Assembly (NCBI RefSeq): GCF_000147335.1
Contig: NC_014534.1
Span: forward strand, 280,773-344,772
DNA length: 64,000 bases
Source of the DNA: Gloeothece verrucosa PCC 7822
GTDB lineage: Bacteria; Cyanobacteriota; Cyanobacteriia; Cyanobacteriales; Microcystaceae
Reading direction: 5' to 3'
In this document: positions 1-64,000 of the stretch, in pieces
Layout: each line of letters begins with the position of its first letter
Numbering within the stretch: the first letter of the stretch is position 1
Notes under the pieces: generated by a model
Databases searched by the model: none
Told to the model about the DNA's origin: nothing
Seen by the model: only the letters and a program-made list of their open reading frames with translations
Made by a program: the position numbers and the translations under genes

Positions 1-45
1 AAAAAAATGCGTTGCATTAGCTCCGCTCTAATCTAAAATTTTCCG

Positions 46-258
46 TTAACGAATTTCAATGATTTTGAACTCTTCACATTCGTGGTGGTTATACCATTCT
101 AACCAATTGTCCCACTCAATCTCAACACCTTCATCGCAACTAACTGAAACTGAGCGTTGTTTAATGCTGTGCCAAACGGGATCGGGTTCAGTTTCGAGAG
201 ATATTAAATAATTTCGTTCTTGTACGGATTCGCACAAAGTTGTCTGCGCTAAAATCAT
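46..258 (-). CDS. Small acidic hypothetical protein (paralogue of 1740-1928)
   Basis: I do not recognise this 70-residue protein. It shares a core with the product of 1740-1928: a V-S-V-x-x-D-E-G-V-E-I-(E/D)-W stretch, then W-L-E-x-Y-N, then an acidic tail. The two are therefore tandem paralogues about 1.5 kb apart on one strand. No signal peptide or membrane segment is visible. It is the last gene in a run of small minus-strand genes with plasmid character. The product is probably cytoplasmic; function unknown. The paralogy supports it being a real gene. Confidence 0.6.
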   Translation of the reverse strand: MILAQTTLCESVQERNYLISLETEPDPVWHSIKQRSVSVSCDEGVEIEWDNWLEWYNHHECEEFKIIEIR

Positions 259-323
259 AATTATATCCTTAAAAAAAGTTCAATCTTTATTGCTGCGGTT
301 AGCAGCAACAGAGATCGGATTAA

Positions 324-788
324 TTAATTAACTTTTTCAGAAGAATATTGGGATTTAATTTCGGCATTAAAATATCTGCCAGCCGAATTAGCAGCAATAA
401 AATCCGCGAATTTTTGAAAAGAAACATTGAAATAACGGTAGGTTGAGCCTGAGATGAATTCAATTTGCAATACTTTTAAAGATGATTCATAGCCAATAGC
501 GGCAATATTTGAGCTACCTTGACATCTTAAAGATGTGGTGGAAATCATCGTAATATTATCTAATAATTCATCTCGGCTCGGCGGCAAAGTGGGTTGAATA
601 TTAATTTCTTCTCCTGCGGCAAGCGAAGCGATAGCTCTAATACCTTCTAAAGCTTGCAAGGGTGCAGGAACGGTTTTAACCTCCAATGTTCCTTCCTCTT
701 GAATTAAAATACTTAATTGTCCGAGCGGGACAGCACCATCATGAGCGATCGCACGAATTTTAGATAGATCGATTTGATAAAACTTCAT
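324..788 (-). CDS. KTSC-domain protein
   Basis: 154-residue protein. Residues about 85-145 match the KTSC fold: an I-A-A-I-G-Y-(E) strand, L-Q-I-E-F-I-S-G-S-T-Y-R-Y-F-N-V, and near the end A-G-R-Y-F-N. KTSC domains are small modules found in phage, plasmid and lysyl-tRNA-synthetase-related proteins; their role is not well defined. The N-terminal 80 residues look unrelated and may be a partner-binding segment. No catalytic motif is visible. It lies in the same minus-strand run as its neighbours with about 65 bp to the next gene. Confidence 0.65.
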   Translation of the reverse strand: MKFYQIDLSKIRAIAHDGAVPLGQLSILIQEEGTLEVKTVPAPLQALEGIRAIASLAAGEEINIQPTLPPSRDELLDNITMISTTSLRCQGSSNIAAIGYESSLKVLQIEFISGSTYRYFNVSFQKFADFIAANSAGRYFNAEIKSQYSSEKVN

Positions 789-822
789 TAAAGTATCGTC
801 CTAATTTTTATTAGTTCATCAG

Positions 823-855
823 GAAAAAAAAATGCGGAGCATAAGCCCCGCTTAA
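823..855 (-). terminator. Rho-independent terminator
   Basis: On the minus strand a GC-rich stem (GCGGGGC / GCTCCGC, loop TTAT) is followed by nine T residues. It lies about 80 bp past the stop at 936 and so ends the transcript of the genes at 936-1646. Confidence 0.7.
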
Positions 856-935
856 GGTTTGATTGCACAAAAAACTCTTAAAAGATATAGCCGATTTTTG
901 GCTGAAAGGGTTGGCTTGTCTTTAGCCAAAAATGC

Positions 936-1169
936 TCAAATTTCGTAACCTTTAATCTTTTCAATTACCGACGAGTTGGAAGCGATCTTAAACAAACTAA
1001 CTCCGTCATTTTCCTCGTTTATAGTATCAAGTAAGGATGCGTATTTTTGCTCTCCCTCGGTCAATGATATGTATCCTGAATACTTGGGGATGGGACTAGA
1101 GTGTTGAACATACTTCACGACCCAATAGTCCACCGACAGGCGAGGTTCCGTAAACTCTATGTCGATCAA
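936..1169 (-). CDS. Hypothetical protein, possibly the 3' part of a split gene
   Basis: 77 residues from a TTG start at 1169; no family recognised. The reading frame stays open upstream to the stop codon of the next gene (1248-1250), giving 26 more residues of ordinary composition but no ATG, GTG or TTG. The two genes are in the same frame, so the TAA at 1248-1250 may be a nonsense codon in what was one protein of about 236 residues. The alternative is a separate gene with an unusual start. Followed by the terminator at 823-855. Confidence 0.45.
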   Translation of the reverse strand: MIDIEFTEPRLSVDYWVVKYVQHSSPIPKYSGYISLTEGEQKYASLLDTINEENDGVSLFKIASNSSVIEKIKGYEI

Positions 1170-1247
1170 GTCGTCGTAGTAAGGGTTAATTCGACTGATC
1201 TGTCGAACGATCGCACGGAAGAAAGTATTAATTTCCTTTTCACCCTC

Positions 1248-1646
1248 TTATTCGGGTTCTATTACTTCATCATCAACTAGACGGCAGATGGACCGATCGA
1301 GAGATGTTAAACTTGGGAAGCTACTTGCAACTACACTGTCTCCATCTTTAAAGCCACATACCCAATTGGAAGGTGCGATCCATTGGCAATACATATCATA
1401 GTTATCAAGACGGCCAACAATGTCTTGATATTCTGGATACTGATCTTTATTTATATAATGAGTTAACGGTAGTGCCAATCCCCAATTTTCTTGCGCTTGT
1501 TTTAAATGGTTTTGGAGATTATTCTCTAATTCTATTAGATTGGTGTAATCCCATTTAAATTGTTGTCCCTCGGATTCAACGATCAAAACATGAAAATTAG
1601 GTAAGCCTGATATTTCCTGTCTTCTACCGTAAATCAAGATTAGCAT
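1248..1646 (-). CDS. Hypothetical protein
   Basis: 132 residues with an ATG at 1644-1646. The N-terminus (M-L-I-L-I-Y-G-R-R) is hydrophobic and probably a buried strand, since no cleavage site follows. The rest is mixed alpha/beta and rich in W and Y, with an acidic C-terminus. No family recognised. It is in frame with the downstream gene at 936-1169, from which a single TAA separates it, so the pair may be one disrupted gene. Confidence 0.55.
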   Translation of the reverse strand: MLILIYGRRQEISGLPNFHVLIVESEGQQFKWDYTNLIELENNLQNHLKQAQENWGLALPLTHYINKDQYPEYQDIVGRLDNYDMYCQWIAPSNWVCGFKDGDSVVASSFPSLTSLDRSICRLVDDEVIEPE

Positions 1647-1700
1647 GATTTTTCCTCCAATAATTGCCCTGGTTAGCTCGTTTTTTTTTAATTTTGCTGG

Positions 1701-1732
1701 CTAGGTGAGGGTTTTGTACCGACCTCACCTAG
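1701..1732. terminator. Inverted repeat, possible terminator
   Basis: Ten-base arms CTAGGTGAGG and CCTCACCTAG around a 12-base loop, in the gap between genes at 1646 and 1740. No T-run follows on the minus strand, so a classical terminator is not certain; it may be an RNA-processing hairpin. Confidence 0.4.
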
Positions 1733-1739
1733 ACGATCA

Positions 1740-1928
1740 TTAAATAATTTCAACTAATTCAAACTTTTCGGATTCAAACTGGTTATATGCTTCTAACCAA
1801 TCAACCCAATCAATTTCTACTCCTTCGTCCCAAGTAACTGACACTCTACGTTGTGAAGATGAAGAAGAAAGAACCACTAAATAATCGCGCTCGGAATTGA
1901 TCGATGTTGGGCTTAATACTGTTAGCAT
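1740..1928 (-). CDS. Small acidic hypothetical protein (paralogue of 46-258)
   Basis: 62 residues if started at the ATG 1926-1928; an upstream in-frame start at 1961 would add 11 residues with no visible homology to the paralogue. The shared core with 46-258 (V-S-V-T-W-D-E-G-V-E-I-D-W ... W-L-E-A-Y-N) covers the second half. The N-terminal half carries a run of serines. Function unknown. The terminator hairpin at 1701-1732 follows the stop. Confidence 0.6.
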   Translation of the reverse strand: MLTVLSPTSINSERDYLVVLSSSSSQRRVSVTWDEGVEIDWVDWLEAYNQFESEKFELVEII

Positions 1929-1992
1929 GGGTTTACACTCGTAAAGTTCATCCTTCAGCACTGCGCCAGCAGCTTGAGGCGTTGTGCTGAGG

Positions 1993-2036
1993 AAAAAAAA
2001 ACAAGCGATCGCATTGGTTAGATAGCGATCGCTTGT
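1993..2036 (-). terminator. Rho-independent terminator with HIP1 arms
   Basis: Perfect 12-bp arms ACAAGCGATCGC / GCGATCGCTTGT followed on the minus strand by nine T residues, just after the stop at 2045. Each arm contains the HIP1 octamer GCGATCGC, so a methylation-prone cyanobacterial motif forms the stem. Confidence 0.75.
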
Positions 2037-2044
2037 TTATTGAG

Positions 2045-2539
2045 TTAAGATAAATGCTCTTTAATTTCACCATGCAAAGAGCGAATTTTAAGTTGCTCCT
2101 TGAAAGTGATTAATCTCAAATATGTAAGCTGATCTTTATTGTCCTTTTGGGAACAAGAAAACCAAATAGCTGCTCCTTTAACATCATCAATTGAAGAACG
2201 TCTGCGCTTAAAGGCTAAACCTTCATATTCGACTACAGTAGGCCCATCTGAGTCAGTTGAGATGACCGTCGCACCGATCTTAGCCCAGTCAAAAGTCGGA
2301 TAATCTGACAGCCCCGCCTGAAAATTGGGATTAACTTCTACTTGGTTGCTCGAATTTTCCTTATCGAGGAGATTTTGCAACAACTCGTTATTCTGTTTTA
2401 ACAACTCATTTTGCTGCGCCAACAAGTTCTTGACTTCTCGTACTAGAACGAAAAGTTCGCGCAGCCCTTGAAGGATTGATACAACTGGATTTAGTAATGA
2501 GTCAAAACGTCCGTTGTTGCTTTTGCTTTGTTCAATCAT
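2045..2539 (-). CDS. Coiled-coil protein with conserved C-terminal domain, unknown function
   Basis: 164 residues from the ATG at 2537-2539 (a longer start at 2566 would add nine residues). Residues about 35-65 form a heptad-rich coiled coil with repeats of N-E-L-L, which suggests oligomerisation. The C-terminal 90 residues form a compact domain with D-W-x-K-I-G-A, D-x-D-G-P-x-V-V-E-Y-E-G and A-I-W-F-S motifs and a final L-R-L-I-T-F-K strand. I have a weak memory of this domain in cyanobacterial plasmid proteins but cannot name it. No nuclease or nucleotide-binding motif is visible. It has its own terminator (1993-2036). Confidence 0.6.
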   Translation of the reverse strand: MIEQSKSNNGRFDSLLNPVVSILQGLRELFVLVREVKNLLAQQNELLKQNNELLQNLLDKENSSNQVEVNPNFQAGLSDYPTFDWAKIGATVISTDSDGPTVVEYEGLAFKRRRSSIDDVKGAAIWFSCSQKDNKDQLTYLRLITFKEQLKIRSLHGEIKEHLS

Positions 2540-2599
2540 GGTGTTTGTTCCTTCTAATTCTTTCACTGCTCATTGCTGCGGCAAGCAGTTCCGCGCACC

Positions 2600-2637
2600 A
2601 AAAATTTAAGGGGGAAATAGCTTTTGCTACTTCCCCC
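2600..2637 (-). terminator. Rho-independent terminator
   Basis: Long stem GGGGGAA(G)TAGC / GCTA(T)TTCCCCC with an AAAA loop and a downstream AAATTTTT tract on the minus strand, immediately after the stop at 2645. Confidence 0.65.
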
Positions 2638-2644
2638 AAAAATT

Positions 2645-3127
2645 CTAGTATTCACCTGGAAGCATAAGTAACGGTAGTTCTTCATCCCCAACAACAGTGG
2701 GACAGACATATAAAGAAATCTCTGCCAGAGGAAAATTGGTAGAGTAAATGTCCTGAGCTAAGATAAATCTTGTTGATTGCTTCCACGATTGCTCCTGTGA
2801 CGGCGTTTCGGGCGTATCGTGCCAACAGGTTAACACAGCCTTGTAGTGAGAGTTACTAGGAACGATGAAAGGATATTTGATCCCTTCAGGAGGCTGATGG
2901 GGTGCATTAAGGATCGACAATATCCAGAGTTGAAAATCGGCTAAGTACGGCTCTTTTGGGTTTTTGGGTTGGTAAGATCCGATCGCGTCCAGAAGCCAGT
3001 ATGCGCCTCCTTTTTGAGCGATCGATCTTACGCCTTCGGTGTAGGCCATTCTGAATATATGACGGTACACCATATCCGAGCCGGAAAAACAAGATAGCTC
3101 GCTGTAAGTTAATGTGGGTGCAGTCAT
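2645..3127 (-). CDS. DUF6876 family protein
   Basis: 160 residues from the ATG at 3125-3127; a GTG at 3154 is in frame but its Shine-Dalgarno spacing is poor. The pattern fits DUF6876: an N-terminal L-T-Y-S-E-L segment, T-E-G-V-R-S-I-A, the Y-W-L-L-D-A-I-G-S-Y-Q block, a D-F-Q-L-W helix, A-V-L-T-C-W, then F-P-L-A-E-I-S-L-Y-V and a terminal L-M-L-P-G-E-Y. These proteins are common on plasmids and in mobile regions; their role is not established. Terminated at 2600-2637. Confidence 0.75.
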   Translation of the reverse strand: MTAPTLTYSELSCFSGSDMVYRHIFRMAYTEGVRSIAQKGGAYWLLDAIGSYQPKNPKEPYLADFQLWILSILNAPHQPPEGIKYPFIVPSNSHYKAVLTCWHDTPETPSQEQSWKQSTRFILAQDIYSTNFPLAEISLYVCPTVVGDEELPLLMLPGEY

Positions 3128-3202
3128 GGGTTTTCGCCCTAGATTAATGTTCACTTCCTAATAGCTGCGTAAGCAGTAGATTCTTGCTGTAAACCTAACC
3201 AT

Positions 3203-5050
3203 CTATAAGGAAAGATAGCGGCGCTCGACGAAAGAAAGATATTCTTCCTCAGCAGGAGTTAAGGCAACGCAGCGATCGAAAAGAGCTAGAAAATCTCGTT
3301 CAAACGGATCTAAGTTATATTGCCTTAGCTTCTCTAGGCGATCGTTTAAAGCTTGAACGTGAGGCTTGTCGGACATGGGGACGAACTCAACCTGATCGAG
3401 ATCGAGGTTATACTTAATCATCTCCATAGTTGTGTCTATTTTCCTGTGCCAAACCTGAACTCGTTTAGCCGTGACACAAGCAACTCGAACTGTGCGCTCA
3501 TGAAGATCACGATGATCAGGAGAATTAACCTGCACTAAACACCCAGGAGTTAAGCGCAAATGTTTGGCTATCTCCGGCTTTTGTCCGCTAGTCCAAGACT
3601 CTAAGACTTCCTTTGCTCTTTGAGGATCGACCGAAGCTATTTGGGCTAAATCGATCGCCGCTTTCTTGTTAAGACGGATTTGGCGGCTTAAAATATCTTG
3701 CTTAATTTCCTGACCCAACACCTCGCCAATGAGATCGACTGCTGTGGCAAATTGAGCGTCACGTCGGATTGTTTTCTCTCCAACATTATAAACATTAGCT
3801 AAACGTTCGGCAGTTTTAACAAGGTGGTCACTTTGACCACTAGGTTGTTGAGTCATCAGGTGGTCAAAGTGACCACTAGATTCTTGATTGATCAGGTGGT
3901 CAAAGTGACCACTAGGTTCTTGATTGATCAGGTGGTCAAAGTGACCACTAGGTTCTTCTAAATCATTATTTTGATCATTCGAGTGATTTTTGCTTCCAGT
4001 ATCATTTTGACTTCCTCTATTTGTACGGTCAATCTGTGAAGCTTTTAAATCTTCAAGTTTAGCTCCTTGTCCCTTCTCTAAGTTATAGCGTTGTCCTCTC
4101 AAATAACTTATCTGTTCGGGTGACAGATTTCGTCTCCCTAGCTGATTATTAATTAGCCAAAGACGGGCAGCATCTCGGTCTTCTAACTCGATAGCAACAG
4201 TCTTAAAAGGTAAATTATATTTCTGTGCTATTGGCGATCGGTTATGACCGTCTAACAGGATGTTTTTATCCTTCCAAAGAACAAGGGGATCTCTAATTCC
4301 CTCAGCTAAAATATTAGCTTCTAATTGCTCTTTCTCTTCTAGAGATAATGAAGGAATCAGAGCTTTGAATTCTTCATCTATAATGATATCAGATGGATTA
4401 AAATCCTGAATGACTGGGTTATCCGATCGCTCAGTAATCAAAGCTTCTGACTTTTCACCAATGGCGAAAATCTCATCGGGAATTGAGGTCTGTTCCGGTT
4501 CTAATTGGTTATTTGATGGTTCGGATTCTTCATTGATGACAAGGGTCCGATCGTGTCTTACCTCGTTAATTGATGATTCTTTGGGTTCTAATTCTTCGGG
4601 ACTAGATTCAACATTAGGGGTTGGTATTTCTTCAGGAATGGTGTTACCATTATTCAAGGCTGGTAAAGATAACAAATCCTGCTTATCATTCTCGGAATTA
4701 GAATTAAGCAATAGTTCCCTTGCCTCATCAACTATTTGCAACTTGGCTGGTTGTTCGGGGATTGGTGCAGAACCGATTGTCCATGATACCCATGCTTCGG
4801 GCATACCACCGGGGGATAAAACTAAAGCTCCAATCTCTCCTATCTGTCCATCCTTCGTAACTTTCTGTCCAACTGCAAAGCTTAAAAAACTTTCTAAATT
4901 AGCAATTTTTTGGCGACAGTAGTTAAGGTCTTGGTTATATTTCTTAATCTGCTTAGAATCCCCCTCAATTGGAGATTTTTCTAAAGTTTCTAACTGGTCT
5001 TTTAATTGATTGAGTTTGGTTTGAGCTAGAAATTGAATCTTCTCATCCAT
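3203..5050 (-). CDS. ParB-like nuclease/DNA-binding domain protein with palindrome-encoded repeats
   Basis: 615 residues. Residues about 215-330 form a ParB N-terminal-like domain: L-E-A-N-I-L-A-E-G-I-R-D-P-L, then I-L-L-D-G-H-N-R, and N-N-Q-L-G-R-R-N-L. A glutamate-rich, low-complexity region precedes it. Residues about 368-410 hold four copies of a 12-residue repeat (P-S-G-H-F-D-H-L-I-N-Q-E). A helix-turn-helix-like segment follows (A-N-V-Y-N-V-G-E-K-T-I-R-R-D). The C-terminal 35 residues (D-P-F-E-R-D-F ... L-T-P-A-E-E-E-Y-L) also end the protein at 45947-47032, so the two are related. Likely a plasmid regulator or accessory partition protein; the domain was not tested for nuclease activity. 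ATG at 5048-5050. Confidence 0.7.
   Translation of the reverse strand: MDEKIQFLAQTKLNQLKDQLETLEKSPIEGDSKQIKKYNQDLNYCRQKIANLESFLSFAVGQKVTKDGQIGEIGALVLSPGGMPEAWVSWTIGSAPIPEQPAKLQIVDEARELLLNSNSENDKQDLLSLPALNNGNTIPEEIPTPNVESSPEELEPKESSINEVRHDRTLVINEESEPSNNQLEPEQTSIPDEIFAIGEKSEALITERSDNPVIQDFNPSDIIIDEEFKALIPSLSLEEKEQLEANILAEGIRDPLVLWKDKNILLDGHNRSPIAQKYNLPFKTVAIELEDRDAARLWLINNQLGRRNLSPEQISYLRGQRYNLEKGQGAKLEDLKASQIDRTNRGSQNDTGSKNHSNDQNNDLEEPSGHFDHLINQEPSGHFDHLINQESSGHFDHLMTQQPSGQSDHLVKTAERLANVYNVGEKTIRRDAQFATAVDLIGEVLGQEIKQDILSRQIRLNKKAAIDLAQIASVDPQRAKEVLESWTSGQKPEIAKHLRLTPGCLVQVNSPDHRDLHERTVRVACVTAKRVQVWHRKIDTTMEMIKYNLDLDQVEFVPMSDKPHVQALNDRLEKLRQYNLDPFERDFLALFDRCVALTPAEEEYLSFVERRYLSL
3824..3948. 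repeat. Four 36-bp in-gene repeats, each with a palindrome
   Basis: Palindromes of form GTGGTCA-nnn-TGACCAC start at 3824, 3860, 3896 and 3932, an exact 36-bp period, inside the coding region 3203-5050. The first has centre CTT, the others AAG. They encode the H-F-D-H-L repeat. Spacing and symmetry resemble iterons or operator sites. Confidence 0.8.
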
Positions 5051-5072
5051 TTTGAAAACTCCTTGATAGTAA

Positions 5073-5103
5073 TAGCCCTCCCCGAAATGGGAGAGCTTTT
5101 TTC
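5073..5103 (+). terminator. Possible terminator hairpin
   Basis: CTCCC / GGGAG stem with loop CGAAAT followed by six T residues on the plus strand, between the minus-strand genes 3203-5050 and 5104-5586. No plus-strand gene leads into it, so its role is uncertain. Confidence 0.3.
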
Positions 5104-5586
5104 TTATTTGTAAATCCTTAAAAGTCGTAAGGTTTGTCCAAAATTATTTCGGATTTCGAGGTAATAAAAGCTGTGGGAAAAACGTTGAGTTTCAATTAGA
5201 GGAAGAGATGCCCAATCCTTGACTGAAAGAGTAGGAAAAAGTTCTCCCTGTTCCCCGGTAGGATATTGTACTACCTGAGAAACATGAGCATATATAGGCT
5301 GCTTTTCAAGTAGAGTAAATCCAGAAGAATCGACTAAATAAGATTCTCCCGATTCGGTTTGAATGATATCCCCCACATCCGTTGAGCGTTGAGGGGCGAG
5401 GCGGGCAACAGCATTTTCAGCTTGCGGCCAACAATTTTGGGTCCAGTTCCAAGCTTCGTCTAAAATATTAGTTTCTGCGACAGCAACTAAATCTAGTTGA
5501 TCTTCTTTAATTGATAACGGATTATAATTAAATCCTAAAAGCAACCTCTCAATTAACCCTAACTTGTTATGAAGAATTAAGAGCAT
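5104..5586 (-). CDS. Hypothetical protein
   Basis: 160 residues with an ATG at 5584-5586 preceded by a purine-rich AAGGAGAA Shine-Dalgarno. The first 20 residues (L-L-I-L-H-N-K-L-G-L-I-E-R-L-L-L-G-F) are hydrophobic but contain charged residues, so a buried helix is more likely than a signal peptide. Mixed alpha/beta with several tryptophans; no known motif recognised. It lies about 50 bp upstream of the ParB-like gene and may share its transcript. Confidence 0.55.
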   Translation of the reverse strand: MLLILHNKLGLIERLLLGFNYNPLSIKEDQLDLVAVAETNILDEAWNWTQNCWPQAENAVARLAPQRSTDVGDIIQTESGESYLVDSSGFTLLEKQPIYAHVSQVVQYPTGEQGELFPTLSVKDWASLPLIETQRFSHSFYYLEIRNNFGQTLRLLRIYK

Positions 5587-5630
5587 TAAACATTCTCCTT
5601 AAAAGATTTCCCCGTTACATTCGACAGAAA

Positions 5631-5674
5631 TCTTGAGTTATCAGTCATTAATAATAACAACTGATAACTCAAGA
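5631..5674. terminator. Long perfect inverted repeat, probable terminator
   Basis: Fifteen-base perfect arms TCTTGAGTTATCAGT / ACTGATAACTCAAGA separated by 14 bases, directly after the stop codon at 5677. AT-rich stem with only a short T-run on the minus side, so it could also be an RNA-stability element. Confidence 0.5.
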
Positions 5675-5676
5675 TA

Positions 5677-5901
5677 TTATGAACTTGTAAACCCCAAGTA
5701 TTTTTCTTTGATCGCTTGAGGATATTGCTCAGGATTTTTCTCTAGTTCCTCAATAATGTTCTGGAATTGATTTAAGAAATTCCAGGCTTCTTCTGTAGTG
5801 TCGAAAGGTCCAAACAGTGCTTCAGATTTCTGGGTAGTCAATCCCCAGTATAGAGGGCAAGAATCTAAGTAGTAAGCTGCAAGATAATTAGTCATAGCCA
5901 C
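5677..5901 (-). CDS. Small hypothetical protein
   Basis: 74 residues, ATG at 5899-5901. It begins M-A-M-T-N-Y-L-A-A-Y-Y-L-D and contains F-G-P-F-D-T-T-E-E-A-W-N-F-L-N-Q-F, which looks like a small alpha/beta domain of the kind seen in short phage and plasmid proteins. No family recognised. Sits between the ArdC-like gene and the hairpin at 5631-5674. Confidence 0.55.
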   Translation of the reverse strand: MAMTNYLAAYYLDSCPLYWGLTTQKSEALFGPFDTTEEAWNFLNQFQNIIEELEKNPEQYPQAIKEKYLGFTSS

Positions 5902-5961
5902 AAGTAAAGTGAATTTATGGTAATGAAAAATACTGCGGTTAGCCGGGCAAATCTTTGTTAA

Positions 5962-6798
5962 TTAAGCTACGGCATAAGATGATTGTATGGAGAGGAAATC
6001 AATTACCTGTTGAGCCGCTTTCTGAATGCTTGCTCCTGACCTCTTAAGTTGCTCTATAGCATCCTTCTCTTGCTGCCAAGAACAAATGTAGCCAAAACTG
6101 TAATTCGATGAATCTAACCCGAAATGTTGTAGGATGACAAAAGCCACTGATTCGGCTTCTAGTTCGGCTGTAGAAGTAGGGGTATGTTCGACATAATCTC
6201 CCCTTTTATGTAATATTGAATGAGCAATTTCATGAGCTAATGTCTTCGCTTTGCCAAGGGGAGGGAGTAAGGGATCTACTACAATTTCTTTAGGCTCTCC
6301 AGTAATTCTATCATAACGGCAATAACCATTAGCACCAAGTGCCCCCTTAAAATAAACGGGAACTTTATTGTTTTCACTAAAAGCTACGAGCCTGTTTAAT
6401 AAACCTTGATCATCACCCGTTAATGAAGAAACTATTTGAGGTAAATCATCGCCTTCGGTTTGAGAGATATCGAAAACTGAAACGATTTTAAAACCGTTCA
6501 GAATCCATTTGAACTCAGGGTTTCCGTTATCGGTTTCTCTCTCGACTTTCCTCTTAAGAGGAGCCAGTATTTTAATTCCCTTTTCTCCCTTCTTAACTTG
6601 TCGTCCCAGATTTTGCCACTGTTGATATCCTGCTACTCTAGACGCATGAGGGCATTGAAGAAGAATTAACATGGTATTGTTAAAAGAGTAGCGATGAAAT
6701 TGCGATTGTTTTTTGAGATATTGTTGCCAATTATTAGAAGTTAGGAGTTCGCTGATACCCGCTTCTAATTTTTCTAAAGCGTCCTTGGTTTTCTCCAT
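5962..6798 (-). CDS. ArdC-like antirestriction protein (ssDNA-binding domain plus zinc peptidase)
   Basis: 278 residues from the ATG at 6796-6798 (a TTG at 6810 is in frame). Residues about 5-105 match the ArdC N-terminal ssDNA-binding domain: a W-Q-Q-Y-L segment, S-F-N-N-T-M-L-I-L-L-Q, and the L-G-R-Q-V-K-K-G-E-K-G-I-K-I-L block. Residues about 185-225 carry the zinc metallopeptidase signature H-E-I-A-H-S-I-L-H with a downstream glutamate-rich A-E-L-E-A-E-S-V-A. ArdC proteins enter recipient cells with conjugating DNA and protect it from restriction, so this gene suggests the replicon has been transferred by conjugation. Cytoplasmic. Confidence 0.85.
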   Translation of the reverse strand: MEKTKDALEKLEAGISELLTSNNWQQYLKKQSQFHRYSFNNTMLILLQCPHASRVAGYQQWQNLGRQVKKGEKGIKILAPLKRKVERETDNGNPEFKWILNGFKIVSVFDISQTEGDDLPQIVSSLTGDDQGLLNRLVAFSENNKVPVYFKGALGANGYCRYDRITGEPKEIVVDPLLPPLGKAKTLAHEIAHSILHKRGDYVEHTPTSTAELEAESVAFVILQHFGLDSSNYSFGYICSWQQEKDAIEQLKRSGASIQKAAQQVIDFLSIQSSYAVA

Positions 6799-7200
6799 AA
6801 AATTTCCCAAAATCTACAGTAAAATAATTGGCGTAGCCAAAGAACATAACTTCGTTTGGCTGTGGCTTATTTTTGTTAGGATAAAACCCCAAAAAGTCAG
6901 CTAACCGCCCTGGTTAGCTCACCTAAGAGCTTCATGCTATAAAGTTCTTATGAGCGGAAAAGTTTTAGTCAAAGAATAACGACGCGATCGCTCTTTTTCC
7001 CGCTTCCTGCCCAACCTTTAAATCTCGAAGGAAATCAATCCTTGAGCAGGGTGTAGGGGGTAGGGTGTGGGGTGTAGTGTACGGTTAGATGGGGTTTTAG
7101 GCCCCATTGCATTGCTCCGAGGCGGGGTTGCACTTTGAACTTATCCGTTCCCCACACCCAAAGGAGCGAAGCGACGATAAATAGGGAAGGATACTTCTTT
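6799..7200. other. Non-coding stretch
   Basis: No convincing gene. It contains a HIP1 site near 6985 and a GT/GG-rich stretch near 7047-7082 (GGGTGTAGGGG-type), a low-complexity pattern common between cyanobacterial genes. An apparent short frame through it reads as T-P-H-P-T-P low complexity and is not believed. Confidence 0.5.
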
Positions 7201-7611
7201 TTAGTTTTCAATTCTTTCCATGATTGCCGCAATAACATCTGCGTCGCTATCCCAATCAAAGTAGGGATTATTATTATTCGCTTTAATGCAGATTGCCTTT
7301 ATAGTCTTTAGAATTAAAAGTAAAGAATTCCTCTTCATTAACTCGGTCAAAACAGCTTCTACGTTCGGGTTGATTTCTCCTGTTGGTTCGCTTTTTGTAT
7401 GGCTTTTTAATTGCTCGAAATTATCACAAACTTTGATGTCCACCTCAAAAGCATCCCCATTTGGATCTAAAAATTCCCCAACACCTCCTCCATCAGATAA
7501 AGCCGATGCGATCGCGCTAAGGAGAATTAACAAACCGCTTTTGTTTCCCACAATTAAATTATTCGTAATTACTAAAACCGATAAATCTTCGGGAATGGGA
7601 TTGGTATTCAT
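7201..7611 (-). CDS. Hypothetical protein
   Basis: 136 residues. The ATG at 7609-7611 is chosen because GGAGG lies seven bases upstream; an in-frame TTG at 7617 is less likely. The N-terminal half has hydrophobic strands (L-S-V-L-V-I-T-N-N-L-I-V-G) and a serine/glycine segment; the C-terminus ends D-A-D-V-I-A-A-I-M-E-R-I. No domain recognised. It lies upstream of the ArdC-like gene on the same strand. Confidence 0.6.
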   Translation of the reverse strand: MNTNPIPEDLSVLVITNNLIVGNKSGLLILLSAIASALSDGGGVGEFLDPNGDAFEVDIKVCDNFEQLKSHTKSEPTGEINPNVEAVLTELMKRNSLLLILKTIKAICIKANNNNPYFDWDSDADVIAAIMERIEN

Positions 7612-7656
7612 CGTCAAACCTCCGTAAAAATTTTGTAAGCCGTCTATAAATTCATG

Positions 7657-7680
7657 AAAAAAAAAGTGCGTGAAGCACTT
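7657..7680 (-). terminator. Rho-independent terminator of the interrupted GIY-YIG gene
   Basis: On the minus strand AAGTGC-TTCAC-GCACTT is followed by about nine T residues, 22 bp past the stop at 7702. It would end the transcript of the GIY-YIG gene whose other half lies across the transposon. Confidence 0.75.
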
Positions 7681-7701
7681 AAGGCATTAAATTTGTTTGA
7701 A

Positions 7702-7874
7702 TTACGGTGAGCAGATCGGGCAGAATTTGCGAGTTTTTTTGTATCTTTTAATGGCTCTTTCTAAAGAGCGACCACCAGTTAAAACTTCAACAACTTTAAA
7801 GGGAATTTCTCTCTCGGCAGCTACCTGACAAAATCTCGCTCCCGTCCCTTTTCTTTGCTCTCTAATTCTTTCAT
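7702..7874 (-). pseudogene. GIY-YIG nuclease-family gene, C-terminal part (interrupted by transposon)
   Basis: This frame encodes residues 30/31-86 of a GIY-YIG family protein (R-I-R-E-Q-R-K-G-T-G-A-R-F ... F-C-P-I-C-S-P). The missing first 31 residues are at 17650-17742. Joining the two pieces across the 5-bp duplication TTCAT gives one uninterrupted frame, T-D-L-D-E then R-I-R-E-Q, of 86 residues, the usual size for these small single-domain proteins. The family cleaves branched or foreign DNA in some members, but many small ones are uncharacterised. The apparent extension into the transposon (N-terminal residues from 7908) is an artefact of the insertion. Confidence 0.9.
7870..7874. repeat. 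5-bp target site duplication, left copy (TTCAT)
   Basis: TTCAT directly abuts the left terminus TGGGACAAC; the identical TTCAT abuts the right terminus at 17650-17654. Five base pairs is the duplication made by Tn7-like elements. Confidence 0.9.
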
Positions 7875-8252
7875 TGGGACAACAACCATAAAGTGACCAA
7901 ACTGACAACTATAAGTTGACCAGAGCAATTGTCACTTAAAGGATAAAGTGGCCGCTTTTAAAGCATAAAGTGACCGTCCCTGGAATTTAGAGTAAAAGAT
8001 TGCCTATAAGCATAATTAACTGGCTTTAGTTTTTAAGAAAGAGACGATCACCTTTTGTTACGGAATAAGTTCTAGCGCCCTTGTAGTTTAGGTTTTAGAC
8101 AGCGGCCACTTTATCCTTTAAAAACGGCCACTTTTTACTTTAAGTAACAGCAATCCCTGAAATGCTTAGTTTTTCGTTGGCGAATTCAATTGAAAATGTA
8201 CGCTTGACAATCATAAGTTGTCCGAAAGTCCAAAAAACAACCATAAGGTGTC
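7875..8252. repeat. CAST left end with TnsB-type binding repeats
   Basis: Repeated motifs of form ACAAC-n-ATAA(A/G)(G/T)-G(A/T)CC occur at about 7879, 7905, 8205 and 8236. A related motif AAAGGATAAAGTGGCC occurs at about 7939, with a variant at 7961 and inverted copies at 8103 and 8124. Motifs of the first type are also at the right end. No gene lies in 7909-8421; this array of sites fills most of it. Confidence 0.75.
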
Positions 8253-8421
8253 CTTGAGTTCCAGCGACACAATGTTTACACTCTCTACAAGACAGCAACA
8301 AGACAGCAACCGAAGCAAGTAATTAAGAATTTTTTATTATTTTTATTAATATTTGAGCTTAAGAAGATAGATTAAAATTATGTTTGCCAAGCACAATTGT
8401 TAAAAAAGGGCATTTAACGAT

Positions 8422-9453
8422 ATGTCTAATTATAATGAACTCGACGATGGGTTAGAAATCGTAAGTCTCAAGTCACCAGAAACTCCTAAACGAAGTCGCT
8501 TGTTTAGTTTAGAGCCGGTTGGAATAGGAACATCCCAAACAGAAAGCTTAAGCAGTTATGTCAATCGATTAGCTGAAGCGCATTGTGTTAAATCTCAAAA
8601 ATTAATTATGCTAGAAATTGCTCCTCAAATTCTGGGGAAAGATTATCAATCACCTCTACACAGTAAAGATGTTAGCAGTTTATTTGGTAATACTGATGCC
8701 AAGCCAGCCCTTAATGGAATGCGAGATATGAAGCTATTACTTGTTCAAGCGTTGGAGAAGCTAACTCAACGTCAAGATTTAAAATATTTAACTTGTTTAA
8801 GTTGGAAAGAGGTAATTAACAAAAGAGGGTTATTTCGTCAATATCGTGCTTGGTGTCCTCAATGCTATGAACAGTGTAAACAAGATAAAGTAAGCCTTTA
8901 TGACCCTTTATTATGGTCATTTAAAGATGTTAAATTTTGTCTGCATCATCAATGTCAGTTAGTTGATGAATGCCCTAAATGCGGTTCTCATTTACCTGTA
9001 ATTGCTAATTTTTTGCCATTAGGACATTGTTTTTATTGCGGAGAGTGGTTAGGCGATAATAAAAATAAAAATCCAAAATGTAATTTCAAAAATTTTCCAG
9101 AAAGTTTATTGATTATCAAAAATATAGGAGATTTAATAGCTGTTACTCCTCGGTTAGGGTCTCAACCAACTCTTGACGAGTTTATCCAAAAGTTACAGTT
9201 AATTTTATTTTGCTTTGAAAAAGTTATTAGCCAAGATTTGAAACACATTAAAGTTTTAGGAAAAATTATAGAGCATTTAAAGCTGAATTTAAGTCAGCAT
9301 GGAGATAAACCCTTAAATCTTATTAAGATAATTATTCCTGTTTGCTCTAAAGCCCATATTTCTGTATCTGAACTATTTTTAGAAGATTTAACTGGTTTGA
9401 GTAAAATTTTATTTGATAATTTTCAGATTAATTATCAACTTCCAATTTTATAG
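8422..9453 (+). CDS. tniQ: TniQ, CAST targeting adaptor
   Basis: 343 residues, ATG at 8422. The N-terminus S-R-L-F-S-L-E-P-V-G-I-G-T-S-Q-T-E-S-L followed by S-S-Y-V-N-R-L-A-E-A-H-C is the TniQ signature. Two zinc-binding clusters follow: C-P-Q-C near residue 150 with L-H-H-Q-C-Q-L, then E-C-P-K-C-G and C-F-Y-C-G-E-W. In type I CASTs a short TniQ sits on Cas6/Cas7 of the crRNA complex and recruits TnsC, which then recruits TnsB. The length and lack of a long C-terminal DNA-binding tail fit this CRISPR-dedicated TniQ and not the homing protein TnsD, whose remnant is at 17003-17548. The gene stands alone at the left end, facing the CRISPR array. It appears intact. Confidence 0.85.
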   Translation: MSNYNELDDGLEIVSLKSPETPKRSRLFSLEPVGIGTSQTESLSSYVNRLAEAHCVKSQKLIMLEIAPQILGKDYQSPLHSKDVSSLFGNTDAKPALNGMRDMKLLLVQALEKLTQRQDLKYLTCLSWKEVINKRGLFRQYRAWCPQCYEQCKQDKVSLYDPLLWSFKDVKFCLHHQCQLVDECPKCGSHLPVIANFLPLGHCFYCGEWLGDNKNKNPKCNFKNFPESLLIIKNIGDLIAVTPRLGSQPTLDEFIQKLQLILFCFEKVISQDLKHIKVLGKIIEHLKLNLSQHGDKPLNLIKIIIPVCSKAHISVSELFLEDLTGLSKILFDNFQINYQLPIL

Positions 9454-9505
9454 TGACGGAAAAATGAGCAGAGAAGAGAGAATAAGTAAAAATAGGTAAA
9501 TATTC

Positions 9506-9650
9506 GGTCTTCCCCAACTCACTTGGATAATATTTCTCAAGCTACTTGATGATCGGGAAAAAGTGAGGTAAGATGAGGCATTTTTAGAAGGTAAAATCTA
9601 TCAACCTTTACTTAAATTCAATTATCCCTTTTATAGTTTAGATAACGCCA
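9506..9650 (+). pseudogene. HsdM-like type I restriction methyltransferase, N-terminal relic
   Basis: A plus-strand frame reads L-P-Q-L-T-W-I-I-F-L-K-L-L-D-D-R-E-K, an in-frame TAA, then E-A-F-L-E-G-K-I-Y-Q-P-L-L and D-N-A-I-R. This matches the conserved N-terminal helices of type I methyltransferase subunits (Q-L-x-W-x-x-F-L-K-x-x-D-D-x-E). It runs directly into the terminal CRISPR repeat. It is probably the remains of a restriction-modification cargo gene. There is no upstream or downstream continuation. Confidence 0.55.
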
Positions 9651-9912
9651 TTAGGCAGTTAGCCATGATGCACAATGGAACGGGCAAAATGTAAAATGTA
9701 AACGAATCCCTGAGCAACGCCAATAGGCAGTAAACCATGATGTACTATGCTTTATTTTGCTATTGATAGCCAAGGAACTGTTCAGTATTGAGCAACGCCA
9801 ATAGGCAGTAAACCATGATGTACGACGCGGTTTCAGCAACTGAGGCGGGTTCAGCAACGAATCAAGCCCGATTTTCTTGAGCAACGCCAATAGGCAGTCA
9901 GCCATGACGCAC
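9639..9912 (-). CRISPR. Short CRISPR array of the CAST, four repeats and three spacers
   Basis: Repeats of about 35 bp at 9639-9673, 9711-9745, 9789-9823 and 9878-9912 share the core AACGCCAATAGGCAGT and a CCATGA(T/C)G(T/C)AC tail. In the cas-gene direction (minus strand) the repeat contains a small hairpin, GCC-TATT-GGC, then GTTGCTCA as the likely 5' handle. The last repeat (9639-9673) is the most divergent. Spacers are 37, 43 and 54 bp; the 54-bp one contains an imperfect 18-bp tandem duplication, so its original length was probably 36. The 37-bp spacer matches the insertion site gene. Position just downstream of cas5 is typical. The uneven spacing is unusual, so an automatic array finder might miss it. 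Confidence 0.8.
9674..9710 (-). other. Spacer matching the element's own target gene (homing guide)
   Basis: This spacer equals 17704-17740 at 33 of 37 positions, with mismatches at 9679, 9692, 9698 and 9705. The match ends exactly at the repeat borders on both sides. The protospacer starts right after the ATG region of the GIY-YIG gene; the 5' flank on the protospacer strand is CAT. Two of four differences are synonymous in the gene, which suggests the guide was taken from a homologous allele. Confidence 0.88.
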
Positions 9913-10006
9913 CGCAATTTTAGAACCCTTGATAAATTAGGGTTCACATTTAATTTTACAAGCACCTTTTTAACAGATATCTAGAAGTTACAAATATTAT
10001 CAGTTT

Positions 10007-10642
10007 CTATCTAATAGCTTGAATAGTAGTCCAACAAGACTCCGGTGGAAACTCTACCGATATTTTTTTTAACCCGTACCTCAGCCATCTAGTATTTTTA
10101 GACCCAACATGGTCAACCCAATAGGGTAAAATAATTAATCCATCCTCATCTTGCATTAACCACCATCGCTCCTCAAAACAATAATCATTCGATATCAACT
10201 TTATCTTATTAACTAAATCATTACTTTCCCCTAAATATAAACAACCCACACGCTTAACCGATTCAGGATAAATTAGTGCTTGCTCAATTCTTTCTCTTAA
10301 AGTTGGTTGTGCTTGCTCATTTTTAGAAGCTACCCAAACGATAAATTTAATATTCGATAAAACCTCTTGATACTCAGGGTTAGTATTTCTATCATCACTA
10401 AAATTTTTAACTTTAAACCGTCTTATCCTCCGCAAAACCTTTGAGATTTGTGGCTGAGAAATCATAGCCATAGCCAACTGCACCCCACAATGCAAATAAA
10501 CATCCCACTCTCCCACCAAAGATAGTAACATTCCATAAACCGTTGCAGGAGGGGGAACCGGATAAGTTTTGCCATATTCCCGGCTGTGAGATTGACGGAA
10601 ACTGGCAAAAGGGACATCTATATATACTGCTATTGAGGACAT
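10007..10642 (-). CDS. cas5: Cas5 (DevS/Cmx5-like), crRNA-complex subunit
   Basis: 211 residues from the ATG at 10640-10642, which begins M-S-S-I-A-V-Y-I-D-V-P-F-A-S-F-R; a longer start would overlap cas7. The N-terminal RRM-like strand and the P-P-P-A-T-V-Y-G-M-L-L-S-L-V-G segment near residue 30 are the Cas5 signature of I-MYXAN/I-B systems. Cas5 caps the 5' handle of the crRNA and helps position Cas8. The stop is about 95 bp from the first repeat of the array. Four bases separate it from the cas7 stop, so the genes are co-transcribed. Looks full length. Confidence 0.85.
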   Translation of the reverse strand: MSSIAVYIDVPFASFRQSHSREYGKTYPVPPPATVYGMLLSLVGEWDVYLHCGVQLAMAMISQPQISKVLRRIRRFKVKNFSDDRNTNPEYQEVLSNIKFIVWVASKNEQAQPTLRERIEQALIYPESVKRVGCLYLGESNDLVNKIKLISNDYCFEERWWLMQDEDGLIILPYWVDHVGSKNTRWLRYGLKKISVEFPPESCWTTIQAIR

Positions 10643-10646
10643 AATT

Positions 10647-11552
10647 TTAATAAGGGTAAGATAGCTCCAAATCTTTAACAATTACTTTTTTTAAATCTTC
10701 TATAGCTTGCTCTTTTCCCCGAAAAATATGAGCATTTTTAATCTTAAGACCTTTAGCAACCCTCCCCCCAATCCATAACTCCGAGGCTTTGATATCCCCG
10801 ACCTCAATATCCTCAAGAACCTCAGATTTCATTTTGGGAATTAAATCACCTTCCTCAAAACAATAAAAAATTCCTGGAGTTTCTCGCTGAGTCCAACAAA
10901 GCACAAAACTTTCAGGAGTAAACTTATAGCAGAATACATTATTATTTCCCCCAACTTTACGAATATTCATTAAAGCATCAATAAAAGCTAAAATTCGCTC
11001 TTTCACTTTCAAATGATTAGGGTCTAAAGCAAACGTATATTGATAACGAGTATTATGGTATTCAAGAAAATGTAAAGCGGTTCTATCTTTAATTTTTCCG
11101 CTTTTAGCATTAAAAGTTAGCGCTCCAGTATAAGGAATAAGAGAAACTCCTCGATTAACTCCTAATGCACCAAGTCGCTGAACTATACTACCTTTTGTTT
11201 GATTACGTCGTTCCTTGCCAGTCGAAGAAGGTTCTTCTTCTTGTATATCTTCTTTAGCTGCTTCAGCGTACATATAGCCAAATAAATCATCATCAACAAA
11301 TTCTACAGGGTCAAAATTTTCATTGACTAAATCATTAGTAAACTCATCCTCATTCCAACGTCGATTAATCGGATAACCTTCTTTTTGTAAAGTGTAACGT
11401 AAACCCCAACGAATAGCATCACCACTTACTAAAGAATGAATGTGACCATCCCAGTAAGTTTTTTGTAAAGGACTTACATTACCCCGTGCTTTTTCATGAT
11501 TTAAAGAAGCTGGCCCATAATGAGTTATAACTGTTCCAAATAAATAAAACAT
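10647..11552 (-). CDS. cas7: Cas7 (Cst2/DevR family), crRNA backbone subunit
   Basis: 301 residues, ATG at 11550-11552. It matches the DevR/Cst2 type of Cas7: an N-terminal F-G-T-V-I-T-H-Y-G-P-A-S-L-N strand, S-G-D-A-I-R-W-G-L-R-Y, and the central loop with L-G-A-L-G-V-N-R-G-V-S-L-I-P-Y-T-G-A-L-T. An acidic linker lies at residues 110-125. Several copies of Cas7 polymerise along the crRNA and, in CASTs, the PAM-distal end holds TniQ. It abuts cas8 (stop at 11554) and cas5 with minimal gaps. The usual length for the family is about 290-320, so it is whole. Confidence 0.88.
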   Translation of the reverse strand: MFYLFGTVITHYGPASLNHEKARGNVSPLQKTYWDGHIHSLVSGDAIRWGLRYTLQKEGYPINRRWNEDEFTNDLVNENFDPVEFVDDDLFGYMYAEAAKEDIQEEEPSSTGKERRNQTKGSIVQRLGALGVNRGVSLIPYTGALTFNAKSGKIKDRTALHFLEYHNTRYQYTFALDPNHLKVKERILAFIDALMNIRKVGGNNNVFCYKFTPESFVLCWTQRETPGIFYCFEEGDLIPKMKSEVLEDIEVGDIKASELWIGGRVAKGLKIKNAHIFRGKEQAIEDLKKVIVKDLELSYPY

Positions 11553-11553
11553 A

Positions 11554-12810
11554 TTACTCTCCTTCTAATTGATTTTTACTAACAGGTTTATAAGTAGCTA
11601 AAGCAAACAAGGCAATATTTCTTGCTTTTTGCCAAGGTACAGATTCAGTTATGAAGGGTAAGACAGAATCCCATTCGTCATATAAAGTTGAAAGAAAACC
11701 GGCTCTAGCCAAAAAATCAGCCAGAAAATCGCTAAAAGAATGCTCATCATAACATCGATTTAATTCTCCTCTAATACGCTCATATTCTCGGTCAAATCTA
11801 GCCCTTTCTCCCTCTTGGGTTCGTTTTTGTATTTTGGCGTAGTTTCTCCTTAAAGCTTCATGAAAAGCTTGCACAAATAATTTATAATCTTCCATTTCTT
11901 TATCCTGCTCAATCATGGCTATTAATCCCTCTTTGTTATCAATAAGTTGCTGTGCCAATTCTCCATCAATGTCTTCTTGATTAAGAATTTTCCAGAAATC
12001 TGACCACCAAGGTACACCTTTAACTAAATTATCTGCTATTATTCCGCGAATAAAATTAACTTTAATCCACCTGTTTTTACCGTAACTATCAAATTGATTT
12101 TCTTGAAAAAATTGTTTTATTAAAAAATAAGTATTTAAAATATTTAGATTAATGGTTATGTCTCTAGTTTCGATTAAACTTCTTTGATGAGAGTCTTTGT
12201 TGAATTTTTCATAAAGTAAAACTTGACAGGTTCGTTCACATGACCTTTGGGTTTCCACTTCATGCCAGCTATAGGTAATTAAGGCAGCTTCTCCTAAACT
12301 CGATACATGATAATTTTTATAAGCTAAATTTCCTGACTGCCAACGTTGATAAGCAGCCTCTTCTAAATCAAGAATTTCAGGAATAACAATTAAATATTTC
12401 TCCGGATTGTTATTGTCTGTTTTTTCGTAATAGGGATGAAAAATAAAATACTGGCAAACAACAGGGACAAATAATAAAACTAAGGCAAACTCCGGTTTTT
12501 CTTGGATTTTATTATATTTGTCTAGCATGGCGTGGCGAACGGTTGCCCCTAAATATAGCCAACTAATAATAGAGATATAATCTGTTAATAGTTGTCCAGC
12601 TTGACAAAGTTGTTTAGCAAAAGTTTGATGAGCATACCATTTTATAGGTTTATAAGTTAGTTTTCGTTGTTTTCCCTCAATGATAATTTCTTGAACTGTT
12701 TGTTTACCGTATTTACAAAATTTACAATGTCTAAGAAAAGTGGCTCCTATCGAGAAATGCAAATGAATTTGGTTAATTAGTTCAATTGATGGGGGATTTA
12801 AGCCTGTCAA
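11554..12810 (-). CDS. cas8: Cas8 (Cas8a1/Cmx1-like), 5'-truncated large subunit
   Basis: 418 residues if translated from the TTG at 12810. Homologous sequence continues upstream in the same frame to 12942: L-F-W-S-L-T, then I-S-L-N-W, E-D-F-E-V-L-D-W-L-L-K-Q-S-F-Q-I and L-I-T-L-T-G-L-N, which fits the Cmx1 family. That upstream part has no usual start codon before the stop at 12943-12945. It overlaps the end of cas6. Compared with relatives, some 45-50 residues at the N-terminus are missing. Cas8 recognises the PAM and starts R-loop formation, so the loss may matter. The C-terminal helical region (residues 290-400) is present. Confidence 0.75.
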   Translation of the reverse strand: MTGLNPPSIELINQIHLHFSIGATFLRHCKFCKYGKQTVQEIIIEGKQRKLTYKPIKWYAHQTFAKQLCQAGQLLTDYISIISWLYLGATVRHAMLDKYNKIQEKPEFALVLLFVPVVCQYFIFHPYYEKTDNNNPEKYLIVIPEILDLEEAAYQRWQSGNLAYKNYHVSSLGEAALITYSWHEVETQRSCERTCQVLLYEKFNKDSHQRSLIETRDITINLNILNTYFLIKQFFQENQFDSYGKNRWIKVNFIRGIIADNLVKGVPWWSDFWKILNQEDIDGELAQQLIDNKEGLIAMIEQDKEMEDYKLFVQAFHEALRRNYAKIQKRTQEGERARFDREYERIRGELNRCYDEHSFSDFLADFLARAGFLSTLYDEWDSVLPFITESVPWQKARNIALFALATYKPVSKNQLEGE

Positions 12811-12911
12811 AGTAATTAAACCTTTATCGCTAATCTGAAAAGATTGTTTTAATAACCAGTCTAAAACCTCAAAATCTTCTCCTTGCCAGTTGAGACTAAT
12901 ACTATGAGAAG

Positions 12912-13520
12912 TTAACGACCAGAATAAATGACCAGGACGTTGCTATTTTCATCTTTTTCTGTTGTTTCACGCCATGTAGGAACAAACACACCGCACATCA
13001 TTTTATGCTTGCCACCAATGCCACTTTGCTGCAATTTAATAGAGTCCTTTTCGCTGAGTTTGGTAACTTTCATCCCAAATCCCCGCAGCCGAAATAACTG
13101 ATGTTTTTTCTTAATGGTAAGCAGCCTACATTGAACTTCACCATTAGCTCTTGTCGGTAATTCTATAGTTCCTTTTATTCCCTTTCGATTCAGTTGACGT
13201 TGAGCAACTTCTAAAACTGCTTCAGGTGTTTCGGCACGATGAATTAAGACCAAGCGAGAATAAAGGGTAGAAGCTGGTTGTAGTGCAGTGGGATAGGGAA
13301 TTCCCAGTTGGAACTTGGCTTGGTGCGAAACTCGTTCTATACCCCAGTCAATAGTAATGGTTTGTCCTGCTAGGGGGTAAACCAAGGGGATCTGGTCAAT
13401 AGGCAGCCTTATGCGAAGTCGTGAGCGATTGGTCAGGCGAAGTTGATTGAGGGGTTGAGGAATTCCTGCTATCGGATGAATGCTGATTGCTTCCATCTCA
13501 TGAATTACTCGACAATCCAA
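12912..13520 (-). CDS. cas6: Cas6 (Cmx6-like) crRNA endonuclease, N-terminally truncated
   Basis: 202 codons are open from a TTG at 13520, but recognisable Cas6 begins at about residue 9 (E-A-I-S-I-H-P-I-A-G-I-P). Present are S-R-L-R-I-R-L-P, P-L-V-Y-P-L-A-G-Q, the L-N-R-K-G-I-K-G region, and the C-terminal glycine-rich loop D-S-I-K-L-Q-Q-S-G-I-G-G-K-H-K-M-M-C-G-V-F-V-P. Absent are the first 40-50 residues of the first RRM fold (the F-P-V-L-G-x-x-L-P-x-D-H-G-Y-type strand and helix). Cas6 cuts the repeat hairpin and stays bound to the crRNA 3' end. Upstream of 13510 the frame is only antisense of tnsB. The truncation point coincides with that of TnsA on the other strand. Confidence 0.75.
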   Translation of the reverse strand: MDCRVIHEMEAISIHPIAGIPQPLNQLRLTNRSRLRIRLPIDQIPLVYPLAGQTITIDWGIERVSHQAKFQLGIPYPTALQPASTLYSRLVLIHRAETPEAVLEVAQRQLNRKGIKGTIELPTRANGEVQCRLLTIKKKHQLFRLRGFGMKVTKLSEKDSIKLQQSGIGGKHKMMCGVFVPTWRETTEKDENSNVLVIYSGR

Positions 13521-15814
13521 TTTTTCAAAGAAATTTTGTTTGGTTAGAAGATTATTTAATTAAATGTCCTAATGTTGAAGCTCAAGTTACTGATGCCGTT
13601 TTAGCTATGGTCAAAGCTAATCCTGGGATTTATTTAAGCGAACTTCAACAGAAAATAGAAATAGCAAGTATTGATGATTTTCATGTTTTAATTCTTACTG
13701 ATAAAATTTATGTTGACCTATTTGCCATTCCTTTAAGTTGTCCTGAGCAAGTCCAGGTTTTTCTTAGCGCGACAGAAGCGTTTACCCATTCTCAACTGAC
13801 AACTATTGTCCCTTCAAATTGGGAAACTTTTAATTCTCCCCTCAATGTAGCAATAGGTACACAAATATCTTGGGATGGTCAGCCTTGGACAATTGTTAAC
13901 CTAGGAAATAACTATGTAGGACTTCAAGGAGAAAATAATACATTTCAACATTTACCTAACTCAGTTTTTTCAACTCTGGTTCACCAAGAGAAAATTGTAG
14001 GATTATCTTCCCCGAATTTTTCTTCACTTAATCCTAAAATTGAAGAAATTTTTAGTTATACCAGTCAAGCCGACCTTCAAGAAGCTCATAGACGCTATCA
14101 ACAAATAGAAGCTTTTTTGAAAGGTACGGCTTCAACTCCTACTAATCGAACTCAACGGCGATGGCTGGCAAGTTACCGAAAAGCTGAACAACTTTATGGT
14201 AGAGGCTTTATCGGACTCATTCCTCAACATCGCCACAAAGGAAACTCTTTATCCAAAATGGACAAAGACGTTCATCAGTTAATGGAAAAACATATCCAAG
14301 AGGAATATGAAACCCACAAACAGCCATCTATTCGTCATGCCTTTCAAGCTTTTAAAGAATTATGCGCTCATACTGGTCTTCGGCCGCCTAGTTTAGAAAC
14401 TTACCGTCGAAGCATCAGAAATCGCCCAGTGGTAGAACAAGTTAAAAAACGTCAGGGTAGCAGAGCAGCCTATCAAGAAGAAACATTCTACGAGTTTCTT
14501 GACCGAAATACACCAATTCACGGTGAACGTCCCTTTGAAATAGCTCATATAGATCATACTTTGGCTGATGTCCAATTACTCAGTCTTATAATGTTAAACC
14601 TTGGTATGGAGATGAATGAGGGAGAACATCAGGCTAATTTAGGTAAAGCCTGGGTTACTCTTCTGATTGATGCTTATTCTCGACGTATTTTAGCTGCTTA
14701 TATGACTTTTGATTCTCCTAGTTACCGCTCAAACATGATGGTGCTGAGAATTTGTGTTCAACGTTTTGGTCGATTGCCCCAAATTTTGGTAGTAGATGGA
14801 GGCCGTGATTTTCAATCCGGCAATTTTGAGATGCTGCTGGCTTATTCTCATGTCACTAAAAAGGAAAGAGCCAACACAAGAGATGGTAGTGTCATCGAAA
14901 GTTTTTTTGGGGTAGCTGACAGAGAATTTTGGCATAACCTCAAGGGTAATACCCAAATTATGAAAAAAGTCCGGCAAGTCACCAAAAGCGTTAATCCTAA
15001 ATATCATGCAGTTTGGACACTAGATAAACTCTACCGCTACTTTTGTGAATACTGTTATGAAATTTACGACACTTGCCCGCATCCTACTTTAAGGATGACT
15101 CCTCGTGAAGCTTTTGAGATTGGTTTGGCTAGAGGAGGTTTGCGCGGACATCTACTCATCCCTTATGAAGAATTTAAGCTGTTATCTCTACCTGCACCGA
15201 CGGATAACGATGGAATGCGAAGAATTACCCCCAAGGGCATCAAAATAAATTATCTCTACTATGGTCATCCCTCGTTTGAGCGTGTAAGAAATACCCGTGT
15301 TGCTGTTAAATATGAACCGTTTGATGTCACTATCGCCTATGCCTATATAAAAGGTGAATGGGTTCAATGTCGTTCGGGTTATATACGAGAACTACAAGGA
15401 CGTTCAGTTAAAGAGTTAATCACAGCATCGGACGAGTTGAAAAAGCTTAATCAGTTACAGAATCAACAATTTAGCGATATTACAGGCAAAAACCTGGCTC
15501 AGTTTTTTACTCGAATTGAGAGGGAAGAAGCCATTTTAACACCCTCTTGGCGCGAGGCGAAAAAAGCGGTTCAAGCTCAACACTTACGAGATGAGGAACT
15601 TAAAGAGGTATTAAATGAAATTGAGGGTAAACCTTCTACAAAAGAAACTTCTAACGATTCATCTGAGATAGATTTATTTACTTTTGAAAATAGGGAATAT
15701 ATAGCTCTTAGTTCCTCTATTTCTCCTCCTTCACCGATACAACAGACACAAGTCGATGAAGACGACGACAATGACGAATTCGAGGAACTTTTTGAACCTT
15801 TGGAGGAATGGTAA
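13487..15814 (+). CDS. tnsB: TnsB transposase with residual TnsA C-terminal segment (truncated TnsAB fusion)
   Basis: 775 residues from a TTG at 13487; a TGA lies immediately upstream. Residues about 8-100 (F-Q-R-N-F-V-W-L-E-D-Y-L, N-P-G-I-Y-L-S-E-L, K-I-Y-V-D-L-F) look like the C-terminal winged-helix part of cyanobacterial TnsA; the endonuclease part is missing. From about residue 120 (I-S-W-D-G-Q-P-W-T-I-V-N-L-G) the TnsB part follows. The DDE triad is visible: D356 (A-H-I-D-H-T), D437 (V-V-D-G-G-R-D-F) and E471 (S-V-I-E-S-F-F-G). TnsB cuts and joins 3' ends; without TnsA the 5' ends stay attached, which gives cointegrates in V-K CASTs. The stop overlaps the tnsC start (TAATG). Confidence 0.88.
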   Translation: MLPSHELLDNPIFQRNFVWLEDYLIKCPNVEAQVTDAVLAMVKANPGIYLSELQQKIEIASIDDFHVLILTDKIYVDLFAIPLSCPEQVQVFLSATEAFTHSQLTTIVPSNWETFNSPLNVAIGTQISWDGQPWTIVNLGNNYVGLQGENNTFQHLPNSVFSTLVHQEKIVGLSSPNFSSLNPKIEEIFSYTSQADLQEAHRRYQQIEAFLKGTASTPTNRTQRRWLASYRKAEQLYGRGFIGLIPQHRHKGNSLSKMDKDVHQLMEKHIQEEYETHKQPSIRHAFQAFKELCAHTGLRPPSLETYRRSIRNRPVVEQVKKRQGSRAAYQEETFYEFLDRNTPIHGERPFEIAHIDHTLADVQLLSLIMLNLGMEMNEGEHQANLGKAWVTLLIDAYSRRILAAYMTFDSPSYRSNMMVLRICVQRFGRLPQILVVDGGRDFQSGNFEMLLAYSHVTKKERANTRDGSVIESFFGVADREFWHNLKGNTQIMKKVRQVTKSVNPKYHAVWTLDKLYRYFCEYCYEIYDTCPHPTLRMTPREAFEIGLARGGLRGHLLIPYEEFKLLSLPAPTDNDGMRRITPKGIKINYLYYGHPSFERVRNTRVAVKYEPFDVTIAYAYIKGEWVQCRSGYIRELQGRSVKELITASDELKKLNQLQNQQFSDITGKNLAQFFTRIEREEAILTPSWREAKKAVQAQHLRDEELKEVLNEIEGKPSTKETSNDSSEIDLFTFENREYIALSSSISPPSPIQQTQVDEDDDNDEFEELFEPLEEW

Positions 15815-17013
15815 TGGCATTGCAAGGATTTCCCCCTGAACTTCTCAACCAATCGCCACAGAAACGATTGGATTTTTTCAAGAGTCCAGACATAACTTTT
15901 ATGCACAAGATTTTGCATAAAACCTACAATCAGTTATACCGCAAAGTTTGTAAGCCTGCTGGAGCTTCTACAATTCTCCTTATCGGCCCTTCGGGAGTCG
16001 GCAAATCTACTTTAATGGACTTACTCAAGAAAAGAATACTTGAAGAAAGTCTTCCTCAAATGGAGCTTGAGCCGGCTTGGATTCCTATCATTTGCGTTGA
16101 AGCTGATGCACCAGGAAAAGGAACATTTCGCTGGAAAAAGTTTTATCAACAGGTTTTGTTAGAAGTCGATGAGCCAGGAATTAAATATAAAATCGACTAT
16201 AACAAAATTAACTATGAAGAAGAAGGAATACGTCGCGGTAATAATGGCAGATTAATTATTGGAGCGAGAGCAACAGAAGATTCTCTCAAAATATCAATGA
16301 AACAAGCACTCAAATATCGTCATCCTTATACCCTTGCTATTGATGAATTTCAGCATATTGGGATTAGAGCCAATGAAGATCTTCTCAAAGCCCATATGGA
16401 CTGCTTGAAATCAGTGGTTAACGGCACAAAAATTCCCTTAACGGGTTTTGGAACTTATGAATTATTGGAGTTTTTAGAGTTAAGTCCTCAATTAAGCCGA
16501 CGCACCTTAAAAATTCATTTTCACCGCTATCGATGGGAAAACGATGATGAGTGCAAAGAATTTAAACGGGTTCTCTATAACCTAATTCATCGGATGCCTT
16601 TTCCTAATCAACCTACCATTACAAAACAAATTTGGGAATTTTGTTTTGAGCGCAGCATTGGTAATATAGGCACTTTAATTGATTGGCTGACTGATGCTTA
16701 TGATCTTGCTCTGGCTAACGATGCTCCGAGTCTGTCGTTTGATTATCTCAAAGAAACTGCTAAATCTAGACTTGATTGTGAGCAGATGATTGAGGAGGCT
16801 ATTGAGGGTGAGGCTAGACTTGAAGAAACCGAAGATTCTACTAATCGCCTAAAAGTTTTATTGGGTATGAAATCAGCTTCAAAGCCGTCTAAAAGCAATG
16901 CTAATTCAACTGATCCTAACTCAACTGCCCAAAAAACTAAAAAAGATGTTAAAAATAAACCCTTTAAACGCAAACCCGTCCGTGACCAAGTAGGAGGGCA
17001 AGATGAAACCTGA
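15814..17013 (+). CDS. tnsC: TnsC, AAA+ transposition regulator
   Basis: 399 residues from the ATG at 15814, which overlaps the tnsB stop and has GGAGG seven bases upstream; an in-frame ATG at 15808 is less well placed. Walker A is G-P-S-G-V-G-K-S-T near residue 57 and Walker B is L-A-I-D-E-F-Q-H near residue 168; the sensor region T-G-F-G-T-Y-E-L follows. TnsC forms ATP-dependent filaments on target DNA and links TniQ to TnsB. The C-terminal 60 residues are a lysine- and serine-rich tail that probably contacts TnsB. Full length compared with CAST TnsC proteins. Its last 11 bases overlap the tnsD relic. Confidence 0.92.
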   Translation: MALQGFPPELLNQSPQKRLDFFKSPDITFMHKILHKTYNQLYRKVCKPAGASTILLIGPSGVGKSTLMDLLKKRILEESLPQMELEPAWIPIICVEADAPGKGTFRWKKFYQQVLLEVDEPGIKYKIDYNKINYEEEGIRRGNNGRLIIGARATEDSLKISMKQALKYRHPYTLAIDEFQHIGIRANEDLLKAHMDCLKSVVNGTKIPLTGFGTYELLEFLELSPQLSRRTLKIHFHRYRWENDDECKEFKRVLYNLIHRMPFPNQPTITKQIWEFCFERSIGNIGTLIDWLTDAYDLALANDAPSLSFDYLKETAKSRLDCEQMIEEAIEGEARLEETEDSTNRLKVLLGMKSASKPSKSNANSTDPNSTAQKTKKDVKNKPFKRKPVRDQVGGQDET

Positions 17014-17548
17014 CTCGTATGAGCCGCTAGAGTGGTATGACTTAAAATTGCTTATCTTACCCAAATTTCTTTATTTGATTTTTTTAACCATAAACTTTAG
17101 TTCATCGGTTTTTGCATCTCCAGAAAATTTGGCTAAAGCTCAACCTCATCAACAAAAGCGTATATCACCTCGTTCTTGTGATTTAAACCAGATTGAAAAC
17201 TTTTTGAATCAACATCTTGAACAATCTCCTGATTTAATTTCCCCTCTTACAATTATTGCTAAAAATCTCAAAGTCGATAAAAAATTTATATCTCGGTATT
17301 TTCGAGATTTATGTCAAAAAATTGTAGCTAAACGCTTAAGTTATAAAAAAGATTGTTATTTAGATTCCTTAAAACAATGTTGTAATGAAGTTGAACAAGT
17401 TACAAAGATGCTGTTTAAACAGGGAGAATATCCGACGGAAGACTGAGTTGCTCAACTTATCACCAAGCCCAGTTATTTTCGGTACTCTCAAGTGCGTGAA
17501 GTTTTTAACACAACTCGACATGAGTTAGGATTAAAATTAAATAACTAA
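17003..17548 (+). pseudogene. tnsD: TnsD relic with internal deletion and premature stop
   Basis: The frame starts with E-P-L-E-W-Y-D-L-K-L-L-I-L-P-K, like the N-terminus of cyanobacterial TnsD/TniQ proteins. At about residue 26 it jumps to a C-terminal helix-turn-helix region (I-A-K-N-L-K-V-D-K-K-F-I-S-R-Y-F-R-D-L-C). The TniQ core and zinc fingers, some 300-400 residues, are missing. An in-frame TGA at 17444-17446 follows G-E-Y-P-T-E-D; after it the frame continues V-A-Q-L-I-T-K-P-S-Y-F-R to a TAA at 17546-17548, so a CGA-to-TGA change is likely. TnsD normally guides insertion into a fixed chromosomal site; here that route is lost. Confidence 0.8.
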
Positions 17549-17565
17549 TTTATTCTTAACTCAAG

Positions 17566-17649
17566 TGACATCAATAACAACGATAAGTTGTCCACCTTCT
17601 TTGACAACGATAAAGTGACCAATTTGGTCAACTTATGGTTGTTGTCCCA
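17566..17649. repeat. CAST right end with TnsB-type repeats
   Basis: Three copies of the ACAAC-n-ATAA(A/G)-type motif: direct at about 17573 and 17603, inverted at 17625-17648 where it forms the terminus. The inverted copy is GGTCAACTTATGG followed by TTGTTGTCCCA. Confidence 0.8.
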
Positions 17650-17654
17650 TTCAT
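17650..17654. repeat. 5-bp target site duplication, right copy (TTCAT)
   Basis: Identical to 7870-7874, immediately outside the right terminus of the CAST. Confidence 0.9.
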
Positions 17655-17742
17655 CTAAATCGGTCGTCCAACCGACATAATGCTGCGCGGTATGCTTGGG
17701 AGAAATGGGACGGGCAAAATGCAAAATATAAACGTATCCCAT
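17650..17742 (-). pseudogene. GIY-YIG gene, N-terminal part, and protospacer of the CAST
   Basis: From the ATG at 17740-17742 this encodes the first 31 residues (M-G-Y-V-Y-I-L-H-F-A-R-P, H-Y-V-G-W-T-T-D-L-D-E). Y-V-Y-I-L and Y-V-G-W are the GIY and YIG elements. The transposon joins after the TTCAT duplication (17650-17654); the remainder of the gene is at 7702-7874. Positions 17704-17740 are matched by the array spacer 9674-9710, and 49 bp separate the protospacer from the duplication. Beyond 17650 the frame runs into transposon end sequence. Confidence 0.9.
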
Positions 17743-18004
17743 GATTTTTACTTTTTAAAAACTTCATTAAGCAGCAATGCGGAGCATGAAATTGTTTTTA
17801 AAAAAGTCAAAAATGTCAAAAATAAATAATCCCTACTCTGAGATAATAAGTCGGGACAAAACATTTAATTGTTGATGAGTGTTAGGAGATGTGTAGGCAA
17901 ACTTTCAGCTTTAAACCCTTTTTTGAATTTACATTGAATGTCAAACAAGTTAATATTTAATCGATAGAGGAGAATCTCCTGGCATAATGCGATCGCTGCT
18001 TAAG

Positions 18005-18772
18005 TTAGTGGCATTCATATATATCTTGCTGATGATGAAACTGGTTTTTGTCCCAGTAATAGTGTGATTCGACGACAAGAGAAGAGTTAAGTTTTACTCC
18101 CTCTGCCTTTAAAAGTTCGGCTTGATTCAAAATGTATTTGGTTAATAGTGTTCCATCAGCTTTGACGAGACGATGAGACGGCACATTGGTGAGTGTTTGT
18201 TTGATGTAATTACCGATCGCTCTGTAGTAAGCTTGAGTTAAACCCAGAGCCAGCAATAAATCTGAGGTGGTGACAACTTTACCAAATGGAATTCTTTTAA
18301 CAAATTCTTGAAAACGCTCTTTAGGATTATCAGGAAAAACCGAAAAACGATGAGACGTTAACACGATTTGATCACCTATATTGATTTCGCCTCCCCCTAC
18401 AACTATTCCTAGCATACCTCTTCGGTTTTTAATTCGTTTAGTTAAGCCTAACTGAACTTGTTCCAAATTCTTACAGGGTTCACACAAAAAAGTTAAACGA
18501 ATTAACGCTTCTCCAATTTGTAAAACCTGACCCGATGAAAACTGCTCAATCTCACCATCAATGAGTATGTTTTCTCTTAACTCACCTGGGTTGAGCTTAA
18601 AATCCTGTAGTGTGTTAGCCCCGACTAACAGAATTTGACGAGGACTTCCTTGAGCGGCATGAGCATCGCCCACTATCCCAACACCCGTTTCGAGAGTTAG
18701 CTTTTTATAGGGTAAGGTCGGCTGCCCCGATTTCGGTTTGGCAAATAGGTAACTGACTCTAGAGTGGCACAT
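18005..18772 (-). CDS. MOSC domain fused to alkyltransferase-like (ATL) domain
   Basis: 255 residues. Residues about 1-145 are a MOSC domain: G-V-G-I-V-G-D-A-H, S-P-R-Q-I-L-L-V, P-G-E-L-R-E-N-I, and L-C-E-P-C-K-N-L with a cysteine in the expected place. Residues about 155-215 match the DNA-binding part of O6-alkylguanine alkyltransferases: F-V-K-R-I-P-F-G-K-V-V-T-T-S-D, then the recognition helix Y-R-A-I-G-N-Y-I, and V-P-S-H-R-L-V where a true enzyme has P-C-H-R. The acceptor cysteine is thus a serine, as in ATL proteins, which mark damage without repairing it. MOSC domains transfer sulfur or handle N-hydroxylated substrates. The fusion is unusual. Confidence 0.8.
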   Translation of the reverse strand: MCHSRVSYLFAKPKSGQPTLPYKKLTLETGVGIVGDAHAAQGSPRQILLVGANTLQDFKLNPGELRENILIDGEIEQFSSGQVLQIGEALIRLTFLCEPCKNLEQVQLGLTKRIKNRRGMLGIVVGGGEINIGDQIVLTSHRFSVFPDNPKERFQEFVKRIPFGKVVTTSDLLLALGLTQAYYRAIGNYIKQTLTNVPSHRLVKADGTLLTKYILNQAELLKAEGVKLNSSLVVESHYYWDKNQFHHQQDIYECH

Positions 18773-18822
18773 AAATTAAATTTTAACTTTTACCTAAAAT
18801 AGCATTTTTGATTGGGTACGAA

Positions 18823-19989
18823 TTAGCTACTTTTTAGGCTTAATTTAATTTCTTTTAGTTTATGTTTTAGCGCGGCTTCAAGAGCTTCAAGCTCGGCTTT
18901 TTTCATTGCCTCAACTTTCATTTTTTCAATTTTGGCGATCGCACTTTGAACGGTTTTTCCAATTTTTTCTTCTTCGAGAGGGAGTTTTTGGGTCAATTCT
19001 TCTGTAACTCGATTTCTTGTGGCCGCGACGGACAGTTTTTTTTCAATAACTTCTTGCGTTACCATTTGACGAATTAATAAGGCTTCAGATGCGGTTTTTC
19101 CAAGTTTTTTAGCCGATAGCTGCTGTAATACTCTTGCCTGATGCCCACCTAATCCCTTTTGCCTAATAGCTATTTTTAAGTCATCAAACAAATTTAATGA
19201 GGGAAAAATATTTGTCTTTACTGATGTTGGATTAAGTTGTAGCGATAGAATAACTTTTAAAACGGCTTTTTCTTTTTCTTTAATGGTTTCAAGCCGTTCT
19301 AGATCGGATAAAGCTTTTTCTTGTTGTTGTGCTGAAGCTGTAACTAATGTTGTTAAAAGCTCTAATTGACTTTCTGATGAGAGCCTAGTGATGGCAGCAT
19401 TAAGTAGGTTGGGAACTTCAGCCGGCTCGATAGCTTCGGTAGTGGCAATTTCAGCTACTAACATCTCTGCCATGTCTAACGGGTTTAGGTTTTCTCGATG
19501 ATAATTGGCCAGAAATGCCTGACGACGAAATGTCACTGGATTCGAGACACAAGTGGAATGGAGCAGGGGAAGGATAATTCCTTGAAGTGTTTGCCAATTA
19601 ATTTTTTGCGCCGCTCGATAGCGCCGTTCACCATCAAATATTAAAAAAGTTGTAGCATCGATCTGAAAAACTAAAATTGGCTGTTGTTGTCCATCTTGTT
19701 CTAAGGAACGGGCTAAGACTAAAAGGTTTTCCTCGCTGAAGGTTTGACGAGGCTGTTGGGGATTGGGTTGTAAATTTTCAATCTTGATTTCTATTATTGT
19801 TTGTTCAGTAAGAGATGAGCGAAGTTCTTTGACTTTTTTCTCTTCGGCTTGTTTATTTCCCGATGCTCTTAATTGGTCGATTTCGACGGTGAGTTCTTCA
19901 ACTCGTTTATTAGCTTTATCGAGTTCTTGATAAACCCCTACTTGAGAAAATTGTTGGTTGATGAGGTTATCTCCTATCCGGCGGCCCAT
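18823..19989 (-). CDS. parB: ParB-family partition protein
   Basis: 388 residues, ATG at 19987-19989. A coiled-coil N-terminus (residues 20-60) is followed by the ParB/Spo0J domain: I-E-N-L-Q-P-N-P-Q-Q-P-R-Q-T-F, L-A-R-S-L-E-Q-D-G-Q-Q-Q-P-I-L-V and F-D-G-E-R-R-Y-R-A-A. The middle part has the helix-turn-helix-type helices (N-P-L-D-M-A-E-M-L) and the C-terminus is a long charged helix. ParB binds centromere-like sites and, with ParA, segregates low-copy plasmids. Its start overlaps the parA stop by 16 bp, so the two are translated together. Confidence 0.88.
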   Translation of the reverse strand: MGRRIGDNLINQQFSQVGVYQELDKANKRVEELTVEIDQLRASGNKQAEEKKVKELRSSLTEQTIIEIKIENLQPNPQQPRQTFSEENLLVLARSLEQDGQQQPILVFQIDATTFLIFDGERRYRAAQKINWQTLQGIILPLLHSTCVSNPVTFRRQAFLANYHRENLNPLDMAEMLVAEIATTEAIEPAEVPNLLNAAITRLSSESQLELLTTLVTASAQQQEKALSDLERLETIKEKEKAVLKVILSLQLNPTSVKTNIFPSLNLFDDLKIAIRQKGLGGHQARVLQQLSAKKLGKTASEALLIRQMVTQEVIEKKLSVAATRNRVTEELTQKLPLEEEKIGKTVQSAIAKIEKMKVEAMKKAELEALEAALKHKLKEIKLSLKSS

Positions 19990-20795
19990 AATTTTTCTCC
20001 TTGATTTAATTCGTTTTTTAAAGCTTTGATAATAGGATTAAAATCTTTACAAGCAGGATGGCTTGGACGGTAAAGTTGTAGTGGCAGTCCAAGGGCACAA
20101 GCATTTTTAAATTCTGATGAAGAACGAATCGGGTTAAAACAATGAATACCCAGTTCTGACAACATTGGACTTAGCTGTTCTAGTAGTGTTCGGTGAATAG
20201 CTATTTTTCGATCATATTGATTGGGGACAAATCCTAAAATTTTCGGTCTTGGATTTAATCGTAAAATCCCAAATTTCTCATAAAGCCATTCGAGAAGTTT
20301 AGATGCCCCGGCTGTGGATTTCGGTTCGACTTGTACGGGAACTAAAATGTGTGTGGCCGCCGTGATCGCAATCGTGGGAAGTGGACCCAAAGTGGCTGGA
20401 CAATCAAAAATAATCACATCTTGCTTTAAGGGAAAGTCGTCAAGGCGATCGCCCAGTAAGTAAGCGCCTCGTTGATGGAGTACCAATTCATTACTTGTCT
20501 TTTCTAGGATTTTTTCCCCTTGACAGGCATAAGCTGACTTTACTCCTTTATTGTTCCAAAGAGGGACTATTGGCCAGTCTCCGCTAAATTTATCGTTAGA
20601 TAAAACTGCCGCAATGGTTTGACTCTCATCAGGTCTGGGTAAACCGCAGAAGACATTAATAGATCCTTGAGGGTCAAGATCGATCGTCGCTACTGAATAT
20701 TTGGCTATTGATAGCAAATAAGTTAAGTGGGTTGCTAATGTGGTTTTCCCGCTCCCTCCTGCATTGGAAAGAATCGCTAGACGTAGCTGTTGCAT
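19974..20795 (-). CDS. parA: ParA-family partition ATPase
   Basis: 273 residues, ATG at 20793-20795. Deviant Walker A N-A-G-G-S-G-K-T-T-L-A at residue 11, switch I D-L-D-P-Q-G-S-I-N, and Walker B V-I-I-F-D-C-P-A-T-L-G-P. No N-terminal helix-turn-helix is present, so this is a type Ib-like short ParA and regulation probably depends on ParB or another protein. The palindrome AGAATAATATTATTCT 33 bp upstream is the obvious operator candidate. Part of this gene's 5' region is duplicated at 20870-20985. Confidence 0.9.
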   Translation of the reverse strand: MQQLRLAILSNAGGSGKTTLATHLTYLLSIAKYSVATIDLDPQGSINVFCGLPRPDESQTIAAVLSNDKFSGDWPIVPLWNNKGVKSAYACQGEKILEKTSNELVLHQRGAYLLGDRLDDFPLKQDVIIFDCPATLGPLPTIAITAATHILVPVQVEPKSTAGASKLLEWLYEKFGILRLNPRPKILGFVPNQYDRKIAIHRTLLEQLSPMLSELGIHCFNPIRSSSEFKNACALGLPLQLYRPSHPACKDFNPIIKALKNELNQGEKLWAAG

Positions 20796-20827
20796 GAGTT
20801 GTTTAAATTAAAATTTATTAGTTCTCC

Positions 20828-20843
20828 AGAATAATATTATTCT
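20828..20843. promoter_or_regulatory. Palindromic operator upstream of parA
   Basis: Perfect 16-bp palindrome AGAATAATATTATTCT. A near copy (AGAATAACATTATTCT) lies at 20970-20985, each followed by a GAGGCTAAAAAA-type tract. Position and symmetry fit autoregulation of the partition operon. Confidence 0.6.
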
Positions 20844-20869
20844 GTATGAAGAGGCTAAAAAAAACTTTG

Positions 20870-20985
20870 TTCCCCATCTGATATGTTGATTGAGAGAGCA
20901 AATACGTTAAGTGAGTTGCCAGCGTGGTTTTCGCTCCACCGTCCGCCTGAAAAAAAAATTAAATTCTTCAGAATAACATTATTCT
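20870..20985 (-). pseudogene. Duplicated parA 5' fragment and operator
   Basis: The minus strand reads A-D-G-G-A-K-T-T-L-A-T-H-L-T-Y-L-L-S-Q, a decayed copy of the parA Walker A region (A-G-G-S-G-K-T-T-L-A-T-H-L-T-Y-L-L-S-I), followed by a frame that leads nowhere. Its own operator-like palindrome sits upstream at 20970-20985. This is a partial tandem duplication of the parA start. Confidence 0.65.
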
Positions 20986-21084
20986 CGTAAAGAGGCTAAA
21001 AAATTTTGTTCCTCATGTGGCTTTTAAGTTGATTTTTGCGAATTTGCGGAATTATTTGGCAACTTATTGGAAAAATATGCGAGC

Positions 21085-22248
21085 TTATTGGAGTTTTTCT
21101 TGACTTTCTGGCTTTTTATCGGTTGTCTCTTTTGCCTTCTTCTCAAACACATTAATTCCAGCACCTTCTAGCTCGATGATTCCATCAGCATCAATTTTAA
21201 CTATCTTGCCGGCTAAAGCGGCTGTCCATGCTTCATAGCTATCCATTTTTTCAACGTTTTTCTGGAGTTTTTTGCGATCAACTTCTGCCCTGACTACTAT
21301 GCCATTATCGCCGGTGATTTGTATCGTTACCTTTTTCCCTGTCTCCGGTACATCAGGCCGTTCGCTAAACTTGATTGTTACCTCTGGTGTCTTACCATTA
21401 ATCATGATTACTCCTACCTCTGAGCTTGTCCCTGGTTTAGTCGTTGATGTAGTGGTTGATGTAATAGCTGTGGCCCTAACTTCTGTTGATGTATCAGTTG
21501 TGGGTATAGCTGCTGAGTCGGCAACAGAAGTAGAGTTAATGTAGCTGTCTTGAGTTTCTTGAGCTATAAATTCGGTATCTTGATTGATTAGACAATTAGG
21601 TGGGGTTTTATAGGTTTTTTCGCCTTCATGTCCTTGTTTGTGCCTCTCTTTATCCGTTTTGGACTCCACAACGGTTTCATCAATCTTGTTAGCCTCGACT
21701 AAATGAAGCTGCATACCTTCGCGTCTGGCCACTATCTCCCAGGCATCTCCTTTATTTACTCTTGGCTCTAACTTTCCCAGTACAGTAATGTAAAACGGTT
21801 TCCATTGCGGTAAGTTCTCTTTTCCTGCTGGTACGTTGTTGCGTTCCAGGCGCAACCCGATCTGGCCTTTCCAAACATTGTGAATCCGCCCACGAATGCG
21901 AAAGTGATCGATCGCTGCCTTTGAGGGCAGTAATTTATCTAATTTTGTTCCGTCATTGACGGAGATCGCTTCGACGAGTTTTAGTCCGCTTAAGTTTTGT
22001 TGCCGGTCGGTCCGAAAATAAATGCGCCAAGCATAAAGTTTCTCTAAGGAAATCTGGTTGAGTTTCGAGTGATGAAACAGATAAACAGGTAAAATCGTCC
22101 CATCAGTCAATAGCAGTTTTCCCATCTTGGGATTTTCAGCATCTAATTCTAAATGCCCCAGGACATAACCAAATGCTGAGTATTGGATTGATGTGGTTGG
22201 TTGAGCCTCAGTAGTTGGTTCATTATTTGGTGGTGCTACAGCTTCCAT
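21085..22248 (-). CDS. Hypothetical protein with threonine-rich linker
   Basis: 387 residues from the second ATG (22246-22248). The N-terminal 180 residues are beta-rich (Y-S-A-F-G-Y-V-L-G-H-L, I-L-P-V-Y-L-F, F-R-I-R-G-R-I-H-N-V-W, I-T-V-L-G-K-L-E-P) and could form OB-like barrels, so nucleic-acid binding is possible. A long linker (residues about 195-275) is rich in threonine and serine. The C-terminal 90 residues form a second small domain (G-K-T-P-E-V-T-I-K-F-S-E-R-P). No family recognised. It stands upstream of the partition operon on the same strand. Confidence 0.6.
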   Translation of the reverse strand: MEAVAPPNNEPTTEAQPTTSIQYSAFGYVLGHLELDAENPKMGKLLLTDGTILPVYLFHHSKLNQISLEKLYAWRIYFRTDRQQNLSGLKLVEAISVNDGTKLDKLLPSKAAIDHFRIRGRIHNVWKGQIGLRLERNNVPAGKENLPQWKPFYITVLGKLEPRVNKGDAWEIVARREGMQLHLVEANKIDETVVESKTDKERHKQGHEGEKTYKTPPNCLINQDTEFIAQETQDSYINSTSVADSAAIPTTDTSTEVRATAITSTTTSTTKPGTSSEVGVIMINGKTPEVTIKFSERPDVPETGKKVTIQITGDNGIVVRAEVDRKKLQKNVEKMDSYEAWTAALAGKIVKIDADGIIELEGAGINVFEKKAKETTDKKPESQEKLQ

Positions 22249-22341
22249 CATGTATTATTAATTGAATCAGTTTTATTGTAGTTTATTTTCGAGTTCATGA
22301 GCCAACTTTTTTTGAGTTGCTCATGGGATTTTTGTCGATAA

Positions 22342-22387
22342 AATGAGAGAGTAAAATGAACTGGCTATTAAATTTTACTCTCTCATT
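22342..22387. terminator. Perfect inverted repeat, probable terminator
   Basis: Sixteen-base perfect arms AATGAGAGAGTAAAAT / ATTTTACTCTCTCATT with a 14-base loop, in the gap between genes 21085-22248 and 22539-22739. AT-rich; a weak T-tract follows on the minus strand. Confidence 0.45.
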
Positions 22388-22538
22388 ATTTCTGGCTTCA
22401 TTAATTTAAATGTCTCGATAAAAAAATCAGTTAGCTTTTTGTGACTTGAGTGAAAACTCTTCACTTCTAAAATTTTACCGAGAGATAATTTAAGAAGATA
22501 GCACATCGATTAAAATTCCTGTTCTTTGAAAAAAAACT

Positions 22539-22739
22539 TTAACTTTTCTTTTCAAATCTCTTACATTTCCCCGCAACTCCATTACATTGATTGCCATATT
22601 TCGGACAACTTGTCGCGTAACTTTCTCTTTCAACAGCGTCATGACAATAACTACAAATTAAATGAAAGACGCGGGTATGAATCGTGCGATAATGAGATTT
22701 TACAGTATATTCGTTGACGCGGATTTTCTTACTGGGCAT
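22539..22739 (-). CDS. Small cysteine-rich protein
   Basis: 66 residues from the ATG at 22737-22739; the 15 codons upstream overlap the 3' end of the J-domain gene. A knuckle C-S-Y-C and later C-P-K-Y-G-N-Q-C and C-K-R suggest one zinc-binding site. Basic N-terminus (S-K-K-I-R-V-N-E-Y-T-V-K-S-H-Y-R). Could be a small DNA-binding or adaptor protein; no family recognised. Confidence 0.55.
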   Translation of the reverse strand: MPSKKIRVNEYTVKSHYRTIHTRVFHLICSYCHDAVERESYATSCPKYGNQCNGVAGKCKRFEKKS

Positions 22740-22774
22740 GGTTAGGGAACGTAATATTTTAAGCTTCCTTAATT

Positions 22775-23437
22775 TTACTGCCAAAAACTTTCAGCCGTAA
22801 AAGGAAATGTTTTATTTCTTGCCCTTTTAAGGTTTTCGCTTCCGATAGTACAAGCTGCTATAAGCGGTGAGTATTTTTTGAACCAGGAAGTCTTCAATTC
22901 TTTAAATATAGCTGTTACTAACTGAAATCTCTCTTGTGCTTCTGGGTGAGAACACAAATCGGGATGCCATTTCTGCGCTAATATTTTATAGTTCCGCACT
23001 AATTCGTCAAAATAAATAGGCTTCCCTAAAATACAGTAAGGCGGCGTTTGTTCGAGTCCATTAGTTGGCGGTACTGGTGGAAGATAAGCGATCGCCGTCG
23101 CCAAAACCTTAACGACTTGGGCAACTCGATTGTGATCCTGTTCCAACTGTTGCTCCCGCTCTGGCTGTTGGGAGTTTTTAGGTTCAGCCGATGGTTCAGG
23201 TTGTGCCGGGGGTAGGCATTTGACATACTCGATCGCCATCAACCATCCCAGTCTGGCCCGATCGCTGTTTTTCCTCAAGTTTAAATTATGTTCGCTAGTG
23301 AATTCTTTAACGGCTGTGGCCGTCCATTGATTTTTTGCCCACTTATAAAAGTTAATTAGGTTGTCTATGTGGCATCTGTAGCGAAAACAAGTTTCTGGAA
23401 GCTGCGCTATTTCTAAAATTTGTTGCTGTGTGTACAT
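22775..23437 (-). CDS. Divergent J-domain protein
   Basis: 220 residues from the ATG at 23435-23437, chosen because GGAGAA lies six bases upstream; the longer frame to 23509 adds an unlikely cysteine-rich leader. Residues about 145-200 form a J-like domain: Y-C-I-L-G, V-R-N-Y-K-I-L-A-Q-K-W-H-P-D-L and A-I-F-K-E-L. The H-P-D tripeptide needed to stimulate DnaK is present. The first half has a Q-Q-I-L-E-I-A-Q segment and a glutamine-rich linker. Possibly a DnaK-linked replication or partition factor, as in some plasmids. Confidence 0.65.
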   Translation of the reverse strand: MYTQQQILEIAQLPETCFRYRCHIDNLINFYKWAKNQWTATAVKEFTSEHNLNLRKNSDRARLGWLMAIEYVKCLPPAQPEPSAEPKNSQQPEREQQLEQDHNRVAQVVKVLATAIAYLPPVPPTNGLEQTPPYCILGKPIYFDELVRNYKILAQKWHPDLCSHPEAQERFQLVTAIFKELKTSWFKKYSPLIAACTIGSENLKRARNKTFPFTAESFWQ

Positions 23438-23509
23438 TTTTTCTCCTTTTTTTTCGATAATGGGACACTGGGAGCAATTGCCCCCAATGAAAAATAAAAA
23501 CAATTGCAT

Positions 23510-23923
23510 TTAGAATCCAATGGGACTATCTGGGTTGACATCAATGGTTAACGTTCCCGCTTCATCCGCAATCCTGGCCACTTCTGCATCTAAATCAACA
23601 TCGAAGTTTTCTAATTGCGATAAGGACATCGATTCGGGGATCGACACTATAGGATGATGATGCTGACTCTCGACTAAATGCCCGGCTAGTTTCGTCTTTG
23701 TTTGCAGTAAAAACTGTTGGGCAAATTGTTGGGAACTTTCCGCGTGTTCAGTAAGAACGTTGGATACCGCTTCGGTAAGCCTAGCTTCTAAAACCGTATT
23801 AAAATCAGTCTTTAAAGCGTTTTTGAACATTAGAACGCTGTTTTCAACGATGATACCAGCTACCGCTTGATTAATTTGATCACCAGTTTGTAAGCCTTTT
23901 GCTATGTGACGTGAATTATCCAT
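23510..23923 (-). CDS. Hypothetical protein
   Basis: 137 residues, ATG at 23921-23923. Mostly helical N-terminal part (I-N-Q-A-V-A-G-I-I-V-E-N-S-V, L-T-E-A-V-S-N-V-L), histidine cluster H-H-H-P, and an acidic C-terminus (D-V-D-L-D-A-E-V-A-R-I). No family recognised. It lies upstream of the J-domain gene on the same strand and may be in the same transcript. Confidence 0.55.
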   Translation of the reverse strand: MDNSRHIAKGLQTGDQINQAVAGIIVENSVLMFKNALKTDFNTVLEARLTEAVSNVLTEHAESSQQFAQQFLLQTKTKLAGHLVESQHHHPIVSIPESMSLSQLENFDVDLDAEVARIADEAGTLTIDVNPDSPIGF

Positions 23924-24339
23924 AATGGCTGATTTCCTTTTTATAATGTTGCGCTTTATTGGGTTGACTCGAATTGAGCCGAAGAACAGATCTCTTAGTT
24001 GAAGAGGATCTTTTATTGAGTTGGCGAAAAACTTTATTTAACCTTTGTCAGGTCTGAATAATTTCTTGACTGCACGCTCCGCTTAACTTTTTGATAACTT
24101 GCTGGTTAAAGGGACTGCGTGTTCTCTTCAGCCAATTTAAATGAAGTTGAGAATTTTGTCAAGCCTTGAGTCGATTTGTGATAAAACTTAATAAATCTAA
24201 CGTCTAACCCTAGGGTGTACCCAAGATTTTAACAATGCTTCCACTGGTTGAAGCCACTTGGAATTAAATAAATCATAATCAAAAAATAAAGTTATTTTAA
24301 TCTTAAAAAATTTGTTAGTTGAACTCGCTCCTAATAAAA
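23924..24339. other. Intergenic region between divergent genes
   Basis: About 415 bp with no convincing gene. It separates the minus-strand run ending at 23923 from the plus-strand EcsC-like gene, so promoters for both should lie here; I could not fix their positions. Confidence 0.4.
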
Positions 24340-25512
24340 ATGAGTAAAGATCATTCTCCCTCTTCATCTGACTCAAAAATCGATCGGGCCCTTAATTCTT
24401 CAATAGAGAAATCTCGACATCAAGTCGCATTTTTAACTTCCTTTATTAAGGATACCGGCTCAGAAGTTGTTAAGAGGACTCACTCGGTCGGCCAAAAAGC
24501 AGCTTCTAAAACCTATCAGTTGATCGAGCAAGCTACATCCGAGGCGGGACGGGCGATGACGGCTATAGGTAATCTTCCTTTGGTGAAAAATCCCTTTGTA
24601 CAAAAACTAGCAGGGGTATTTAAGCTAGATTGGCTCGTGGGGATGAGCAGTTCTGTGGATTTAATTAAAGCCTCTGATGAGGTTAAACGGCTCAAAGCCA
24701 AGTACAATGAGGAATCGTCCTTTGAGATCGCTCATCGAATCATACTCTCAAAGGCCACTCAAGCCAGTGGGATAGGATTTGTTAGTAGTATTTTGCCGGG
24801 TTCTGCTGCTGCACTTTTAGCAGTGGACTTCGCTGCAACTAACGCATTACAAACCGAAATGATCTATGAGATAGCTGCCGCATATAACCAGGATTTACGA
24901 GATCAGGCCAGACAGGGAGAGGTTTTAGCCATTTTTGGTCTAGCCCTGGGGGGAAGGAACGCCCTCAAAGCCGGTCTGGGTTTCATGAGGAATATCCCCT
25001 TAGCCGGAGCGATGATCGGGGCCAGTACCAATGCCACCATGCTCTACACTTTAGGTTATACAGCCTGTCGCTTTTATGAGGCTAAAGAGAAAGAATTAAC
25101 GGAAGAACCGACTACCGAAACTTTAAAATCACTGCAAAAACAAAGTGAAGATTATCTCGATGTAGCGCTCGGCCAACAGGCGATTATGGATCAAATATTA
25201 ATTTATCAGATCCGGGCAAGTTACCCCAATAAAAACTGGTCTGATATTCTACCTGAACTCGAAGAACTCAAATTAGAGCCTGAGTCGATTAAAACCATTG
25301 AGGCTAATATTACTTCGCCTCAACCTTTAGACGTTTTATTAGAGCAAATTAACCCGGATTTTGCTTTAGCTTTATTGGCTCAGTGCCGACAAATTGCTCT
25401 CCTCAAAGATAATATCTCTCCAGAAGAAGATAAAATCTTACAGGCGATCGCTTTTAAAATAGACATTAATGACCAGAACCAAATAGGTGAAGAAAAAAAC
25501 GGTAATGAATAA
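24340..25512 (+). CDS. EcsC-like family protein
   Basis: 390 residues from the ATG at 24340 (an upstream in-frame TTG at 24319 is less likely). Residues about 125-235 match EcsC-like proteins: G-I-G-F-V-S-S-I-L-P-G-S-A-A-A-L-L-A-V-D-F-A-A-T, A-A-A-Y-N-Q-D-L-R-D and E-V-L-A-I-F-G-L-A-L-G-G. The glycine- and alanine-rich stretches may insert in or lie along a membrane. The C-terminal third is helical and acidic. EcsC family function is unclear. The small membrane protein gene 25505-25684 overlaps its 3' end. Confidence 0.65.
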   Translation: MSKDHSPSSSDSKIDRALNSSIEKSRHQVAFLTSFIKDTGSEVVKRTHSVGQKAASKTYQLIEQATSEAGRAMTAIGNLPLVKNPFVQKLAGVFKLDWLVGMSSSVDLIKASDEVKRLKAKYNEESSFEIAHRIILSKATQASGIGFVSSILPGSAAALLAVDFAATNALQTEMIYEIAAAYNQDLRDQARQGEVLAIFGLALGGRNALKAGLGFMRNIPLAGAMIGASTNATMLYTLGYTACRFYEAKEKELTEEPTTETLKSLQKQSEDYLDVALGQQAIMDQILIYQIRASYPNKNWSDILPELEELKLEPESIKTIEANITSPQPLDVLLEQINPDFALALLAQCRQIALLKDNISPEEDKILQAIAFKIDINDQNQIGEEKNGNE

Positions 25513-25684
25513 TAGATTATCGAGAATTTTAATAGTATGTTTAATCATGAGTTTTGTTTTAGCTCCCTTCGCCGGACTTGCCCCATTAATGTTTATTCTT
25601 TTGGTCGCTGGAATTACGTGGAGTTTCGGGAGCATCATCCAAAGCTTTTTTTTAAAGGAAGAGGACAATCAAACTCATAGTTAA
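25505..25684 (+). CDS. Small two-helix membrane protein
   Basis: 59 residues from the ATG at 25505; a GTG at 25487 is in frame. Two hydrophobic segments (I-L-I-V-C-L-I-M-S-F-V-L-A-P-F and L-M-F-I-L-L-V-A-G-I-T-W) are separated by a short loop. The start overlaps the EcsC-like stop, so the two are probably coupled and may act together at the membrane. Function unknown. Confidence 0.5.
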   Translation: MNNRLSRILIVCLIMSFVLAPFAGLAPLMFILLVAGITWSFGSIIQSFFLKEEDNQTHS

Positions 25685-25793
25685 AAGATTGCCGTTCCTA
25701 GCTTCGACTTTGGAGAAAGGGAGAGCGATTGCTTCTACTTTTAGAACGAATCAAATTCTTTTCTAGTTTAAATTCGACTTGACGGCTACTTGC

Positions 25794-25825
25794 TCCTTTA
25801 AAAACGGCCACTTTTTACTTTAAGT
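25794..25825. repeat. Stray fragment of a CAST left end
   Basis: 32 bases identical to 8114-8145 inside the CAST left end (TTTAAAAACGGCCACTTTTT is the core). The surrounding 100 bp on either side do not match. It looks like a remnant of a second, related transposon. Confidence 0.65.
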
Positions 25826-25860
25826 GAGCTTGAAAATTACGCCAAAATAGGGTTTGAGTC

Positions 25861-26862
25861 TTAAATTGTTTGCCGCAAATCGGGAAAGACTTTGGCAACT
25901 TTGCTTAAGATATAATCGCCATAAGTCCCCTGCAACTGATGGACACTTGCCTTGTCCCAACGCTCATATAGATCGTCTTGGATAATTTGTCGTGTTGGAA
26001 TCGGTTGTATTTGAGCATCGAAGTTGGGATCGAAGAAGAAGGGAAAAGAAAGACGATCGCTCGGTGATGGATTGCGGACTCGATGGGGTGTCGAGCGATA
26101 AAAGCCTCCCGTGAGACGATCGAGCATATCACCGATATTGCAGACAAATGAGTTAGCAACAGGTGGCGCCGAGATCCAACCCCCTCCGGTTTTGACCTGT
26201 AGCCCCCCCGAATCATCCTGTTTGAGAATAGTCAGCAAGCCATAATCTGTATGTTCACCCACGCCCCAAGACTCGGAGTGAGGATCTTCATCGGGGGGAT
26301 AATTGAAGATCCGAAACAGGATTAGGGGATTGGCTGTATAGCGATCATAAAAATAAGATGATTCCAATTCTAAACTTAGAGCAATGCCTTCCATAATTGT
26401 ATGACCGAGTCCGGTCATGACACTTAGATACTCTAGAACGGTTTCGCCGAAGTCCGGTAAAGGAGGAAATAGGTTTTTTCCATGCAACAGAAGATTTGCT
26501 TTGACCCTAGGATCATCTGCGTCAAGTTCGGAGCCGAAATAAACTCCCTCTTTGCGATCGGGTTTTCCCGAAGTCAATTCACCGCCAACGGGAAAATAAC
26601 CACGCCACGCTCGACCGGCTAATGCCATGCGAATCTGCATTTTAGTTGCTAGATCTTGTGCGAAAAACTGACGGCTGAGGTCTTCTAGGCGTTGCTGTAA
26701 TTTTTCATCGATGCCATGCCCGACAATATAGAAAAACCCCGTCTCACGACAAGCCTGCTCTAACTGCTTGACAACTGTCGTGCAGTCTCCTTGACGACCG
26801 GCTAACGGGCTGATATCGATTATCGGCAATTGAAGGGATTGAGCATCTAACCAACAAGTCAT
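25861..26862 (-). CDS. Isopenicillin-N-synthase-family 2-oxoglutarate/Fe(II) oxygenase
   Basis: 333 residues, ATG at 26860-26862. The N-terminal I-P-I-I-D-I-S and E-T-G-F-F-Y-I-V-G-H-G-I segments mark the DIOX_N domain. The iron ligands are visible in H-T-D (G-E-H-T-D-Y-G-L-L) and the distal H in T-P-H-R-V, and S-P-S-D-R-L-S-F-P-F-F-F carries the R-x-S motif that binds the co-substrate. Such soluble enzymes hydroxylate or desaturate small molecules; the substrate cannot be told from sequence. Full length for the family. Confidence 0.88.
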   Translation of the reverse strand: MTCWLDAQSLQLPIIDISPLAGRQGDCTTVVKQLEQACRETGFFYIVGHGIDEKLQQRLEDLSRQFFAQDLATKMQIRMALAGRAWRGYFPVGGELTSGKPDRKEGVYFGSELDADDPRVKANLLLHGKNLFPPLPDFGETVLEYLSVMTGLGHTIMEGIALSLELESSYFYDRYTANPLILFRIFNYPPDEDPHSESWGVGEHTDYGLLTILKQDDSGGLQVKTGGGWISAPPVANSFVCNIGDMLDRLTGGFYRSTPHRVRNPSPSDRLSFPFFFDPNFDAQIQPIPTRQIIQDDLYERWDKASVHQLQGTYGDYILSKVAKVFPDLRQTI

Positions 26863-27089
26863 CTTTACTGAAAATCAAATAGCTGTTTTGAACTAATATA
26901 CTAAAAAATGATAGAGATAGAGGAAGATAATGGCGATCGCCAAATCGAATGATTAGGAAAGCCAACAGGGACAAAATTCTAGGTTTACATTTAAAGTTCT
27001 TAGATAGACAGAGGTCGAGAACTTGTTGCCGACAACAGCCAAGAAAACTTTCAAACCCAAATTCATCCAATTCTAAAAGCCTATAATTT

Positions 27090-27575
27090 TTAATTTTCTT
27101 TACCTTCTTTTCGGGCTTCAATTAACCAATATAAATTCCCATCCTCCAAAAACTTATCAAGCGAGATCGGGGGTTCCGTTGGCAGTAAAATTTTTTCCCA
27201 ATCCCCTCGGTCACAACACCAATTTCTGGCAACGTGCTGGTAAATTTCTAGGTATTCTTTCTTAAAATACTCCATCATTTGAGGAGATTCTAGAAATGAT
27301 TCCAACATTGAATGATGGTAACCGGCTTTTCCGCTATGCCATTCTTTCACCCCAGGATCTTTAAAACCTTCATATTTCTCAGTTAGTAAATAATACCATA
27401 GACGGTAGGCATGATGTCTAATTAAGTTTTGCTCGGTGTGAATTAAACATTCGAGTTCTTCAATTAAATTATCTAGATCTAATTGTTCAAATTTTCTTTT
27501 CCGTAACAGTTCAGCTTGGGATTGAATCCAAGCAATAAAATTTCGTTCATACAGGTTATCACTATCACTACTCAT
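27090..27575 (-). CDS. DUF29 family protein
   Basis: 161 residues, ATG at 27573-27575. Shows the DUF29 pattern: L-Y-E-R-N-F-I-A-W-I-Q-S-Q-A-E-L-L-R, L-D-L-D-N-L-I-E-E-L-E-C-L and a following H-A-Y-R-L-W-Y-Y-L-L helix. DUF29 proteins are very common in cyanobacteria, are all-helical, and lack an established role. The sequence between this stop and the oxygenase (26863-27089) holds nothing clear. Confidence 0.85.
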   Translation of the reverse strand: MSSDSDNLYERNFIAWIQSQAELLRKRKFEQLDLDNLIEELECLIHTEQNLIRHHAYRLWYYLLTEKYEGFKDPGVKEWHSGKAGYHHSMLESFLESPQMMEYFKKEYLEIYQHVARNWCCDRGDWEKILLPTEPPISLDKFLEDGNLYWLIEARKEGKEN

Positions 27576-27810
27576 ATTTTAGAATCTTCCCTCTATCAAT
27601 TTATATCCCGATGTTAACTCTGGCTCTTATTTTAATGCCAACGGACGGGATATAAACACGCGCAATACGCTTAATCTCACTGCTTTTATTGCTCAGTAAT
27701 AGACGTAGCGTTTGTCGCTTTTGTTATAGACAATGAAGCTTTGTTGATTAAATTTCTAGCAACTCGTACTGGTTAAGGTAGCTTGACCTAAAACCGAGCA
27801 ATAGACGGCA

Positions 27811-28113
27811 ATGGTGTCCAAAACCGTTATTGTGGGAGTATTATTGATGAACTCGATTTTAAGGACGGTAATGATGCAGCCAAATCATGAAGCCAACAAC
27901 CCTTTTGAGCCGGGTTTTCGTCTTGAATTCGTATTGATCTACTGTGGTGTAATGGCATTGGTGTTTTACACCCACTCTAAATGCTACCAGTTCGGGGTTG
28001 TAGCTGAAGATGGTTCAGTAGAGCGGCGAAAGGAAATTTATTACACGGCAGGAGCGGCTCTTGAGGCGGCTAAAAATTGGATCGCTTTAAAAAACTTTGA
28101 GAATAATGCTTAA
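27811..28113 (+). CDS. Hypothetical protein with one membrane segment
   Basis: 100 residues, ATG at 27811 (other in-frame ATGs at 27847 and 27871 are possible). A hydrophobic segment, L-E-F-V-L-I-Y-C-G-V-M-A-L-V-F-Y, lies near residue 43. The C-terminal part is charged (V-A-E-D-G-S-V-E-R-R-K-E-I-Y-Y). No family recognised. It precedes the secreted nuclease by about 60 bp on the same strand. Confidence 0.45.
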   Translation: MVSKTVIVGVLLMNSILRTVMMQPNHEANNPFEPGFRLEFVLIYCGVMALVFYTHSKCYQFGVVAEDGSVERRKEIYYTAGAALEAAKNWIALKNFENNA

Positions 28114-28175
28114 ATGTGATTGTTGAAGGCTAATCGGGGAATACTAAAAGGGTAATAGTTAAAATTAATATTTTA

Positions 28176-28856
28176 ATGAATAAATGGGTCACAAGTATTT
28201 TGTTAGTTGTATTGAGTACAAATGTTGCTACCGTCGCCCAAAACTTACCCACAGCAACAATGGTGAGTGTAGGTGATGGAGATACATTAAGAGTCAATCA
28301 ACAAGGGCAGACTATTACAATTAGATTAGGATGTGTGGACAGTCCAGAAATGTCACAAAATCCTTACGGACAACAAGCCGCCAATCGATTAAAACAATTA
28401 TTACCTAAAGGGAAAACTGTGAACGTGCGGCGTATAGACAGAGATCGTTATAATCGAACCGTCGCTGAGATATACCTCAATAATAAATCAATTAATTTAA
28501 CTTTAGTTAGTGAGGGAATGGCGGTAGTTTACCCGCAGTATCTTAATGGCTGCGCTGCTACAAAGAATCAATTATTGGCGGCTCAAAGTGCCGCTAAACA
28601 GAAACGTTTAGGATTTTGGAAGCAAAATAATCCGATTATGCCTTGGGATTATCGAGCCGGTAAAAGACCCGTTACTAATACCCCATCAACTGCTAATAAT
28701 AACAAGAAGTGCGATCCTTCTTATCCGGATATCTGTATTCCACCACCGCCTCCGGCTCTTGATTGTGGGCAAATTTCGCAACGAAGATTCAGGGTTTTAG
28801 CCCCAGATCCTCATGGATTCGATGGTGACAAGGATGGGATTGGATGTGAAAGATAA
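28176..28856 (+). CDS. Secreted thermonuclease (SNase) with excalibur domain
   Basis: 226 residues, ATG at 28176. A signal peptide (residues 1-21, K-W-V-T-S-I-L-L-V-V-L-S, ending before Q-N-L-P) is followed by the SNase fold: V-G-D-G-D-T-L-R-V, I-R-L-G-C-V-D-S-P-E, D-R-D-R-Y-N-R-T-V-A and G-F-W near the end. The catalytic R-E-R set appears as R50-type arginine, E57-type glutamate and R in D-R-Y-N-R. A proline-rich linker leads to an excalibur calcium-binding motif (D-K-D-G-I-G-C-E-R). Acts outside the cytoplasm on DNA or RNA. Confidence 0.88.
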   Translation: MNKWVTSILLVVLSTNVATVAQNLPTATMVSVGDGDTLRVNQQGQTITIRLGCVDSPEMSQNPYGQQAANRLKQLLPKGKTVNVRRIDRDRYNRTVAEIYLNNKSINLTLVSEGMAVVYPQYLNGCAATKNQLLAAQSAAKQKRLGFWKQNNPIMPWDYRAGKRPVTNTPSTANNNKKCDPSYPDICIPPPPPALDCGQISQRRFRVLAPDPHGFDGDKDGIGCER

Positions 28857-28923
28857 ACATTTGTCTCAAAGCAATTATATAGAGCCTGATATAAAACTAA
28901 TCGCCTAAAATGGTACGGCTGCG

Positions 28924-29082
28924 GTGATTGCGCCGGTTATTGAAATCCCTTGGTTAAAACTCGGACTTTTTTTCAGAACATTTTATTTGTCATACCGCGA
29001 TTCATTAAAAGTAGAAGATGCCTTGAATAAAGCTAGAGAAGAGTTGCCAGAATATAATTGTTATCGTCGATTTCAGGAATAA
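28924..29082 (+). CDS. Small hypothetical protein (52 residues)
   Basis: GTG start at 28924; reads V-I-A-P-V-I-E-I-P-W-L-K-L-G-L-F-F, then R-D-S-L-K-V-E-D-A-L-N-K-A and ends in C-Y-R-R-F-Q-E. Hydrophobic at the N-terminus with a helical basic C-terminus. The ordinary composition makes it look coding, but no start with a Shine-Dalgarno is evident. Could also be a gene fragment. Confidence 0.35.
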   Translation: MIAPVIEIPWLKLGLFFRTFYLSYRDSLKVEDALNKAREELPEYNCYRRFQE

Positions 29083-29183
29083 TTATCGATATTTTTGTCA
29101 TTATTTAACGCTTTTCAACTAATTATCAATTAGGTTTATTGCTAAAAGTTAGGGGATTTTTCTCTTGTTAAAAAGAAGAAAAC

Positions 29184-29501
29184 ATGAGAGGTTGGATAAG
29201 CGCCATTAAGCTTGGGGGAGTTTTTCCCGTCACTTTTTTTAAGATGAAATCCGATCATTCTGAGCAATTAATTATCAAATGGAGAAAAGTAGGCCGGCTA
29301 GTTCTTATAGGAGTTTCACCAATAGCCGCATTTTTTTTGCTCTTACTAATCGTACTGGGATTGAGCCGGGAATGTGCTTTAATAGGATTCGGTGCAAAAA
29401 GAGCCTTTGTTACTGGGCAAGTCTGCCAGACAATAAGTAATATATTCTTGCCGGAAAAAGAGCCGCTACCGACACCGAGTTTAGCGGAACAGGGAATTTA
29501 A
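29184..29501 (+). CDS. Hypothetical membrane protein
   Basis: 105 residues, ATG at 29184 with AAGAAGAAA upstream. One strong membrane segment (L-V-L-I-G-V-S-P-I-A-A-F-F-L-L-L-L-I-V-L-G-L) at about residues 40-61, preceded by basic residues. The soluble C-terminal tail contains two cysteines. No family recognised. Confidence 0.5.
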   Translation: MRGWISAIKLGGVFPVTFFKMKSDHSEQLIIKWRKVGRLVLIGVSPIAAFFLLLLIVLGLSRECALIGFGAKRAFVTGQVCQTISNIFLPEKEPLPTPSLAEQGI

Positions 29502-29610
29502 CAGTATTTAAGATTTTACGGTTTAACTTTTGAAGCCAATACAAAAAAACTTTTTTCTCCTCTCAAAACGCCTATTTGACCAAAGAGAGCATTGATAACA
29601 GTTTTAGCCC

Positions 29611-29820
29611 TCACGCTCGTGCATCAATGTATTCACGCCAATATTTAATTTTCCCCCCTTCCAACTCGAAAATTATTGCATCAGTTGCGAGTTGTTTTTT
29701 CCCCGTTTTTTTGTCAGTATCGCTCCACTGCCACTCAATCGCCCCCTGGTTTCCTTGACTGATGATCCGTTTGATTTGAATTTGTGTTTCTTCTGTGTTC
29801 TGCCAATAGTCCGTCGCCAT
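29611..29820 (-). pseudogene. SnoaL/NTF2-like domain, 3' fragment
   Basis: The sequence G-A-I-E-W-Q-W-S-D-T-D followed by A-T-D-A-I-I-F-E-L-E-G-G-K-I and Y-W-R-E-Y-I-D is the C-terminal half of a SnoaL-like (NTF2 fold) protein. Full members are about 120-140 residues; only 69 follow the first ATG, and the open frame upstream ends at a stop after some 20 more codons. A second, shorter remnant of the same sequence is at 62757-62862. Confidence 0.55.
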
Positions 29821-30181
29821 CTGTTGTAGTTGAGATTTTCCCTGTATGACTTTGTTTAAATTTGACTCAATTAAAGATGATGACCTTAATTAATTTTTGA
29901 CCACTTAGCGATCGCTAAAAATCGCTTCTTCCCCCAAATGCTTTTTGAGCGCAAACCGGCGAGAAAGCACGGCACAACTAGGCTTAAGATCGTAAGAGGA
30001 TCTATAAAAACCCAGAATATTGGCGATCGCCCCTATCGGTTAAATCAATATGAGTTAAAAAAGAGTACCAAATCTCTGATGCAGGGTAGGGTGTAGCGTG
30101 TTGAAATAAAGTGTTGAAAATATAAAGAAATCCCGAAAAATTTTGTACAGAGTTTGTAGGTCAAAAGCGGGAGCCGAATAG
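29821..30181. other. Intergenic region with 3' flank of a dispersed repeat
   Basis: No gene seen. Bases about 30117-30181 resemble 52230-52289 and so extend the similarity between the dispersed gene copies at 30182-30661 and 52290-52760 into their shared downstream flank. Confidence 0.45.
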
Positions 30182-30661
30182 TTAAGGCGATTTGACAGAA
30201 GAATTCTGCGCCTTTTTTATTTCTTGCTCAAGTTGCTCAAACCTCTCTATCAACTCCCCTAATTGCTGCTGTAACTGAAGCAATAAAGTTCTGTCAGAAA
30301 TAGTTAGTGGACTATTAACGGCTGAACCTCTCCTGCTTCTTTGCTTCGGTTGAGGTTGTCCTTGAGCCATCAACCTCTTGAGTTGTCGTTGTAGTTCCTG
30401 AATGCGGTTGCGGCGCAGAGGATAGCAGCTACCATCCTCAGAGTGGCTTTACTATGGTCGGCTCCAAGGTATTTAACCATCTTTTTCTTCAATTTACCTT
30501 CTTTATCACGGATATGCGTCATCAGGCGGTAGTATTTATAGGATTTACCACTTGGCTTGCTGACTACATAGCTAGAGATCGGTGGTGTTGGGAGCGGCGA
30601 CAAGTCCTGAGCCTGCGATTCGGGCGATTTGTTGTTCTATTGATTGGGGGTTTATTTTCAT
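30182..30661 (-). pseudogene. Frameshifted copy of the dispersed small gene at 52290-52760
   Basis: The three frames together read M-K-I-N-P-Q-S-I-E-Q-Q-I-A, then S-S-Y-V-V-S-K-P-S-G-K-S-Y-K-Y-Y-R-L-M-T, then L-R-R-N-R-I-Q-E-L-Q-R-Q-L-K-R-L-M-A-Q, matching the intact 156-residue gene over its full length. Frameshifts occur near 30585 and 30415. Two shorter open frames remain (30182-30373 and 30370-30603) but neither is likely to be functional. Confidence 0.75.
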
Positions 30662-30812
30662 CGCGGGAACTGAGTTGGTGGTTGTATAAAATTACTTTAC
30701 AGCCACCAACTTAAAACGTCAAGGTTGGATTGCGCTTTGTGCATCAGGGGACTTTTCTTCTAAACTAAAAACAAGGAGCAAAGCTTACGGTAAAACTGGG
30801 GGGATAAGGGCG

Positions 30813-31040
30813 ATGGCGAGAAATTTTACAAGGGCACAGCGCTTATTAATGTTGAGGAAGTCTGGCTATTGCTGTGCTAACTGTGGGGTGAATTTAACTC
30901 TTGATAATTTCGCCGCCGATCATCGAATCCCGTATTCAAAAGGGGGCGCGACGCAAGCCTGGAACGGTCAAGCTTTGTGTATTACTTGCAACAGCCAAAA
31001 GGGGGATAAGTGGGAGGGGTTGAGTAATGGCGATCGCTAA
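30813..31040 (+). CDS. HNH endonuclease
   Basis: 75 residues, ATG at 30813. C-A-N-C-G and C-I-T-C-N form the zinc-binding knuckles; between them A-A-D-H-R-I-P-Y-S-K-G-G carries the catalytic D-H, and N-G-Q-A-L the conserved N. This is a minimal single-domain HNH nuclease. Its 3' end overlaps the helicase gene start by 14 bp, so the two are translated together and likely work as one system. Confidence 0.85.
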   Translation: MARNFTRAQRLLMLRKSGYCCANCGVNLTLDNFAADHRIPYSKGGATQAWNGQALCITCNSQKGDKWEGLSNGDR

Positions 31041-33633
31041 TTATTTCAGCACCTATCATGAATTGGTACTCCAAAGGATTCTAGCCGGCTTGACTAAATT
31101 ATATCCCCATCAACGGGAAGCCTTATTATCGATTTATCAAAAAGCGATGCGAGGGGAGATGAACTCAATACCCCGGCAAGCAGCATTAATTTTATGCGGC
31201 GTGGGGACTGGAAAAACACTAATTCAAGCTTTGACTCCCTTTATTCTTGCACCCTGGATGAGTGCCGAAAAAGTGTTATTCCTGAGTGATAACTGTACTC
31301 TACGCTCAAGGTTCATCAAAGATTTTCCCACAACTGCTCAAGGTCGTCCCATTTATGACCAATGGCTGCTGTACTCATTAGAAATTTTGCCCCCTGGTGT
31401 TCCCCCACCAACAATTGTTGAGTTAGATGCCAATAATTTTGAATCCTATGCTTTTGCTCTACATTCAGCTTCTATGTTGGTAGCTAATCGCCAATTTCTA
31501 CTCAATTTAGTGACTAGAGGGGATATAGAACCAACAAGTATTGGTTTAATTGTCGTCGATGAAGCTCATTTCAGTGCGGCGCAATCATATCGCACCATCG
31601 TTAATTATTTTGAGTCATCACTACTAACCTATTTTACCGGCTCGAAATTCCGCAGCGATTCTCAACCTTTGCCGAACGTTCATTATTCTCAAATAGCAGA
31701 TTTAGATGAACTGGGAAACACCGTTATTCGTTACGCCCCTGATGCCGACTACGAATTCTCTTTGCAACAGGCGTGGAGGATGGACCCGCCGCCGATTAAA
31801 AAACTAACTCTTTCTGAGGCGAGTAGTAAAGCTTTTGTCATCGAGGAAAACGGAGAAGAGATTGCTTATGACTTTGAAACATTCATCAATCGTGCCAGAA
31901 GTGATCGCCAATGGTTCAGGCAAATCCTTTTAGCTGACTCGTTTTGTCTCCCTGTTTTACAAAAAGCGGTTGAAGTTTTATTAAGTAAACGATCAGCAAC
32001 CGGGCAACCCCACGCCATGATAGTTCGGGCACTAAATATCGCTCATGTTCATCGGGTAGCTAAACTCTTAGAAGATAATTTTCCTGTTCTGGAAGGGAAA
32101 GTCGGGGTGATCCATAGCGAACATGATGAATATGATTTAGCTGGTCGTGCCAGTGAGATATTACAGAGATTTTACCGGGGCGATCTGTGGGTATTGGTTC
32201 ACTGCGGAATGATCGGGGTGGGTTTCGATCACCCTTGGGCTTCAGTCTCTTGTTGTCTGTGCGTTTTAAAATCCCTATCACCCGCCGAACAGGAATGGGG
32301 GAGAATTATCCGTCGAGTTCCAGGGGAGGCGGCTGGCAAATTTCCCAATCTAACCCATCCCAATTGGGGAGTAATTGTTACTCATGAATCTTTAGGCATT
32401 TACTCACTTTTTCAGGAGTTCCTCAAAGGTAAAGAAAGTGACGCGATTTCTCAAACCAATCTAATTAAAAAAACTAAACCAGCATTAACTTGTCCTTACG
32501 AAGCGGGAGAAACGGTTCTAACGATTAACGAGGTAGGGGATTTAAAACCTGGGGATGTTCTGCAACTAACGGCAATTATTGAACCGTCTTCTTCTGCTCC
32601 TCCTAAATTTAACTTAGCGGCTGAGTTGGGTTCCCTTACACAAGCCGCACCTGAAATTATTAATCTTGAAGATGATGTACCTAATGATGCAGCCATGATT
32701 GACTCTAATGCTCATTCTGGGTTGGAGAGACTTCCGTTATTCTATGGAGTTGATGGGCCGGACACAGTATACAAAGAGCAACCTCTACCAAAAGAGGCCG
32801 AAGTTAAAATGATCACTGAGCGCTTGCAGGAGATCCGCACGACTCGTACTGTCAATGTTTGTGTCGAGGCGGTGCTAAACGATCATCAAGTGCAGATTAC
32901 ACCGACTTGGATCGATTTACCCCAGGGGGCTACTGTGCAAAAATCTCGTTCGCTCAAAGAATTAGAGGAAGTCTCCTTTATCGAGCATTTAGGGTTAGAC
33001 TGGCAGGTTTGGGTAGATAATAAATTAGTGTCTTTTGCTGAGTATAAAAAAAGCGTTCTTCTACAACAAAAAGGATTAGAACTCAATGAATCGGGTGATA
33101 TCTGTGCCAACGGGATATCGCTAAAACAAACAATGGCGGCTGCTGTGTACGAAACTTTCCTCAAAGGTATTGAAGCCGAGTTAGCAAATTTTGAAGTGGA
33201 AATTCCTCATGCCGGTAATGTAATCGTTCGTCCTGACGTAGCGAAAATGAATTTACAAAATCAATATGGGGCAAAAGTTAGAGCTTTGGTGCAGGATATA
33301 TTCAAGCAACGTCATCTAGTCCCAGACGGGCCAAGTGGAACCTCTTTAATTAAAGGACCGGTGAAATTGTTGTCTGACGCTATTGAACGAGTTACCGCTA
33401 ATGGTTATGAAGCCGATTTTAAGAATAACAGCCAACTGATCCATGCGGCACTGTTTGGTTATATTAAAGAGAAAACAGGTAGAAGTTGGAGCGAACATAA
33501 CGAGCAACAATATAAAGAAGCTTGGCAGTTGGGTTGGTCATTCATTCGGCAGTTAATAGAGCAACTGCGCTGGCGCAAAAGGATAATAGTTAATAGACCT
33601 GTCGTTGTTGACTCCGAAGAATTGGAATTTTAA
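31027..33633 (+). CDS. Large SF2-type DEAD/DEAH helicase coupled to HNH nuclease
   Basis: 868 residues, ATG at 31027 overlapping the HNH gene. Walker A C-G-V-G-T-G-K-T near residue 60, motif II V-V-D-E-A-H-F near residue 178, and motif VI-like Q-E-W-G-R-I-I-R-R-V near residue 425 identify an SF2 translocase. The helicase core covers about the first 480 residues. The remaining 390 residues contain no family I can name: beta-rich segments (V-L-T-I-N-E-V-G-D-L-K-P-G-D-V) and a helical C-terminus. The gene pair has the architecture of nuclease-helicase defence modules but I cannot assign it to a named one. DNA repair is the alternative. Confidence 0.75.
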   Translation: MAIANYFSTYHELVLQRILAGLTKLYPHQREALLSIYQKAMRGEMNSIPRQAALILCGVGTGKTLIQALTPFILAPWMSAEKVLFLSDNCTLRSRFIKDFPTTAQGRPIYDQWLLYSLEILPPGVPPPTIVELDANNFESYAFALHSASMLVANRQFLLNLVTRGDIEPTSIGLIVVDEAHFSAAQSYRTIVNYFESSLLTYFTGSKFRSDSQPLPNVHYSQIADLDELGNTVIRYAPDADYEFSLQQAWRMDPPPIKKLTLSEASSKAFVIEENGEEIAYDFETFINRARSDRQWFRQILLADSFCLPVLQKAVEVLLSKRSATGQPHAMIVRALNIAHVHRVAKLLEDNFPVLEGKVGVIHSEHDEYDLAGRASEILQRFYRGDLWVLVHCGMIGVGFDHPWASVSCCLCVLKSLSPAEQEWGRIIRRVPGEAAGKFPNLTHPNWGVIVTHESLGIYSLFQEFLKGKESDAISQTNLIKKTKPALTCPYEAGETVLTINEVGDLKPGDVLQLTAIIEPSSSAPPKFNLAAELGSLTQAAPEIINLEDDVPNDAAMIDSNAHSGLERLPLFYGVDGPDTVYKEQPLPKEAEVKMITERLQEIRTTRTVNVCVEAVLNDHQVQITPTWIDLPQGATVQKSRSLKELEEVSFIEHLGLDWQVWVDNKLVSFAEYKKSVLLQQKGLELNESGDICANGISLKQTMAAAVYETFLKGIEAELANFEVEIPHAGNVIVRPDVAKMNLQNQYGAKVRALVQDIFKQRHLVPDGPSGTSLIKGPVKLLSDAIERVTANGYEADFKNNSQLIHAALFGYIKEKTGRSWSEHNEQQYKEAWQLGWSFIRQLIEQLRWRKRIIVNRPVVVDSEELEF

Positions 33634-33665
33634 CATTTGTCGGCAAAATTCTTCGTTCTAGAATT

Positions 33666-34034
33666 TTATTCATTAATAGCGGATAAAGCCTTACCTAAGT
33701 CATAAATTTGGTTTTTAAGTGCTTTAATTGCCTCATCAACCGTATCACAATCATCCGTACTCAACAAGTGAGCATCCCCTACATCAGCACTTGACCATAA
33801 ATAGGAATGTAACCCAATCGTTAAGACACCTCTCCAATTATTCTCGTAGGTTTCTAGGGTTATGAAATATTCTTTTGACATTAGATTATCTGGCTCTAAA
33901 ATCAGCTTTCCCCAGATGGCAAAGCCGAAGTAGAGAGAGTTTTTCTCGTTATTCCATTCCCAGTCGGTTAAATGAGGAAAAGCCACTTTAACTTTTTCGA
34001 CAACTTCTTCGAGTTCATATTCATTTAAAATCAT
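33666..34034 (-). CDS. Hypothetical protein
   Basis: 122 residues, ATG at 34032-34034. Acidic alpha/beta protein with several tryptophans (T-D-W-E-W-N-N, F-A-I-W-G-K-L) and a terminal helix (E-A-I-K-A-L-K-N-Q-I-Y). No family recognised. It is convergent with the helicase gene, 32 bp away. Confidence 0.55.
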   Translation of the reverse strand: MILNEYELEEVVEKVKVAFPHLTDWEWNNEKNSLYFGFAIWGKLILEPDNLMSKEYFITLETYENNWRGVLTIGLHSYLWSSADVGDAHLLSTDDCDTVDEAIKALKNQIYDLGKALSAINE

Positions 34035-34216
34035 CTTTGTTTATATTGCGGTAGCTTGAAAACTGTTGGCTTCTTGTTATTATAAGTAGAGTTTTTCTCG
34101 ATGAGGGCAAAAGAATTAGCCGCACTAGCATCTTTTACTCTAATTCTAATTCATCCAAGCTTCAAGCCGCTTCGGACTTCCCATCAAGTTATGTAACACA
34201 AGGAGTATTATAGATG

Positions 34217-34316
34217 GGGAGCATCCCATTGAAAGCACTTTAACCATTTTAGGGTCGCCAAAACCCTTGCCTATCGTGACGAAAGAGCTATGCACTTACA
34301 AAAATGGGATGCTCCC
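34217..34316. mobile_element. 100-bp MITE, copy 1
   Basis: Inverted termini GGGAGCATCCCATT at 34217-34230 and AATGGGATGCTCCC at 34303-34316. The whole 100 bp is repeated at 62629-62728 with one difference. It has no coding capacity, so it must be moved by a transposase elsewhere. No clear target duplication is visible. Confidence 0.8.
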
Positions 34317-34421
34317 ATTTCGCACTTCTAAAGATTGATGCTCGTCATCGGTATTTTATGCTTTAATAAACCTTGCCAATCGATTCTTGAACTAGCGATC
34401 AGATCACACGGAGGCTTGAAT

Positions 34422-34841
34422 ATGTCCACTTCAAATATTGTTAAAGGGACTTGTTTGTGCGGAGCAGTCAGTTTATCAACAAGTAGCTTGAATCATCATA
34501 TAGCGGCCTGTCATTGTAATATGTGTCGTAAATGGGGCGGAGGTGCATTATTAGCTGTTGAGTGCGGTAGTGACGTGAGTTTTAGCGGCGAAGAAAATAT
34601 CGGGATCTATCAATCATCAGACTGGGCAGAACGAGGTTTTTGTAGTAAATGTGGTACTCACCTATTTTACAGGTTAAAAGAAAATCATCAGTATTACATA
34701 CCTGCGGGACTTTTCGACTCGTCTGAAGGTTTTGTGTTAGAACATCAAGTATTTATTGATGAAAAACCGGAATATTATACTTTTGCCAATGAAACTAAAA
34801 ATCTTACTGGAGCCGAATTATTGGCACAGTTTGCCGATTGA
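34422..34841 (+). CDS. GFA-family (glutathione-dependent formaldehyde-activating-like) zinc protein
   Basis: 139 residues from the ATG at 34422, which has GGAGG eight bases upstream; the longer frame from 34335 is rejected for that reason. The zinc ligands appear as C-L-C-G, C-H-C-x-x-C and C-S-K-C-G, the signature of the GFA fold, with R-K-W-G-G-G after the second pair. Full length for the family. Members bind small thiol adducts; the true substrate is unknown. It stands just downstream of a MITE. Confidence 0.8.
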   Translation: MSTSNIVKGTCLCGAVSLSTSSLNHHIAACHCNMCRKWGGGALLAVECGSDVSFSGEENIGIYQSSDWAERGFCSKCGTHLFYRLKENHQYYIPAGLFDSSEGFVLEHQVFIDEKPEYYTFANETKNLTGAELLAQFAD

Positions 34842-35024
34842 TCCGAAAAGCCATAAATGAGGTCGAGCAAGCGGTACTGAATCTATCGACGATTAAGCAA
34901 TAGGCAAAGCCTTTGTGATGGTAGGCTAAAGCACAAGATAGTCAACTCAAAAATTAGTATAATCAGAGTTGAAGATTAGTGAGCTACAAATTAAATATTT
35001 TTTCCAAGAGATAATTAATTTGGC

Positions 35025-35423
35025 TCAACGCGGTAATCTTTGAGAAATTTCTTCCTTAATTGCTTGATAAAGCTTATAGGTTTCATCGGCTTTGAAATTA
35101 GCGTCTTTCTTCTGACTTTGCGTTATAAACTTTTTAACTTCAGTCAATTCGTCGTGAAGATTTATTTGATTGTTGACCAGGAGATCTACATAATTCCTTG
35201 CCTGTTCAGTAAAAGTTTTTTCTTCTTCATCCACAGTGAGCGACTTGGACTTTAAAGTTCGGTTGTCCGTCGTTAGAAGGGTTAAGCTACTCTTAATAAG
35301 AGGCTTGAAGTAGCTGGATGTATTTTTAGCCAAGACCGGATGAGGATGAGCTAGAATTAGAGAGAAAAAAACTACTGCCGTTAAAATTAATGACAAGGTT
35401 GTAAACAGTAATCTTTTAATCAT
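35025..35423 (-). CDS. Secreted hypothetical protein
   Basis: 132 residues, ATG at 35421-35423. A clear signal peptide: basic M-I-K-R, hydrophobic L-L-F-T-T-L-S-L-I-L-T-A-V-V-F-F-S-L-I-L-A, likely cleaved after P-V-L-A near residue 32. The mature part is helical and charged (N-Y-V-D-L-L-V-N-N-Q, Y-K-L-Y-Q-A-I-K-E-E-I). No family recognised; periplasmic location is inferred. Confidence 0.6.
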   Translation of the reverse strand: MIKRLLFTTLSLILTAVVFFSLILAHPHPVLAKNTSSYFKPLIKSSLTLLTTDNRTLKSKSLTVDEEEKTFTEQARNYVDLLVNNQINLHDELTEVKKFITQSQKKDANFKADETYKLYQAIKEEISQRLPR

Positions 35424-35531
35424 TTTTACCTGCCTGTAAAAAAATTAATGTGTTAACCCCCAATCATCCAACATTTAAGGAGTAAATTCAAGAACCGTTA
35501 AGAAAATTTAGAAAAGCTAAGGCGTTTATTC

Positions 35532-36893
35532 TCAACTATCTTTTATTAACCCGTTAACTTCCACTTTAACTCTAAAGTGTTCATTTATTTCTTCTGGAGA
35601 CAGTTTCAGCAACTCCTGATATTCGGAAAACTTCCTCAACCTAGAAATAGCTTTAATAATTTCTTGTCCTTCGACAGTCGTCGAAATTTTTTGCTGATTT
35701 TTCCCCTGCTTTAAAACGAATTGGAATTTCCCTGATGAATTAGAAACCCGATAAATATTACCTAACAACAAAGTAGAAGGAGCGCATCCTGTAGCTTCTT
35801 CTAACCCTTCCAATAATACCTCACTTTGGTCACTGGCTAATTTTAAGAGAATTAGTTTTTGGGGGTCAGCTTCAGAGATATTCTCTACAACTTGCCCATT
35901 TAATGGCTGAGTTTTAGTCCCTTGTTCAACCGTTAAATCTCTTTCTTCTTCTGATGCTCCCGATTCTAAATTTAGTTGTGTTTTGGGTTCAGTTGTTTCT
36001 ACATTTTCTTTAGCTAAGGAGGCAGTCGTAGAAATTTTGGCATCTAAATTCAATTCTTTTCCTTCGGTGGCATCAGAAGATTTTAACTCTATCTGTGTTA
36101 AAGTTTCAGTTGGTTCTAGATTCTCTTGTGTTTCTTTGGCGGCTAAAGAATTAGCGGCAAGGTCTTCATATCTTGGCTGGCTTACTTGTCCGGAGTTTTC
36201 CCTAAATTCCACCATCTGAAATTTTTCTAGAACCTGTACCGAGCCGCCGCTTAATTTTAGTCCGAGGACTGAATCAATCTTATTTTTATGGCCTTCGATT
36301 TGATACTCGAAATAATTTAATTGTGCGGCTATTTTTTCCTTAATCTTTTCACTTTTGTCTCGTATTAATTCCTCTTGGCCGCAGATGTAAGCCTTGTAAT
36401 CAATAGGAGAGACATTTCTAGGACAATACCAATGAGTAGCAATAGCCGCATAAACAGATCGCCAAAATGAATGAGAAAACTGACGAATTGGCGGCATCGG
36501 GACGAATTTTTGTAAGTGTTCTTGCCAGATTTTGAAGACAGACGGTATATAAGTGGAGTTAATCGTCTTGCTGTCGAGGTGGCCTATTTCAAGGGAGTCT
36601 CTTAAAAAGGAAATAGCCTTAATAACTTTCTGTGCTTTAATTAATGTGGGAATTTCGCGGATTTCTTCGGTAAAATTCTTTTTCTCGGTAAAAGTTACTG
36701 AATAAGCGGTTTTCTCTTTGATGTTACTGTTGAGCAGCAGAGCATCACAAGCCAATCCCGTTATCAAAACCAATGCCCCCAAAACTTCGAGGCAGTTCTT
36801 TGAATCGAGAAAATCTTCCCCGGTTTTCACGAAAATTTCTGGGTTAGAGATCAATTTGATGCGGGTTTGAGTAGGCGGCTTGGTTTTACCCAT
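35532..36893 (-). CDS. Degenerate telomere-resolvase-like protein
   Basis: 453 residues, ATG at 36891-36893. Residues about 34-165 resemble the catalytic domain of the recombinase at 57915-60407: L-G-A-L-V-L-I-T-G-L-A (where that protein has T-G-R-R), I-P-T-L-I-K-A, and F-W-R-S-V-Y-A-A-I-A-T-H-W-Y-C-P (against L-R-S-L-W-G-V-I-A-A-Y-F-F-C-P). The first catalytic arginine and the terminal L-G-H...Y are missing, so it should be inactive. A low-complexity linker (residues 235-335) leads to a second copy of the TG-x-x-P module (A-T-G-C-A-P-S-T-L-L-L). It may bind DNA as a regulator or antagonist of the active enzyme. Confidence 0.55.
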   Translation of the reverse strand: MGKTKPPTQTRIKLISNPEIFVKTGEDFLDSKNCLEVLGALVLITGLACDALLLNSNIKEKTAYSVTFTEKKNFTEEIREIPTLIKAQKVIKAISFLRDSLEIGHLDSKTINSTYIPSVFKIWQEHLQKFVPMPPIRQFSHSFWRSVYAAIATHWYCPRNVSPIDYKAYICGQEELIRDKSEKIKEKIAAQLNYFEYQIEGHKNKIDSVLGLKLSGGSVQVLEKFQMVEFRENSGQVSQPRYEDLAANSLAAKETQENLEPTETLTQIELKSSDATEGKELNLDAKISTTASLAKENVETTEPKTQLNLESGASEEERDLTVEQGTKTQPLNGQVVENISEADPQKLILLKLASDQSEVLLEGLEEATGCAPSTLLLGNIYRVSNSSGKFQFVLKQGKNQQKISTTVEGQEIIKAISRLRKFSEYQELLKLSPEEINEHFRVKVEVNGLIKDS

Positions 36894-37034
36894 AGTTTTA
36901 AGTTCTTGGGGAGAAGGGTTAGGGAGGGGTTGGCTAGTGCGGCAGGCGTTTAATTAAAAAGTAAAGATGTTCTCTTCTTAATGTTAGCGTTAATGTTCAA
37001 CCTCCGAGCCGCTCGGAGATGGAGGGTTCACTCT

Positions 37035-37350
37035 TTTGCCTGTTTTAATTGTTCTATTTCCTGTTCAAGCCGCTTCCTACGTCCCATAAACTTATGTAAT
37101 TGAGAAGTGTAACTGAAGTAATAATACTCTGTCTTTATGAGTTAGTGGAAAATAATTAACTCTTGTTCTTCCCTACTCCCTCGTTAAGGTTGTGGCTGCT
37201 GTTGTTCCACTAACTTTTTGAGCCGTCTCTGTAGAGCCTGAATGCGGTTACGTCTAGAAATAGAGGCGACCAGATTTTTGTAGCTCTTGCTGCTATTTTT
37301 CCCGAGGTATTTAACCATTTTACGGTTTAGCTTGCCATCAGAATCCCTAT
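37035..37350 (-). pseudogene. Remnant of the dispersed small gene family
   Basis: Reads D-G-K-L-N-R-K-M-V-K-Y-L-G and R-R-N-R-I-Q-A-L-Q-R-R-L-K-K-L then a stop; a second frame at 37035-37110 reads R-L-E-Q-E-I-E-Q-L-K-Q-A-K-E. These match the middle and end of the intact gene at 52290-52760. The N-terminal third is missing. Confidence 0.7.
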
Positions 37351-37492
37351 TAATGATGAAGAAGCACTCAAGAGTCTTATGAAGTGCCGAACGAGTTCCG
37401 CACTAGAGTTAAGCTTCCCAACAATTCTCCTGTCGGGTTTTCAGCCAACCGCGTTGGCTGTATTATAGTAAATTAACTATAAACAAGTCCAA

Positions 37493-38299
37493 ATGTCTCA
37501 ATCCCAAGAAATTGAAGTGGGTTTTACAGCGAAAGTAATGGCTGCTGCTCGTGCCATCGAAAGCCGCAGACCTAATGCTTTGTTTATTGATCCGTTTGCT
37601 GAACTTTTAGCTGGCGCGGAAGCTATATCTTCGGCAATTCCTCGCTTAGAAGAGTATGAAAAACAAGGAAGACCCTTTATTGCCGTGAGGACTCGCTTTT
37701 TTGATGATTTTCTTCTCAATCACTCTTCGTGTTGCCGGCAAGTCATTATTGTTGGTTCAGGAATGGATACAAGAGCTTTTCGCCTCAATTGGAAATCCGA
37801 TACTCATGTTTATGAAATCGATCAAGCTTCGGTTTTGCAATATAAGCAATCGTGCTTATCGGGGATGGCTCCCCAGTGTCATCAACATTTAATTTATGCC
37901 GATTTAAGGGAAACTCTTTGGCAGAAATTGCTCCTGTGTCAAGGCTATCAACCTTCGCAACCGTCCCTTTGGCTGTTGGAAGGATTGCTTTATTATTTAA
38001 ATCAAGATGAAGTTGAGAATTTATTGGTAACAATTAACCATTTATCGGTAGTCGGAAGTGGGTTGGCTGCTGATCTAATGAACCCAGTTATTGCCAATGG
38101 TTCGGATCAATGGGCTAAATACTGGCGTTCTAGCTGTGAAGACCCGGAATCGCTTTTTGCTCATTATGGTTGGAAGGCATCAGTAACTCAACCCGGAGAA
38201 CCTGGGGCGAGTTTTGGCAGATTTACCTATCAATTTCCTGACCGTAGCCGGGCAGATGCTCCACATATCTTTTTGGTTACAGCGACTAAAGAACTTTAA
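37493..38299 (+). CDS. SAM-dependent carboxyl methyltransferase (Ppm/Tcmp family)
   Basis: 268 residues, ATG at 37493. The leucine-carboxyl-methyltransferase-like family is indicated by F-T-A-K-V-M-A-A-A-R-A-I-E-S, D-P-F-A-E-L-L, the R-T-R-F-F-D-D-F segment, the SAM loop V-I-I-V-G-S-G-M-D-T-R-A-F-R, and D-Q-A-S-V-L-Q-Y-K, with E-G-L-L-Y-Y-L. Such enzymes often methylate carboxyl groups in secondary metabolism. It is followed by two asparagine-synthetase-like genes and may belong with them. A remnant of the dispersed gene lies upstream. Confidence 0.85.
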   Translation: MSQSQEIEVGFTAKVMAAARAIESRRPNALFIDPFAELLAGAEAISSAIPRLEEYEKQGRPFIAVRTRFFDDFLLNHSSCCRQVIIVGSGMDTRAFRLNWKSDTHVYEIDQASVLQYKQSCLSGMAPQCHQHLIYADLRETLWQKLLLCQGYQPSQPSLWLLEGLLYYLNQDEVENLLVTINHLSVVGSGLAADLMNPVIANGSDQWAKYWRSSCEDPESLFAHYGWKASVTQPGEPGASFGRFTYQFPDRSRADAPHIFLVTATKEL

Positions 38300-38461
38300 G
38301 CATGAGCGACTCGTCGCAGGGACAGAACATAATTACAGTCTACCATCGATTCTCGCGCAAAGCTGTTTACTTGATATCGCCTATGATGAAGAACAAGAAA
38401 GTAAATAATTAAATATTTAATTCGCGATAATTATTCGGGAATTAATTTTTACTTTTGCCCA

Positions 38462-38475
38462 AATGGGATGCTCCC
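38462..38475. repeat. Solo MITE terminus
   Basis: AATGGGATGCTCCC, identical to one inverted terminus of the MITEs at 34217 and 62629, without a partner nearby. Confidence 0.6.
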
Positions 38476-38556
38476 GTTCACTATGTTAATTTTCCCCCCT
38501 CCCAAAATTTTTAGCTTCTCCCTTTTGTTATCCGGAATTCAGGTTAAAATAAGTTT

Positions 38557-40257
38557 ATGAGAAAGCGCAAGAGTGTTAATTTGTTGTCGGTACATCCCAG
38601 TTGGTGTTTAATTTGGGGACAGATAAATACTCAATTAAATGAGTATAGTTTTTCTGTCCCTGGCAAGTTGGGTCTGGTGGGTTCTCAACCTGTTTTTAGT
38701 CCTCAAAAAGGTTTTTTGGTAGTAGGAGATGTTTGGTTAGTTAATCGAGATCGAGTTTTGAGAAGTTTGGGAGTTAGTTTAAGTGATTGGAAAGGTACAG
38801 ATGAGGAGGTTGTTGCTTTTGCTTGGGAACGCTGGGGAACTGAATGTGTTAAGCAATTTATGGGTTTTTTTGCTTTGATTGTTTGGGATGTTGCAGCTAA
38901 TCGTTTATGGTTAGTTCGTGATTCGGTGGGGGTAAGAACTCTTTATTATTGTTATTCGGGTTCAAGCTATTATATAGCACCTAGGCTGAAAAATCTTTCT
39001 TCTTTTCATTCCCAACAATTAGATTTAGTGGCGCTTAGAGATTATTTATCTACGGCTTTTGTTGCTGGTGAACGCACGTTATGGGAACAAGTTAAGGAAT
39101 TATTACCCGGAACGATTTTAAGTCTATCAGATGGAAAAATAAATAGATATTGGCAACCTATAGAGCAGATTTTAGAACCCGATCAATCTTTGGCATGGTA
39201 CAGTAATAAATTACGTGATTTACTAGAGCAAGTTATTCGAGAATATTTACCTCAAAATGAATCTGTAGGGGTTTATTTATCAGGGGGGTTAGATTCAAGT
39301 TGTGTTACGGCTTTAGCCGCTCGGTTACATTCGGCTTCAGTTCATACTTATTCTATTTTTTTTGGGGCAGATAGTCCCCATGAATTAGAATTTTCTAGTC
39401 AAGTTGCTCAATTTTGTCGGACTGAACATCATATTTTAGAAATTACGCCACAACAGATGTGGAATCAATTGCCTGAGACAATGGCTCATCTAGATGATCC
39501 GATTGGCGATCCTTTAACTGTTCCTAATTATTTAATGGCTCAGTTAGCTGGAGGAAATGTTCAAGTTATTCTTAATGGAGAAGGGGGTGATCCTTGTTTT
39601 GGGGGACCGAAAAATCAGCCTATGCTTCTTAATCAATTATACAATCAAACGGAAAATCAATCAAATTTAATGACGGCTTATTTGACTTCTTTTCAAAAAT
39701 GTTTTCTTGATTTGCCTAGATTATTGAAACCTGATGTTTTAGCTGTTGTTGAATCTTCCTCTTTTCCTTTTGAAGCTGATTTGAATTCGGAGACGACTTA
39801 TCTTAACCGCTTGATGTGCATTAATATTAAATTTAAGGGAGCAGATCATATTTTAACGAAGGTCAATAATTTAACTCGTTCTGCTCTTTTGGAGGGACGT
39901 TCGCCCTTATTTGACCGGCGTATTGTCGAATTAGCGATGCAAATTCCTCCGCAATATAAGTTAGCTGGTGCAGAGGAAAAAGCCGTTTTAAAACAAGCGG
40001 TTATTGATCTATTGCCCATAGAGATTATTAAACGTCCTAAAAGTGGCATGATGGTTCCGGTACAATTATGGTTTAAAAAATATTGGCAAAGGGAAGCAAG
40101 AAAGTTATTATTGAATAAAAATGCTAAAATTGCTCCTTACTTTAATCAAAAGGTTATACGAGACTGGTTAAACTATCAAGGAGATCCTTGGGGACGTTAT
40201 GGAGTTAAGCTTTGGTTATTACTGAGTTTGGAGATATGGCTAGAAGTTAATCAATGA
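38557..40257 (+). CDS. Asparagine-synthetase-like amide ligase (first copy)
   Basis: 566 residues, ATG at 38557. The N-terminal Ntn-like domain has the family strands (F-F-A-L-I-V-W-D, L-V-R-D-S-V-G-V-R-T-L-Y-Y) but starts M-R-K-R, lacking the catalytic Cys2 of glutamine-using enzymes. The synthetase domain has V-Y-L-S-G-G-L-D-S-S (PP-loop, near residue 240), the acidic D-D-P-I-G-D-P and a C-terminal R-P-K-S-G-M-M-V-P. Without glutaminase activity it may ligate an amine other than ammonia, as in lasso-peptide and beta-lactam synthetases. Convergent with the operon at 40323-45375. Confidence 0.8.
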   Translation: MRKRKSVNLLSVHPSWCLIWGQINTQLNEYSFSVPGKLGLVGSQPVFSPQKGFLVVGDVWLVNRDRVLRSLGVSLSDWKGTDEEVVAFAWERWGTECVKQFMGFFALIVWDVAANRLWLVRDSVGVRTLYYCYSGSSYYIAPRLKNLSSFHSQQLDLVALRDYLSTAFVAGERTLWEQVKELLPGTILSLSDGKINRYWQPIEQILEPDQSLAWYSNKLRDLLEQVIREYLPQNESVGVYLSGGLDSSCVTALAARLHSASVHTYSIFFGADSPHELEFSSQVAQFCRTEHHILEITPQQMWNQLPETMAHLDDPIGDPLTVPNYLMAQLAGGNVQVILNGEGGDPCFGGPKNQPMLLNQLYNQTENQSNLMTAYLTSFQKCFLDLPRLLKPDVLAVVESSSFPFEADLNSETTYLNRLMCINIKFKGADHILTKVNNLTRSALLEGRSPLFDRRIVELAMQIPPQYKLAGAEEKAVLKQAVIDLLPIEIIKRPKSGMMVPVQLWFKKYWQREARKLLLNKNAKIAPYFNQKVIRDWLNYQGDPWGRYGVKLWLLLSLEIWLEVNQ

Positions 40258-40322
40258 TTTTATGGGTTTTTCTTCTTTAAGAGTGAAAAATTGAATCAAC
40301 CCCAAGGTTCACGGATTAAATA

Positions 40323-41612
40323 TTACCCAAAACTCTGAACCATATATAGTGAATTGTCTTCGACAAAAATTAAATCATTTTCTTGACGACTTAGAATAAT
40401 TCCCTGAGTGACAATGCGTAATAAATGTTGTGGGGAAAAGGATTCTAATTCGACAAAATAGCCGGCTTCTAACCAATTAATTTCTTCTGGGAGTAAAGTT
40501 TGTCGGATTTCTTGGGGTAATTCTTTTGCTTCTCGTGCCATAGTATCTGATTGTTGTACGAATAATTTTGGGTTGTCTAATACTTGACGGGGTGATAACC
40601 CGATATCGTAAATAGTAGCAGAACTATCAGCAAACCAATTATCCTGAGTACGAAGATGATTAACTAAAGTTACCCCTCGAGAATTGGCATTATGGAGAGC
40701 ATATACTTTTAAATCCCGATTGCGCCGCAACATTTCTAGAACTACATCAAATATATTTTCAGGATATCTAGTTACACTCAAAACAGCACAGTTATTCTCA
40801 AAGTGAAAGTTATTCGCTATTAAAAACCGAGCGATTTCTGTACTTTGACAAACTATAACCCGATCAAAACTATAGTTAAGAATTTCAGGATTAATTTGAA
40901 CAGGTTGAGTAGCAGCAAAAGATGGGGATAGAATTTTTTCGAATGAACCGTTGATAGTTTGCCACTTTCTTAACCAATCTTGAACTTGACTTAGAGAAAT
41001 TAAAAATTCTTGAGCAATTGATTTTTTATTCCTTAATTGTCGAATTGCCAAATAAATAAACAACATTCCTATTATTGTGCTTGCGACCAAGAGCGGAAAT
41101 AAATTGAGACTCAAACTAATACTCAGTCCAACCACAAGAAGAAACCCTGTTAAAATTAATAAAGATTTTGCTGTATTCTGGCGATCTTGATAAGTTAGTT
41201 TTTTTGAACGACTTTGATTAAATAACCAAATTAAAACTCCTAAATTTAAAACTATTGGAACAATAATAATTGATCCTCCTCCAAGTAAAACATACAAAAA
41301 TCCTCCAAAAAATAATGTTGTCCAGACATTAAAAAACAACAATAACAATATACAACCTATTCCGGCTACGCTTATCTTTTTATATTTTAAGCGCTTATCT
41401 AAAAAGTATAGTAATTGTTTGGGAGTAAAGTAGAGGGTTTTATTAACCGAAATATCATTCAGCAGTTTAGCAAAAAATGGATCAGTAAATTTTATCCCTT
41501 GTGTCATGGCCGTAGGTTCAAAGGCAAACTGATGATTACACCGGGTGCAGTGCCCACTATTGGCGGTTCTGTCTCGAAGATTGTTATCTGTTCCACAGTT
41601 AATACATTTCAT
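40323..41612 (-). CDS. Zinc-ribbon membrane protein
   Basis: 429 residues, ATG at 41610-41612. An N-terminal zinc ribbon (C-I-N-C-G ... C-T-R-C-N) precedes four hydrophobic segments: residues about 79-95, 97-120, 150-168 and 170-188. The last 200 residues are a soluble alpha/beta domain (D-R-V-I-V-C-Q-S-T-E-I-A-R-F-L) that resembles a Toprim- or NYN-like fold only loosely. Last gene of the minus-strand operon. Function unknown; could be a transporter accessory or immunity factor if the cluster makes a product. Confidence 0.6.
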   Translation of the reverse strand: MKCINCGTDNNLRDRTANSGHCTRCNHQFAFEPTAMTQGIKFTDPFFAKLLNDISVNKTLYFTPKQLLYFLDKRLKYKKISVAGIGCILLLLFFNVWTTLFFGGFLYVLLGGGSIIIVPIVLNLGVLIWLFNQSRSKKLTYQDRQNTAKSLLILTGFLLVVGLSISLSLNLFPLLVASTIIGMLFIYLAIRQLRNKKSIAQEFLISLSQVQDWLRKWQTINGSFEKILSPSFAATQPVQINPEILNYSFDRVIVCQSTEIARFLIANNFHFENNCAVLSVTRYPENIFDVVLEMLRRNRDLKVYALHNANSRGVTLVNHLRTQDNWFADSSATIYDIGLSPRQVLDNPKLFVQQSDTMAREAKELPQEIRQTLLPEEINWLEAGYFVELESFSPQHLLRIVTQGIILSRQENDLIFVEDNSLYMVQSFG

Positions 41613-41626
41613 ATTTTCAAATGCTT

Positions 41627-42856
41627 TTAAGTCAAAACTTGATTATTTAACAAAATACTATAATCTTCCCGCCGCCGAATCAATTTATGTGTCTTTCCCT
41701 CCAATAAAACCTCCGCCGCACGAGGACGATGTAAAAAATGGGAAGACATGGCATATCCATAAGCACCTACATCTAAAATTCCGATCATATCCCCAATTTC
41801 TAGGGCAGGAAGTTGGCAATTTTTTCCTAAATAATCTCTCGAATAAGTCGTATTCCCACAAACATCCGTCAAATAAAGTTGTTCTGTATTTTCTTTCCAA
41901 GTGACAATTTCTCGATAGCCGCCATGAACCGAAGGCACTGATAAATTAGCAACGGTTGTATCTACTCCGATTATTTGTTTATTTTCTTGCCATTTAACTG
42001 AAACGACTTGAGCTAATAATGTCCCGCAAGCAGCAATTACTGCTCTACCGGGTTCTATAATTAACTCGATTTTTCGATTCAGTTTATTTAACGCTTCGGT
42101 TAAAGCTTCCCCAAATATTCCCCAATCAAACTGTATCCCTTGATGTTGATACCGATAGCCAAATCCTCCCCCAAAATCTAAATAATTCCAGTCGGGTAAT
42201 AATTGACAAGTTTTTATTAAAGTTTCGATCACTCCGGTAAATGCTTTAGTGGCATTTGTCCCTGTACCTCGATAAAAATGTAACCCCTGTATTTTTAATC
42301 CGGCTGATTGAGCAATATAAAGTGCTTGCGGAAACTCTTCAGGACGAATACCAATTCTACTCTCTCCGGTTAACTCGGGTAAGTTTAATCTAAAGCCTAA
42401 TTTTGGTGGCGTTAACTTGCCCTTTAACTCTTCATATATCTGACAGCATAATTGGAGTTGAGACACACTATCTAAATTTAAGATTTTGATATTCCAGTTA
42501 AATAATTGTTCGATTTCCTGACGATTCAAATTACTGCCACTATACACAATATTATCCGATTTAAATCCTGCTTTTAATCCTAAATAAATATCTCCGGGCG
42601 TGTTAGCATGAAGCCCCCATCCTAATTCTTTAAATATCTTTAAAAGAGCAATATTTCCATTCGTTACTGTTGCAAATTGAAATCTTGTGTTATGATAGGG
42701 TATTGATCGGGTAATATGGGATATTTCCTGCCTTAAAACCTCTCCTTGATAAAGGTAGAGAGGTGAATGGTAAATCTTTAACAACTCTTGTGCCACTTCT
42801 AAAGAAAAAGAAACAGTTTTGGTTTTATGTAGGGAAAAATCTTCATTAATAACCAT
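41627..42856 (-). CDS. LysA-like (fold III) protein lacking the PLP lysine
   Basis: 409 residues, ATG at 42854-42856, touching the upstream stop, with AGGAG before it. Fold-III decarboxylase features: D-F-G-G-G-F-G near residue 225, E-P-G-R-A-V-I near 265, V-C-G-N-T-T-Y (the cysteine of the second active site) and G-A-Y-G-Y-A-M-S-S-H-F. The N-terminal strand reads F-A-T-V-T-N (residues 61-66) where diaminopimelate and ornithine decarboxylases have A-V-K-x-N, so valine 64 stands in place of the PLP lysine. The enzyme may be inactive, or use another chemistry. It sits between an amide ligase and a membrane protein. Confidence 0.75.
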   Translation of the reverse strand: MVINEDFSLHKTKTVSFSLEVAQELLKIYHSPLYLYQGEVLRQEISHITRSIPYHNTRFQFATVTNGNIALLKIFKELGWGLHANTPGDIYLGLKAGFKSDNIVYSGSNLNRQEIEQLFNWNIKILNLDSVSQLQLCCQIYEELKGKLTPPKLGFRLNLPELTGESRIGIRPEEFPQALYIAQSAGLKIQGLHFYRGTGTNATKAFTGVIETLIKTCQLLPDWNYLDFGGGFGYRYQHQGIQFDWGIFGEALTEALNKLNRKIELIIEPGRAVIAACGTLLAQVVSVKWQENKQIIGVDTTVANLSVPSVHGGYREIVTWKENTEQLYLTDVCGNTTYSRDYLGKNCQLPALEIGDMIGILDVGAYGYAMSSHFLHRPRAAEVLLEGKTHKLIRRREDYSILLNNQVLT

Positions 42857-44587
42857 CTATTTATCTCCTGATAAGCTAGACAAAATTTTCCACCCCCGAT
42901 AAGGCAACCAGAAGGGATTATATAATGATTTTGCTGAAACTTGTTCTCGAAAAACCTCAGTCCGCCAAACTTCCCACATCAACAACAACCATAAAATTTC
43001 CCCAATTCTACGCCCGCGAATTTGACCACTTAATTGTCCTAAGATAATTTTTTTAGCTATATCAGGGTTAAAAATCCCTTCCGATTGCAGTTTATGAGGA
43101 TTTAGCCAATAACCTAGGGTTGACCATAATGAGGATAAACACCATTGAGTCAAAGGAACTCCCATACCTCGCTTTTTTCTCCAAACAATTTCTGAAGGTA
43201 GCCAAGATTCTACCGCTTTTTTCAAAATATATTTTTCACAAGCACCCTTTAAAAACAATTCCCCAGCAACTCCAAATGTCCATTCTGCTAGAGATAAGTT
43301 ACAAAAAGGCGATCTAATCCATAATCCGTGAGCAAAAGCTACATTCGTAGCACGAGGTTGGATATTTTGACTTCCTTTGAGCATTAAATTAGCACGACGT
43401 AATCTATCTAAAAAACAACTAGAAAAACTCTCACAGAGCGCTTCTTTTAGCCATTCGTCTAAATTATACAACTTAACTTGTTTATAAACCGATAACTGAA
43501 AGACTTGTTCTTCATATCCATATAAACGGTGAAATGTATTTAAATATTCCTGGGTAAAGCTATTTTCTCCCTGGTAAATACTGGCGGCAATTAAAGGTTT
43601 ATTTGTCCAGCCGGCAAATAATTGATCTCCATGTTCTCCATTAAATATAATAGCCGTTTCTTGACTAGCGGCTTGTCCTAATAAATATAAAGGCACAGTC
43701 ACCCCATCCCCAAAGGGTAAATCTAAGGCTTTAACAGTTGCTAAAAGTGCTTTTTTAACTTGTTTAGCTGTAGCCGGAACTTTAATTAAAGGAATTTTTA
43801 AAAACTGAGCAACTTCTTGTGCATAAATTAATTCCGAATTTTCCTCAATACCAAAATCAAGACTATAAGCACGAACCTTAAGACCTGCTTGCACTAACAA
43901 AGCGGCAATAATAGAAGAATCTAATCCGCCGGAAAGAAATATTCCTACTGGTTCATCTCCTAAATCTAATAATTGTTCTTCAACAGTCTTTTTTAAAAGT
44001 ATTTGTAGTTGCCTAATAGCGGTTTCTTCATCCCCGATTACTTTAGGTAAAGAATGCCATTGAAATAAACGTTTCTCTGCTAATTGTTCCAAAGAAGAAT
44101 TTAACTGCCAAGTTTGCTCCGTTCCTGGTGAAATGGCTTTAATATCTTCAACCGGGGTTATAGGAGTAGGAATATAAGAAAAACTGGTATATCCAGATAA
44201 AGATAAAAAATTAATTTTAGGATTTTTAATTAAAGGTAATAATAATTGAAATTGAGAGGCAAACCAAATTGTTTGATTGAATTGAGTCCAATACAAAGGA
44301 ACACGACCAAAGGTTTCGCGTCCTAAACTTAGACAATTTTTTTCCACTGTAACCCAGGCATCTGATTGATTCGGTATGCCACCAGCAGATAAGGAAGCAA
44401 TTAATCCTTGATTGATGTTAGTGCTTGAAGGTATTTGTTTAACCCCTAAATAAAGTATTCCCCACGTCTCTTGTTTTTGAAATTTATAGGATGTTGTGCT
44501 GATATTTTTAATGATGTTGTTAAATTTTTCTTGTTCTGTTTGAGAAATAAGCCCCCAATAGCCGATAAAGTGATAGGGTTTGTTCAT
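42857..44587 (-). CDS. Asparagine-synthetase-like amide ligase (second copy)
   Basis: 576 residues from the ATG at 44585-44587 (a start at 44710 would add 41 residues without family likeness). N-terminal Ntn-like domain, M-N-K-P-Y-H, without catalytic Cys2. Synthetase domain: I-F-L-S-G-G-L-D-S-S near residue 232, D-L-P-F-G-D-G, and N-G-E-H-G-D-Q-L-F-A-G-W. C-terminal R-K-K-R-G-M-G-V-P matches the family loop. Distinct from the copy at 38557, with low identity. Followed at once by the LysA-like gene. Confidence 0.8.
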   Translation of the reverse strand: MNKPYHFIGYWGLISQTEQEKFNNIIKNISTTSYKFQKQETWGILYLGVKQIPSSTNINQGLIASLSAGGIPNQSDAWVTVEKNCLSLGRETFGRVPLYWTQFNQTIWFASQFQLLLPLIKNPKINFLSLSGYTSFSYIPTPITPVEDIKAISPGTEQTWQLNSSLEQLAEKRLFQWHSLPKVIGDEETAIRQLQILLKKTVEEQLLDLGDEPVGIFLSGGLDSSIIAALLVQAGLKVRAYSLDFGIEENSELIYAQEVAQFLKIPLIKVPATAKQVKKALLATVKALDLPFGDGVTVPLYLLGQAASQETAIIFNGEHGDQLFAGWTNKPLIAASIYQGENSFTQEYLNTFHRLYGYEEQVFQLSVYKQVKLYNLDEWLKEALCESFSSCFLDRLRRANLMLKGSQNIQPRATNVAFAHGLWIRSPFCNLSLAEWTFGVAGELFLKGACEKYILKKAVESWLPSEIVWRKKRGMGVPLTQWCLSSLWSTLGYWLNPHKLQSEGIFNPDIAKKIILGQLSGQIRGRRIGEILWLLLMWEVWRTEVFREQVSAKSLYNPFWLPYRGWKILSSLSGDK

Positions 44588-44751
44588 TGTCAATATACAA
44601 GTAGTTTTTCTAATTGTCCGCCGATAAACGCCGATGAAATATTTGTCACTAACTAGAGTGTTGAGATGAAATGCAATAGGAATAAGTTCGATTTGTGTCC
44701 ATAAGTCCATAAGTTAAAAGAGTTGTGAAAATCAATTAATGGGTTAAACTA

Positions 44752-45375
44752 TTATTTAACCGTAAAGGATTTTTGGTTTAATATTTGATTGCCTAAAGAC
44801 ATTTGGACTTGCCAATTTCCGGAAGGAGAAGCTATATTTAATTGATAACGACAATGAGTTTGCCAAACGCTTTTATTAATTTGACGAGTTTGGTAATTAT
44901 TTTGATGAGCGATTTGTCCGTTAGGGTCTATCCAATTACATTTTAGTGAAAGTTTTTCTCCTACTGGTGCATCTTGTAAAGTTACACGATAATAAACTTC
45001 AGGATGGTTTTGTCGGTTAATGATTACTAAATTTTCACCGTTATCTTGAACTTGAGTAATGCGACTTTCATAAACTTTAATACGCCCTAACTTTTGTTGA
45101 TGATTTTGAGAAATAATTACCGTGCTAGTAATTCCTATTACTAAAACGGTACCTAGTCCTATTCCAATCAACCAATTTCTGTGTTGTTGAACAGCTAAAT
45201 CGTTTTTACGCTGTAGCTCAATCATCGCTTCATCCAGTAATTCTGATGGCAAATTTAATTGTTGGAGAATTTCTTGAACTTGTTGGCGATCGAGTTCTGT
45301 TTCTCGACGGCGACTGAGATGAGCTACTTCAGCTACAATTTGATTTAACTGATCTTCAGTAATTTTTTCAACCAT
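44752..45375 (-). CDS. Single-pass membrane protein with N-terminal helical domain
   Basis: 207 residues, ATG at 45373-45375. The first 65 residues are helical and charged (V-A-E-V-A-H-L-S-R-R-R, L-D-R-Q-Q-V-Q-E-I-L-Q-Q-L) like small regulatory domains. A membrane segment (L-I-G-I-G-L-G-T-V-L-V-I-G-I-T-S-T-V-I-I) follows at about residue 68-87. The C-terminal 115 residues are beta-rich and likely extracytoplasmic (Y-Y-R-V-T-L-Q-D-A-P-V-G, W-Q-V-Q-M-S-L-G). First gene of a four-gene run with the ligase, LysA-like and zinc-ribbon genes. Confidence 0.6.
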   Translation of the reverse strand: MVEKITEDQLNQIVAEVAHLSRRRETELDRQQVQEILQQLNLPSELLDEAMIELQRKNDLAVQQHRNWLIGIGLGTVLVIGITSTVIISQNHQQKLGRIKVYESRITQVQDNGENLVIINRQNHPEVYYRVTLQDAPVGEKLSLKCNWIDPNGQIAHQNNYQTRQINKSVWQTHCRYQLNIASPSGNWQVQMSLGNQILNQKSFTVK

Positions 45376-45481
45376 AATTATTAGTTACTATAATTTTTTT
45401 GAATTAATTAAAGCTACCCTTTAAGAGTTTATGGACGATTTAGTAAGTAATCTTTTGTGATTTTTCTTTATTGATCATTCT

Positions 45482-45795
45482 CTAGTTTTTGTTCATTTTG
45501 CCTTTGAAGTAAAACCGAAATCCCAAAGCTATTCCCGATCCTAGAATTGTCAGGGGTTCGGGAACAGAAGTAACATTTATTGTATCGATTAATAGAGCAG
45601 CATTTACGATTGTATCCTAATTTTCCGTTTTATCCACATCTACTACCCCAAATCCTAACAAATAACTTCCTGCTACTTCTACTTGAATAGAAAAACTTTG
45701 ATCAACAGTTTCTTGGCCTAAACGGGAAAATAAATTTACTATTTCTGCATCATTTGTATTAGCAAGCCTTGTGGCCTCCTTAAAGCTCAAATCTT
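45482..45795 (-). pseudogene. PEP-CTERM protein, 3' fragment with nonsense codon
   Basis: The frame reads A-T-R-L-A-N-T-N-D, S-Y-L-L-G-F-G-V-V-D-V-D-K-T-E-N, then TAG, D-T-I-V-N-A-A-L-L-I-D, and ends with a classic sorting tail, V-P-E-P-L-T-I-L-G-S-G-I-A-L-G-F. The 5' part is cut off at about 45785 by a remnant of the dispersed gene. The intact protein would have been exported and anchored through the PEP-CTERM/exosortase route. Confidence 0.7.
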
Positions 45796-45968
45796 ACCAT
45801 TAACTCGGTTAACTGCTGCTGCAAAAAGAGCAATAACAGCCGAGCGCGGAGTGCCACTACGTGAGCGTGTTCACCAGTAGTTAGTGGACTATTGACGGTT
45901 GAACCCCTCCTATTCCCACACTTCGGTTTGGGCTGTTGTTGCTCCACTAACCGTTTGAGTTGCCTATA
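45778..45968 (-). pseudogene. Remnant of the dispersed small gene family
   Basis: Reads Q-L-K-R-L-V-E-Q-Q-Q-P-K-P, V-N-S-P-L-T-T and Q-Q-Q-L-T-E-L-M-V-R-F-E, the second half of the intact copy at 52290-52760, with a rearranged middle. It separates a PEP-CTERM pseudogene from the ParB-like gene, whose last few codons it supplies. Confidence 0.7.
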
Positions 45969-47032
45969 AAAATCCGGTTGTTTAGACTTTTGGATAATGG
46001 TGCAAGATCTGAGTCTAAGGGAGAAATAGCCTGAACTTCCCGATGATTCTGCTCTATCAAAGCTAAATACTGTTCTTCAACCGGAGTTAGATCTACTACT
46101 CTATCTAAAAGGTTAAGAATTTCTCTTTCAAAGGGGTCTAAGGGCAATTGTCTTAATTGAGTGAGCCGCTCAACGATGTTTTTGATGGAAGGCTCTTGTT
46201 CAAAAAAGATTGGTTGAACTTGGTTATGTTTGAGACTATGTTTATTCATCACCATTTGCTCCATATCACGCACCCAGACTTCTAGGGTTTTTTCTTTAAT
46301 ACAGGCAATGCGTCCAAGGCGTTGATGAATTGTTGGGTTGGTTGAAGCATGGATCTCTACCAGACCGCAGGGATTAAATTTACCGCAGGGATTAAATTTT
46401 AAGTGGTCGGTATGGGAGCTATCCGGGGCGGGTGCTGTCGAGGAGCGGATTTGGTCGGCTACAAGACTGACGATGCGATTACTGGGAACTTTTCCTTGAG
46501 CAAGATTGACGGCTTTAACCCAAGCTTCTCGTTGTTGAGAGGGATTAAGAGATATAAGTGGCCTAACCTGTCGTTCGCTAGTGGGAAGAATTTGTCGGGA
46601 CGCTAGGCTCTTAGCGGCAGGAGTTTCGTCTGAAATGATTGTTTGAGTTTGTGTGCCATTGGCCGACAAATGATCGAAGGTATTTTCAATTTGTGCGCCA
46701 ATGGCGCACAAATGATCAAAGGGATTTTCAGTTTGTGCCCCCGGCTCGTACTGGGGTTCGATGGCTAAAAGATTATCCATAACCACAGCCGCATCAATTA
46801 ACTGGTAAGAGTGCCGTCGTGCAAACCCGAATCTTTCACGACAATACTCCTCAAAGGTAGCATAAAGAAAGCGGTAAAGCCGTTTATCCCGAATGGTTTT
46901 TAAAGCCAGACCAGCTTGGTAGAACGAGCGTTCAATACAGCCCTCAAGCTGTAACAATTCTTGTTCTTCCTCGCTCGTTAAATAACCATCAGCAACGACA
47001 GCTAAAGAATTAGAGGCGAATGAGTGGGACAT
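45947..47032 (-). CDS. ParB-like plasmid protein with repeat-encoded FDHL segments
   Basis: 361 residues, ATG at 47030-47032. The N-terminus (A-G-L-A-L-K-T-I-R-D-K-R-L-Y, T-F-E-E-Y-C-R-E-R-F-G-F-A-R-R-H-S-Y-Q-L) is a helix-turn-helix-like DNA-binding domain seen in plasmid proteins. Residues about 98-130 hold two and a half copies of a 14-residue repeat with F-D-H-L. N-P-C-G appears twice near 215. The C-terminal 40 residues (D-P-F-E-R-E-I-L-N-L ... L-T-P-V-E-E-Q-Y-L) match the end of the 3203-5050 protein. It lacks the ParB core of that protein. Its final residues come from a neighbouring pseudogene sequence. Confidence 0.65.
   Translation of the reverse strand: MSHSFASNSLAVVADGYLTSEEEQELLQLEGCIERSFYQAGLALKTIRDKRLYRFLYATFEEYCRERFGFARRHSYQLIDAAVVMDNLLAIEPQYEPGAQTENPFDHLCAIGAQIENTFDHLSANGTQTQTIISDETPAAKSLASRQILPTSERQVRPLISLNPSQQREAWVKAVNLAQGKVPSNRIVSLVADQIRSSTAPAPDSSHTDHLKFNPCGKFNPCGLVEIHASTNPTIHQRLGRIACIKEKTLEVWVRDMEQMVMNKHSLKHNQVQPIFFEQEPSIKNIVERLTQLRQLPLDPFEREILNLLDRVVDLTPVEEQYLALIEQNHREVQAISPLDSDLAPLSKSLNNRIFIGNSNG
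46648..46740. repeat. 42-bp in-gene repeats with palindrome
   Basis: Units start at 46648, 46690 and 46732 (partial). The best palindrome is TTTGTGCGCC-AAT-GGCGCACAAA at 46690-46712. They encode the F-D-H-L repeats of 45947-47032. Confidence 0.7.
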
Positions 47033-47257
47033 GAGTAGAAATGTTTGACAATAACGTAGGAATTAAAGTTTAAAAACAAATTATTCGACAGCTATCGAAG
47101 GTTAGGGGATAAATTAGCTATAAGCTCAACTACCAATCGGGGTTTGCCGGCGTTAATTGGAGTTTTTCAGGAGCCTATTCGAGATTACAAGATTTGCTCA
47201 TCGGGTTTTTTCTATTATACATTTGGTGTAGAGAAATTCGTCAAAGAGTAAATAAAA

Positions 47258-47512
47258 ATGACTTATATCGGTCGAGGATCTCATCCCAATTCTCTTGCTA
47301 ACCTAAAACACGAGGGTCGCCCCCTGGCACAAGATGAGCCAAAAAAGAATAGAACTATTACAGTTACAGATCTAGGATGGAACGGTGCTAGGGCACTCGC
47401 ACAGTCTTTGGGATTATCATCATTTTCTGAATTGGTAGAAAAATTGGGACGAAGAGAAATTTTGTTAGTGATCCCGTCGGTGGAAAGCTCTCCCTCATTA
47501 GATGAGAGCTAA
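47258..47512 (+). CDS. Small protein, possible ribbon-helix-helix DNA binder
   Basis: 84 residues, ATG at 47258. A strand-helix-helix pattern, R-T-I-T-V-T-D-L-G-W-N-G-A-R-A-L-A, L-G-L-S-S-F-S-E-L-V-E-K-L-G, fits small cyanobacterial regulators that pair as ribbon-helix-helix dimers. The first 25 residues are basic (G-R-G-S-H-P-N-S). Divergent from the ParB-like gene at 47032, so it may regulate it. Confidence 0.5.
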   Translation: MTYIGRGSHPNSLANLKHEGRPLAQDEPKKNRTITVTDLGWNGARALAQSLGLSSFSELVEKLGRREILLVIPSVESSPSLDES

Positions 47513-47698
47513 AAATTCAGGGGCAAAATTTAAAATGGCTTTGCTAACCTCATCACTTTAGGGTTGTAAGCTCGGTTTCTACTGAAATTTAAATCAGAGT
47601 CGAGGGGGCAAAACTTAGGCTGCCCTCAAATGTTGTGAAATATGCGAAAATTTTGCACACAAAATTTATGTCATGAGAGGAAAGTAAAATCAAAAATA

Positions 47699-47880
47699 TC
47701 GGAAGCCCGCTTACCCTTATCAAATAACAAAATTCACTATGGGGGGCAAATCGTCGGCCTAGTAGTAGCCGAAACTTTTGAACAAGCAAGAGAAGCCACT
47801 TCAAAAGTAAAAATTAAATACAATACTCAAGCACCAGTCATAAAAACCGAACAAACCACTCTAAAGAAATCTTCGCTCCA
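47699..47880 (+). pseudogene. Xanthine dehydrogenase-family molybdenum subunit fragment
   Basis: Reads L-P-L-S-N-N-K-I-H-Y-G-G-Q, I-V-G-L-V-V-A-E-T-F-E-Q-A-R-E-A and V-K-I-K-Y-N, the a/b hammerhead domain of molybdopterin-binding xanthine dehydrogenase-like subunits. Intact proteins have over 700 residues; only about 60 are here. The open frame around it extends to 47642-47995, but the flanking parts look random. Confidence 0.65.
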
Positions 47881-48188
47881 AATAGGCGAAGAATTTGGCT
47901 TTAAGGTAGGAGACATAGCCGCAGGACTAGCTAGTGCAGTTGCTAGAGAGTTTATTCTTAAGCGCTTAGAACAAAAAAATACTTTAGTCGCATAAGCTGA
48001 TTTTTCTGTCAATGCGTAACTACTAAAATCTATGAATGCCCAAGAAAATAAAAAAATGAATAAGATTGCTAAGGGTTAAAGAGTTTGATATTTTAATAAA
48101 AATTTAATACTTGTCAAGCGCGACCAAAACTCAGTATAAAATATTATCTCGCTGTTGGAGAGGGTTTGTAAGCCAATAACTAATAACT

Positions 48189-48869
48189 TTAATTAAATTT
48201 TGTCCAAAGTCCAACCGGGAGTAATTGAGAATTTACGGGATTAGCGGATTTTTTGACTCGAAAAGATGCCAAATATTTTGGCCCTTTTCGGGATCTAAAA
48301 GGAGAGAGTGCTAAACTCAAGGTTAACGGTTCAAAATAGTCATCAAAAAGAAGGAGCAGATTCGTCAGTTCTATGCCAAAAGGAGGTCTATCCCTCTTAC
48401 CTTTTACCAAAAATAGTGCGATCAGTAACCCATCAGGGCGTAAGAGTGAATGCACAATCTGTACATATCGTGGCCGAAGTTCTGGGATAAATGAGCAAAA
48501 ACATCCATGTTCAAGCACATAATCAAAGCAATTACTAAATTCCGCTTCAAGTTCAAAAATATTACGTTGCAAGAATTCTGCCGATAGACATCGAGATCTT
48601 GCATTAGATGTAGAATTGGCGATTGCTGATGGGGCAAAATCAAACCCGACTACCTCAAAACCATGTTCGGCAAACAGTAAAGCATCATGTCCATTGCCGC
48701 TACCCAAGACAGCGAGCGTGCCGGGTGTTGGAGCTTGAGATGATTTTAGAAGACTAACAAAAGGGGGAGCTGGTTGCCCAGTATCCCACCGGGTTTTTCC
48801 CTGTAAGTAGCATTGTTCCCAATACTCTGAAGAAAGAACCTTTTTAGCAACCACATCCACATCCCCCAT
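48189..48869 (-). CDS. Class I SAM methyltransferase, TPMT-like
   Basis: 226 residues, ATG at 48867-48869. W-E-Q-C-Y-L-Q-G-K-T-R-W-D-T-G-Q-P-A-P-P-F opens the thiopurine-methyltransferase-like family; the SAM loop is A-V-L-G-S-G-N-G-H-D-A-L-L-F-A, followed by V-V-G-F-D-F-A-P-S-A-I and Y-V-L-E-H-G-C-F-C. Such proteins methylate halides, thiols or tellurite in bacteria. Its start overlaps the end of the upstream membrane gene by 26 bp, so they form an operon. Confidence 0.85.
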   Translation of the reverse strand: MGDVDVVAKKVLSSEYWEQCYLQGKTRWDTGQPAPPFVSLLKSSQAPTPGTLAVLGSGNGHDALLFAEHGFEVVGFDFAPSAIANSTSNARSRCLSAEFLQRNIFELEAEFSNCFDYVLEHGCFCSFIPELRPRYVQIVHSLLRPDGLLIALFLVKGKRDRPPFGIELTNLLLLFDDYFEPLTLSLALSPFRSRKGPKYLASFRVKKSANPVNSQLLPVGLWTKFN

Positions 48870-50163
48870 CTGTATTATTACTTGGGGGATTAAAGACTTG
48901 TTTGAGATCGTCTAGAACACCCCCTGATAAAGCTGTTGAACCAGAGAGGGCAAAGGTGTAAGCAATATCTGTGGAATATATAGACTTAAGCTCGCTTAAG
49001 ATTAGATCGCCCTGCCGACTCCGAAAAGGAGGGCTATCCAACGGCAAGCTACATAAAACTAAGCAGATAATTGTCTTAAAATACTCCCCTACATTTTCTG
49101 CGTCTAGGGTGATCAAGAAACCCCCCAATATTATTGCTCCGAAAACCATAAAAATTGGAACAAGATAACAAATTCTGGCTTGTTTACCTTTCATGAGTAA
49201 TCCATATTTTTGGAGGCGATCGCGCAAAAATATTGTTTTTGGAGTTACCGCTTGACGAAGAGCGAGTAAGTTTCGCGTTAATACCACCTGAGATAGAACT
49301 TGTTGTTCCAAGCAGTAGCTTGTGTTGGGTAACTTTTTCAAAATGGAAAAAGAGCGAGTAGTGAGCTTAGGCTTGAGGTATTGCTGCTGCACTAAGTTAG
49401 TAATAGCTAAATCCACAGCGCGTTGGGGGCCGCCTGCTAAATAAGCTATTTCGTAATGATCTAGCTGAGGTTTAATCGATTCAGTCTGTGAGGTTCGCAA
49501 AAACCATCTTAAAAAATAAGCACCGATCAATGCTATCGCACACAAAATTAAATAAGTTTTAAACCTAGCGTCAAACCCCAAAAACCGAGCTGGCATTGCC
49601 GGAGAACATCCAACTAAGACAAGTAATAGCAGAAACATTCCCACATTTCGCGTCATTTGTGATATTTTTATTTGAGGCAGTTGTTTGGGAACAATCCAGA
49701 ATTCTGTTAGATTAATGCGTTGTTGATGCAAATCTGACCCAAATCGACGAGATGGAGGTGGCCAAATATCTTCAGGAGGTTTACCAAAAAAGCGATGATA
49801 GCTCTCAAGGGTCATCCGATAATAGTGATGAAACTTTTCTCGCTCTTGTTGACCCCCTTGAGTAGGGAGATGGTGCAAAGGGTACTGCAAAACCTGGAGA
49901 CAAAAGTCATTCCAATAAGAATAGGTATAAAAAATATGCAAGTGCCATACCTGATCGACTTGATCTGAAGGACAAACGGGATGTCCTGCCACTACTGCCA
50001 GAAAAGTAAATTTCTTATATTCATCGATAGCTCGTTTAGTGTAACCTATTTGCCATCTATTTGACCGAGCCAGATGTTGACTAAATGAGAGAGCCTGTGT
50101 GTCATCATCCAAGGTAAAGGCTTGTATTCGTTGATAGAGTTCTAACTGTGATTCGTTCATCAT
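48844..50163 (-). CDS. TIGR04222-type membrane protein
   Basis: 439 residues, ATG at 50161-50163. The N-terminal 150 residues carry H-P-V-C-P-S-D-Q-V-D-Q-V-W-H-L-H, a conserved histidine-rich segment. Hydrophobic segments lie at about residues 172-185, 202-218 and 330-350. The last part, A-L-S-G-S-T-A-L-S-G, runs into a cysteine tail, G-G-C-G-C-G-C, typical of these cyanobacterial proteins. Function is not established. It probably lies in the cytoplasmic membrane. Upstream promoter must be in 50164-50460. Confidence 0.7.
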   Translation of the reverse strand: MMNESQLELYQRIQAFTLDDDTQALSFSQHLARSNRWQIGYTKRAIDEYKKFTFLAVVAGHPVCPSDQVDQVWHLHIFYTYSYWNDFCLQVLQYPLHHLPTQGGQQEREKFHHYYRMTLESYHRFFGKPPEDIWPPPSRRFGSDLHQQRINLTEFWIVPKQLPQIKISQMTRNVGMFLLLLVLVGCSPAMPARFLGFDARFKTYLILCAIALIGAYFLRWFLRTSQTESIKPQLDHYEIAYLAGGPQRAVDLAITNLVQQQYLKPKLTTRSFSILKKLPNTSYCLEQQVLSQVVLTRNLLALRQAVTPKTIFLRDRLQKYGLLMKGKQARICYLVPIFMVFGAIILGGFLITLDAENVGEYFKTIICLVLCSLPLDSPPFRSRQGDLILSELKSIYSTDIAYTFALSGSTALSGGVLDDLKQVFNPPSNNTDGGCGCGC

Positions 50164-50460
50164 TGGTTAAAAGCAGCTATTGGGGACTGAATACTAAATA
50201 ACGGGTAGGCAATATTTCAAAATATCGCCATCGCCTATCGTCTTATTCAATGATCATCGAACATTTCTAGATATCAGTAAATATTGGGCAAATGTAGTTA
50301 AGTGTAATCTCCCCCTGCTGAAATCAAAAGAGGGGTGTTAAAGTGTAACTGGGTGTAATGATTATTCCCTTGACATCGGCATCTACTTTGTTTTATTTAA
50401 GAGTAGCAGCAGTTAAGTAAATTTTCTTAACTCCCCCTAGTTTAATTTCAAACCGGTTTT
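50164..50460. other. Intergenic region between divergent genes
   Basis: 297 bp with no gene. A TTAAG-type direct repeat occurs at about 50297 and 50410, near GTGTAA motifs (50301, 50340, 50352). It must hold promoters of the membrane protein and the 50461 gene. Confidence 0.4.
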
Positions 50461-51363
50461 ATGAATTGGAGAAACTTTTTGGAAGTGCTATGTAAACGAA
50501 GAGAATATGAACTGACCCCTCGGGAAACCGAGGTAGTGATGTGCTTAGAAGAAAGTCAATGCCCAACGAAAAATGAGCTATTACAAACCTACATCACGTT
50601 ATATTCAAATATTGAAGAAGAAGCTTTTACTCAAAGGCTAAAAAATATCTATAAAAAATTTCAGATTACCGGCAACGGGCATAAACTGCCGCAACTTCAT
50701 AAATATCTTACTGAAAAATATCTTCAATATCAGAATAAAGAGCTTTTTTTTTCAGAAATCGGTCTGAGTTATATTTATCCCAGTTTTCCTAAAGAGCAAT
50801 TTGGACAAGCTATTTATGAGGTTATTAATTCCGATGAGCAAGAGCCGAAAAAAGTGGATATACTTCAAACCTTTGCGCCAAATCTAAATGACTACTTTGA
50901 ACATTTTATTCAATGCCTTCAAAATGATGTCCAGATCCGAATATTGCTGGCCTGGCCTTATTCCGAAGCCGCTAAACTGAGAGAAGATGTTTTAAGGAAG
51001 TATGCTGATACCAGTCTTGCTGATGAAATCGATATTCGGGATTGTGTGATTGCGAATTTAGAAACTTTAGAACAAATTATAAAAGTTATAGATAACCCTA
51101 AACTTCTCGAAATCAAACTTTATGATACCCTTCCATCTTTAGCCATTTATAGAGCGGGAAATTATCTCCTAGCAGGAGTTTTTTTTCATGGCGCTCTTGC
51201 GGTTAAGACATTCCAATTAGAACTTAATCTTAAGGCTTCTAATAAAATGATAGTTCAGACCTTACAAAAGGATTTTGAATTAATGTGGCAAGTGTCACGC
51301 CGATTTTATCCAGAACATCAGACAAATTGGAGAAACGATCTCAAAATTTTATTTACGAGTTAA
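50461..51363 (+). CDS. Effector-associated-domain protein with DUF5919-like C-terminus
   Basis: 300 residues, ATG at 50461. Residues 3-85 (F-L-E-V-L-C-K-R-R-E-Y-E-L-T-P-R-E-T-E-V, F-T-Q-R-L-K-N-I-Y-K-K-F) resemble the helical N-terminal module attached to vWA-MoxR-associated and other conflict-system proteins in cyanobacteria. The C-terminal 180 residues (V-Q-I-R-I-L-L-A-W-P-Y-S-E-A-A-K-L-R-E, and a Y-R-A-G-N-Y-L-L-A-G-V-F-F-H-G-A-L-A-V segment) look like a phospholipase-D-fold sensing or effector domain without clear HKD motifs. Likely a signalling adapter. Seven bases separate it from the next gene. Confidence 0.5.
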   Translation: MNWRNFLEVLCKRREYELTPRETEVVMCLEESQCPTKNELLQTYITLYSNIEEEAFTQRLKNIYKKFQITGNGHKLPQLHKYLTEKYLQYQNKELFFSEIGLSYIYPSFPKEQFGQAIYEVINSDEQEPKKVDILQTFAPNLNDYFEHFIQCLQNDVQIRILLAWPYSEAAKLREDVLRKYADTSLADEIDIRDCVIANLETLEQIIKVIDNPKLLEIKLYDTLPSLAIYRAGNYLLAGVFFHGALAVKTFQLELNLKASNKMIVQTLQKDFELMWQVSRRFYPEHQTNWRNDLKILFTS

Positions 51364-51368
51364 ATATT

Positions 51369-52112
51369 ATGATTGAAAAAATTAACAGATTGGAAATCTC
51401 ATTGATTGAGAAATTTAGAGCGCATCCTCTTTTTGTCCATCTTGATACACTCTCGTGGAATGAGTTTTTGGAAGTTTTAATCCAACGCCGTTTCTTATCC
51501 CTTTCGATTGTTAATATTTATGAATTTGTCATTGATGCCCTTAGAGATGAAGAGATAAAACGAACTGTTAGAGGGATTCTTAATGAGGAGTACCCTCGAA
51601 ATACGAAAGGTGTTCCACTTCCTTCTCATCGAGAGTTACTCTTTCAGGATCTGCTAAATCTTGGGGCGAGTTATAAAATGATTTTAAGTTCGCCTGAAAC
51701 TCCTGTAACTAAAAGAGTTAGAGAAGACAGCTATAACTTAATGAGCAATTGTCTTAATGAAAAATATTTTCAAGCCGGGCTGGTGGTATTTCTTCGGTTT
51801 TGGGCAGAGGTACTTGTTGCTGTTGAGTATTCATGTCTATGGCCCCGAATTTCTCAACGCTTATCAACGGGAAAAGCCGATAATAAAGTCAGATCGGAAT
51901 TTTATTATTTTCACATGATCCATGATGCCAGAAACTCGGATTTGGGAAAAGAAAGTTTTTTGGGAGGATTGACTCATTCTCAAGAGTTGGCGATTCATTT
52001 ATTTAGATTAATTCCGTCTGAGGAGGCGCTGCTTTACTGTATCAGCATTGAGGAGAGGGTGTCCGAGCTTAAGTATCAATTTTACGATCAATTTATCCCT
52101 TGTTTAAAATAA
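51369..52112 (+). CDS. Haem-oxygenase-fold diiron-type protein (DUF3865-like)
   Basis: 247 residues from the ATG at 51369; an upstream frame overlaps the previous gene and is rejected. All-helical; E-F-L-E-V-L-I-Q-R-R-F-L-S-L, a H-R-E-L-L-F-Q-D-L-L motif, L-R-F-W-A-E-V-L-V-A-V-E-Y and F-Y-Y-F-H-M-I-H-D-A-R-N-S provide the E/H ligands expected of haem-oxygenase-like diiron oxidases. Relatives in cyanobacteria have unknown substrates. Coupled to the signalling gene five bases upstream. Confidence 0.6.
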   Translation: MIEKINRLEISLIEKFRAHPLFVHLDTLSWNEFLEVLIQRRFLSLSIVNIYEFVIDALRDEEIKRTVRGILNEEYPRNTKGVPLPSHRELLFQDLLNLGASYKMILSSPETPVTKRVREDSYNLMSNCLNEKYFQAGLVVFLRFWAEVLVAVEYSCLWPRISQRLSTGKADNKVRSEFYYFHMIHDARNSDLGKESFLGGLTHSQELAIHLFRLIPSEEALLYCISIEERVSELKYQFYDQFIPCLK

Positions 52113-52289
52113 ATTAAATCAATCTTTAAAAACTTAAATTTACAGTGATCGCTGGCCACATCGGTTCAACCTGCTCCGTGATGGCAGCAGAATTGGGTTT
52201 TTTTTACTGAATTCTAGGCTGTTGAAAATGTGAAGAAATCCAGAAAAATTTTGTACACAACTTTTATGTTAAAAGCGGGAGAAGAATGG

Positions 52290-52760
52290 TTAAGACGATT
52301 TGACAGAAGAATTCTGCATTCTTTTCATTTCTCTCTCAAATTGCTCGAATCTTACCATTAACTCGGTTAACTGCTGCTGTAGCTGAACCAGTAACATCCT
52401 ATCGGAAGTAGTTAGTGGACTATTGACGGCTGAACTTCCCCTGCTCCTCCGTCTCGGTTGAGGCTGCCCTTGAGCCATCAACCGAAGAAGTTGCCTCTGT
52501 AGGGCTTGAATGCGGTTGCGACGCTTGATAGCAGCCACCATCTTTTTATAGGCTTTGCTATCTTCGGCTCCAAGGTATTTAAGCATCTTCTTCTTTAATT
52601 TACCCTCCTCGTCCCGTCTATGGGTCATCAGACGGTAGTATCTGTAGGATTTACCGCTTTTTTTTGTTACTACATAGCTGGAGATCCAGGTATTGGGAGG
52701 AGCAACAACGCCTGAGCGTTCAATTGAGTCTATCTGTTGTTGTAGGATCTGGGGGTTCAT
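52290..52760 (-). CDS. Intact member of a dispersed plasmid gene family
   Basis: 156 residues, ATG at 52758-52760. N-terminal S-S-Y-V-V-T-K-K-S-G-K-S-Y-R-Y-Y-R-L-M-T, G-K-L-K-K-K-M-L-K-Y-L-G, then a basic R-R-N-R-I-Q-A-L-Q-R-Q-L segment, a proline/arginine stretch and a coiled coil (L-V-Q-L-Q-Q-Q-L-T-E-L-M-V-R-F-E). It could be a small DNA-binding protein. Three decayed copies lie at 30182-30661, 37035-37350 and 45778-45968. No recognised family name. The intact reading frame contrasts with the copies and suggests this is the working one. Confidence 0.7.
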   Translation of the reverse strand: MNPQILQQQIDSIERSGVVAPPNTWISSYVVTKKSGKSYRYYRLMTHRRDEEGKLKKKMLKYLGAEDSKAYKKMVAAIKRRNRIQALQRQLLRLMAQGQPQPRRRSRGSSAVNSPLTTSDRMLLVQLQQQLTELMVRFEQFEREMKRMQNSSVKSS

Positions 52761-52960
52761 GGATAGTTGTTAGTGGTTGTATAGCTCCATAATACAACCA
52801 CCAACGAGAGGGAGTCAAGGGGCTTTCCCGTCAGTGTCGAGGGAGCGTTCGTCATTTCCTCTTAACCACCTCCCGTTTAAGGTAAATAACGTAAATGAGT
52901 TAATTGAGTTAAAATGGAACAGAGAGTCAAGACAACCTTAAAATAGAGAGGAAAGAAAAA

Positions 52961-53149
52961 ATGACAGTAAGTGGCGCAACGGTGGCAAGACCAAAGGTGA
53001 CGGTGTATTTCAATCCCGATGTGTATGAGTGGCTCAACGCTAAAGCCGAGCGAGAAATTCGCTCTATAGCTAACTGTGTGGAGTATCTGGTTACGAAAGC
53101 CAAAGAACAAGAAGAAGCTTCACAAAAAAGCTCAGAAGAAGAAACCTAA
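52961..53149 (+). CDS. Ribbon-helix-helix regulator (CopG-like)
   Basis: 62 residues, ATG at 52961. R-P-K-V-T-V-Y-F-N-P-D-V-Y-E-W-L-N-A-K-A-E is the ribbon strand and first helix, S-I-A-N-C-V-E-Y-L-V-T-K-A the second helix. A glutamate-rich tail follows. Such proteins control plasmid copy number or toxin-antitoxin operons; it stands upstream of the replication gene, which fits copy control. Confidence 0.75.
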   Translation: MTVSGATVARPKVTVYFNPDVYEWLNAKAEREIRSIANCVEYLVTKAKEQEEASQKSSEEET

Positions 53150-53454
53150 GCTTCATACAAAAAATTGAGAATTCCTAGGCAAGGACTTAAGCTCAGTTAT
53201 CCCAAAACGGTAACGGGTGGCGAATTAAGTTTCAATTTACACAGACGAGCTTGGAATGCAGAGATGAACGTAGTATGCTAGTAAATATTTTCTGTTTACT
53301 GTTATGTCAACTGAGAGACTACAAGAAAATCCTCTAAAACGACCGAATCGCCGTCTATTAAGCCTAGGAAACTTTATGACGACGATTCTACCTAGAGATT
53401 TTCATTTGTTTCTCCGTTCGGCATCGAAGGAGGGAACTATGAACCAGAGTTAAG

Positions 53455-54392
53455 AAAACTTAGAGTCGATGAGGAAGTCACCAACCTTCACCTCTCCTTC
53501 AGAACCGCACGTGAGAGTTTCCCGCTCATACGGCTCCTAGTCCGTGTCCTTTACGCCTTTCGAGCTTCAGCAGTTCTATCGAGTTGCCTCTTGGAACCTT
53601 AGTCTGTGTAACGCCTTTCGTTCCCTATATCCCACTCTTGGAAGTGTCTTAGGTTTCTTCACTGAGTATTAGGCTTATTAGGATTACTAGGTCGTGACTT
53701 ACACGGAACTTATCCTACGTAAGCATATCTGTCGGGTTATGATTTTCCCTTATCTTTCGATTGACAGCATTGGCTTTTTAGGATATCGTACAGTTCACGC
53801 TCATACGGCTGGTTAACCTTGTCTCAGTGACATTAGGTTTTGGTAAAACTCTATGTCAGTAAAGACAGAAAACGTAAACGTTTTTCCGTTGATCATAATC
53901 CTTTCTGGCTACTTTTAGGCTCTAACATTACGCCGGGACTTTTAGACTCCACGACACATTAACGAGTTACTTTAATGCAGTCCAGTCTCATTGTTTGTAA
54001 ACTGCTGAGTGTACCCGATATCGGTGACTCAGTTACTCCCGTATATACCAGGTAGACCATCACCGCTCTGAGGGATTCTACTGTGAATGTAGAATTTACC
54101 AGTTACTTTCTCTCGCAGCGCCATAACGACGTGATTGAGTTAATTACTGTACGTTAACCTTGAGTAGCTTCGCTAGGAAGGATAAGCTAGTAACTTCGTT
54201 TTACTCCCATTTAACCCATGCACCGCAAGATAAGGTTAACCAATAGCCTTAAAATGTGGGTTACGCATTCACTCCTGTGGTTCGGAGGAGAGGAATTAAA
54301 CCTCTAAGATTATGACCTTGTTCTGTATACGAATGATACAGCCCCATAATCCCCTTTCTTTATAGAGAAAGTTTCTATGGAACGGCTCGCAC
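53455..54392 (-). mobile_element. ORF-less group II intron (or its core)
   Basis: Minus strand: 5' end GTGCGAGCCGTTCC at 54392, and a domain V hairpin at 53502-53536 beginning GAGCCGTATGAGC and ending ACGTGCGGTTC, with the GAAA-type loop. Domain VI-like sequence follows to about 53455. No reverse transcriptase is encoded in the 940 bp, so it would depend on a maturase elsewhere. A second CCGTATGAGC segment at about 53785-53815 hints at a nested or rearranged copy. The region between 53150 and 54820 otherwise lacks genes. Confidence 0.65.
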
Positions 54393-54820
54393 TAACTCAT
54401 TGGCTCGATTATACTAAACTATTTCGTCAAAGAGCAATAGTTATAGAGAGTCTTTTTGTGAAAATTGGCGGCTCATCGCTGAACAATTAGCAAAAACGCC
54501 ACCTCTAACAGGGCTAAGAGCGATAGAAATAATTAGATAGTCTGAGCTAAATGAAGAGATACGAAAAAGTAACCGTTTATCAGTCAATAACGGTGAAAGG
54601 TCTTCTATTACCAGTGATTAATTAGAAAACTGGAGAATTCCCGGTCAGTAAGTTACGTCAAAACCTGTCTGATGAGGCTTTGTTAAATCCTTAACCAGAC
54701 TCAGAAACTCAATCCAGAGTTTTACATTACATATATTTAGATCATAAGGCAGGTCTAAACTTAGTGGCTCCCATCGATCGGGAATCTCCTCGAATAGCAA
54801 ACCCATGAGGAGAAGAAAAA

Positions 54821-57800
54821 ATGGTATTGACACAAGCGAACTGGGCAGAAGTAACGCCCGATAGTCCCTGTCCGTTATGCGGCAAGCCCGACTGGTGTTC
54901 GGCATCGGACAACTCTGAAGCGGTAGTATGTCGCCGAACAGACCCGATTGTTGCTCCCCGTTCATGGAAACACATCAAGGAATCATCAGATGGTTATCCG
55001 ATTTACGCTTTACGGGGAAGTCAAGGGGAAATAAAGTCAAAGGGGCGGCTTAAAAAAATCTCTAAACCCATTGCTTGCCCCATCCCAGAGGGAGAAATTG
55101 AATTAGCTACGTTACCTAACGAGTTAACACACCCAGAAAAGGAAAAGGTTACAAAGTCATGGGGCTATGACATTGTAATCAAGTACCCCTATTCTCCAAC
55201 CCAGTATGTAAAACGCACTGAACATTATGATGAGAGTGGCAATCGTATCAAAATCAAGAAGAAGACTAAGATAACTCTGCCGTATCATCAGAATGCAGAG
55301 GGTCAGTGGATTAATGCCAAAGGACAGCAGGGATGGCCGGCTTATAGAATAGAGGAAGCGATCACTTATAGCACTAACAAATGGGTTTTGGGGGTAGAGG
55401 GCGAGACTTGCGTAGAAGCTGCCCGAAGTCTGATGCTAGTCTCCAACACAATGCAGGGCGGCTGTTGGGGCGAAGTGGATCTAGGCACATGGCTAACCCA
55501 ATTAAAAAACAATGGAGTCACCGGCTTAGTTTACTGGCCTGACAATGACGACGACGGACAGCGCAAGGCGCAAAAACTTTTAGCCGCATCGGGTAAAGTA
55601 AAATTTCCCGTACTCATCTTAAAACCCCTTGAAATATGGGCGGATATCCCCGAAACTGGAGACATAGCCGATTGGGTAAAGTGGGGGTTAACTCAGGGAA
55701 TGACAGGAGACGAATTTATCAAGCGATTAGAACTAGCCATACATGAAGCTGTTTTATCGCGGCATGAGTCACCGCCAGTAGAAGAAAATACCCCTACTCA
55801 ACAAACAGCACTGCCCAAACAAAACCGAATTGCCTCCGTAATAGCCGAACGCTACCTCAATAAGTTTCGATATAACAACGAAGCAAATACGTGGATGGAG
55901 TACCAAGACGAAGCAATTAAGGGCGGAGCATGGATAGCTGTCAGTAATTTACATATTCAGACGCAAATTTATCATATTCTACAGGCACGTAACTATGAGT
56001 TTAACTCTTCTTACCTCAATAGTATTGAGGAATTACTTAGGAAAGCACTCTACATCAAGGAATGGCCAAAAACGCCCAATCTACTACCATTCTCTGACTG
56101 TGTTTTAGACCTTTATACAGGAAAAACGATTGAGCATAGCCCGAATAATTATTTAACCTGGGTTCTACCTCGTCCCTACAACGTACCCCTCCAATCATGG
56201 ACCGAGATCGACAACTGGTTAACCGAAGCTACCAGGAGCAACGCCGCTCATAAACAGATATTACTCTGTTACGCGGCGGCAGTGTTAAGGAGACGTGCAG
56301 ATCTCCAGAAGTTTTTACATCTAATTGGCACCGGTGGAAGTGGCAAAAGCACTTTCATGAACTTGTTAGTGGCACTCGTTGGGCAACAAAATACTATTTC
56401 ACTCGATTTCACCAGCCTAAATGAGAAAGATGCCGTAGCCGAAGCATTTGGGAAAGTTTTAGCCATTTTTCCTGACCAAGATAGTGCTGGCAAGAATATC
56501 TCCAACTTTAAGAAAATAACTGGGCAAGACTTATTAAGGGGGAGGCGGCTATATAAAGACGGCTTCAACTTCCGTTTTGAAGGGATGTGCGCTGTGTCGA
56601 GCAATAATCCCATATTTCATAGCGGCAGTGGGCGCTGGTTAACGAGACGAGTTTTAATGGTTCCTTTTGAGTTAGCCGTCCCTGATGGAAAAGTTCGTAA
56701 CTTAGAGAAGGAATTTGAACCAGAATTATCCGCTTTTACTCATTATCTGCTTTCTATCCCTGAAACCCAAATCGAAGCGACCTTAAAGGGCTTAAACAAA
56801 AAACAGGTCATTTCCAAGACCTTGTGGGAATCACAGATTAGATCTGATGGGCTGGCGAGTTGGCTCAATGATGAAATCGTCTTCGAAGTTACAGCCAGAA
56901 CCCAAATCGGTAGCAATGCCAGGGAATGGGATAATTTGGATTACGACCCAACCACCTCAACCTTATTTGGCTCATACTGTCATCATATCAAGCGCAGTGG
57001 TCGTCAGCCGCTAACCAAGGACAATTTTAGTGCTAATCTCATCGAATTGCTCAAAGGGACTCTCAAAAGGGACGTAGAGAAGGTTAAAACCAACCAGGGG
57101 CGCTTTATCACCGGAGTGCGGCTAAGAACTCTTCATGATTTTGAAATTCCCTGTCTAGATGAATTGCTCGAAAACTTCGAAAGTGACGACGGGGGTGACG
57201 ACGGGTGTGACGACGGGGGTGACGACGGGGGTGACGACCTTAAACCCTTACCTGCATTCTTAAGTGACGGCAGTGACGACAAGGCTATTAATTTGGAGGC
57301 AAAGGAAAATTTATTAGTTGAGACACCCGAAGATGACCCCCCTTTAACCGTATTTGATGACCCCCCAAGTGCGGCAGAAGAAATTCCTTCTTCTACTCCT
57401 CCATCGGCAGATAAAAATAATGACGATCATTTAGAGGGGGAGGTCGTCACCGCCACCACAAACCAGTCAGAGCAAGTAGTTGAGGTGGCCACAGGAGCCG
57501 TCACCCAGGTCGTCACGCCCTTCGTCACTGAGGCCCCTAGTTTCGATGAAATTATGCGGCAAATCAAATTCCATCGAGAAAGATTAAGGTGGAGCAAGGA
57601 TTTCTTCGCGCAAATTCTGGTTAATAAATATCAAAAATCACTTCACCAGTGCTTCAGTTGTGATGTCATATTGCTCGAGTGTCTATCTTGGCTCTTGGGT
57701 ATTGAGTTTCAACCTGGAGATCGCGTTATCCATAATGAAGACTGGAAGGGTACTATCCAAAGTATTTGTCCTGATGGCAAACAAGCTTTTGTTTATTTAG

Positions 57801-57859
57801 ATCTAATGGAGAGTGTACATCCGATTGATATAAGTAGTTTAAGTCGGCTTGTTGAATGA
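54821..57859 (+). CDS. Plasmid replication protein: primase-type Toprim plus D5-like SF3 helicase
   Basis: 1012 residues, ATG at 54821 with GAGGAG upstream. An N-terminal zinc finger (C-P-L-C-G ... C-S ... V-C-R-R-T-D) is followed by a Toprim-like domain near residues 185-295 (L-G-V-E-G-E-T-C-V-E-A-A, Y-W-P-D-N-D-D-D-G). The D5-like helicase follows near residue 505: G-T-G-G-S-G-K-S-T-F-M-N, F-P-D-Q-D-S-A and a late N-N-P-I-F-H-S-G-S-G-R-W-L-T-R-R. Residues about 788-810 repeat D-D-G-G in tandem. A C-terminal SH3-like segment (G-D-R-V-I-H-N-E-D-W-K-G-T-I) may bind DNA. This is the likely replication initiator of the replicon. Confidence 0.85.
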   Translation: MVLTQANWAEVTPDSPCPLCGKPDWCSASDNSEAVVCRRTDPIVAPRSWKHIKESSDGYPIYALRGSQGEIKSKGRLKKISKPIACPIPEGEIELATLPNELTHPEKEKVTKSWGYDIVIKYPYSPTQYVKRTEHYDESGNRIKIKKKTKITLPYHQNAEGQWINAKGQQGWPAYRIEEAITYSTNKWVLGVEGETCVEAARSLMLVSNTMQGGCWGEVDLGTWLTQLKNNGVTGLVYWPDNDDDGQRKAQKLLAASGKVKFPVLILKPLEIWADIPETGDIADWVKWGLTQGMTGDEFIKRLELAIHEAVLSRHESPPVEENTPTQQTALPKQNRIASVIAERYLNKFRYNNEANTWMEYQDEAIKGGAWIAVSNLHIQTQIYHILQARNYEFNSSYLNSIEELLRKALYIKEWPKTPNLLPFSDCVLDLYTGKTIEHSPNNYLTWVLPRPYNVPLQSWTEIDNWLTEATRSNAAHKQILLCYAAAVLRRRADLQKFLHLIGTGGSGKSTFMNLLVALVGQQNTISLDFTSLNEKDAVAEAFGKVLAIFPDQDSAGKNISNFKKITGQDLLRGRRLYKDGFNFRFEGMCAVSSNNPIFHSGSGRWLTRRVLMVPFELAVPDGKVRNLEKEFEPELSAFTHYLLSIPETQIEATLKGLNKKQVISKTLWESQIRSDGLASWLNDEIVFEVTARTQIGSNAREWDNLDYDPTTSTLFGSYCHHIKRSGRQPLTKDNFSANLIELLKGTLKRDVEKVKTNQGRFITGVRLRTLHDFEIPCLDELLENFESDDGGDDGCDDGGDDGGDDLKPLPAFLSDGSDDKAINLEAKENLLVETPEDDPPLTVFDDPPSAAEEIPSSTPPSADKNNDDHLEGEVVTATTNQSEQVVEVATGAVTQVVTPFVTEAPSFDEIMRQIKFHRERLRWSKDFFAQILVNKYQKSLHQCFSCDVILLECLSWLLGIEFQPGDRVIHNEDWKGTIQSICPDGKQAFVYLDLMESVHPIDISSLSRLVE
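57184..57240. repeat. 15-bp tandem repeat in the primase gene
   Basis: About four copies of a GACGACGGGGGTGAC unit that encode D-D-G-G-D-D-G. In-frame and length-variable, a likely slippage site. Confidence 0.7.
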
Positions 57860-57914
57860 GATAGATTCGCGCTCGCGTCATTTAATTTGAGATTCGACAG
57901 CAAATGCAGTTTTT

Positions 57915-60407
57915 TCACTGCTCCCTAACAAAGGCTTGAAGAGGAGTAGTATCTTTGCCCCGATTATGACCCCTGGCATTACCAACCCCAATGGAGAGAT
58001 GATATTGCTCGATAAGTTCCCTATTTTGAGTGATCCATTCTTTAGCCACAGCGCGATGAATGCCGAAAGTTTGCTCTAATAAACCAGCATTAAGGGCAAA
58101 AGTAGATTGGGGATGTTGTTGATTCCACTGCTGTATTTTTTCAAAGATAGCATTCGCCCTCTGATAGGCCCGACTGCTTTGAGAAACTCCGGTGCGAAGG
58201 GGAGCGGGTGGGTAGTTTGATGATCCTGTCGGTTTTTTGTGAGTTGGTTGAGGGGGGATTTTTTCGCTTGGAGATTGGGATGGAGTAGATGGGGGTGCTT
58301 CATGACTAGGGGTTGGCACTATCACACACTGGAAGGATGCAGTTGGAGGTGATAAATTGTCATCTCTACTTGAAGTTGTCTGAGGAGGAGGAGTGGGTTG
58401 ATCCTCATCAAATAATAGCCGCTTAAACTGCTCAATTTTTTGATTGGCCGCCTTCAAGGAATGTTCTAGTGCGGCATGATCTTCTTTTAAGTGTTCGAGT
58501 TCACAGTTCGGTTGGTTGGCGGCGTGAAGTTGGGAGTTAAGTTCTCTATTTTCAAGTTCTAATTGACTAACTTGTTGTCGAAGATGAGTAACTTCAGTGG
58601 TCAACCAACTTAAAGTTTGGGCTTGGTAATTGACAGTCTCCATGACTGAGGATGTGGCTAAAAGGGGAGAACTCGACGGAATCTGCCCAGATTGGGAATC
58701 GAGTTGTGTTGTAACCCAGTCGAGTAGAGCATTGATAATATCAGTGTGGCTACCTTTGAATGAGAGTCGGTCGGCGATCGCCATTAACTGTGTCCTCATT
58801 TCTGGACTCAGTTGAATAAGAGTATCATCATCGTTTAAGGGTACCAAAGTTAAAGGTCCAGCCCCTTGATGATAAGCGTCCTTCATTTCTTCAATATTTT
58901 GATAAGGAAAATGTTTGGCGATAACTTGCTGCACATTAGGCAAACAGTGAGAATCAATAAATTCAGGAGTTTGGTAGAGTAAGAATTGAGCTTCTTGAAA
59001 TTTCTTTAACCGTTGAATGGCTTCTAGAACAAGAATCGCATCAACTAGAGTAACGAGGCGGTAATGAACATTGGTAATAGTTGATGAGAATAAGACCGCT
59101 CTGGGGTCGGATGCGTCCGGTTTAAAGACGGCGGACTTAAATAACTCAGCCGGGGTTCTCCCCGTCACGGCCATTAAACCTGTCAGTACCTCTAAATAGT
59201 TATCGCTATTCAATAGCCTTTCTCTCTCTTCGCTAATATTTGTATAAACCGAGTCGGTTATACAGTTATTCTCGTCGCGGCGAGACTGTGTAGAATGTCC
59301 CTCATCGGCAGGAGGTTTTGGTAATTCTCCTTGGGAAGGAATCAGTATGCCCCGGTCCTCTAAATAATCACCTGCCGCATCAACTAAGCGATACCGGAAA
59401 TAATGACCAGTAGCCGAACTCTCCATCACATGACCGAGGTAATGTTGAAGGAAGGGGTATTCATGAGAGGAGGGGGGACAGAAAAAATAGGCAGCGATCA
59501 CCCCCCAAAGAGAACGTAAATTATGAACACTAATATTTTCCTTTCCTTCTAAGGCAGGTACAATCTCTGCGAGGTGTTTGTTACACTCTCGATTAATTTG
59601 GACGTTAAATTTATTGATTTGTGTGGCTAACTCTTCCGGTTCCAATTGGTTGAGCGGCTTAATTTCTGATGAAGAGCGAAACTGATCAATGAATGGTAAT
59701 AACTCCGATGCCGGTATTAGAGTCACGATATCGTAAGCATCTCGCTCGGTTTTAGAATGACCAAGGAAGCGAAGTAAATAGGGATGGGTTGAGAGAGTAA
59801 ACTTGCCTCTAGCTACGACTTCTCCAATACGGCGGCCAGTTAATCCGGCGATAGCGATCGCCTGATGATGGAGGGCAAATTGATCCTGGCTTTGTAGCAG
59901 GTGATGGAGTTGCTCCAAATATTGGTTTGGGTTAACTCCTTTAAGAGTTAATTGGCGATGACGGTTAATTTGTTGACTACGGGAGTCGAGGGATTCATAA
60001 GTAGCCTCATCATATTTGAGGTAAGTAAGAGCGTAGTGTTCACTTCGTTCTTCTTCTATCCCCGTAACCCGTTGAGTATGAATGTAGTGATGGCTGTTGG
60101 TAGCAGTAATAGGAATTATCTTAGAAGCGATCGCATTCTCAATAGCTTTACGATATTTAGGCAGATAATCAAAAGCCACAGTAGACTGGGCATAACCTTC
60201 TTGTAGAAGGGCGATCTCAGCATCGCACAGCAATTTGATCACTGATGGTTCACAGAGAGTTTTCAGTCCCTCGATGAAATGTAGGATTAATTGTTCTAAT
60301 TCGCCTTTACTCAGTTTAGAACGCTTAGATGCGACAATGCGACTGCGGTAACGAGCGATAATCTCTTCTCTAGTTAGGTCATAGGAATCGAGAAAAGCCG
60401 ATGTCAT
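57915..60407 (-). CDS. Telomere-resolvase (protelomerase)-like tyrosine recombinase
   Basis: 830 residues from the ATG at 60405-60407; the frame to 60500 runs into a duplicated promoter segment and is rejected. Catalytic set of tyrosine recombinases: R192/R193 (T-G-R-R-I-G-E), K219 (H-S-K-T-E-R), H295 and R298 (V-H-N-L-R-S-L-W-G), H326 (Y-L-G-H) and Y336 or Y339 (G-H-Y-F-R-Y). The size, T-G-R-R context and cyanobacterial plasmid setting fit the telomere-resolvase family, which makes hairpin ends of linear replicons. Residues about 420-520 repeat the T-G-R-T-P-A-E-L module without the remaining catalytic residues, then a coiled coil and a proline-rich region. A dimer-resolving recombinase is the alternative. 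Confidence 0.68.
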   Translation of the reverse strand: MTSAFLDSYDLTREEIIARYRSRIVASKRSKLSKGELEQLILHFIEGLKTLCEPSVIKLLCDAEIALLQEGYAQSTVAFDYLPKYRKAIENAIASKIIPITATNSHHYIHTQRVTGIEEERSEHYALTYLKYDEATYESLDSRSQQINRHRQLTLKGVNPNQYLEQLHHLLQSQDQFALHHQAIAIAGLTGRRIGEVVARGKFTLSTHPYLLRFLGHSKTERDAYDIVTLIPASELLPFIDQFRSSSEIKPLNQLEPEELATQINKFNVQINRECNKHLAEIVPALEGKENISVHNLRSLWGVIAAYFFCPPSSHEYPFLQHYLGHVMESSATGHYFRYRLVDAAGDYLEDRGILIPSQGELPKPPADEGHSTQSRRDENNCITDSVYTNISEERERLLNSDNYLEVLTGLMAVTGRTPAELFKSAVFKPDASDPRAVLFSSTITNVHYRLVTLVDAILVLEAIQRLKKFQEAQFLLYQTPEFIDSHCLPNVQQVIAKHFPYQNIEEMKDAYHQGAGPLTLVPLNDDDTLIQLSPEMRTQLMAIADRLSFKGSHTDIINALLDWVTTQLDSQSGQIPSSSPLLATSSVMETVNYQAQTLSWLTTEVTHLRQQVSQLELENRELNSQLHAANQPNCELEHLKEDHAALEHSLKAANQKIEQFKRLLFDEDQPTPPPQTTSSRDDNLSPPTASFQCVIVPTPSHEAPPSTPSQSPSEKIPPQPTHKKPTGSSNYPPAPLRTGVSQSSRAYQRANAIFEKIQQWNQQHPQSTFALNAGLLEQTFGIHRAVAKEWITQNRELIEQYHLSIGVGNARGHNRGKDTTPLQAFVREQ

Positions 60408-60433
60408 AATTAGAAAAAATTGAGATCGAGCAT

Positions 60434-60492
60434 TTGTTATACAATTATAGCTAAAATGTATAAAAAGGCAAAATGAGTTTTGAGCCATCCAA
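60434..60492 (-). promoter_or_regulatory. Promoter of the recombinase gene (duplicated segment)
   Basis: Minus strand TATAAT at 60449-60444, 17 bases after TTTGCC. TATAC...GTATA forms a short inverted repeat around the -10 box. The predicted transcript start is about 30 bp before the ATG at 60407. Nearly the same 60 bp lie at 61659-61717. Confidence 0.55.
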
Positions 60493-60614
60493 AAAATCAA
60501 GAAGAAAGTGATTCAAATCGTCAAATTGAAGGAAGGACACCAGCAGATTTGAGCCGTTATTTTCGAGAAAGAGTGATGAATGAGGCCTTAGTCCTTGATG
60601 AACAAGATAGATAA
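60480..60614 (+). CDS. Possible 44-residue protein or 3' gene fragment
   Basis: From a TTG at 60480: N-Q-E-E-S-D-S-N-R-Q-I-E-G-R-T-P-A-D-L-S-R-Y-F-R-E, ending L-V-L-D-E-Q-D-R. The composition looks coding, but there is no ATG and the 5' part overlaps the duplicated promoter segment, so a truncated gene is likely. Confidence 0.25.
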   Translation: MSHPKNQEESDSNRQIEGRTPADLSRYFRERVMNEALVLDEQDR

Positions 60615-60694
60615 AGAGACTTAGGTGAAACATAGTGGAGGTTTAAGAGGTTCTGATCGCTTAAAAGATACACAATAAGTTAACTTTCAAAATT

Positions 60695-61177
60695 TCACTG
60701 AGCTATTTGCTCTAATAAATCAGCAAAACTGAATAGCTCTTGCTGTATTTGTGTAAAAATAGGGCGTGAGCGCTCGATTAAAGGCTCAAGTCTTTTAGCA
60801 TCTAAATTAAAAGAATAAACATTTCTTACCACATGACGAAAACGCCTATATTCATCAAGAGCTTCCCTTGTTGAAATTGAAATTACTTTTGGACGAGTTT
60901 GGGCTATATCTAAACTCATTTGAATTAATAAATCTCGATGCCATTCTTGTCCTGCCGGCATATGGCCATCTACTCCCGTTGCAATTTTAGAAAAAATAAG
61001 CTCTAGTCCTGTATATAAATCGTGTAAACTTAAGGCTACTGAATCTAAAAATAAATCCCGATTTTCTGAAGTATTTTGATAAGCCTTCATCCCTCTTTCA
61101 CATCGGATAATAAGCTGTTCTAACTGGTTTAACTCAAAACGAATACGATTTGCCAAAACTCTATAACTTTCAATCAC
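60695..61177 (-). CDS. HEPN (HepT-like) toxin
   Basis: 160 residues from a GTG at 61177 that overlaps the upstream TGA (GTGA) and has AAGGAA before it; the frame to 61225 overlaps too far. All-helical HEPN protein with the motif F-R-H-V-V-R-N-V-Y (R-x4-6-H/N-x-Y type) near residue 118 that marks HEPN ribonucleases. In HepT/MntA systems the MNT partner adds AMP to the toxin and inactivates it. Paired with the MNT gene at 61174. Confidence 0.75.
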   Translation of the reverse strand: MIESYRVLANRIRFELNQLEQLIIRCERGMKAYQNTSENRDLFLDSVALSLHDLYTGLELIFSKIATGVDGHMPAGQEWHRDLLIQMSLDIAQTRPKVISISTREALDEYRRFRHVVRNVYSFNLDAKRLEPLIERSRPIFTQIQQELFSFADLLEQIAQ

Positions 61178-61590
61178 ATCACTTTTCCTTTGAGCAAAAT
61201 GTTTTCTAATAATTCTGATTGGCAAGTCTCAACATCTACTAAATTGATTTCAATAGTTTCATCCAATTCTCTTACTTCTCCTATGGCTTGAAACGTATCT
61301 TCAGGGGAGATACCCCATGCAGCAATATCGATATCAGACCATAAATTAAAACGATCTTGCTCTAGCAGCGAGCCAAATACCATAACTTTAGTGGCTCTAA
61401 ATTTTTCTTTTAACAAAGAGGTTGCTACTTCAACTAATTGCCATGCTTTTTCTCGTCTTTGTGCCCGTTGTATCTGACTTTTTTGTAAATTGGTTTTAGC
61501 GGTCTCTCGATAGGTTGCCAGTTGGGAGTGGGGAAAATTAGTAATTGGCTTTTGAGCGCTATTGCTTTGAAACTGTTGAAAATTATTCAT
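61174..61590 (-). CDS. Minimal nucleotidyltransferase (MNT) antitoxin
   Basis: 138 residues from the ATG at 61588-61590 (a TTG at 61635 is in frame). V-M-V-F-G-S-L-L, then W-S-D-I-D-I-A-A-W-G, is the G-S-x(n)-D-x-D pattern of MNT-type transferases; the third acidic residue is probably in I-N-L-V-D-V-E. An unusual N-terminal extension of 55 residues rich in glutamine precedes the domain. The stop overlaps the HEPN toxin start by four bases, as usual for these operons. Confidence 0.75.
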   Translation of the reverse strand: MNNFQQFQSNSAQKPITNFPHSQLATYRETAKTNLQKSQIQRAQRREKAWQLVEVATSLLKEKFRATKVMVFGSLLEQDRFNLWSDIDIAAWGISPEDTFQAIGEVRELDETIEINLVDVETCQSELLENILLKGKVM

Positions 61591-61658
61591 AAAATTATCT
61601 TTAGACTTTTGTCTGTCACATTTTTCATTATTCAAAAAAAGGTTGCAGTATAGAGCCG

Positions 61659-61717
61659 TTATTATACGATTATAGCTTAAATGTATAGAAGGGACAAATT
61701 AGTTTTGAGCCATCCAA
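61659..61717 (-). promoter_or_regulatory. Promoter of the MNT/HEPN operon (duplicated segment)
   Basis: Minus strand TTGTCC, 17 bases, then TATAAT at 61674-61669, with TATAC...GTATA around it. The same segment, 60 bp with about 15 differences, lies upstream of the recombinase at 60434-60492. Confidence 0.55.
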
Positions 61718-62301
61718 ACCAAAAAACCCAGAATTTGTTCTACGGGAGGAAGAGAGTAGTCAAAGAGGTCAATAGTGACAGTTTGTCCTTGAAGCTTTAA
61801 AAAACGCCACTGGGACCCGTTGCTGACACAGCCATAAATAGTAGGGATGGACTTATTTTTAATTTCATTAAAACGTAGGGCGGCAACCATTTCAGCAATA
61901 CATTGACCCAAACCCGATTTGAGGTCAGCCTTTTTCGCCTCAATAATAATGACGGCGGGTGCTTCAATATCAATTTGTTCGGGAGAACGACTGAGGAGAA
62001 AATCACAAACGCCATTAAGTCCAACACTTTCATCGACCGTGAAATCTTCACCCGAAAACAGGCTAATCTGACGGTTTAGCAAACGTCGAACTTCTAATAA
62101 AACTGGATAGACAATTCCTTCAGAACGAGCTTTTTCGCTGCCGGTTGCGATCGCAACCGGTAAGCTTTCGGCTAAAAAGTTTTTTAAAGTTTCAGAGGGA
62201 TTAATCGGGGCAATATCAGGTAAAAAACGTTCGCCCTCAATAGTGGATAAATTGAAAGTTTCTTTAACTTTACTCACAGTAGTAAATTGACTATAAGGCA
62301 T
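61699..62301 (-). CDS. PD-(D/E)XK-like nuclease-fold protein
   Basis: 200 residues, ATG at 62299-62301. G-V-C-D-F-L-L-S and then V-I-I-I-E-A-K-K-A-D near residue 122 form the D...E-x-K motif of the restriction-endonuclease fold; E-x-x-R-L-L-N supplies an upstream acidic helix. The last residues (F-L-V-W-M-A-Q-N) overlap the promoter of the MNT operon. Families of this kind in cyanobacteria have unassigned roles; a defence or repair nuclease is likely. It forms a small island with the toxin-antitoxin pair. Confidence 0.65.
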   Translation of the reverse strand: MPYSQFTTVSKVKETFNLSTIEGERFLPDIAPINPSETLKNFLAESLPVAIATGSEKARSEGIVYPVLLEVRRLLNRQISLFSGEDFTVDESVGLNGVCDFLLSRSPEQIDIEAPAVIIIEAKKADLKSGLGQCIAEMVAALRFNEIKNKSIPTIYGCVSNGSQWRFLKLQGQTVTIDLFDYSLPPVEQILGFLVWMAQN

Positions 62302-62417
62302 GGTTTAATAATGAGCAATCTGTGAAAATAAAAGTTTTTGTGGTCCAAGTTGGTAAATTACATTCCCGAAAAACCTTTTGTCGGCTGAGATATTTCAGGA
62401 TTTTAAAAAGATGATTA

Positions 62418-62628
62418 ATGTATAATGTTATTGTAGCTTATTGTAAATCGAAAAAGATGAAGGAAGAAGCAAGAAAGAAAGTAGCAGAACTGATCGAACT
62501 GATTAATCGTGCTACTCCTGATTCTCTTAAAATTGCTCAAGCTATTCTCAAAAAAAATCCTTTAATCCAAATTCCTCAATTACCTCTCTTAAAAAATTAT
62601 GTAAAAAGTCGTCTGAGAGATAAAACTA
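62418..62628 (+). pseudogene. Small helical protein interrupted by a MITE
   Basis: From the ATG at 62418 (or 62457): M-K-E-E-A-R-K-K-V-A-E-L-I-E-L-I-N, K-I-A-Q-A-I-L-K-K-N-P and L-L-K-N-Y-V-K-S-R-L-R-D. After about 70 residues the frame enters the MITE at 62629, so the natural C-terminus is gone. No family recognised. Confidence 0.4.
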
Positions 62629-62728
62629 GGGAGCATCCCATTGAAAGCACTTTAACCATTTTATGGTCGCCAAAACCCTTGCCTATCGTGACGAAAGAGC
62701 TATGCACTTACAAAAATGGGATGCTCCC
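62629..62728. mobile_element. 100-bp MITE, copy 2
   Basis: Termini GGGAGCATCCCATT at 62629-62642 and AATGGGATGCTCCC at 62715-62728. One difference from copy 1 (34217-34316): a T for G near the centre. Recent movement is implied by the 99% identity. Confidence 0.8.
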
Positions 62729-62756
62729 AAAAAAGAAGGGTCAGGAGCGCGATCAG

Positions 62757-62862
62757 GTTTGTGTATCAATGTATTCACGCCAGTATTTAATTTTCCCCTC
62801 TTCCAACTCAAAAATTATCGCATCAGTTGCGAGTTGTTTTTTCCCCGTTTTTTTGTCAGCCA
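62757..62862 (-). pseudogene. SnoaL-like domain, short 3' fragment
   Basis: Reads K-K-T-G-K-K-Q-L-A-T-D-A-I-I-F-E-L-E-E and I-K-Y-W-R-E-Y-I-D, nearly the same as the end of 29611-29820. No start or remaining domain. Confidence 0.6.
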
Positions 62863-62934
62863 AGTCCTACAATTACGACATCATAATATTTTTTGTTCAT
62901 TGGCTTTTAAAAAAATTTACTGAGTTGATCAGGT

Positions 62935-63678
62935 TTAACTATTACGGAGGATTTTTTCGGCTAATTCTGGAATAAAACGTCGGACAAGCATTAATAATTT
63001 AACTTTGCCCACATAAATTTCATATTGATCTTTTTCCATTGCGCTTACAACTTCTTGAGCCACTTGTTTTGGACTTATTTTGTGTCCTTCTCCTCGACCT
63101 TTAGTCATCTCTGTAGCCACTAAAGGTAAAATAGCTTCAAAAACGGCAATATTAAGACCTGCATCTTCCATTTGGTAGCGAAATGTTTTGCTAAAAATAT
63201 GAACAGCCGCTTTTGTGGCACAATAAACCGGCGCACTTTGTTTAGGAGCAAACGCTAGTCCAGAAGACACATTAACAATTGCACTTTCAGGATTTTGTCG
63301 TAGTAAGGGTAAACATAGATTAGTTAATTTAACTAAAGCGTTGAAATTTACGGCAATTTCCCAATCGATCTTTTCTAATTTGAGTTTATTGGTTAAAAAA
63401 TTATAGTTTAATTGCACTCCAGCATTGTTAATTAAAATAGAAAGTTTTTGCTTTCTTGCTGAAACTTTATCGACCAAAGTATACAGATCAGCGTCCTTCG
63501 CTAAATCGCATTGTATTGTTTCGATATCGCCTAGTTCTTCTGCTGCTAAAGTAAGTCGTTTAGGATTTCGGCTACAGACAATTACATCGTTACCTCGTTT
63601 TTTAAACGAACGAGCAAGCTCTAAACCGATTCCAGCAGTTCCACCTGTAATTAAAACAGTATGATTAGATAATTTCAT
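62935..63678 (-). CDS. Short-chain dehydrogenase/reductase
   Basis: 247 residues, ATG at 63676-63678. Rossmann motif T-G-G-T-A-G-I-G-L near residue 11, N-N-A-G-V near residue 84, catalytic S in N-V-S-S-G-L-A and Y-x-x-x-K in Y-C-A-T-K near residue 156. Classical SDR of the DltE-like subgroup; NAD(P)-dependent oxidoreductase in the cytoplasm, substrate unknown. Full length. Confidence 0.88.
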   Translation of the reverse strand: MKLSNHTVLITGGTAGIGLELARSFKKRGNDVIVCSRNPKRLTLAAEELGDIETIQCDLAKDADLYTLVDKVSARKQKLSILINNAGVQLNYNFLTNKLKLEKIDWEIAVNFNALVKLTNLCLPLLRQNPESAIVNVSSGLAFAPKQSAPVYCATKAAVHIFSKTFRYQMEDAGLNIAVFEAILPLVATEMTKGRGEGHKISPKQVAQEVVSAMEKDQYEIYVGKVKLLMLVRRFIPELAEKILRNS

Positions 63679-63711
63679 GATTTTTATTTCAATGGTTAAT
63701 AAATTAAGAAG

Positions 63712-63927
63712 TTAAAGGAGAAAATCGGTTGGAATAATGATACTTGCTATGCTTTTTACTATTTTATATTCATTTTCATTAAAAGCTTCAGTTCCAACTG
63801 CAACCGTTACTAACCCTCTTCCGTCACTCTCGGAGATAGCGATCACTAGAAACTTTATGGCCACGTAGTTTGAGCGATTTGACCAAAATTTTGATTTCTT
63901 AGGAGAAAATAATTGAGCGAACAGCAA
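63712..63927 (-). CDS. Hypothetical, possibly a fragment
   Basis: 71 codons; the part A-I-K-F-L-V-I-A-I-S-E-S-D-G-R-G-L and A-F-N-E-N-E-Y-K-I-V-K-S-I looks coding, the rest less so. No ATG with a ribosome-binding site and no family recognised. Could be the 3' end of a gene cut off elsewhere. Confidence 0.3.
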   Translation of the reverse strand: MLFAQLFSPKKSKFWSNRSNYVAIKFLVIAISESDGRGLVTVAVGTEAFNENEYKIVKSIASIIIPTDFLL

Positions 63928-64000
63928 AGCTGCTGCGGAGCAGTTCGCATACTATCAAAAGGTTCTGGAACTTAGAAATAGCAAAGGTTTTGCCAGAGTG

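Follow-up and report, generated by a model that had tools for sequence, protein, structure and literature searches.

The locus analysed here raises the question of whether a cyanobacterial plasmid encodes an enzyme that closes DNA ends as hairpins. In a first-pass annotation of the window (the whole stretch of 64,000 nucleotides under study, positions 280773-344772 of contig C6), an 830-residue protein beside a replication gene was described as telomere-resolvase-like and taken to suggest a linear replicon. Contig C6 measures 473,846 bp and belongs to the 7.84-Mb genome of Gloeothece verrucosa PCC 7822, which comprises 7 contigs. By all sequence and fold tests made, the protein, designated Tel A here, is a predicted telomere resolvase.

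The tel A gene, its active site and its predicted fold

The tel A frame occupies positions 57915-60407 of the window on the minus strand, opens with an ATG at 60407 and encodes 830 aa; a TTG at 60500 is an alternative opening that would yield 861 aa. The gene adjoins, tail-to-tail, a replication primase-helicase gene (54821-57859, plus strand; Pfam D5_N and DUF5906, with weaker NCBIfam matches), which bears out the neighbourhood described at first pass; the two form cassette A. Pfam recognised PF16684 (ResT-TelK_cat, the catalytic domain of TelA, TelK and ResT) in two stretches of Tel A with E=1.6e-74 and 249.9 bits, and a chance match is ruled out because the cut-off of this family is 27 bits. 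An N-terminal core-binding region (residues about 8-150; 59958-60386, minus strand), predicted from superposition of the model and from the profile on TelA, precedes the catalytic domain (residues 155-339; 59391-59945, minus strand), for which Pfam, alignment and profile were used. Further downstream, the protein is predicted to form long helices, probably a coiled coil, over residues 586-666 (58410-58652, minus strand; secondary structure of the model). It ends in a C-terminal helical domain (residues 743-829; 57921-58181, minus strand; alignment and model), whose HNRGKD..FV motif is common to many relatives.

The five catalytic residues of a tyrosine recombinase announced in the first-pass annotation were all located by alignment to TelA and TelK: R193, K219, R298, H326 and Y336, in the order R-K-R-H-Y. 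Their motif context is also as described there, with T-G-R-R at residues 190-193 and L-G-H at residues 324-326, followed by Y336. R193 aligns with R255 of TelA and Y336 with Y405; the former pair was recognised as counterparts because the TelA R255A structure deviates at the second Arg of TGRR. According to the accessible text of PMC3558466, TelA carries Tyr363 at the position usually occupied by His in tyrosine recombinases, and Tel A differs from it in having H295 there. Among 17 aligned sequences (Tel A and 16 relatives), the residues G191, R192, R193, E196, R298, L324-G325-H326 and Y336 do not vary, and K219 hardly varies. The Tel A profile aligned to TelK and TelA across the catalytic domain, one stretch falling on TelA 154-240. 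The profile search gave 12 matches with E up to 0.01, of which seven were protelomerases or ResT; the other five, none of them Xer, cover profile positions 372-558. Substitutions between tel A and tel B, a related gene of the same contig, were counted with a purpose-written script and gave an overall dN/dS of 0.33, with 0.20 for residues 131-360, 0.27 for residues 361-560 and 0.46 for residues 561-830. The value of 0.20 indicates that the catalytic part of tel A was under purifying selection.

An AlphaFold2 model of Tel A based on the 17 sequences had a mean pLDDT of 78.5 and a pTM of 0.44. The structure-based search against TelK, ResT and TelA proposed at first pass was performed on this model with VIA-align, and the comparison barely covered the model beyond residue ~357. 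The best scores were obtained with TelA (Z 22.3, rmsd 3.9, 276 residues), TelK (Z 19.1, rmsd 5.0, 292 residues) and ResT (Z 14.7, rmsd 3.4, 155 residues), whereas the next matches, XerA (Z 9.7, rmsd 15.4) and Cre (Z about 8), remained below 10; Foldseek ranked the matches in identical order. Residues 33-351 of the model superpose on TelA 126-417. TelA of Agrobacterium (PDB 4dwp, 4e0p, 4f41), the best fold match, has the same catalytic and core-binding domains as those predicted for Tel A and the same R-K-R-H-Y order, but it is only 442 residues long, compared with 830 in Tel A, which adds a putative dead domain, the long helices and the C-terminal domain. TelK (PDB 2v6e) and ResT (PDB 8vs5) have the same catalytic fold as the model but are distant from Tel A in sequence.

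The second TGRTP module

The duplicated T-G-R-T-P module towards the C-terminal side, which had been called unusual, proved to be genuine and to belong to a partial domain rather than to a stray motif. When submitted on their own, residues 380-565 gave a PF16684 match with E=3.3e-11 that spans positions 10-130 of the 181-position profile. A separate model of the module (pLDDT 78.9) matched TelA with Z 14.4 (rmsd 3.0, 141 residues), TelK with Z 11.6 and ResT with Z 11.5, then XerA with Z 6.3. The TGR motif is retained in Tel A, where TGRTP is found at residue 415, and in the Crocosphaera relative (TGRS there), while TGL is found in Aphanothece and in two further relatives (L133, L134), and TGV or TGT in tel C and PCC 7424. 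No LGH...Y was found after TGR in the aligned second modules. As judged from its sequence, the TGRTP module (residues 391-507; 58887-59237, minus strand) repeats the PF16684 domain in a truncated, catalytically dead form. The copy is under purifying selection (dN/dS of 0.27 over residues 361-560 between tel A and tel B), and its job is most likely non-catalytic, for example an extra DNA contact, control of the dimer or protection of the ends.

The Crocosphaera Tel has the entire architecture of Tel A, second module included. In the alignment, no counterpart of this module was seen in the Tels of PCC 7428 (plasmid pGLO7428.02), Gloeocapsopsis dulcis (CP119970) and the Thermosynechococcaceae relatives. 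Neither TelK nor ResT is known to possess a tandem dead catalytic domain.

Distribution of Tel relatives and telomere-like palindromes

Among 386 cyanobacterial genomes, eight were matched by the Tel A protein and 15 by the PF16684 profile, 14 of them above the cut-off; the profile matched only Synechococcus elongatus among 14 named controls. Protein scans of viral contigs revealed no Tel A relative, nor did an initial scan of genome contigs with the single Tel A protein. In a midpoint-rooted tree with 24 rows, built on the region of residues 130-345, Tel A was grouped with tel B, the Aphanothece Tel and three sequences from Thermosynechococcaceae (support 100/99). The sister clade of ten sequences (81/83) included the five Tels from genomes bearing the telomere core described below, and the two clades were joined with support 97/99.

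Telomere-like palindromes sharing a 12-bp core, TTGGAATTCCAA, were found in five genomes with Tel relatives. In pGLO7428.02 of Gloeocapsa PCC 7428, a linear record, the terminal repeats are identical over 1,340 bp and both end in the 36-bp palindrome TACATTGTTATATTGGAATTCCAATATAACAATGTA. The G. dulcis record CP119970 is annotated as circular and displays a single perfect palindrome with arms of 1,738 bp, the centre of which is shared with pGLO7428.02, the arms differing beyond it. A linear plasmid with terminal repeats of 1,738 bp read round its hairpins would assemble as such a palindrome, and CP119970 looks like a linear plasmid joined through these repeats. Both are large plasmids whose Tels show 45% identity to Tel A in the N-terminal and catalytic part (residues 9-369 for pGLO7428.02) and have the C-terminal domain in common with it. 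A 22-bp telomere word (up to 3 mismatches) was present only in the PCC 7428 record (twice) and the G. dulcis record (once), with none in four further records.

Palindromes lay at the contig end in two of the 16 relative loci scanned (L127, L137). The contig-end palindromes of a Crocosphaera MAG and of Stenomitos frigidus are both centred on TTGGAATTCCAA; in the latter, the arms match at 569 of 570 positions. Locus L133 shows a stem-loop at a distance of 152 bp from the contig end, and in L141 a 36-bp palindrome is located well within the contig, neither of them with the core. A core search in 14 genomes, from which L131 (the same MAG as L129) and L141 were left out, detected a 72-bp palindrome with the core at a contig end of Leptolyngbya SIO4C5. 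Core and Tel are on separate contigs in this genome, and on one record or contig in PCC 7428, G. dulcis, the Crocosphaera MAG and Stenomitos. Overall, the core was present at nine places in seven of the 14 genomes; three of these have arms longer than 7 bp (14, 36 and 136), all at most 0.6 kb from a contig end, and the remaining six have arms of 6-7. As a null, at least 80 viral contigs bear the core, with arms of 7-11 among the matches listed. A description of TTGGAATTCCAA as a telomere core was not found in the open-access literature, where the four papers containing this sequence have, by their titles, other subjects than telomeres; an earlier description in subscription papers is possible.

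No end palindrome was detected on either Tel contig of Aphanothece hegewaldii, whose Tel is the closest relative of Tel A (70% over residues 8-363) and whose tel-rep pair is convergent, 2 kb apart. Neither the core nor a long palindrome was found in the PCC 7424 record, annotated as circular, and no telomere in the stretches examined of genome G296 (both contigs of its two Tels) and of the 8-kb contig of genome G005. Since Tel A falls in the sister clade of the Tels associated with TTGGAATTCCAA, its own target sequence may differ from this core.

The Nostoc N6 plasmids pNPM8, pNPM9 and pNPM10 each encode a PF16684-type Tel relative. Hairpin ends with a conserved AAATTAACRGAC were inferred for them from reads in PMC5987646, in the accessible text of which neither 'protelomerase' nor 'telomer' occurs. 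The record of pNPM9 is marked circular despite its inferred hairpins. The same word is found in 106-bp palindromes at both ends of a 22.9-kb contig (G078) that also encodes a Tel. The Nostoc N6 Tels are 26-30% identical to Tel A over part of their length and form a separate branch of the tree, their telomere word differs from TTGGAATTCCAA, and the orientation of tel with respect to the nearest end is reversed. In each of the four close relatives whose telomere and tel share a contig or record, transcription of tel leads away from the nearest telomere, at distances of 13.3, 7.8, 1.55 and 3.9 kb, whereas the opposite orientation was observed in all four members of the Nostoc-type group (pNPM8, pNPM9, pNPM10 and G078). 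Orientation therefore supports the reading only inside the close group.

Contig C6, its ends and the small plasmid of the same strain

Convergent tel-rep pairs are also found in two further cassettes of C6, the two genes lying 35 kb apart in B and 13 kb apart in C. The gene tel B (C6 352.9-355.0 kb, plus strand) is 89% identical to tel A and is missing residues 1-130. Since an rve transposase, an AAA ATPase and a serine resolvase are encoded next to its shortened start, tel B was probably disrupted by a transposon. The gene tel C (C6 5.2-7.8 kb) shows 38% identity over the best stretch, and tel fragments are found elsewhere on C6. In the window, a second PF16684 ORF of 453 aa (35532-36893, minus strand; E=2.5e-18) has lost the active site, with TGLA replacing TGRR and no LGH.

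Inverted blocks with 71-92% identity link a left arm (300-341 kb) and a right arm (353-451 kb) of C6. They sum to 14.3 kb of the left arm and follow a mostly mirrored order, from which at least one block (326.8-328.4 kb) departs. C6 is a diverged head-to-head inverted duplication centred at ~347 kb, and tel A and tel B flank this centre with their 5' ends pointing inward. This shape suggests that two related linear plasmids have fused; an inverted duplication that arose long ago would give the same picture. Because the tel genes of close relatives are transcribed away from the nearest telomere, the centre is where telomeres of the close group would sit. The imperfect palindromes found there are no better than those in three other stretches of C6.

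The cumulative GC skew of C6 has its trough at ~120 kb and its peak at ~350 kb (permutation p 0.009-0.03, depending on block size), the peak coinciding with the centre of the inverted duplication. As a sign of true ends, GC skew was set aside as weak, the positive control having failed in the G. dulcis plasmid, where the skew was not significant (p 0.46) and its peak did not fall on the telomere palindrome; for PCC 7428, p was 0.07 with a peak at one end, and for PCC 7424 it was 0.07.

The first bases of C6 are the complement of an adaptor sequence, presumably of the T7-promoter type, and from base 50 onward the first kilobase gave a negative result in a reversed-chirality test. The last 217 bases have nine further places in the genome identical over 201-217 bases and read as the start of a transposase, the contig breaking inside a multi-copy IS. 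End-to-end comparison of these adaptor and IS sequences gave no similarity between the two ends. The deposited ends of C6 are assembly artefacts and not telomeres, and palindrome scans of the contig found no telomere. Nothing convincing was obtained on C6 with the PCC 7428/G. dulcis word (up to 5 mismatches on C6, up to 3 genome-wide) or with the terminal word found on the 13.8-kb plasmid, and the single occurrence of TTGGAATTCCAA on C6 is within an ORF and without extended symmetry. Two perfect palindromes with arms of at least 10 were found and set aside as likely due to chance or regulation: one of 24 bp at about 416,040 of C6, distant from the tel genes, and one of 20 bp at 62141-62160 of the window, in which GCGATCGC, a word common in cyanobacteria, is found. 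The first-pass interpretation as a whole stands in part. The 473-kb plasmid is called linear in the accessible text of PMC4320622 and linearity of the 474-kb replicon is plausible, but, given the adaptor and the broken IS at the contig ends, the published label may come from an unclosed assembly.

Contig C7 (13,777 bp) encodes its own Tel of 340 aa, recovered by the PF16684 profile search, with the motifs TGRR, GQVKTK, HNLR, MGH and SYLDY in this order; its matches to TelA structures score about 1e-7. C7 terminates on both sides in inverted repeats of ~1.1 kb (833 of 1003 aligned bases identical), partly made up of 22-bp tandem units. CGAGTATGCRGGGTGTA occurs exactly only at C7 5-21 (plus strand) and 13760-13776 (minus strand), in inverted orientation, the 11 other similar places found in the genome having 3 mismatches each. 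The left end begins with CTCGCGAG, as if read four bases round a hairpin, and C7 looks like a small linear hairpin plasmid. Linear plasmids of Rhizobiaceae, as described in the accessible part of PMC13293297, likewise combine a protelomerase with hairpin ends and with terminal repeats of about 1.1-1.25 kb; they differ in being alphaproteobacterial and about 80 kb in size, with a topology determined by reads and gels.

The best explanation of these data, which we consider probable, is that Tel A is a telomere resolvase (protelomerase) resolving the hairpin telomeres of its plasmid. Family, active site, fold, the palindromes on relatives' replicons and the ends of the 13.8-kb plasmid all agree with the first-pass label of the protein. 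A Tel A dimer would bind palindromic telomere junctions, cut both strands through Y336 and rejoin each strand to its own complement, producing two linear monomers with closed ends, by the mechanism given as established for TelA and ResT in the accessible text of PMC3558466. The convergent rep gene would start replication of the plasmid. Cleavage and hairpin formation by Tel A, its target sequence and the 474-kb replicon as its substrate are what we infer here. An ordinary tyrosine recombinase devoid of hairpin function, either an integrase or a Xer-like dimer resolvase, would share the general fold that Tel A has in common with XerA and Cre; this is highly improbable in view of the family, the fold and the relatives' telomeres, which all indicate a telomere resolvase, and a Xer-type dimer resolvase was rejected on the gap between the best Xer score (Z 9.7) and that of TelA (22.3) and on the lack of any Xer among the 12 profile matches.

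The history of the replicon is less firmly read. It is possible, if somewhat doubtful, that C6 is a natural telomere fusion of two related rep-tel hairpin plasmids at their tel-proximal telomeres, with the third cassette elsewhere, and that Tel A represents a subfamily with a dead domain as regulator, the sister clade of which uses TTGGAATTCCAA. A head-to-head fusion may also have lost the telomeres, leaving a 474-kb plasmid that is now circular or telomere-less and a tel A that is a relic or has another role. In favour of such a loss are the inverted duplication at ~347 kb, towards the centre of which the 5' ends of tel A and tel B are directed, the undistinguished palindromes there, the truncation of tel B beside a transposase/AAA/resolvase set, and the further tel pieces and dead Tel ORF. 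We nevertheless hold it to be unlikely: tel A is intact and its catalytic part was under purifying selection, the contig ends, being unclosed, do not speak for a circle either, and PMC4320622, in its accessible part, describes the plasmid as linear. Still less probable is a Tel A serving the telomeres of another replicon, such as the 880-kb plasmid. The contig of the latter gave no Tel match and is yet called linear in the same accessible text, but it displays no common end repeat and no palindrome in its first and last 20 kb, and the 13.8-kb plasmid carries a Tel of its own.

Cyanobacteria are named, without detail, among bacteria with hairpin telomeres in the accessible part of PMC3558466, and linear replicons of Cyanothece strains were reported without an end mechanism in the accessible parts of PMC4320622 and PMC5987646. 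No paper joining a telomere resolvase with Cyanothece was found in the open-access literature. Hairpin telomeres in cyanobacteria are already known; what appears to be new here is the extra, putatively dead catalytic domain and the telomere core of the sister clade. TTGGAATTCCAA represents a testable telomere word for this clade, and the small linear-looking C7 would be a handy substrate in the same strain. The findings are also a warning that a cyanobacterial plasmid record marked 'circular' can be linear. Tel A is a candidate end-forming enzyme for the linear replicons reported in Cyanothece. If the present reading is true, the addition of a dead catalytic domain to a telomere resolvase would constitute a novel architecture for testing how hairpin formation is controlled.

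Telomere resolvase genes and their surroundings on the 474-kb plasmid

The telomere resolvase gene tel A (window 57915-60407, minus strand) is adjoined by a pair of genes for HepT-like and nucleotidyltransferase proteins (60695-61635), which, judging from sequence, is likely a toxin-antitoxin module. Elsewhere in the window (35532-36893), a second open reading frame of the telomere resolvase family PF16684 was observed, the active site of which is lost; this product could be either a relic or a regulator. Directly upstream of tel B, the truncated relative of tel A, genes for an AAA ATPase, an rve transposase and a serine resolvase were located (349.4-352.6 kb of plasmid contig C6; local frame L009:3445-6622), and this set is probably a transposon that disrupted tel B. 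Regarding the PF16684 profile search, a match over the cut-off, representing a candidate Tel, was obtained in Synechococcus elongatus, a named control genome.

Other elements of the window and the deposited plasmid start

The window also comprised genes for a TniQ protein (8422-9453), for an rve-type transposase identified by a weak match (13487-15814) and for a TniB-type ATPase (15808-17013) followed by a small open reading frame, and the whole segment (8422-17446) is assigned, on the basis of these predicted products, to a Tn7/Tn5053-like element. Two asparagine-synthase-type proteins, a leucine carboxyl methyltransferase-type protein and a PLP-dependent decarboxylase were grouped at 37493-44710 and may perhaps belong to a small-molecule pathway. 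The first 46 bases of the plasmid contig (C6:1-46, L007:1-46) match a T7-promoter adaptor as its complement rather than its reverse complement and represent contamination of the deposited sequence.

Telomere-like sequences in other plasmids

A 13.8-kb plasmid of the same genome (contig C7, L038:1-13777) encodes its own telomere resolvase (Tel) of 340 aa. Its termini are inverted repeats that include tandem arrays of 22-bp units, and each end carries a telomere-like word. The Gloeocapsopsis dulcis plasmid NZ_CP119970.1 contains a single perfect palindrome, centred on the telomere core, whose arms are each 1,738 bp long (around position 211,060; L040:10457-13932), and this plasmid is probably linear despite its circular annotation.

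A chromosomal palindrome with two Tel genes

In another genome (G027), a near-perfect palindrome of 6.17 kb (L063:5106-11276) was centred at about position 2,113,190 of a 4,681,111-bp contig, each 3.08-kb arm containing one complete Tel gene. The presence of dnaA at its start identified this contig as chromosomal, and ordinary chromosomal genes flanked the palindrome on both sides. GC skew was positive in eight of ten samples to the left of the palindrome and negative in eight of ten to the right; the finer cumulative skew peaked at 2.06 Mb, with a plateau up to 2.17 Mb. The G027 chromosome could be linear and hairpin-capped, its ends having been joined during assembly.
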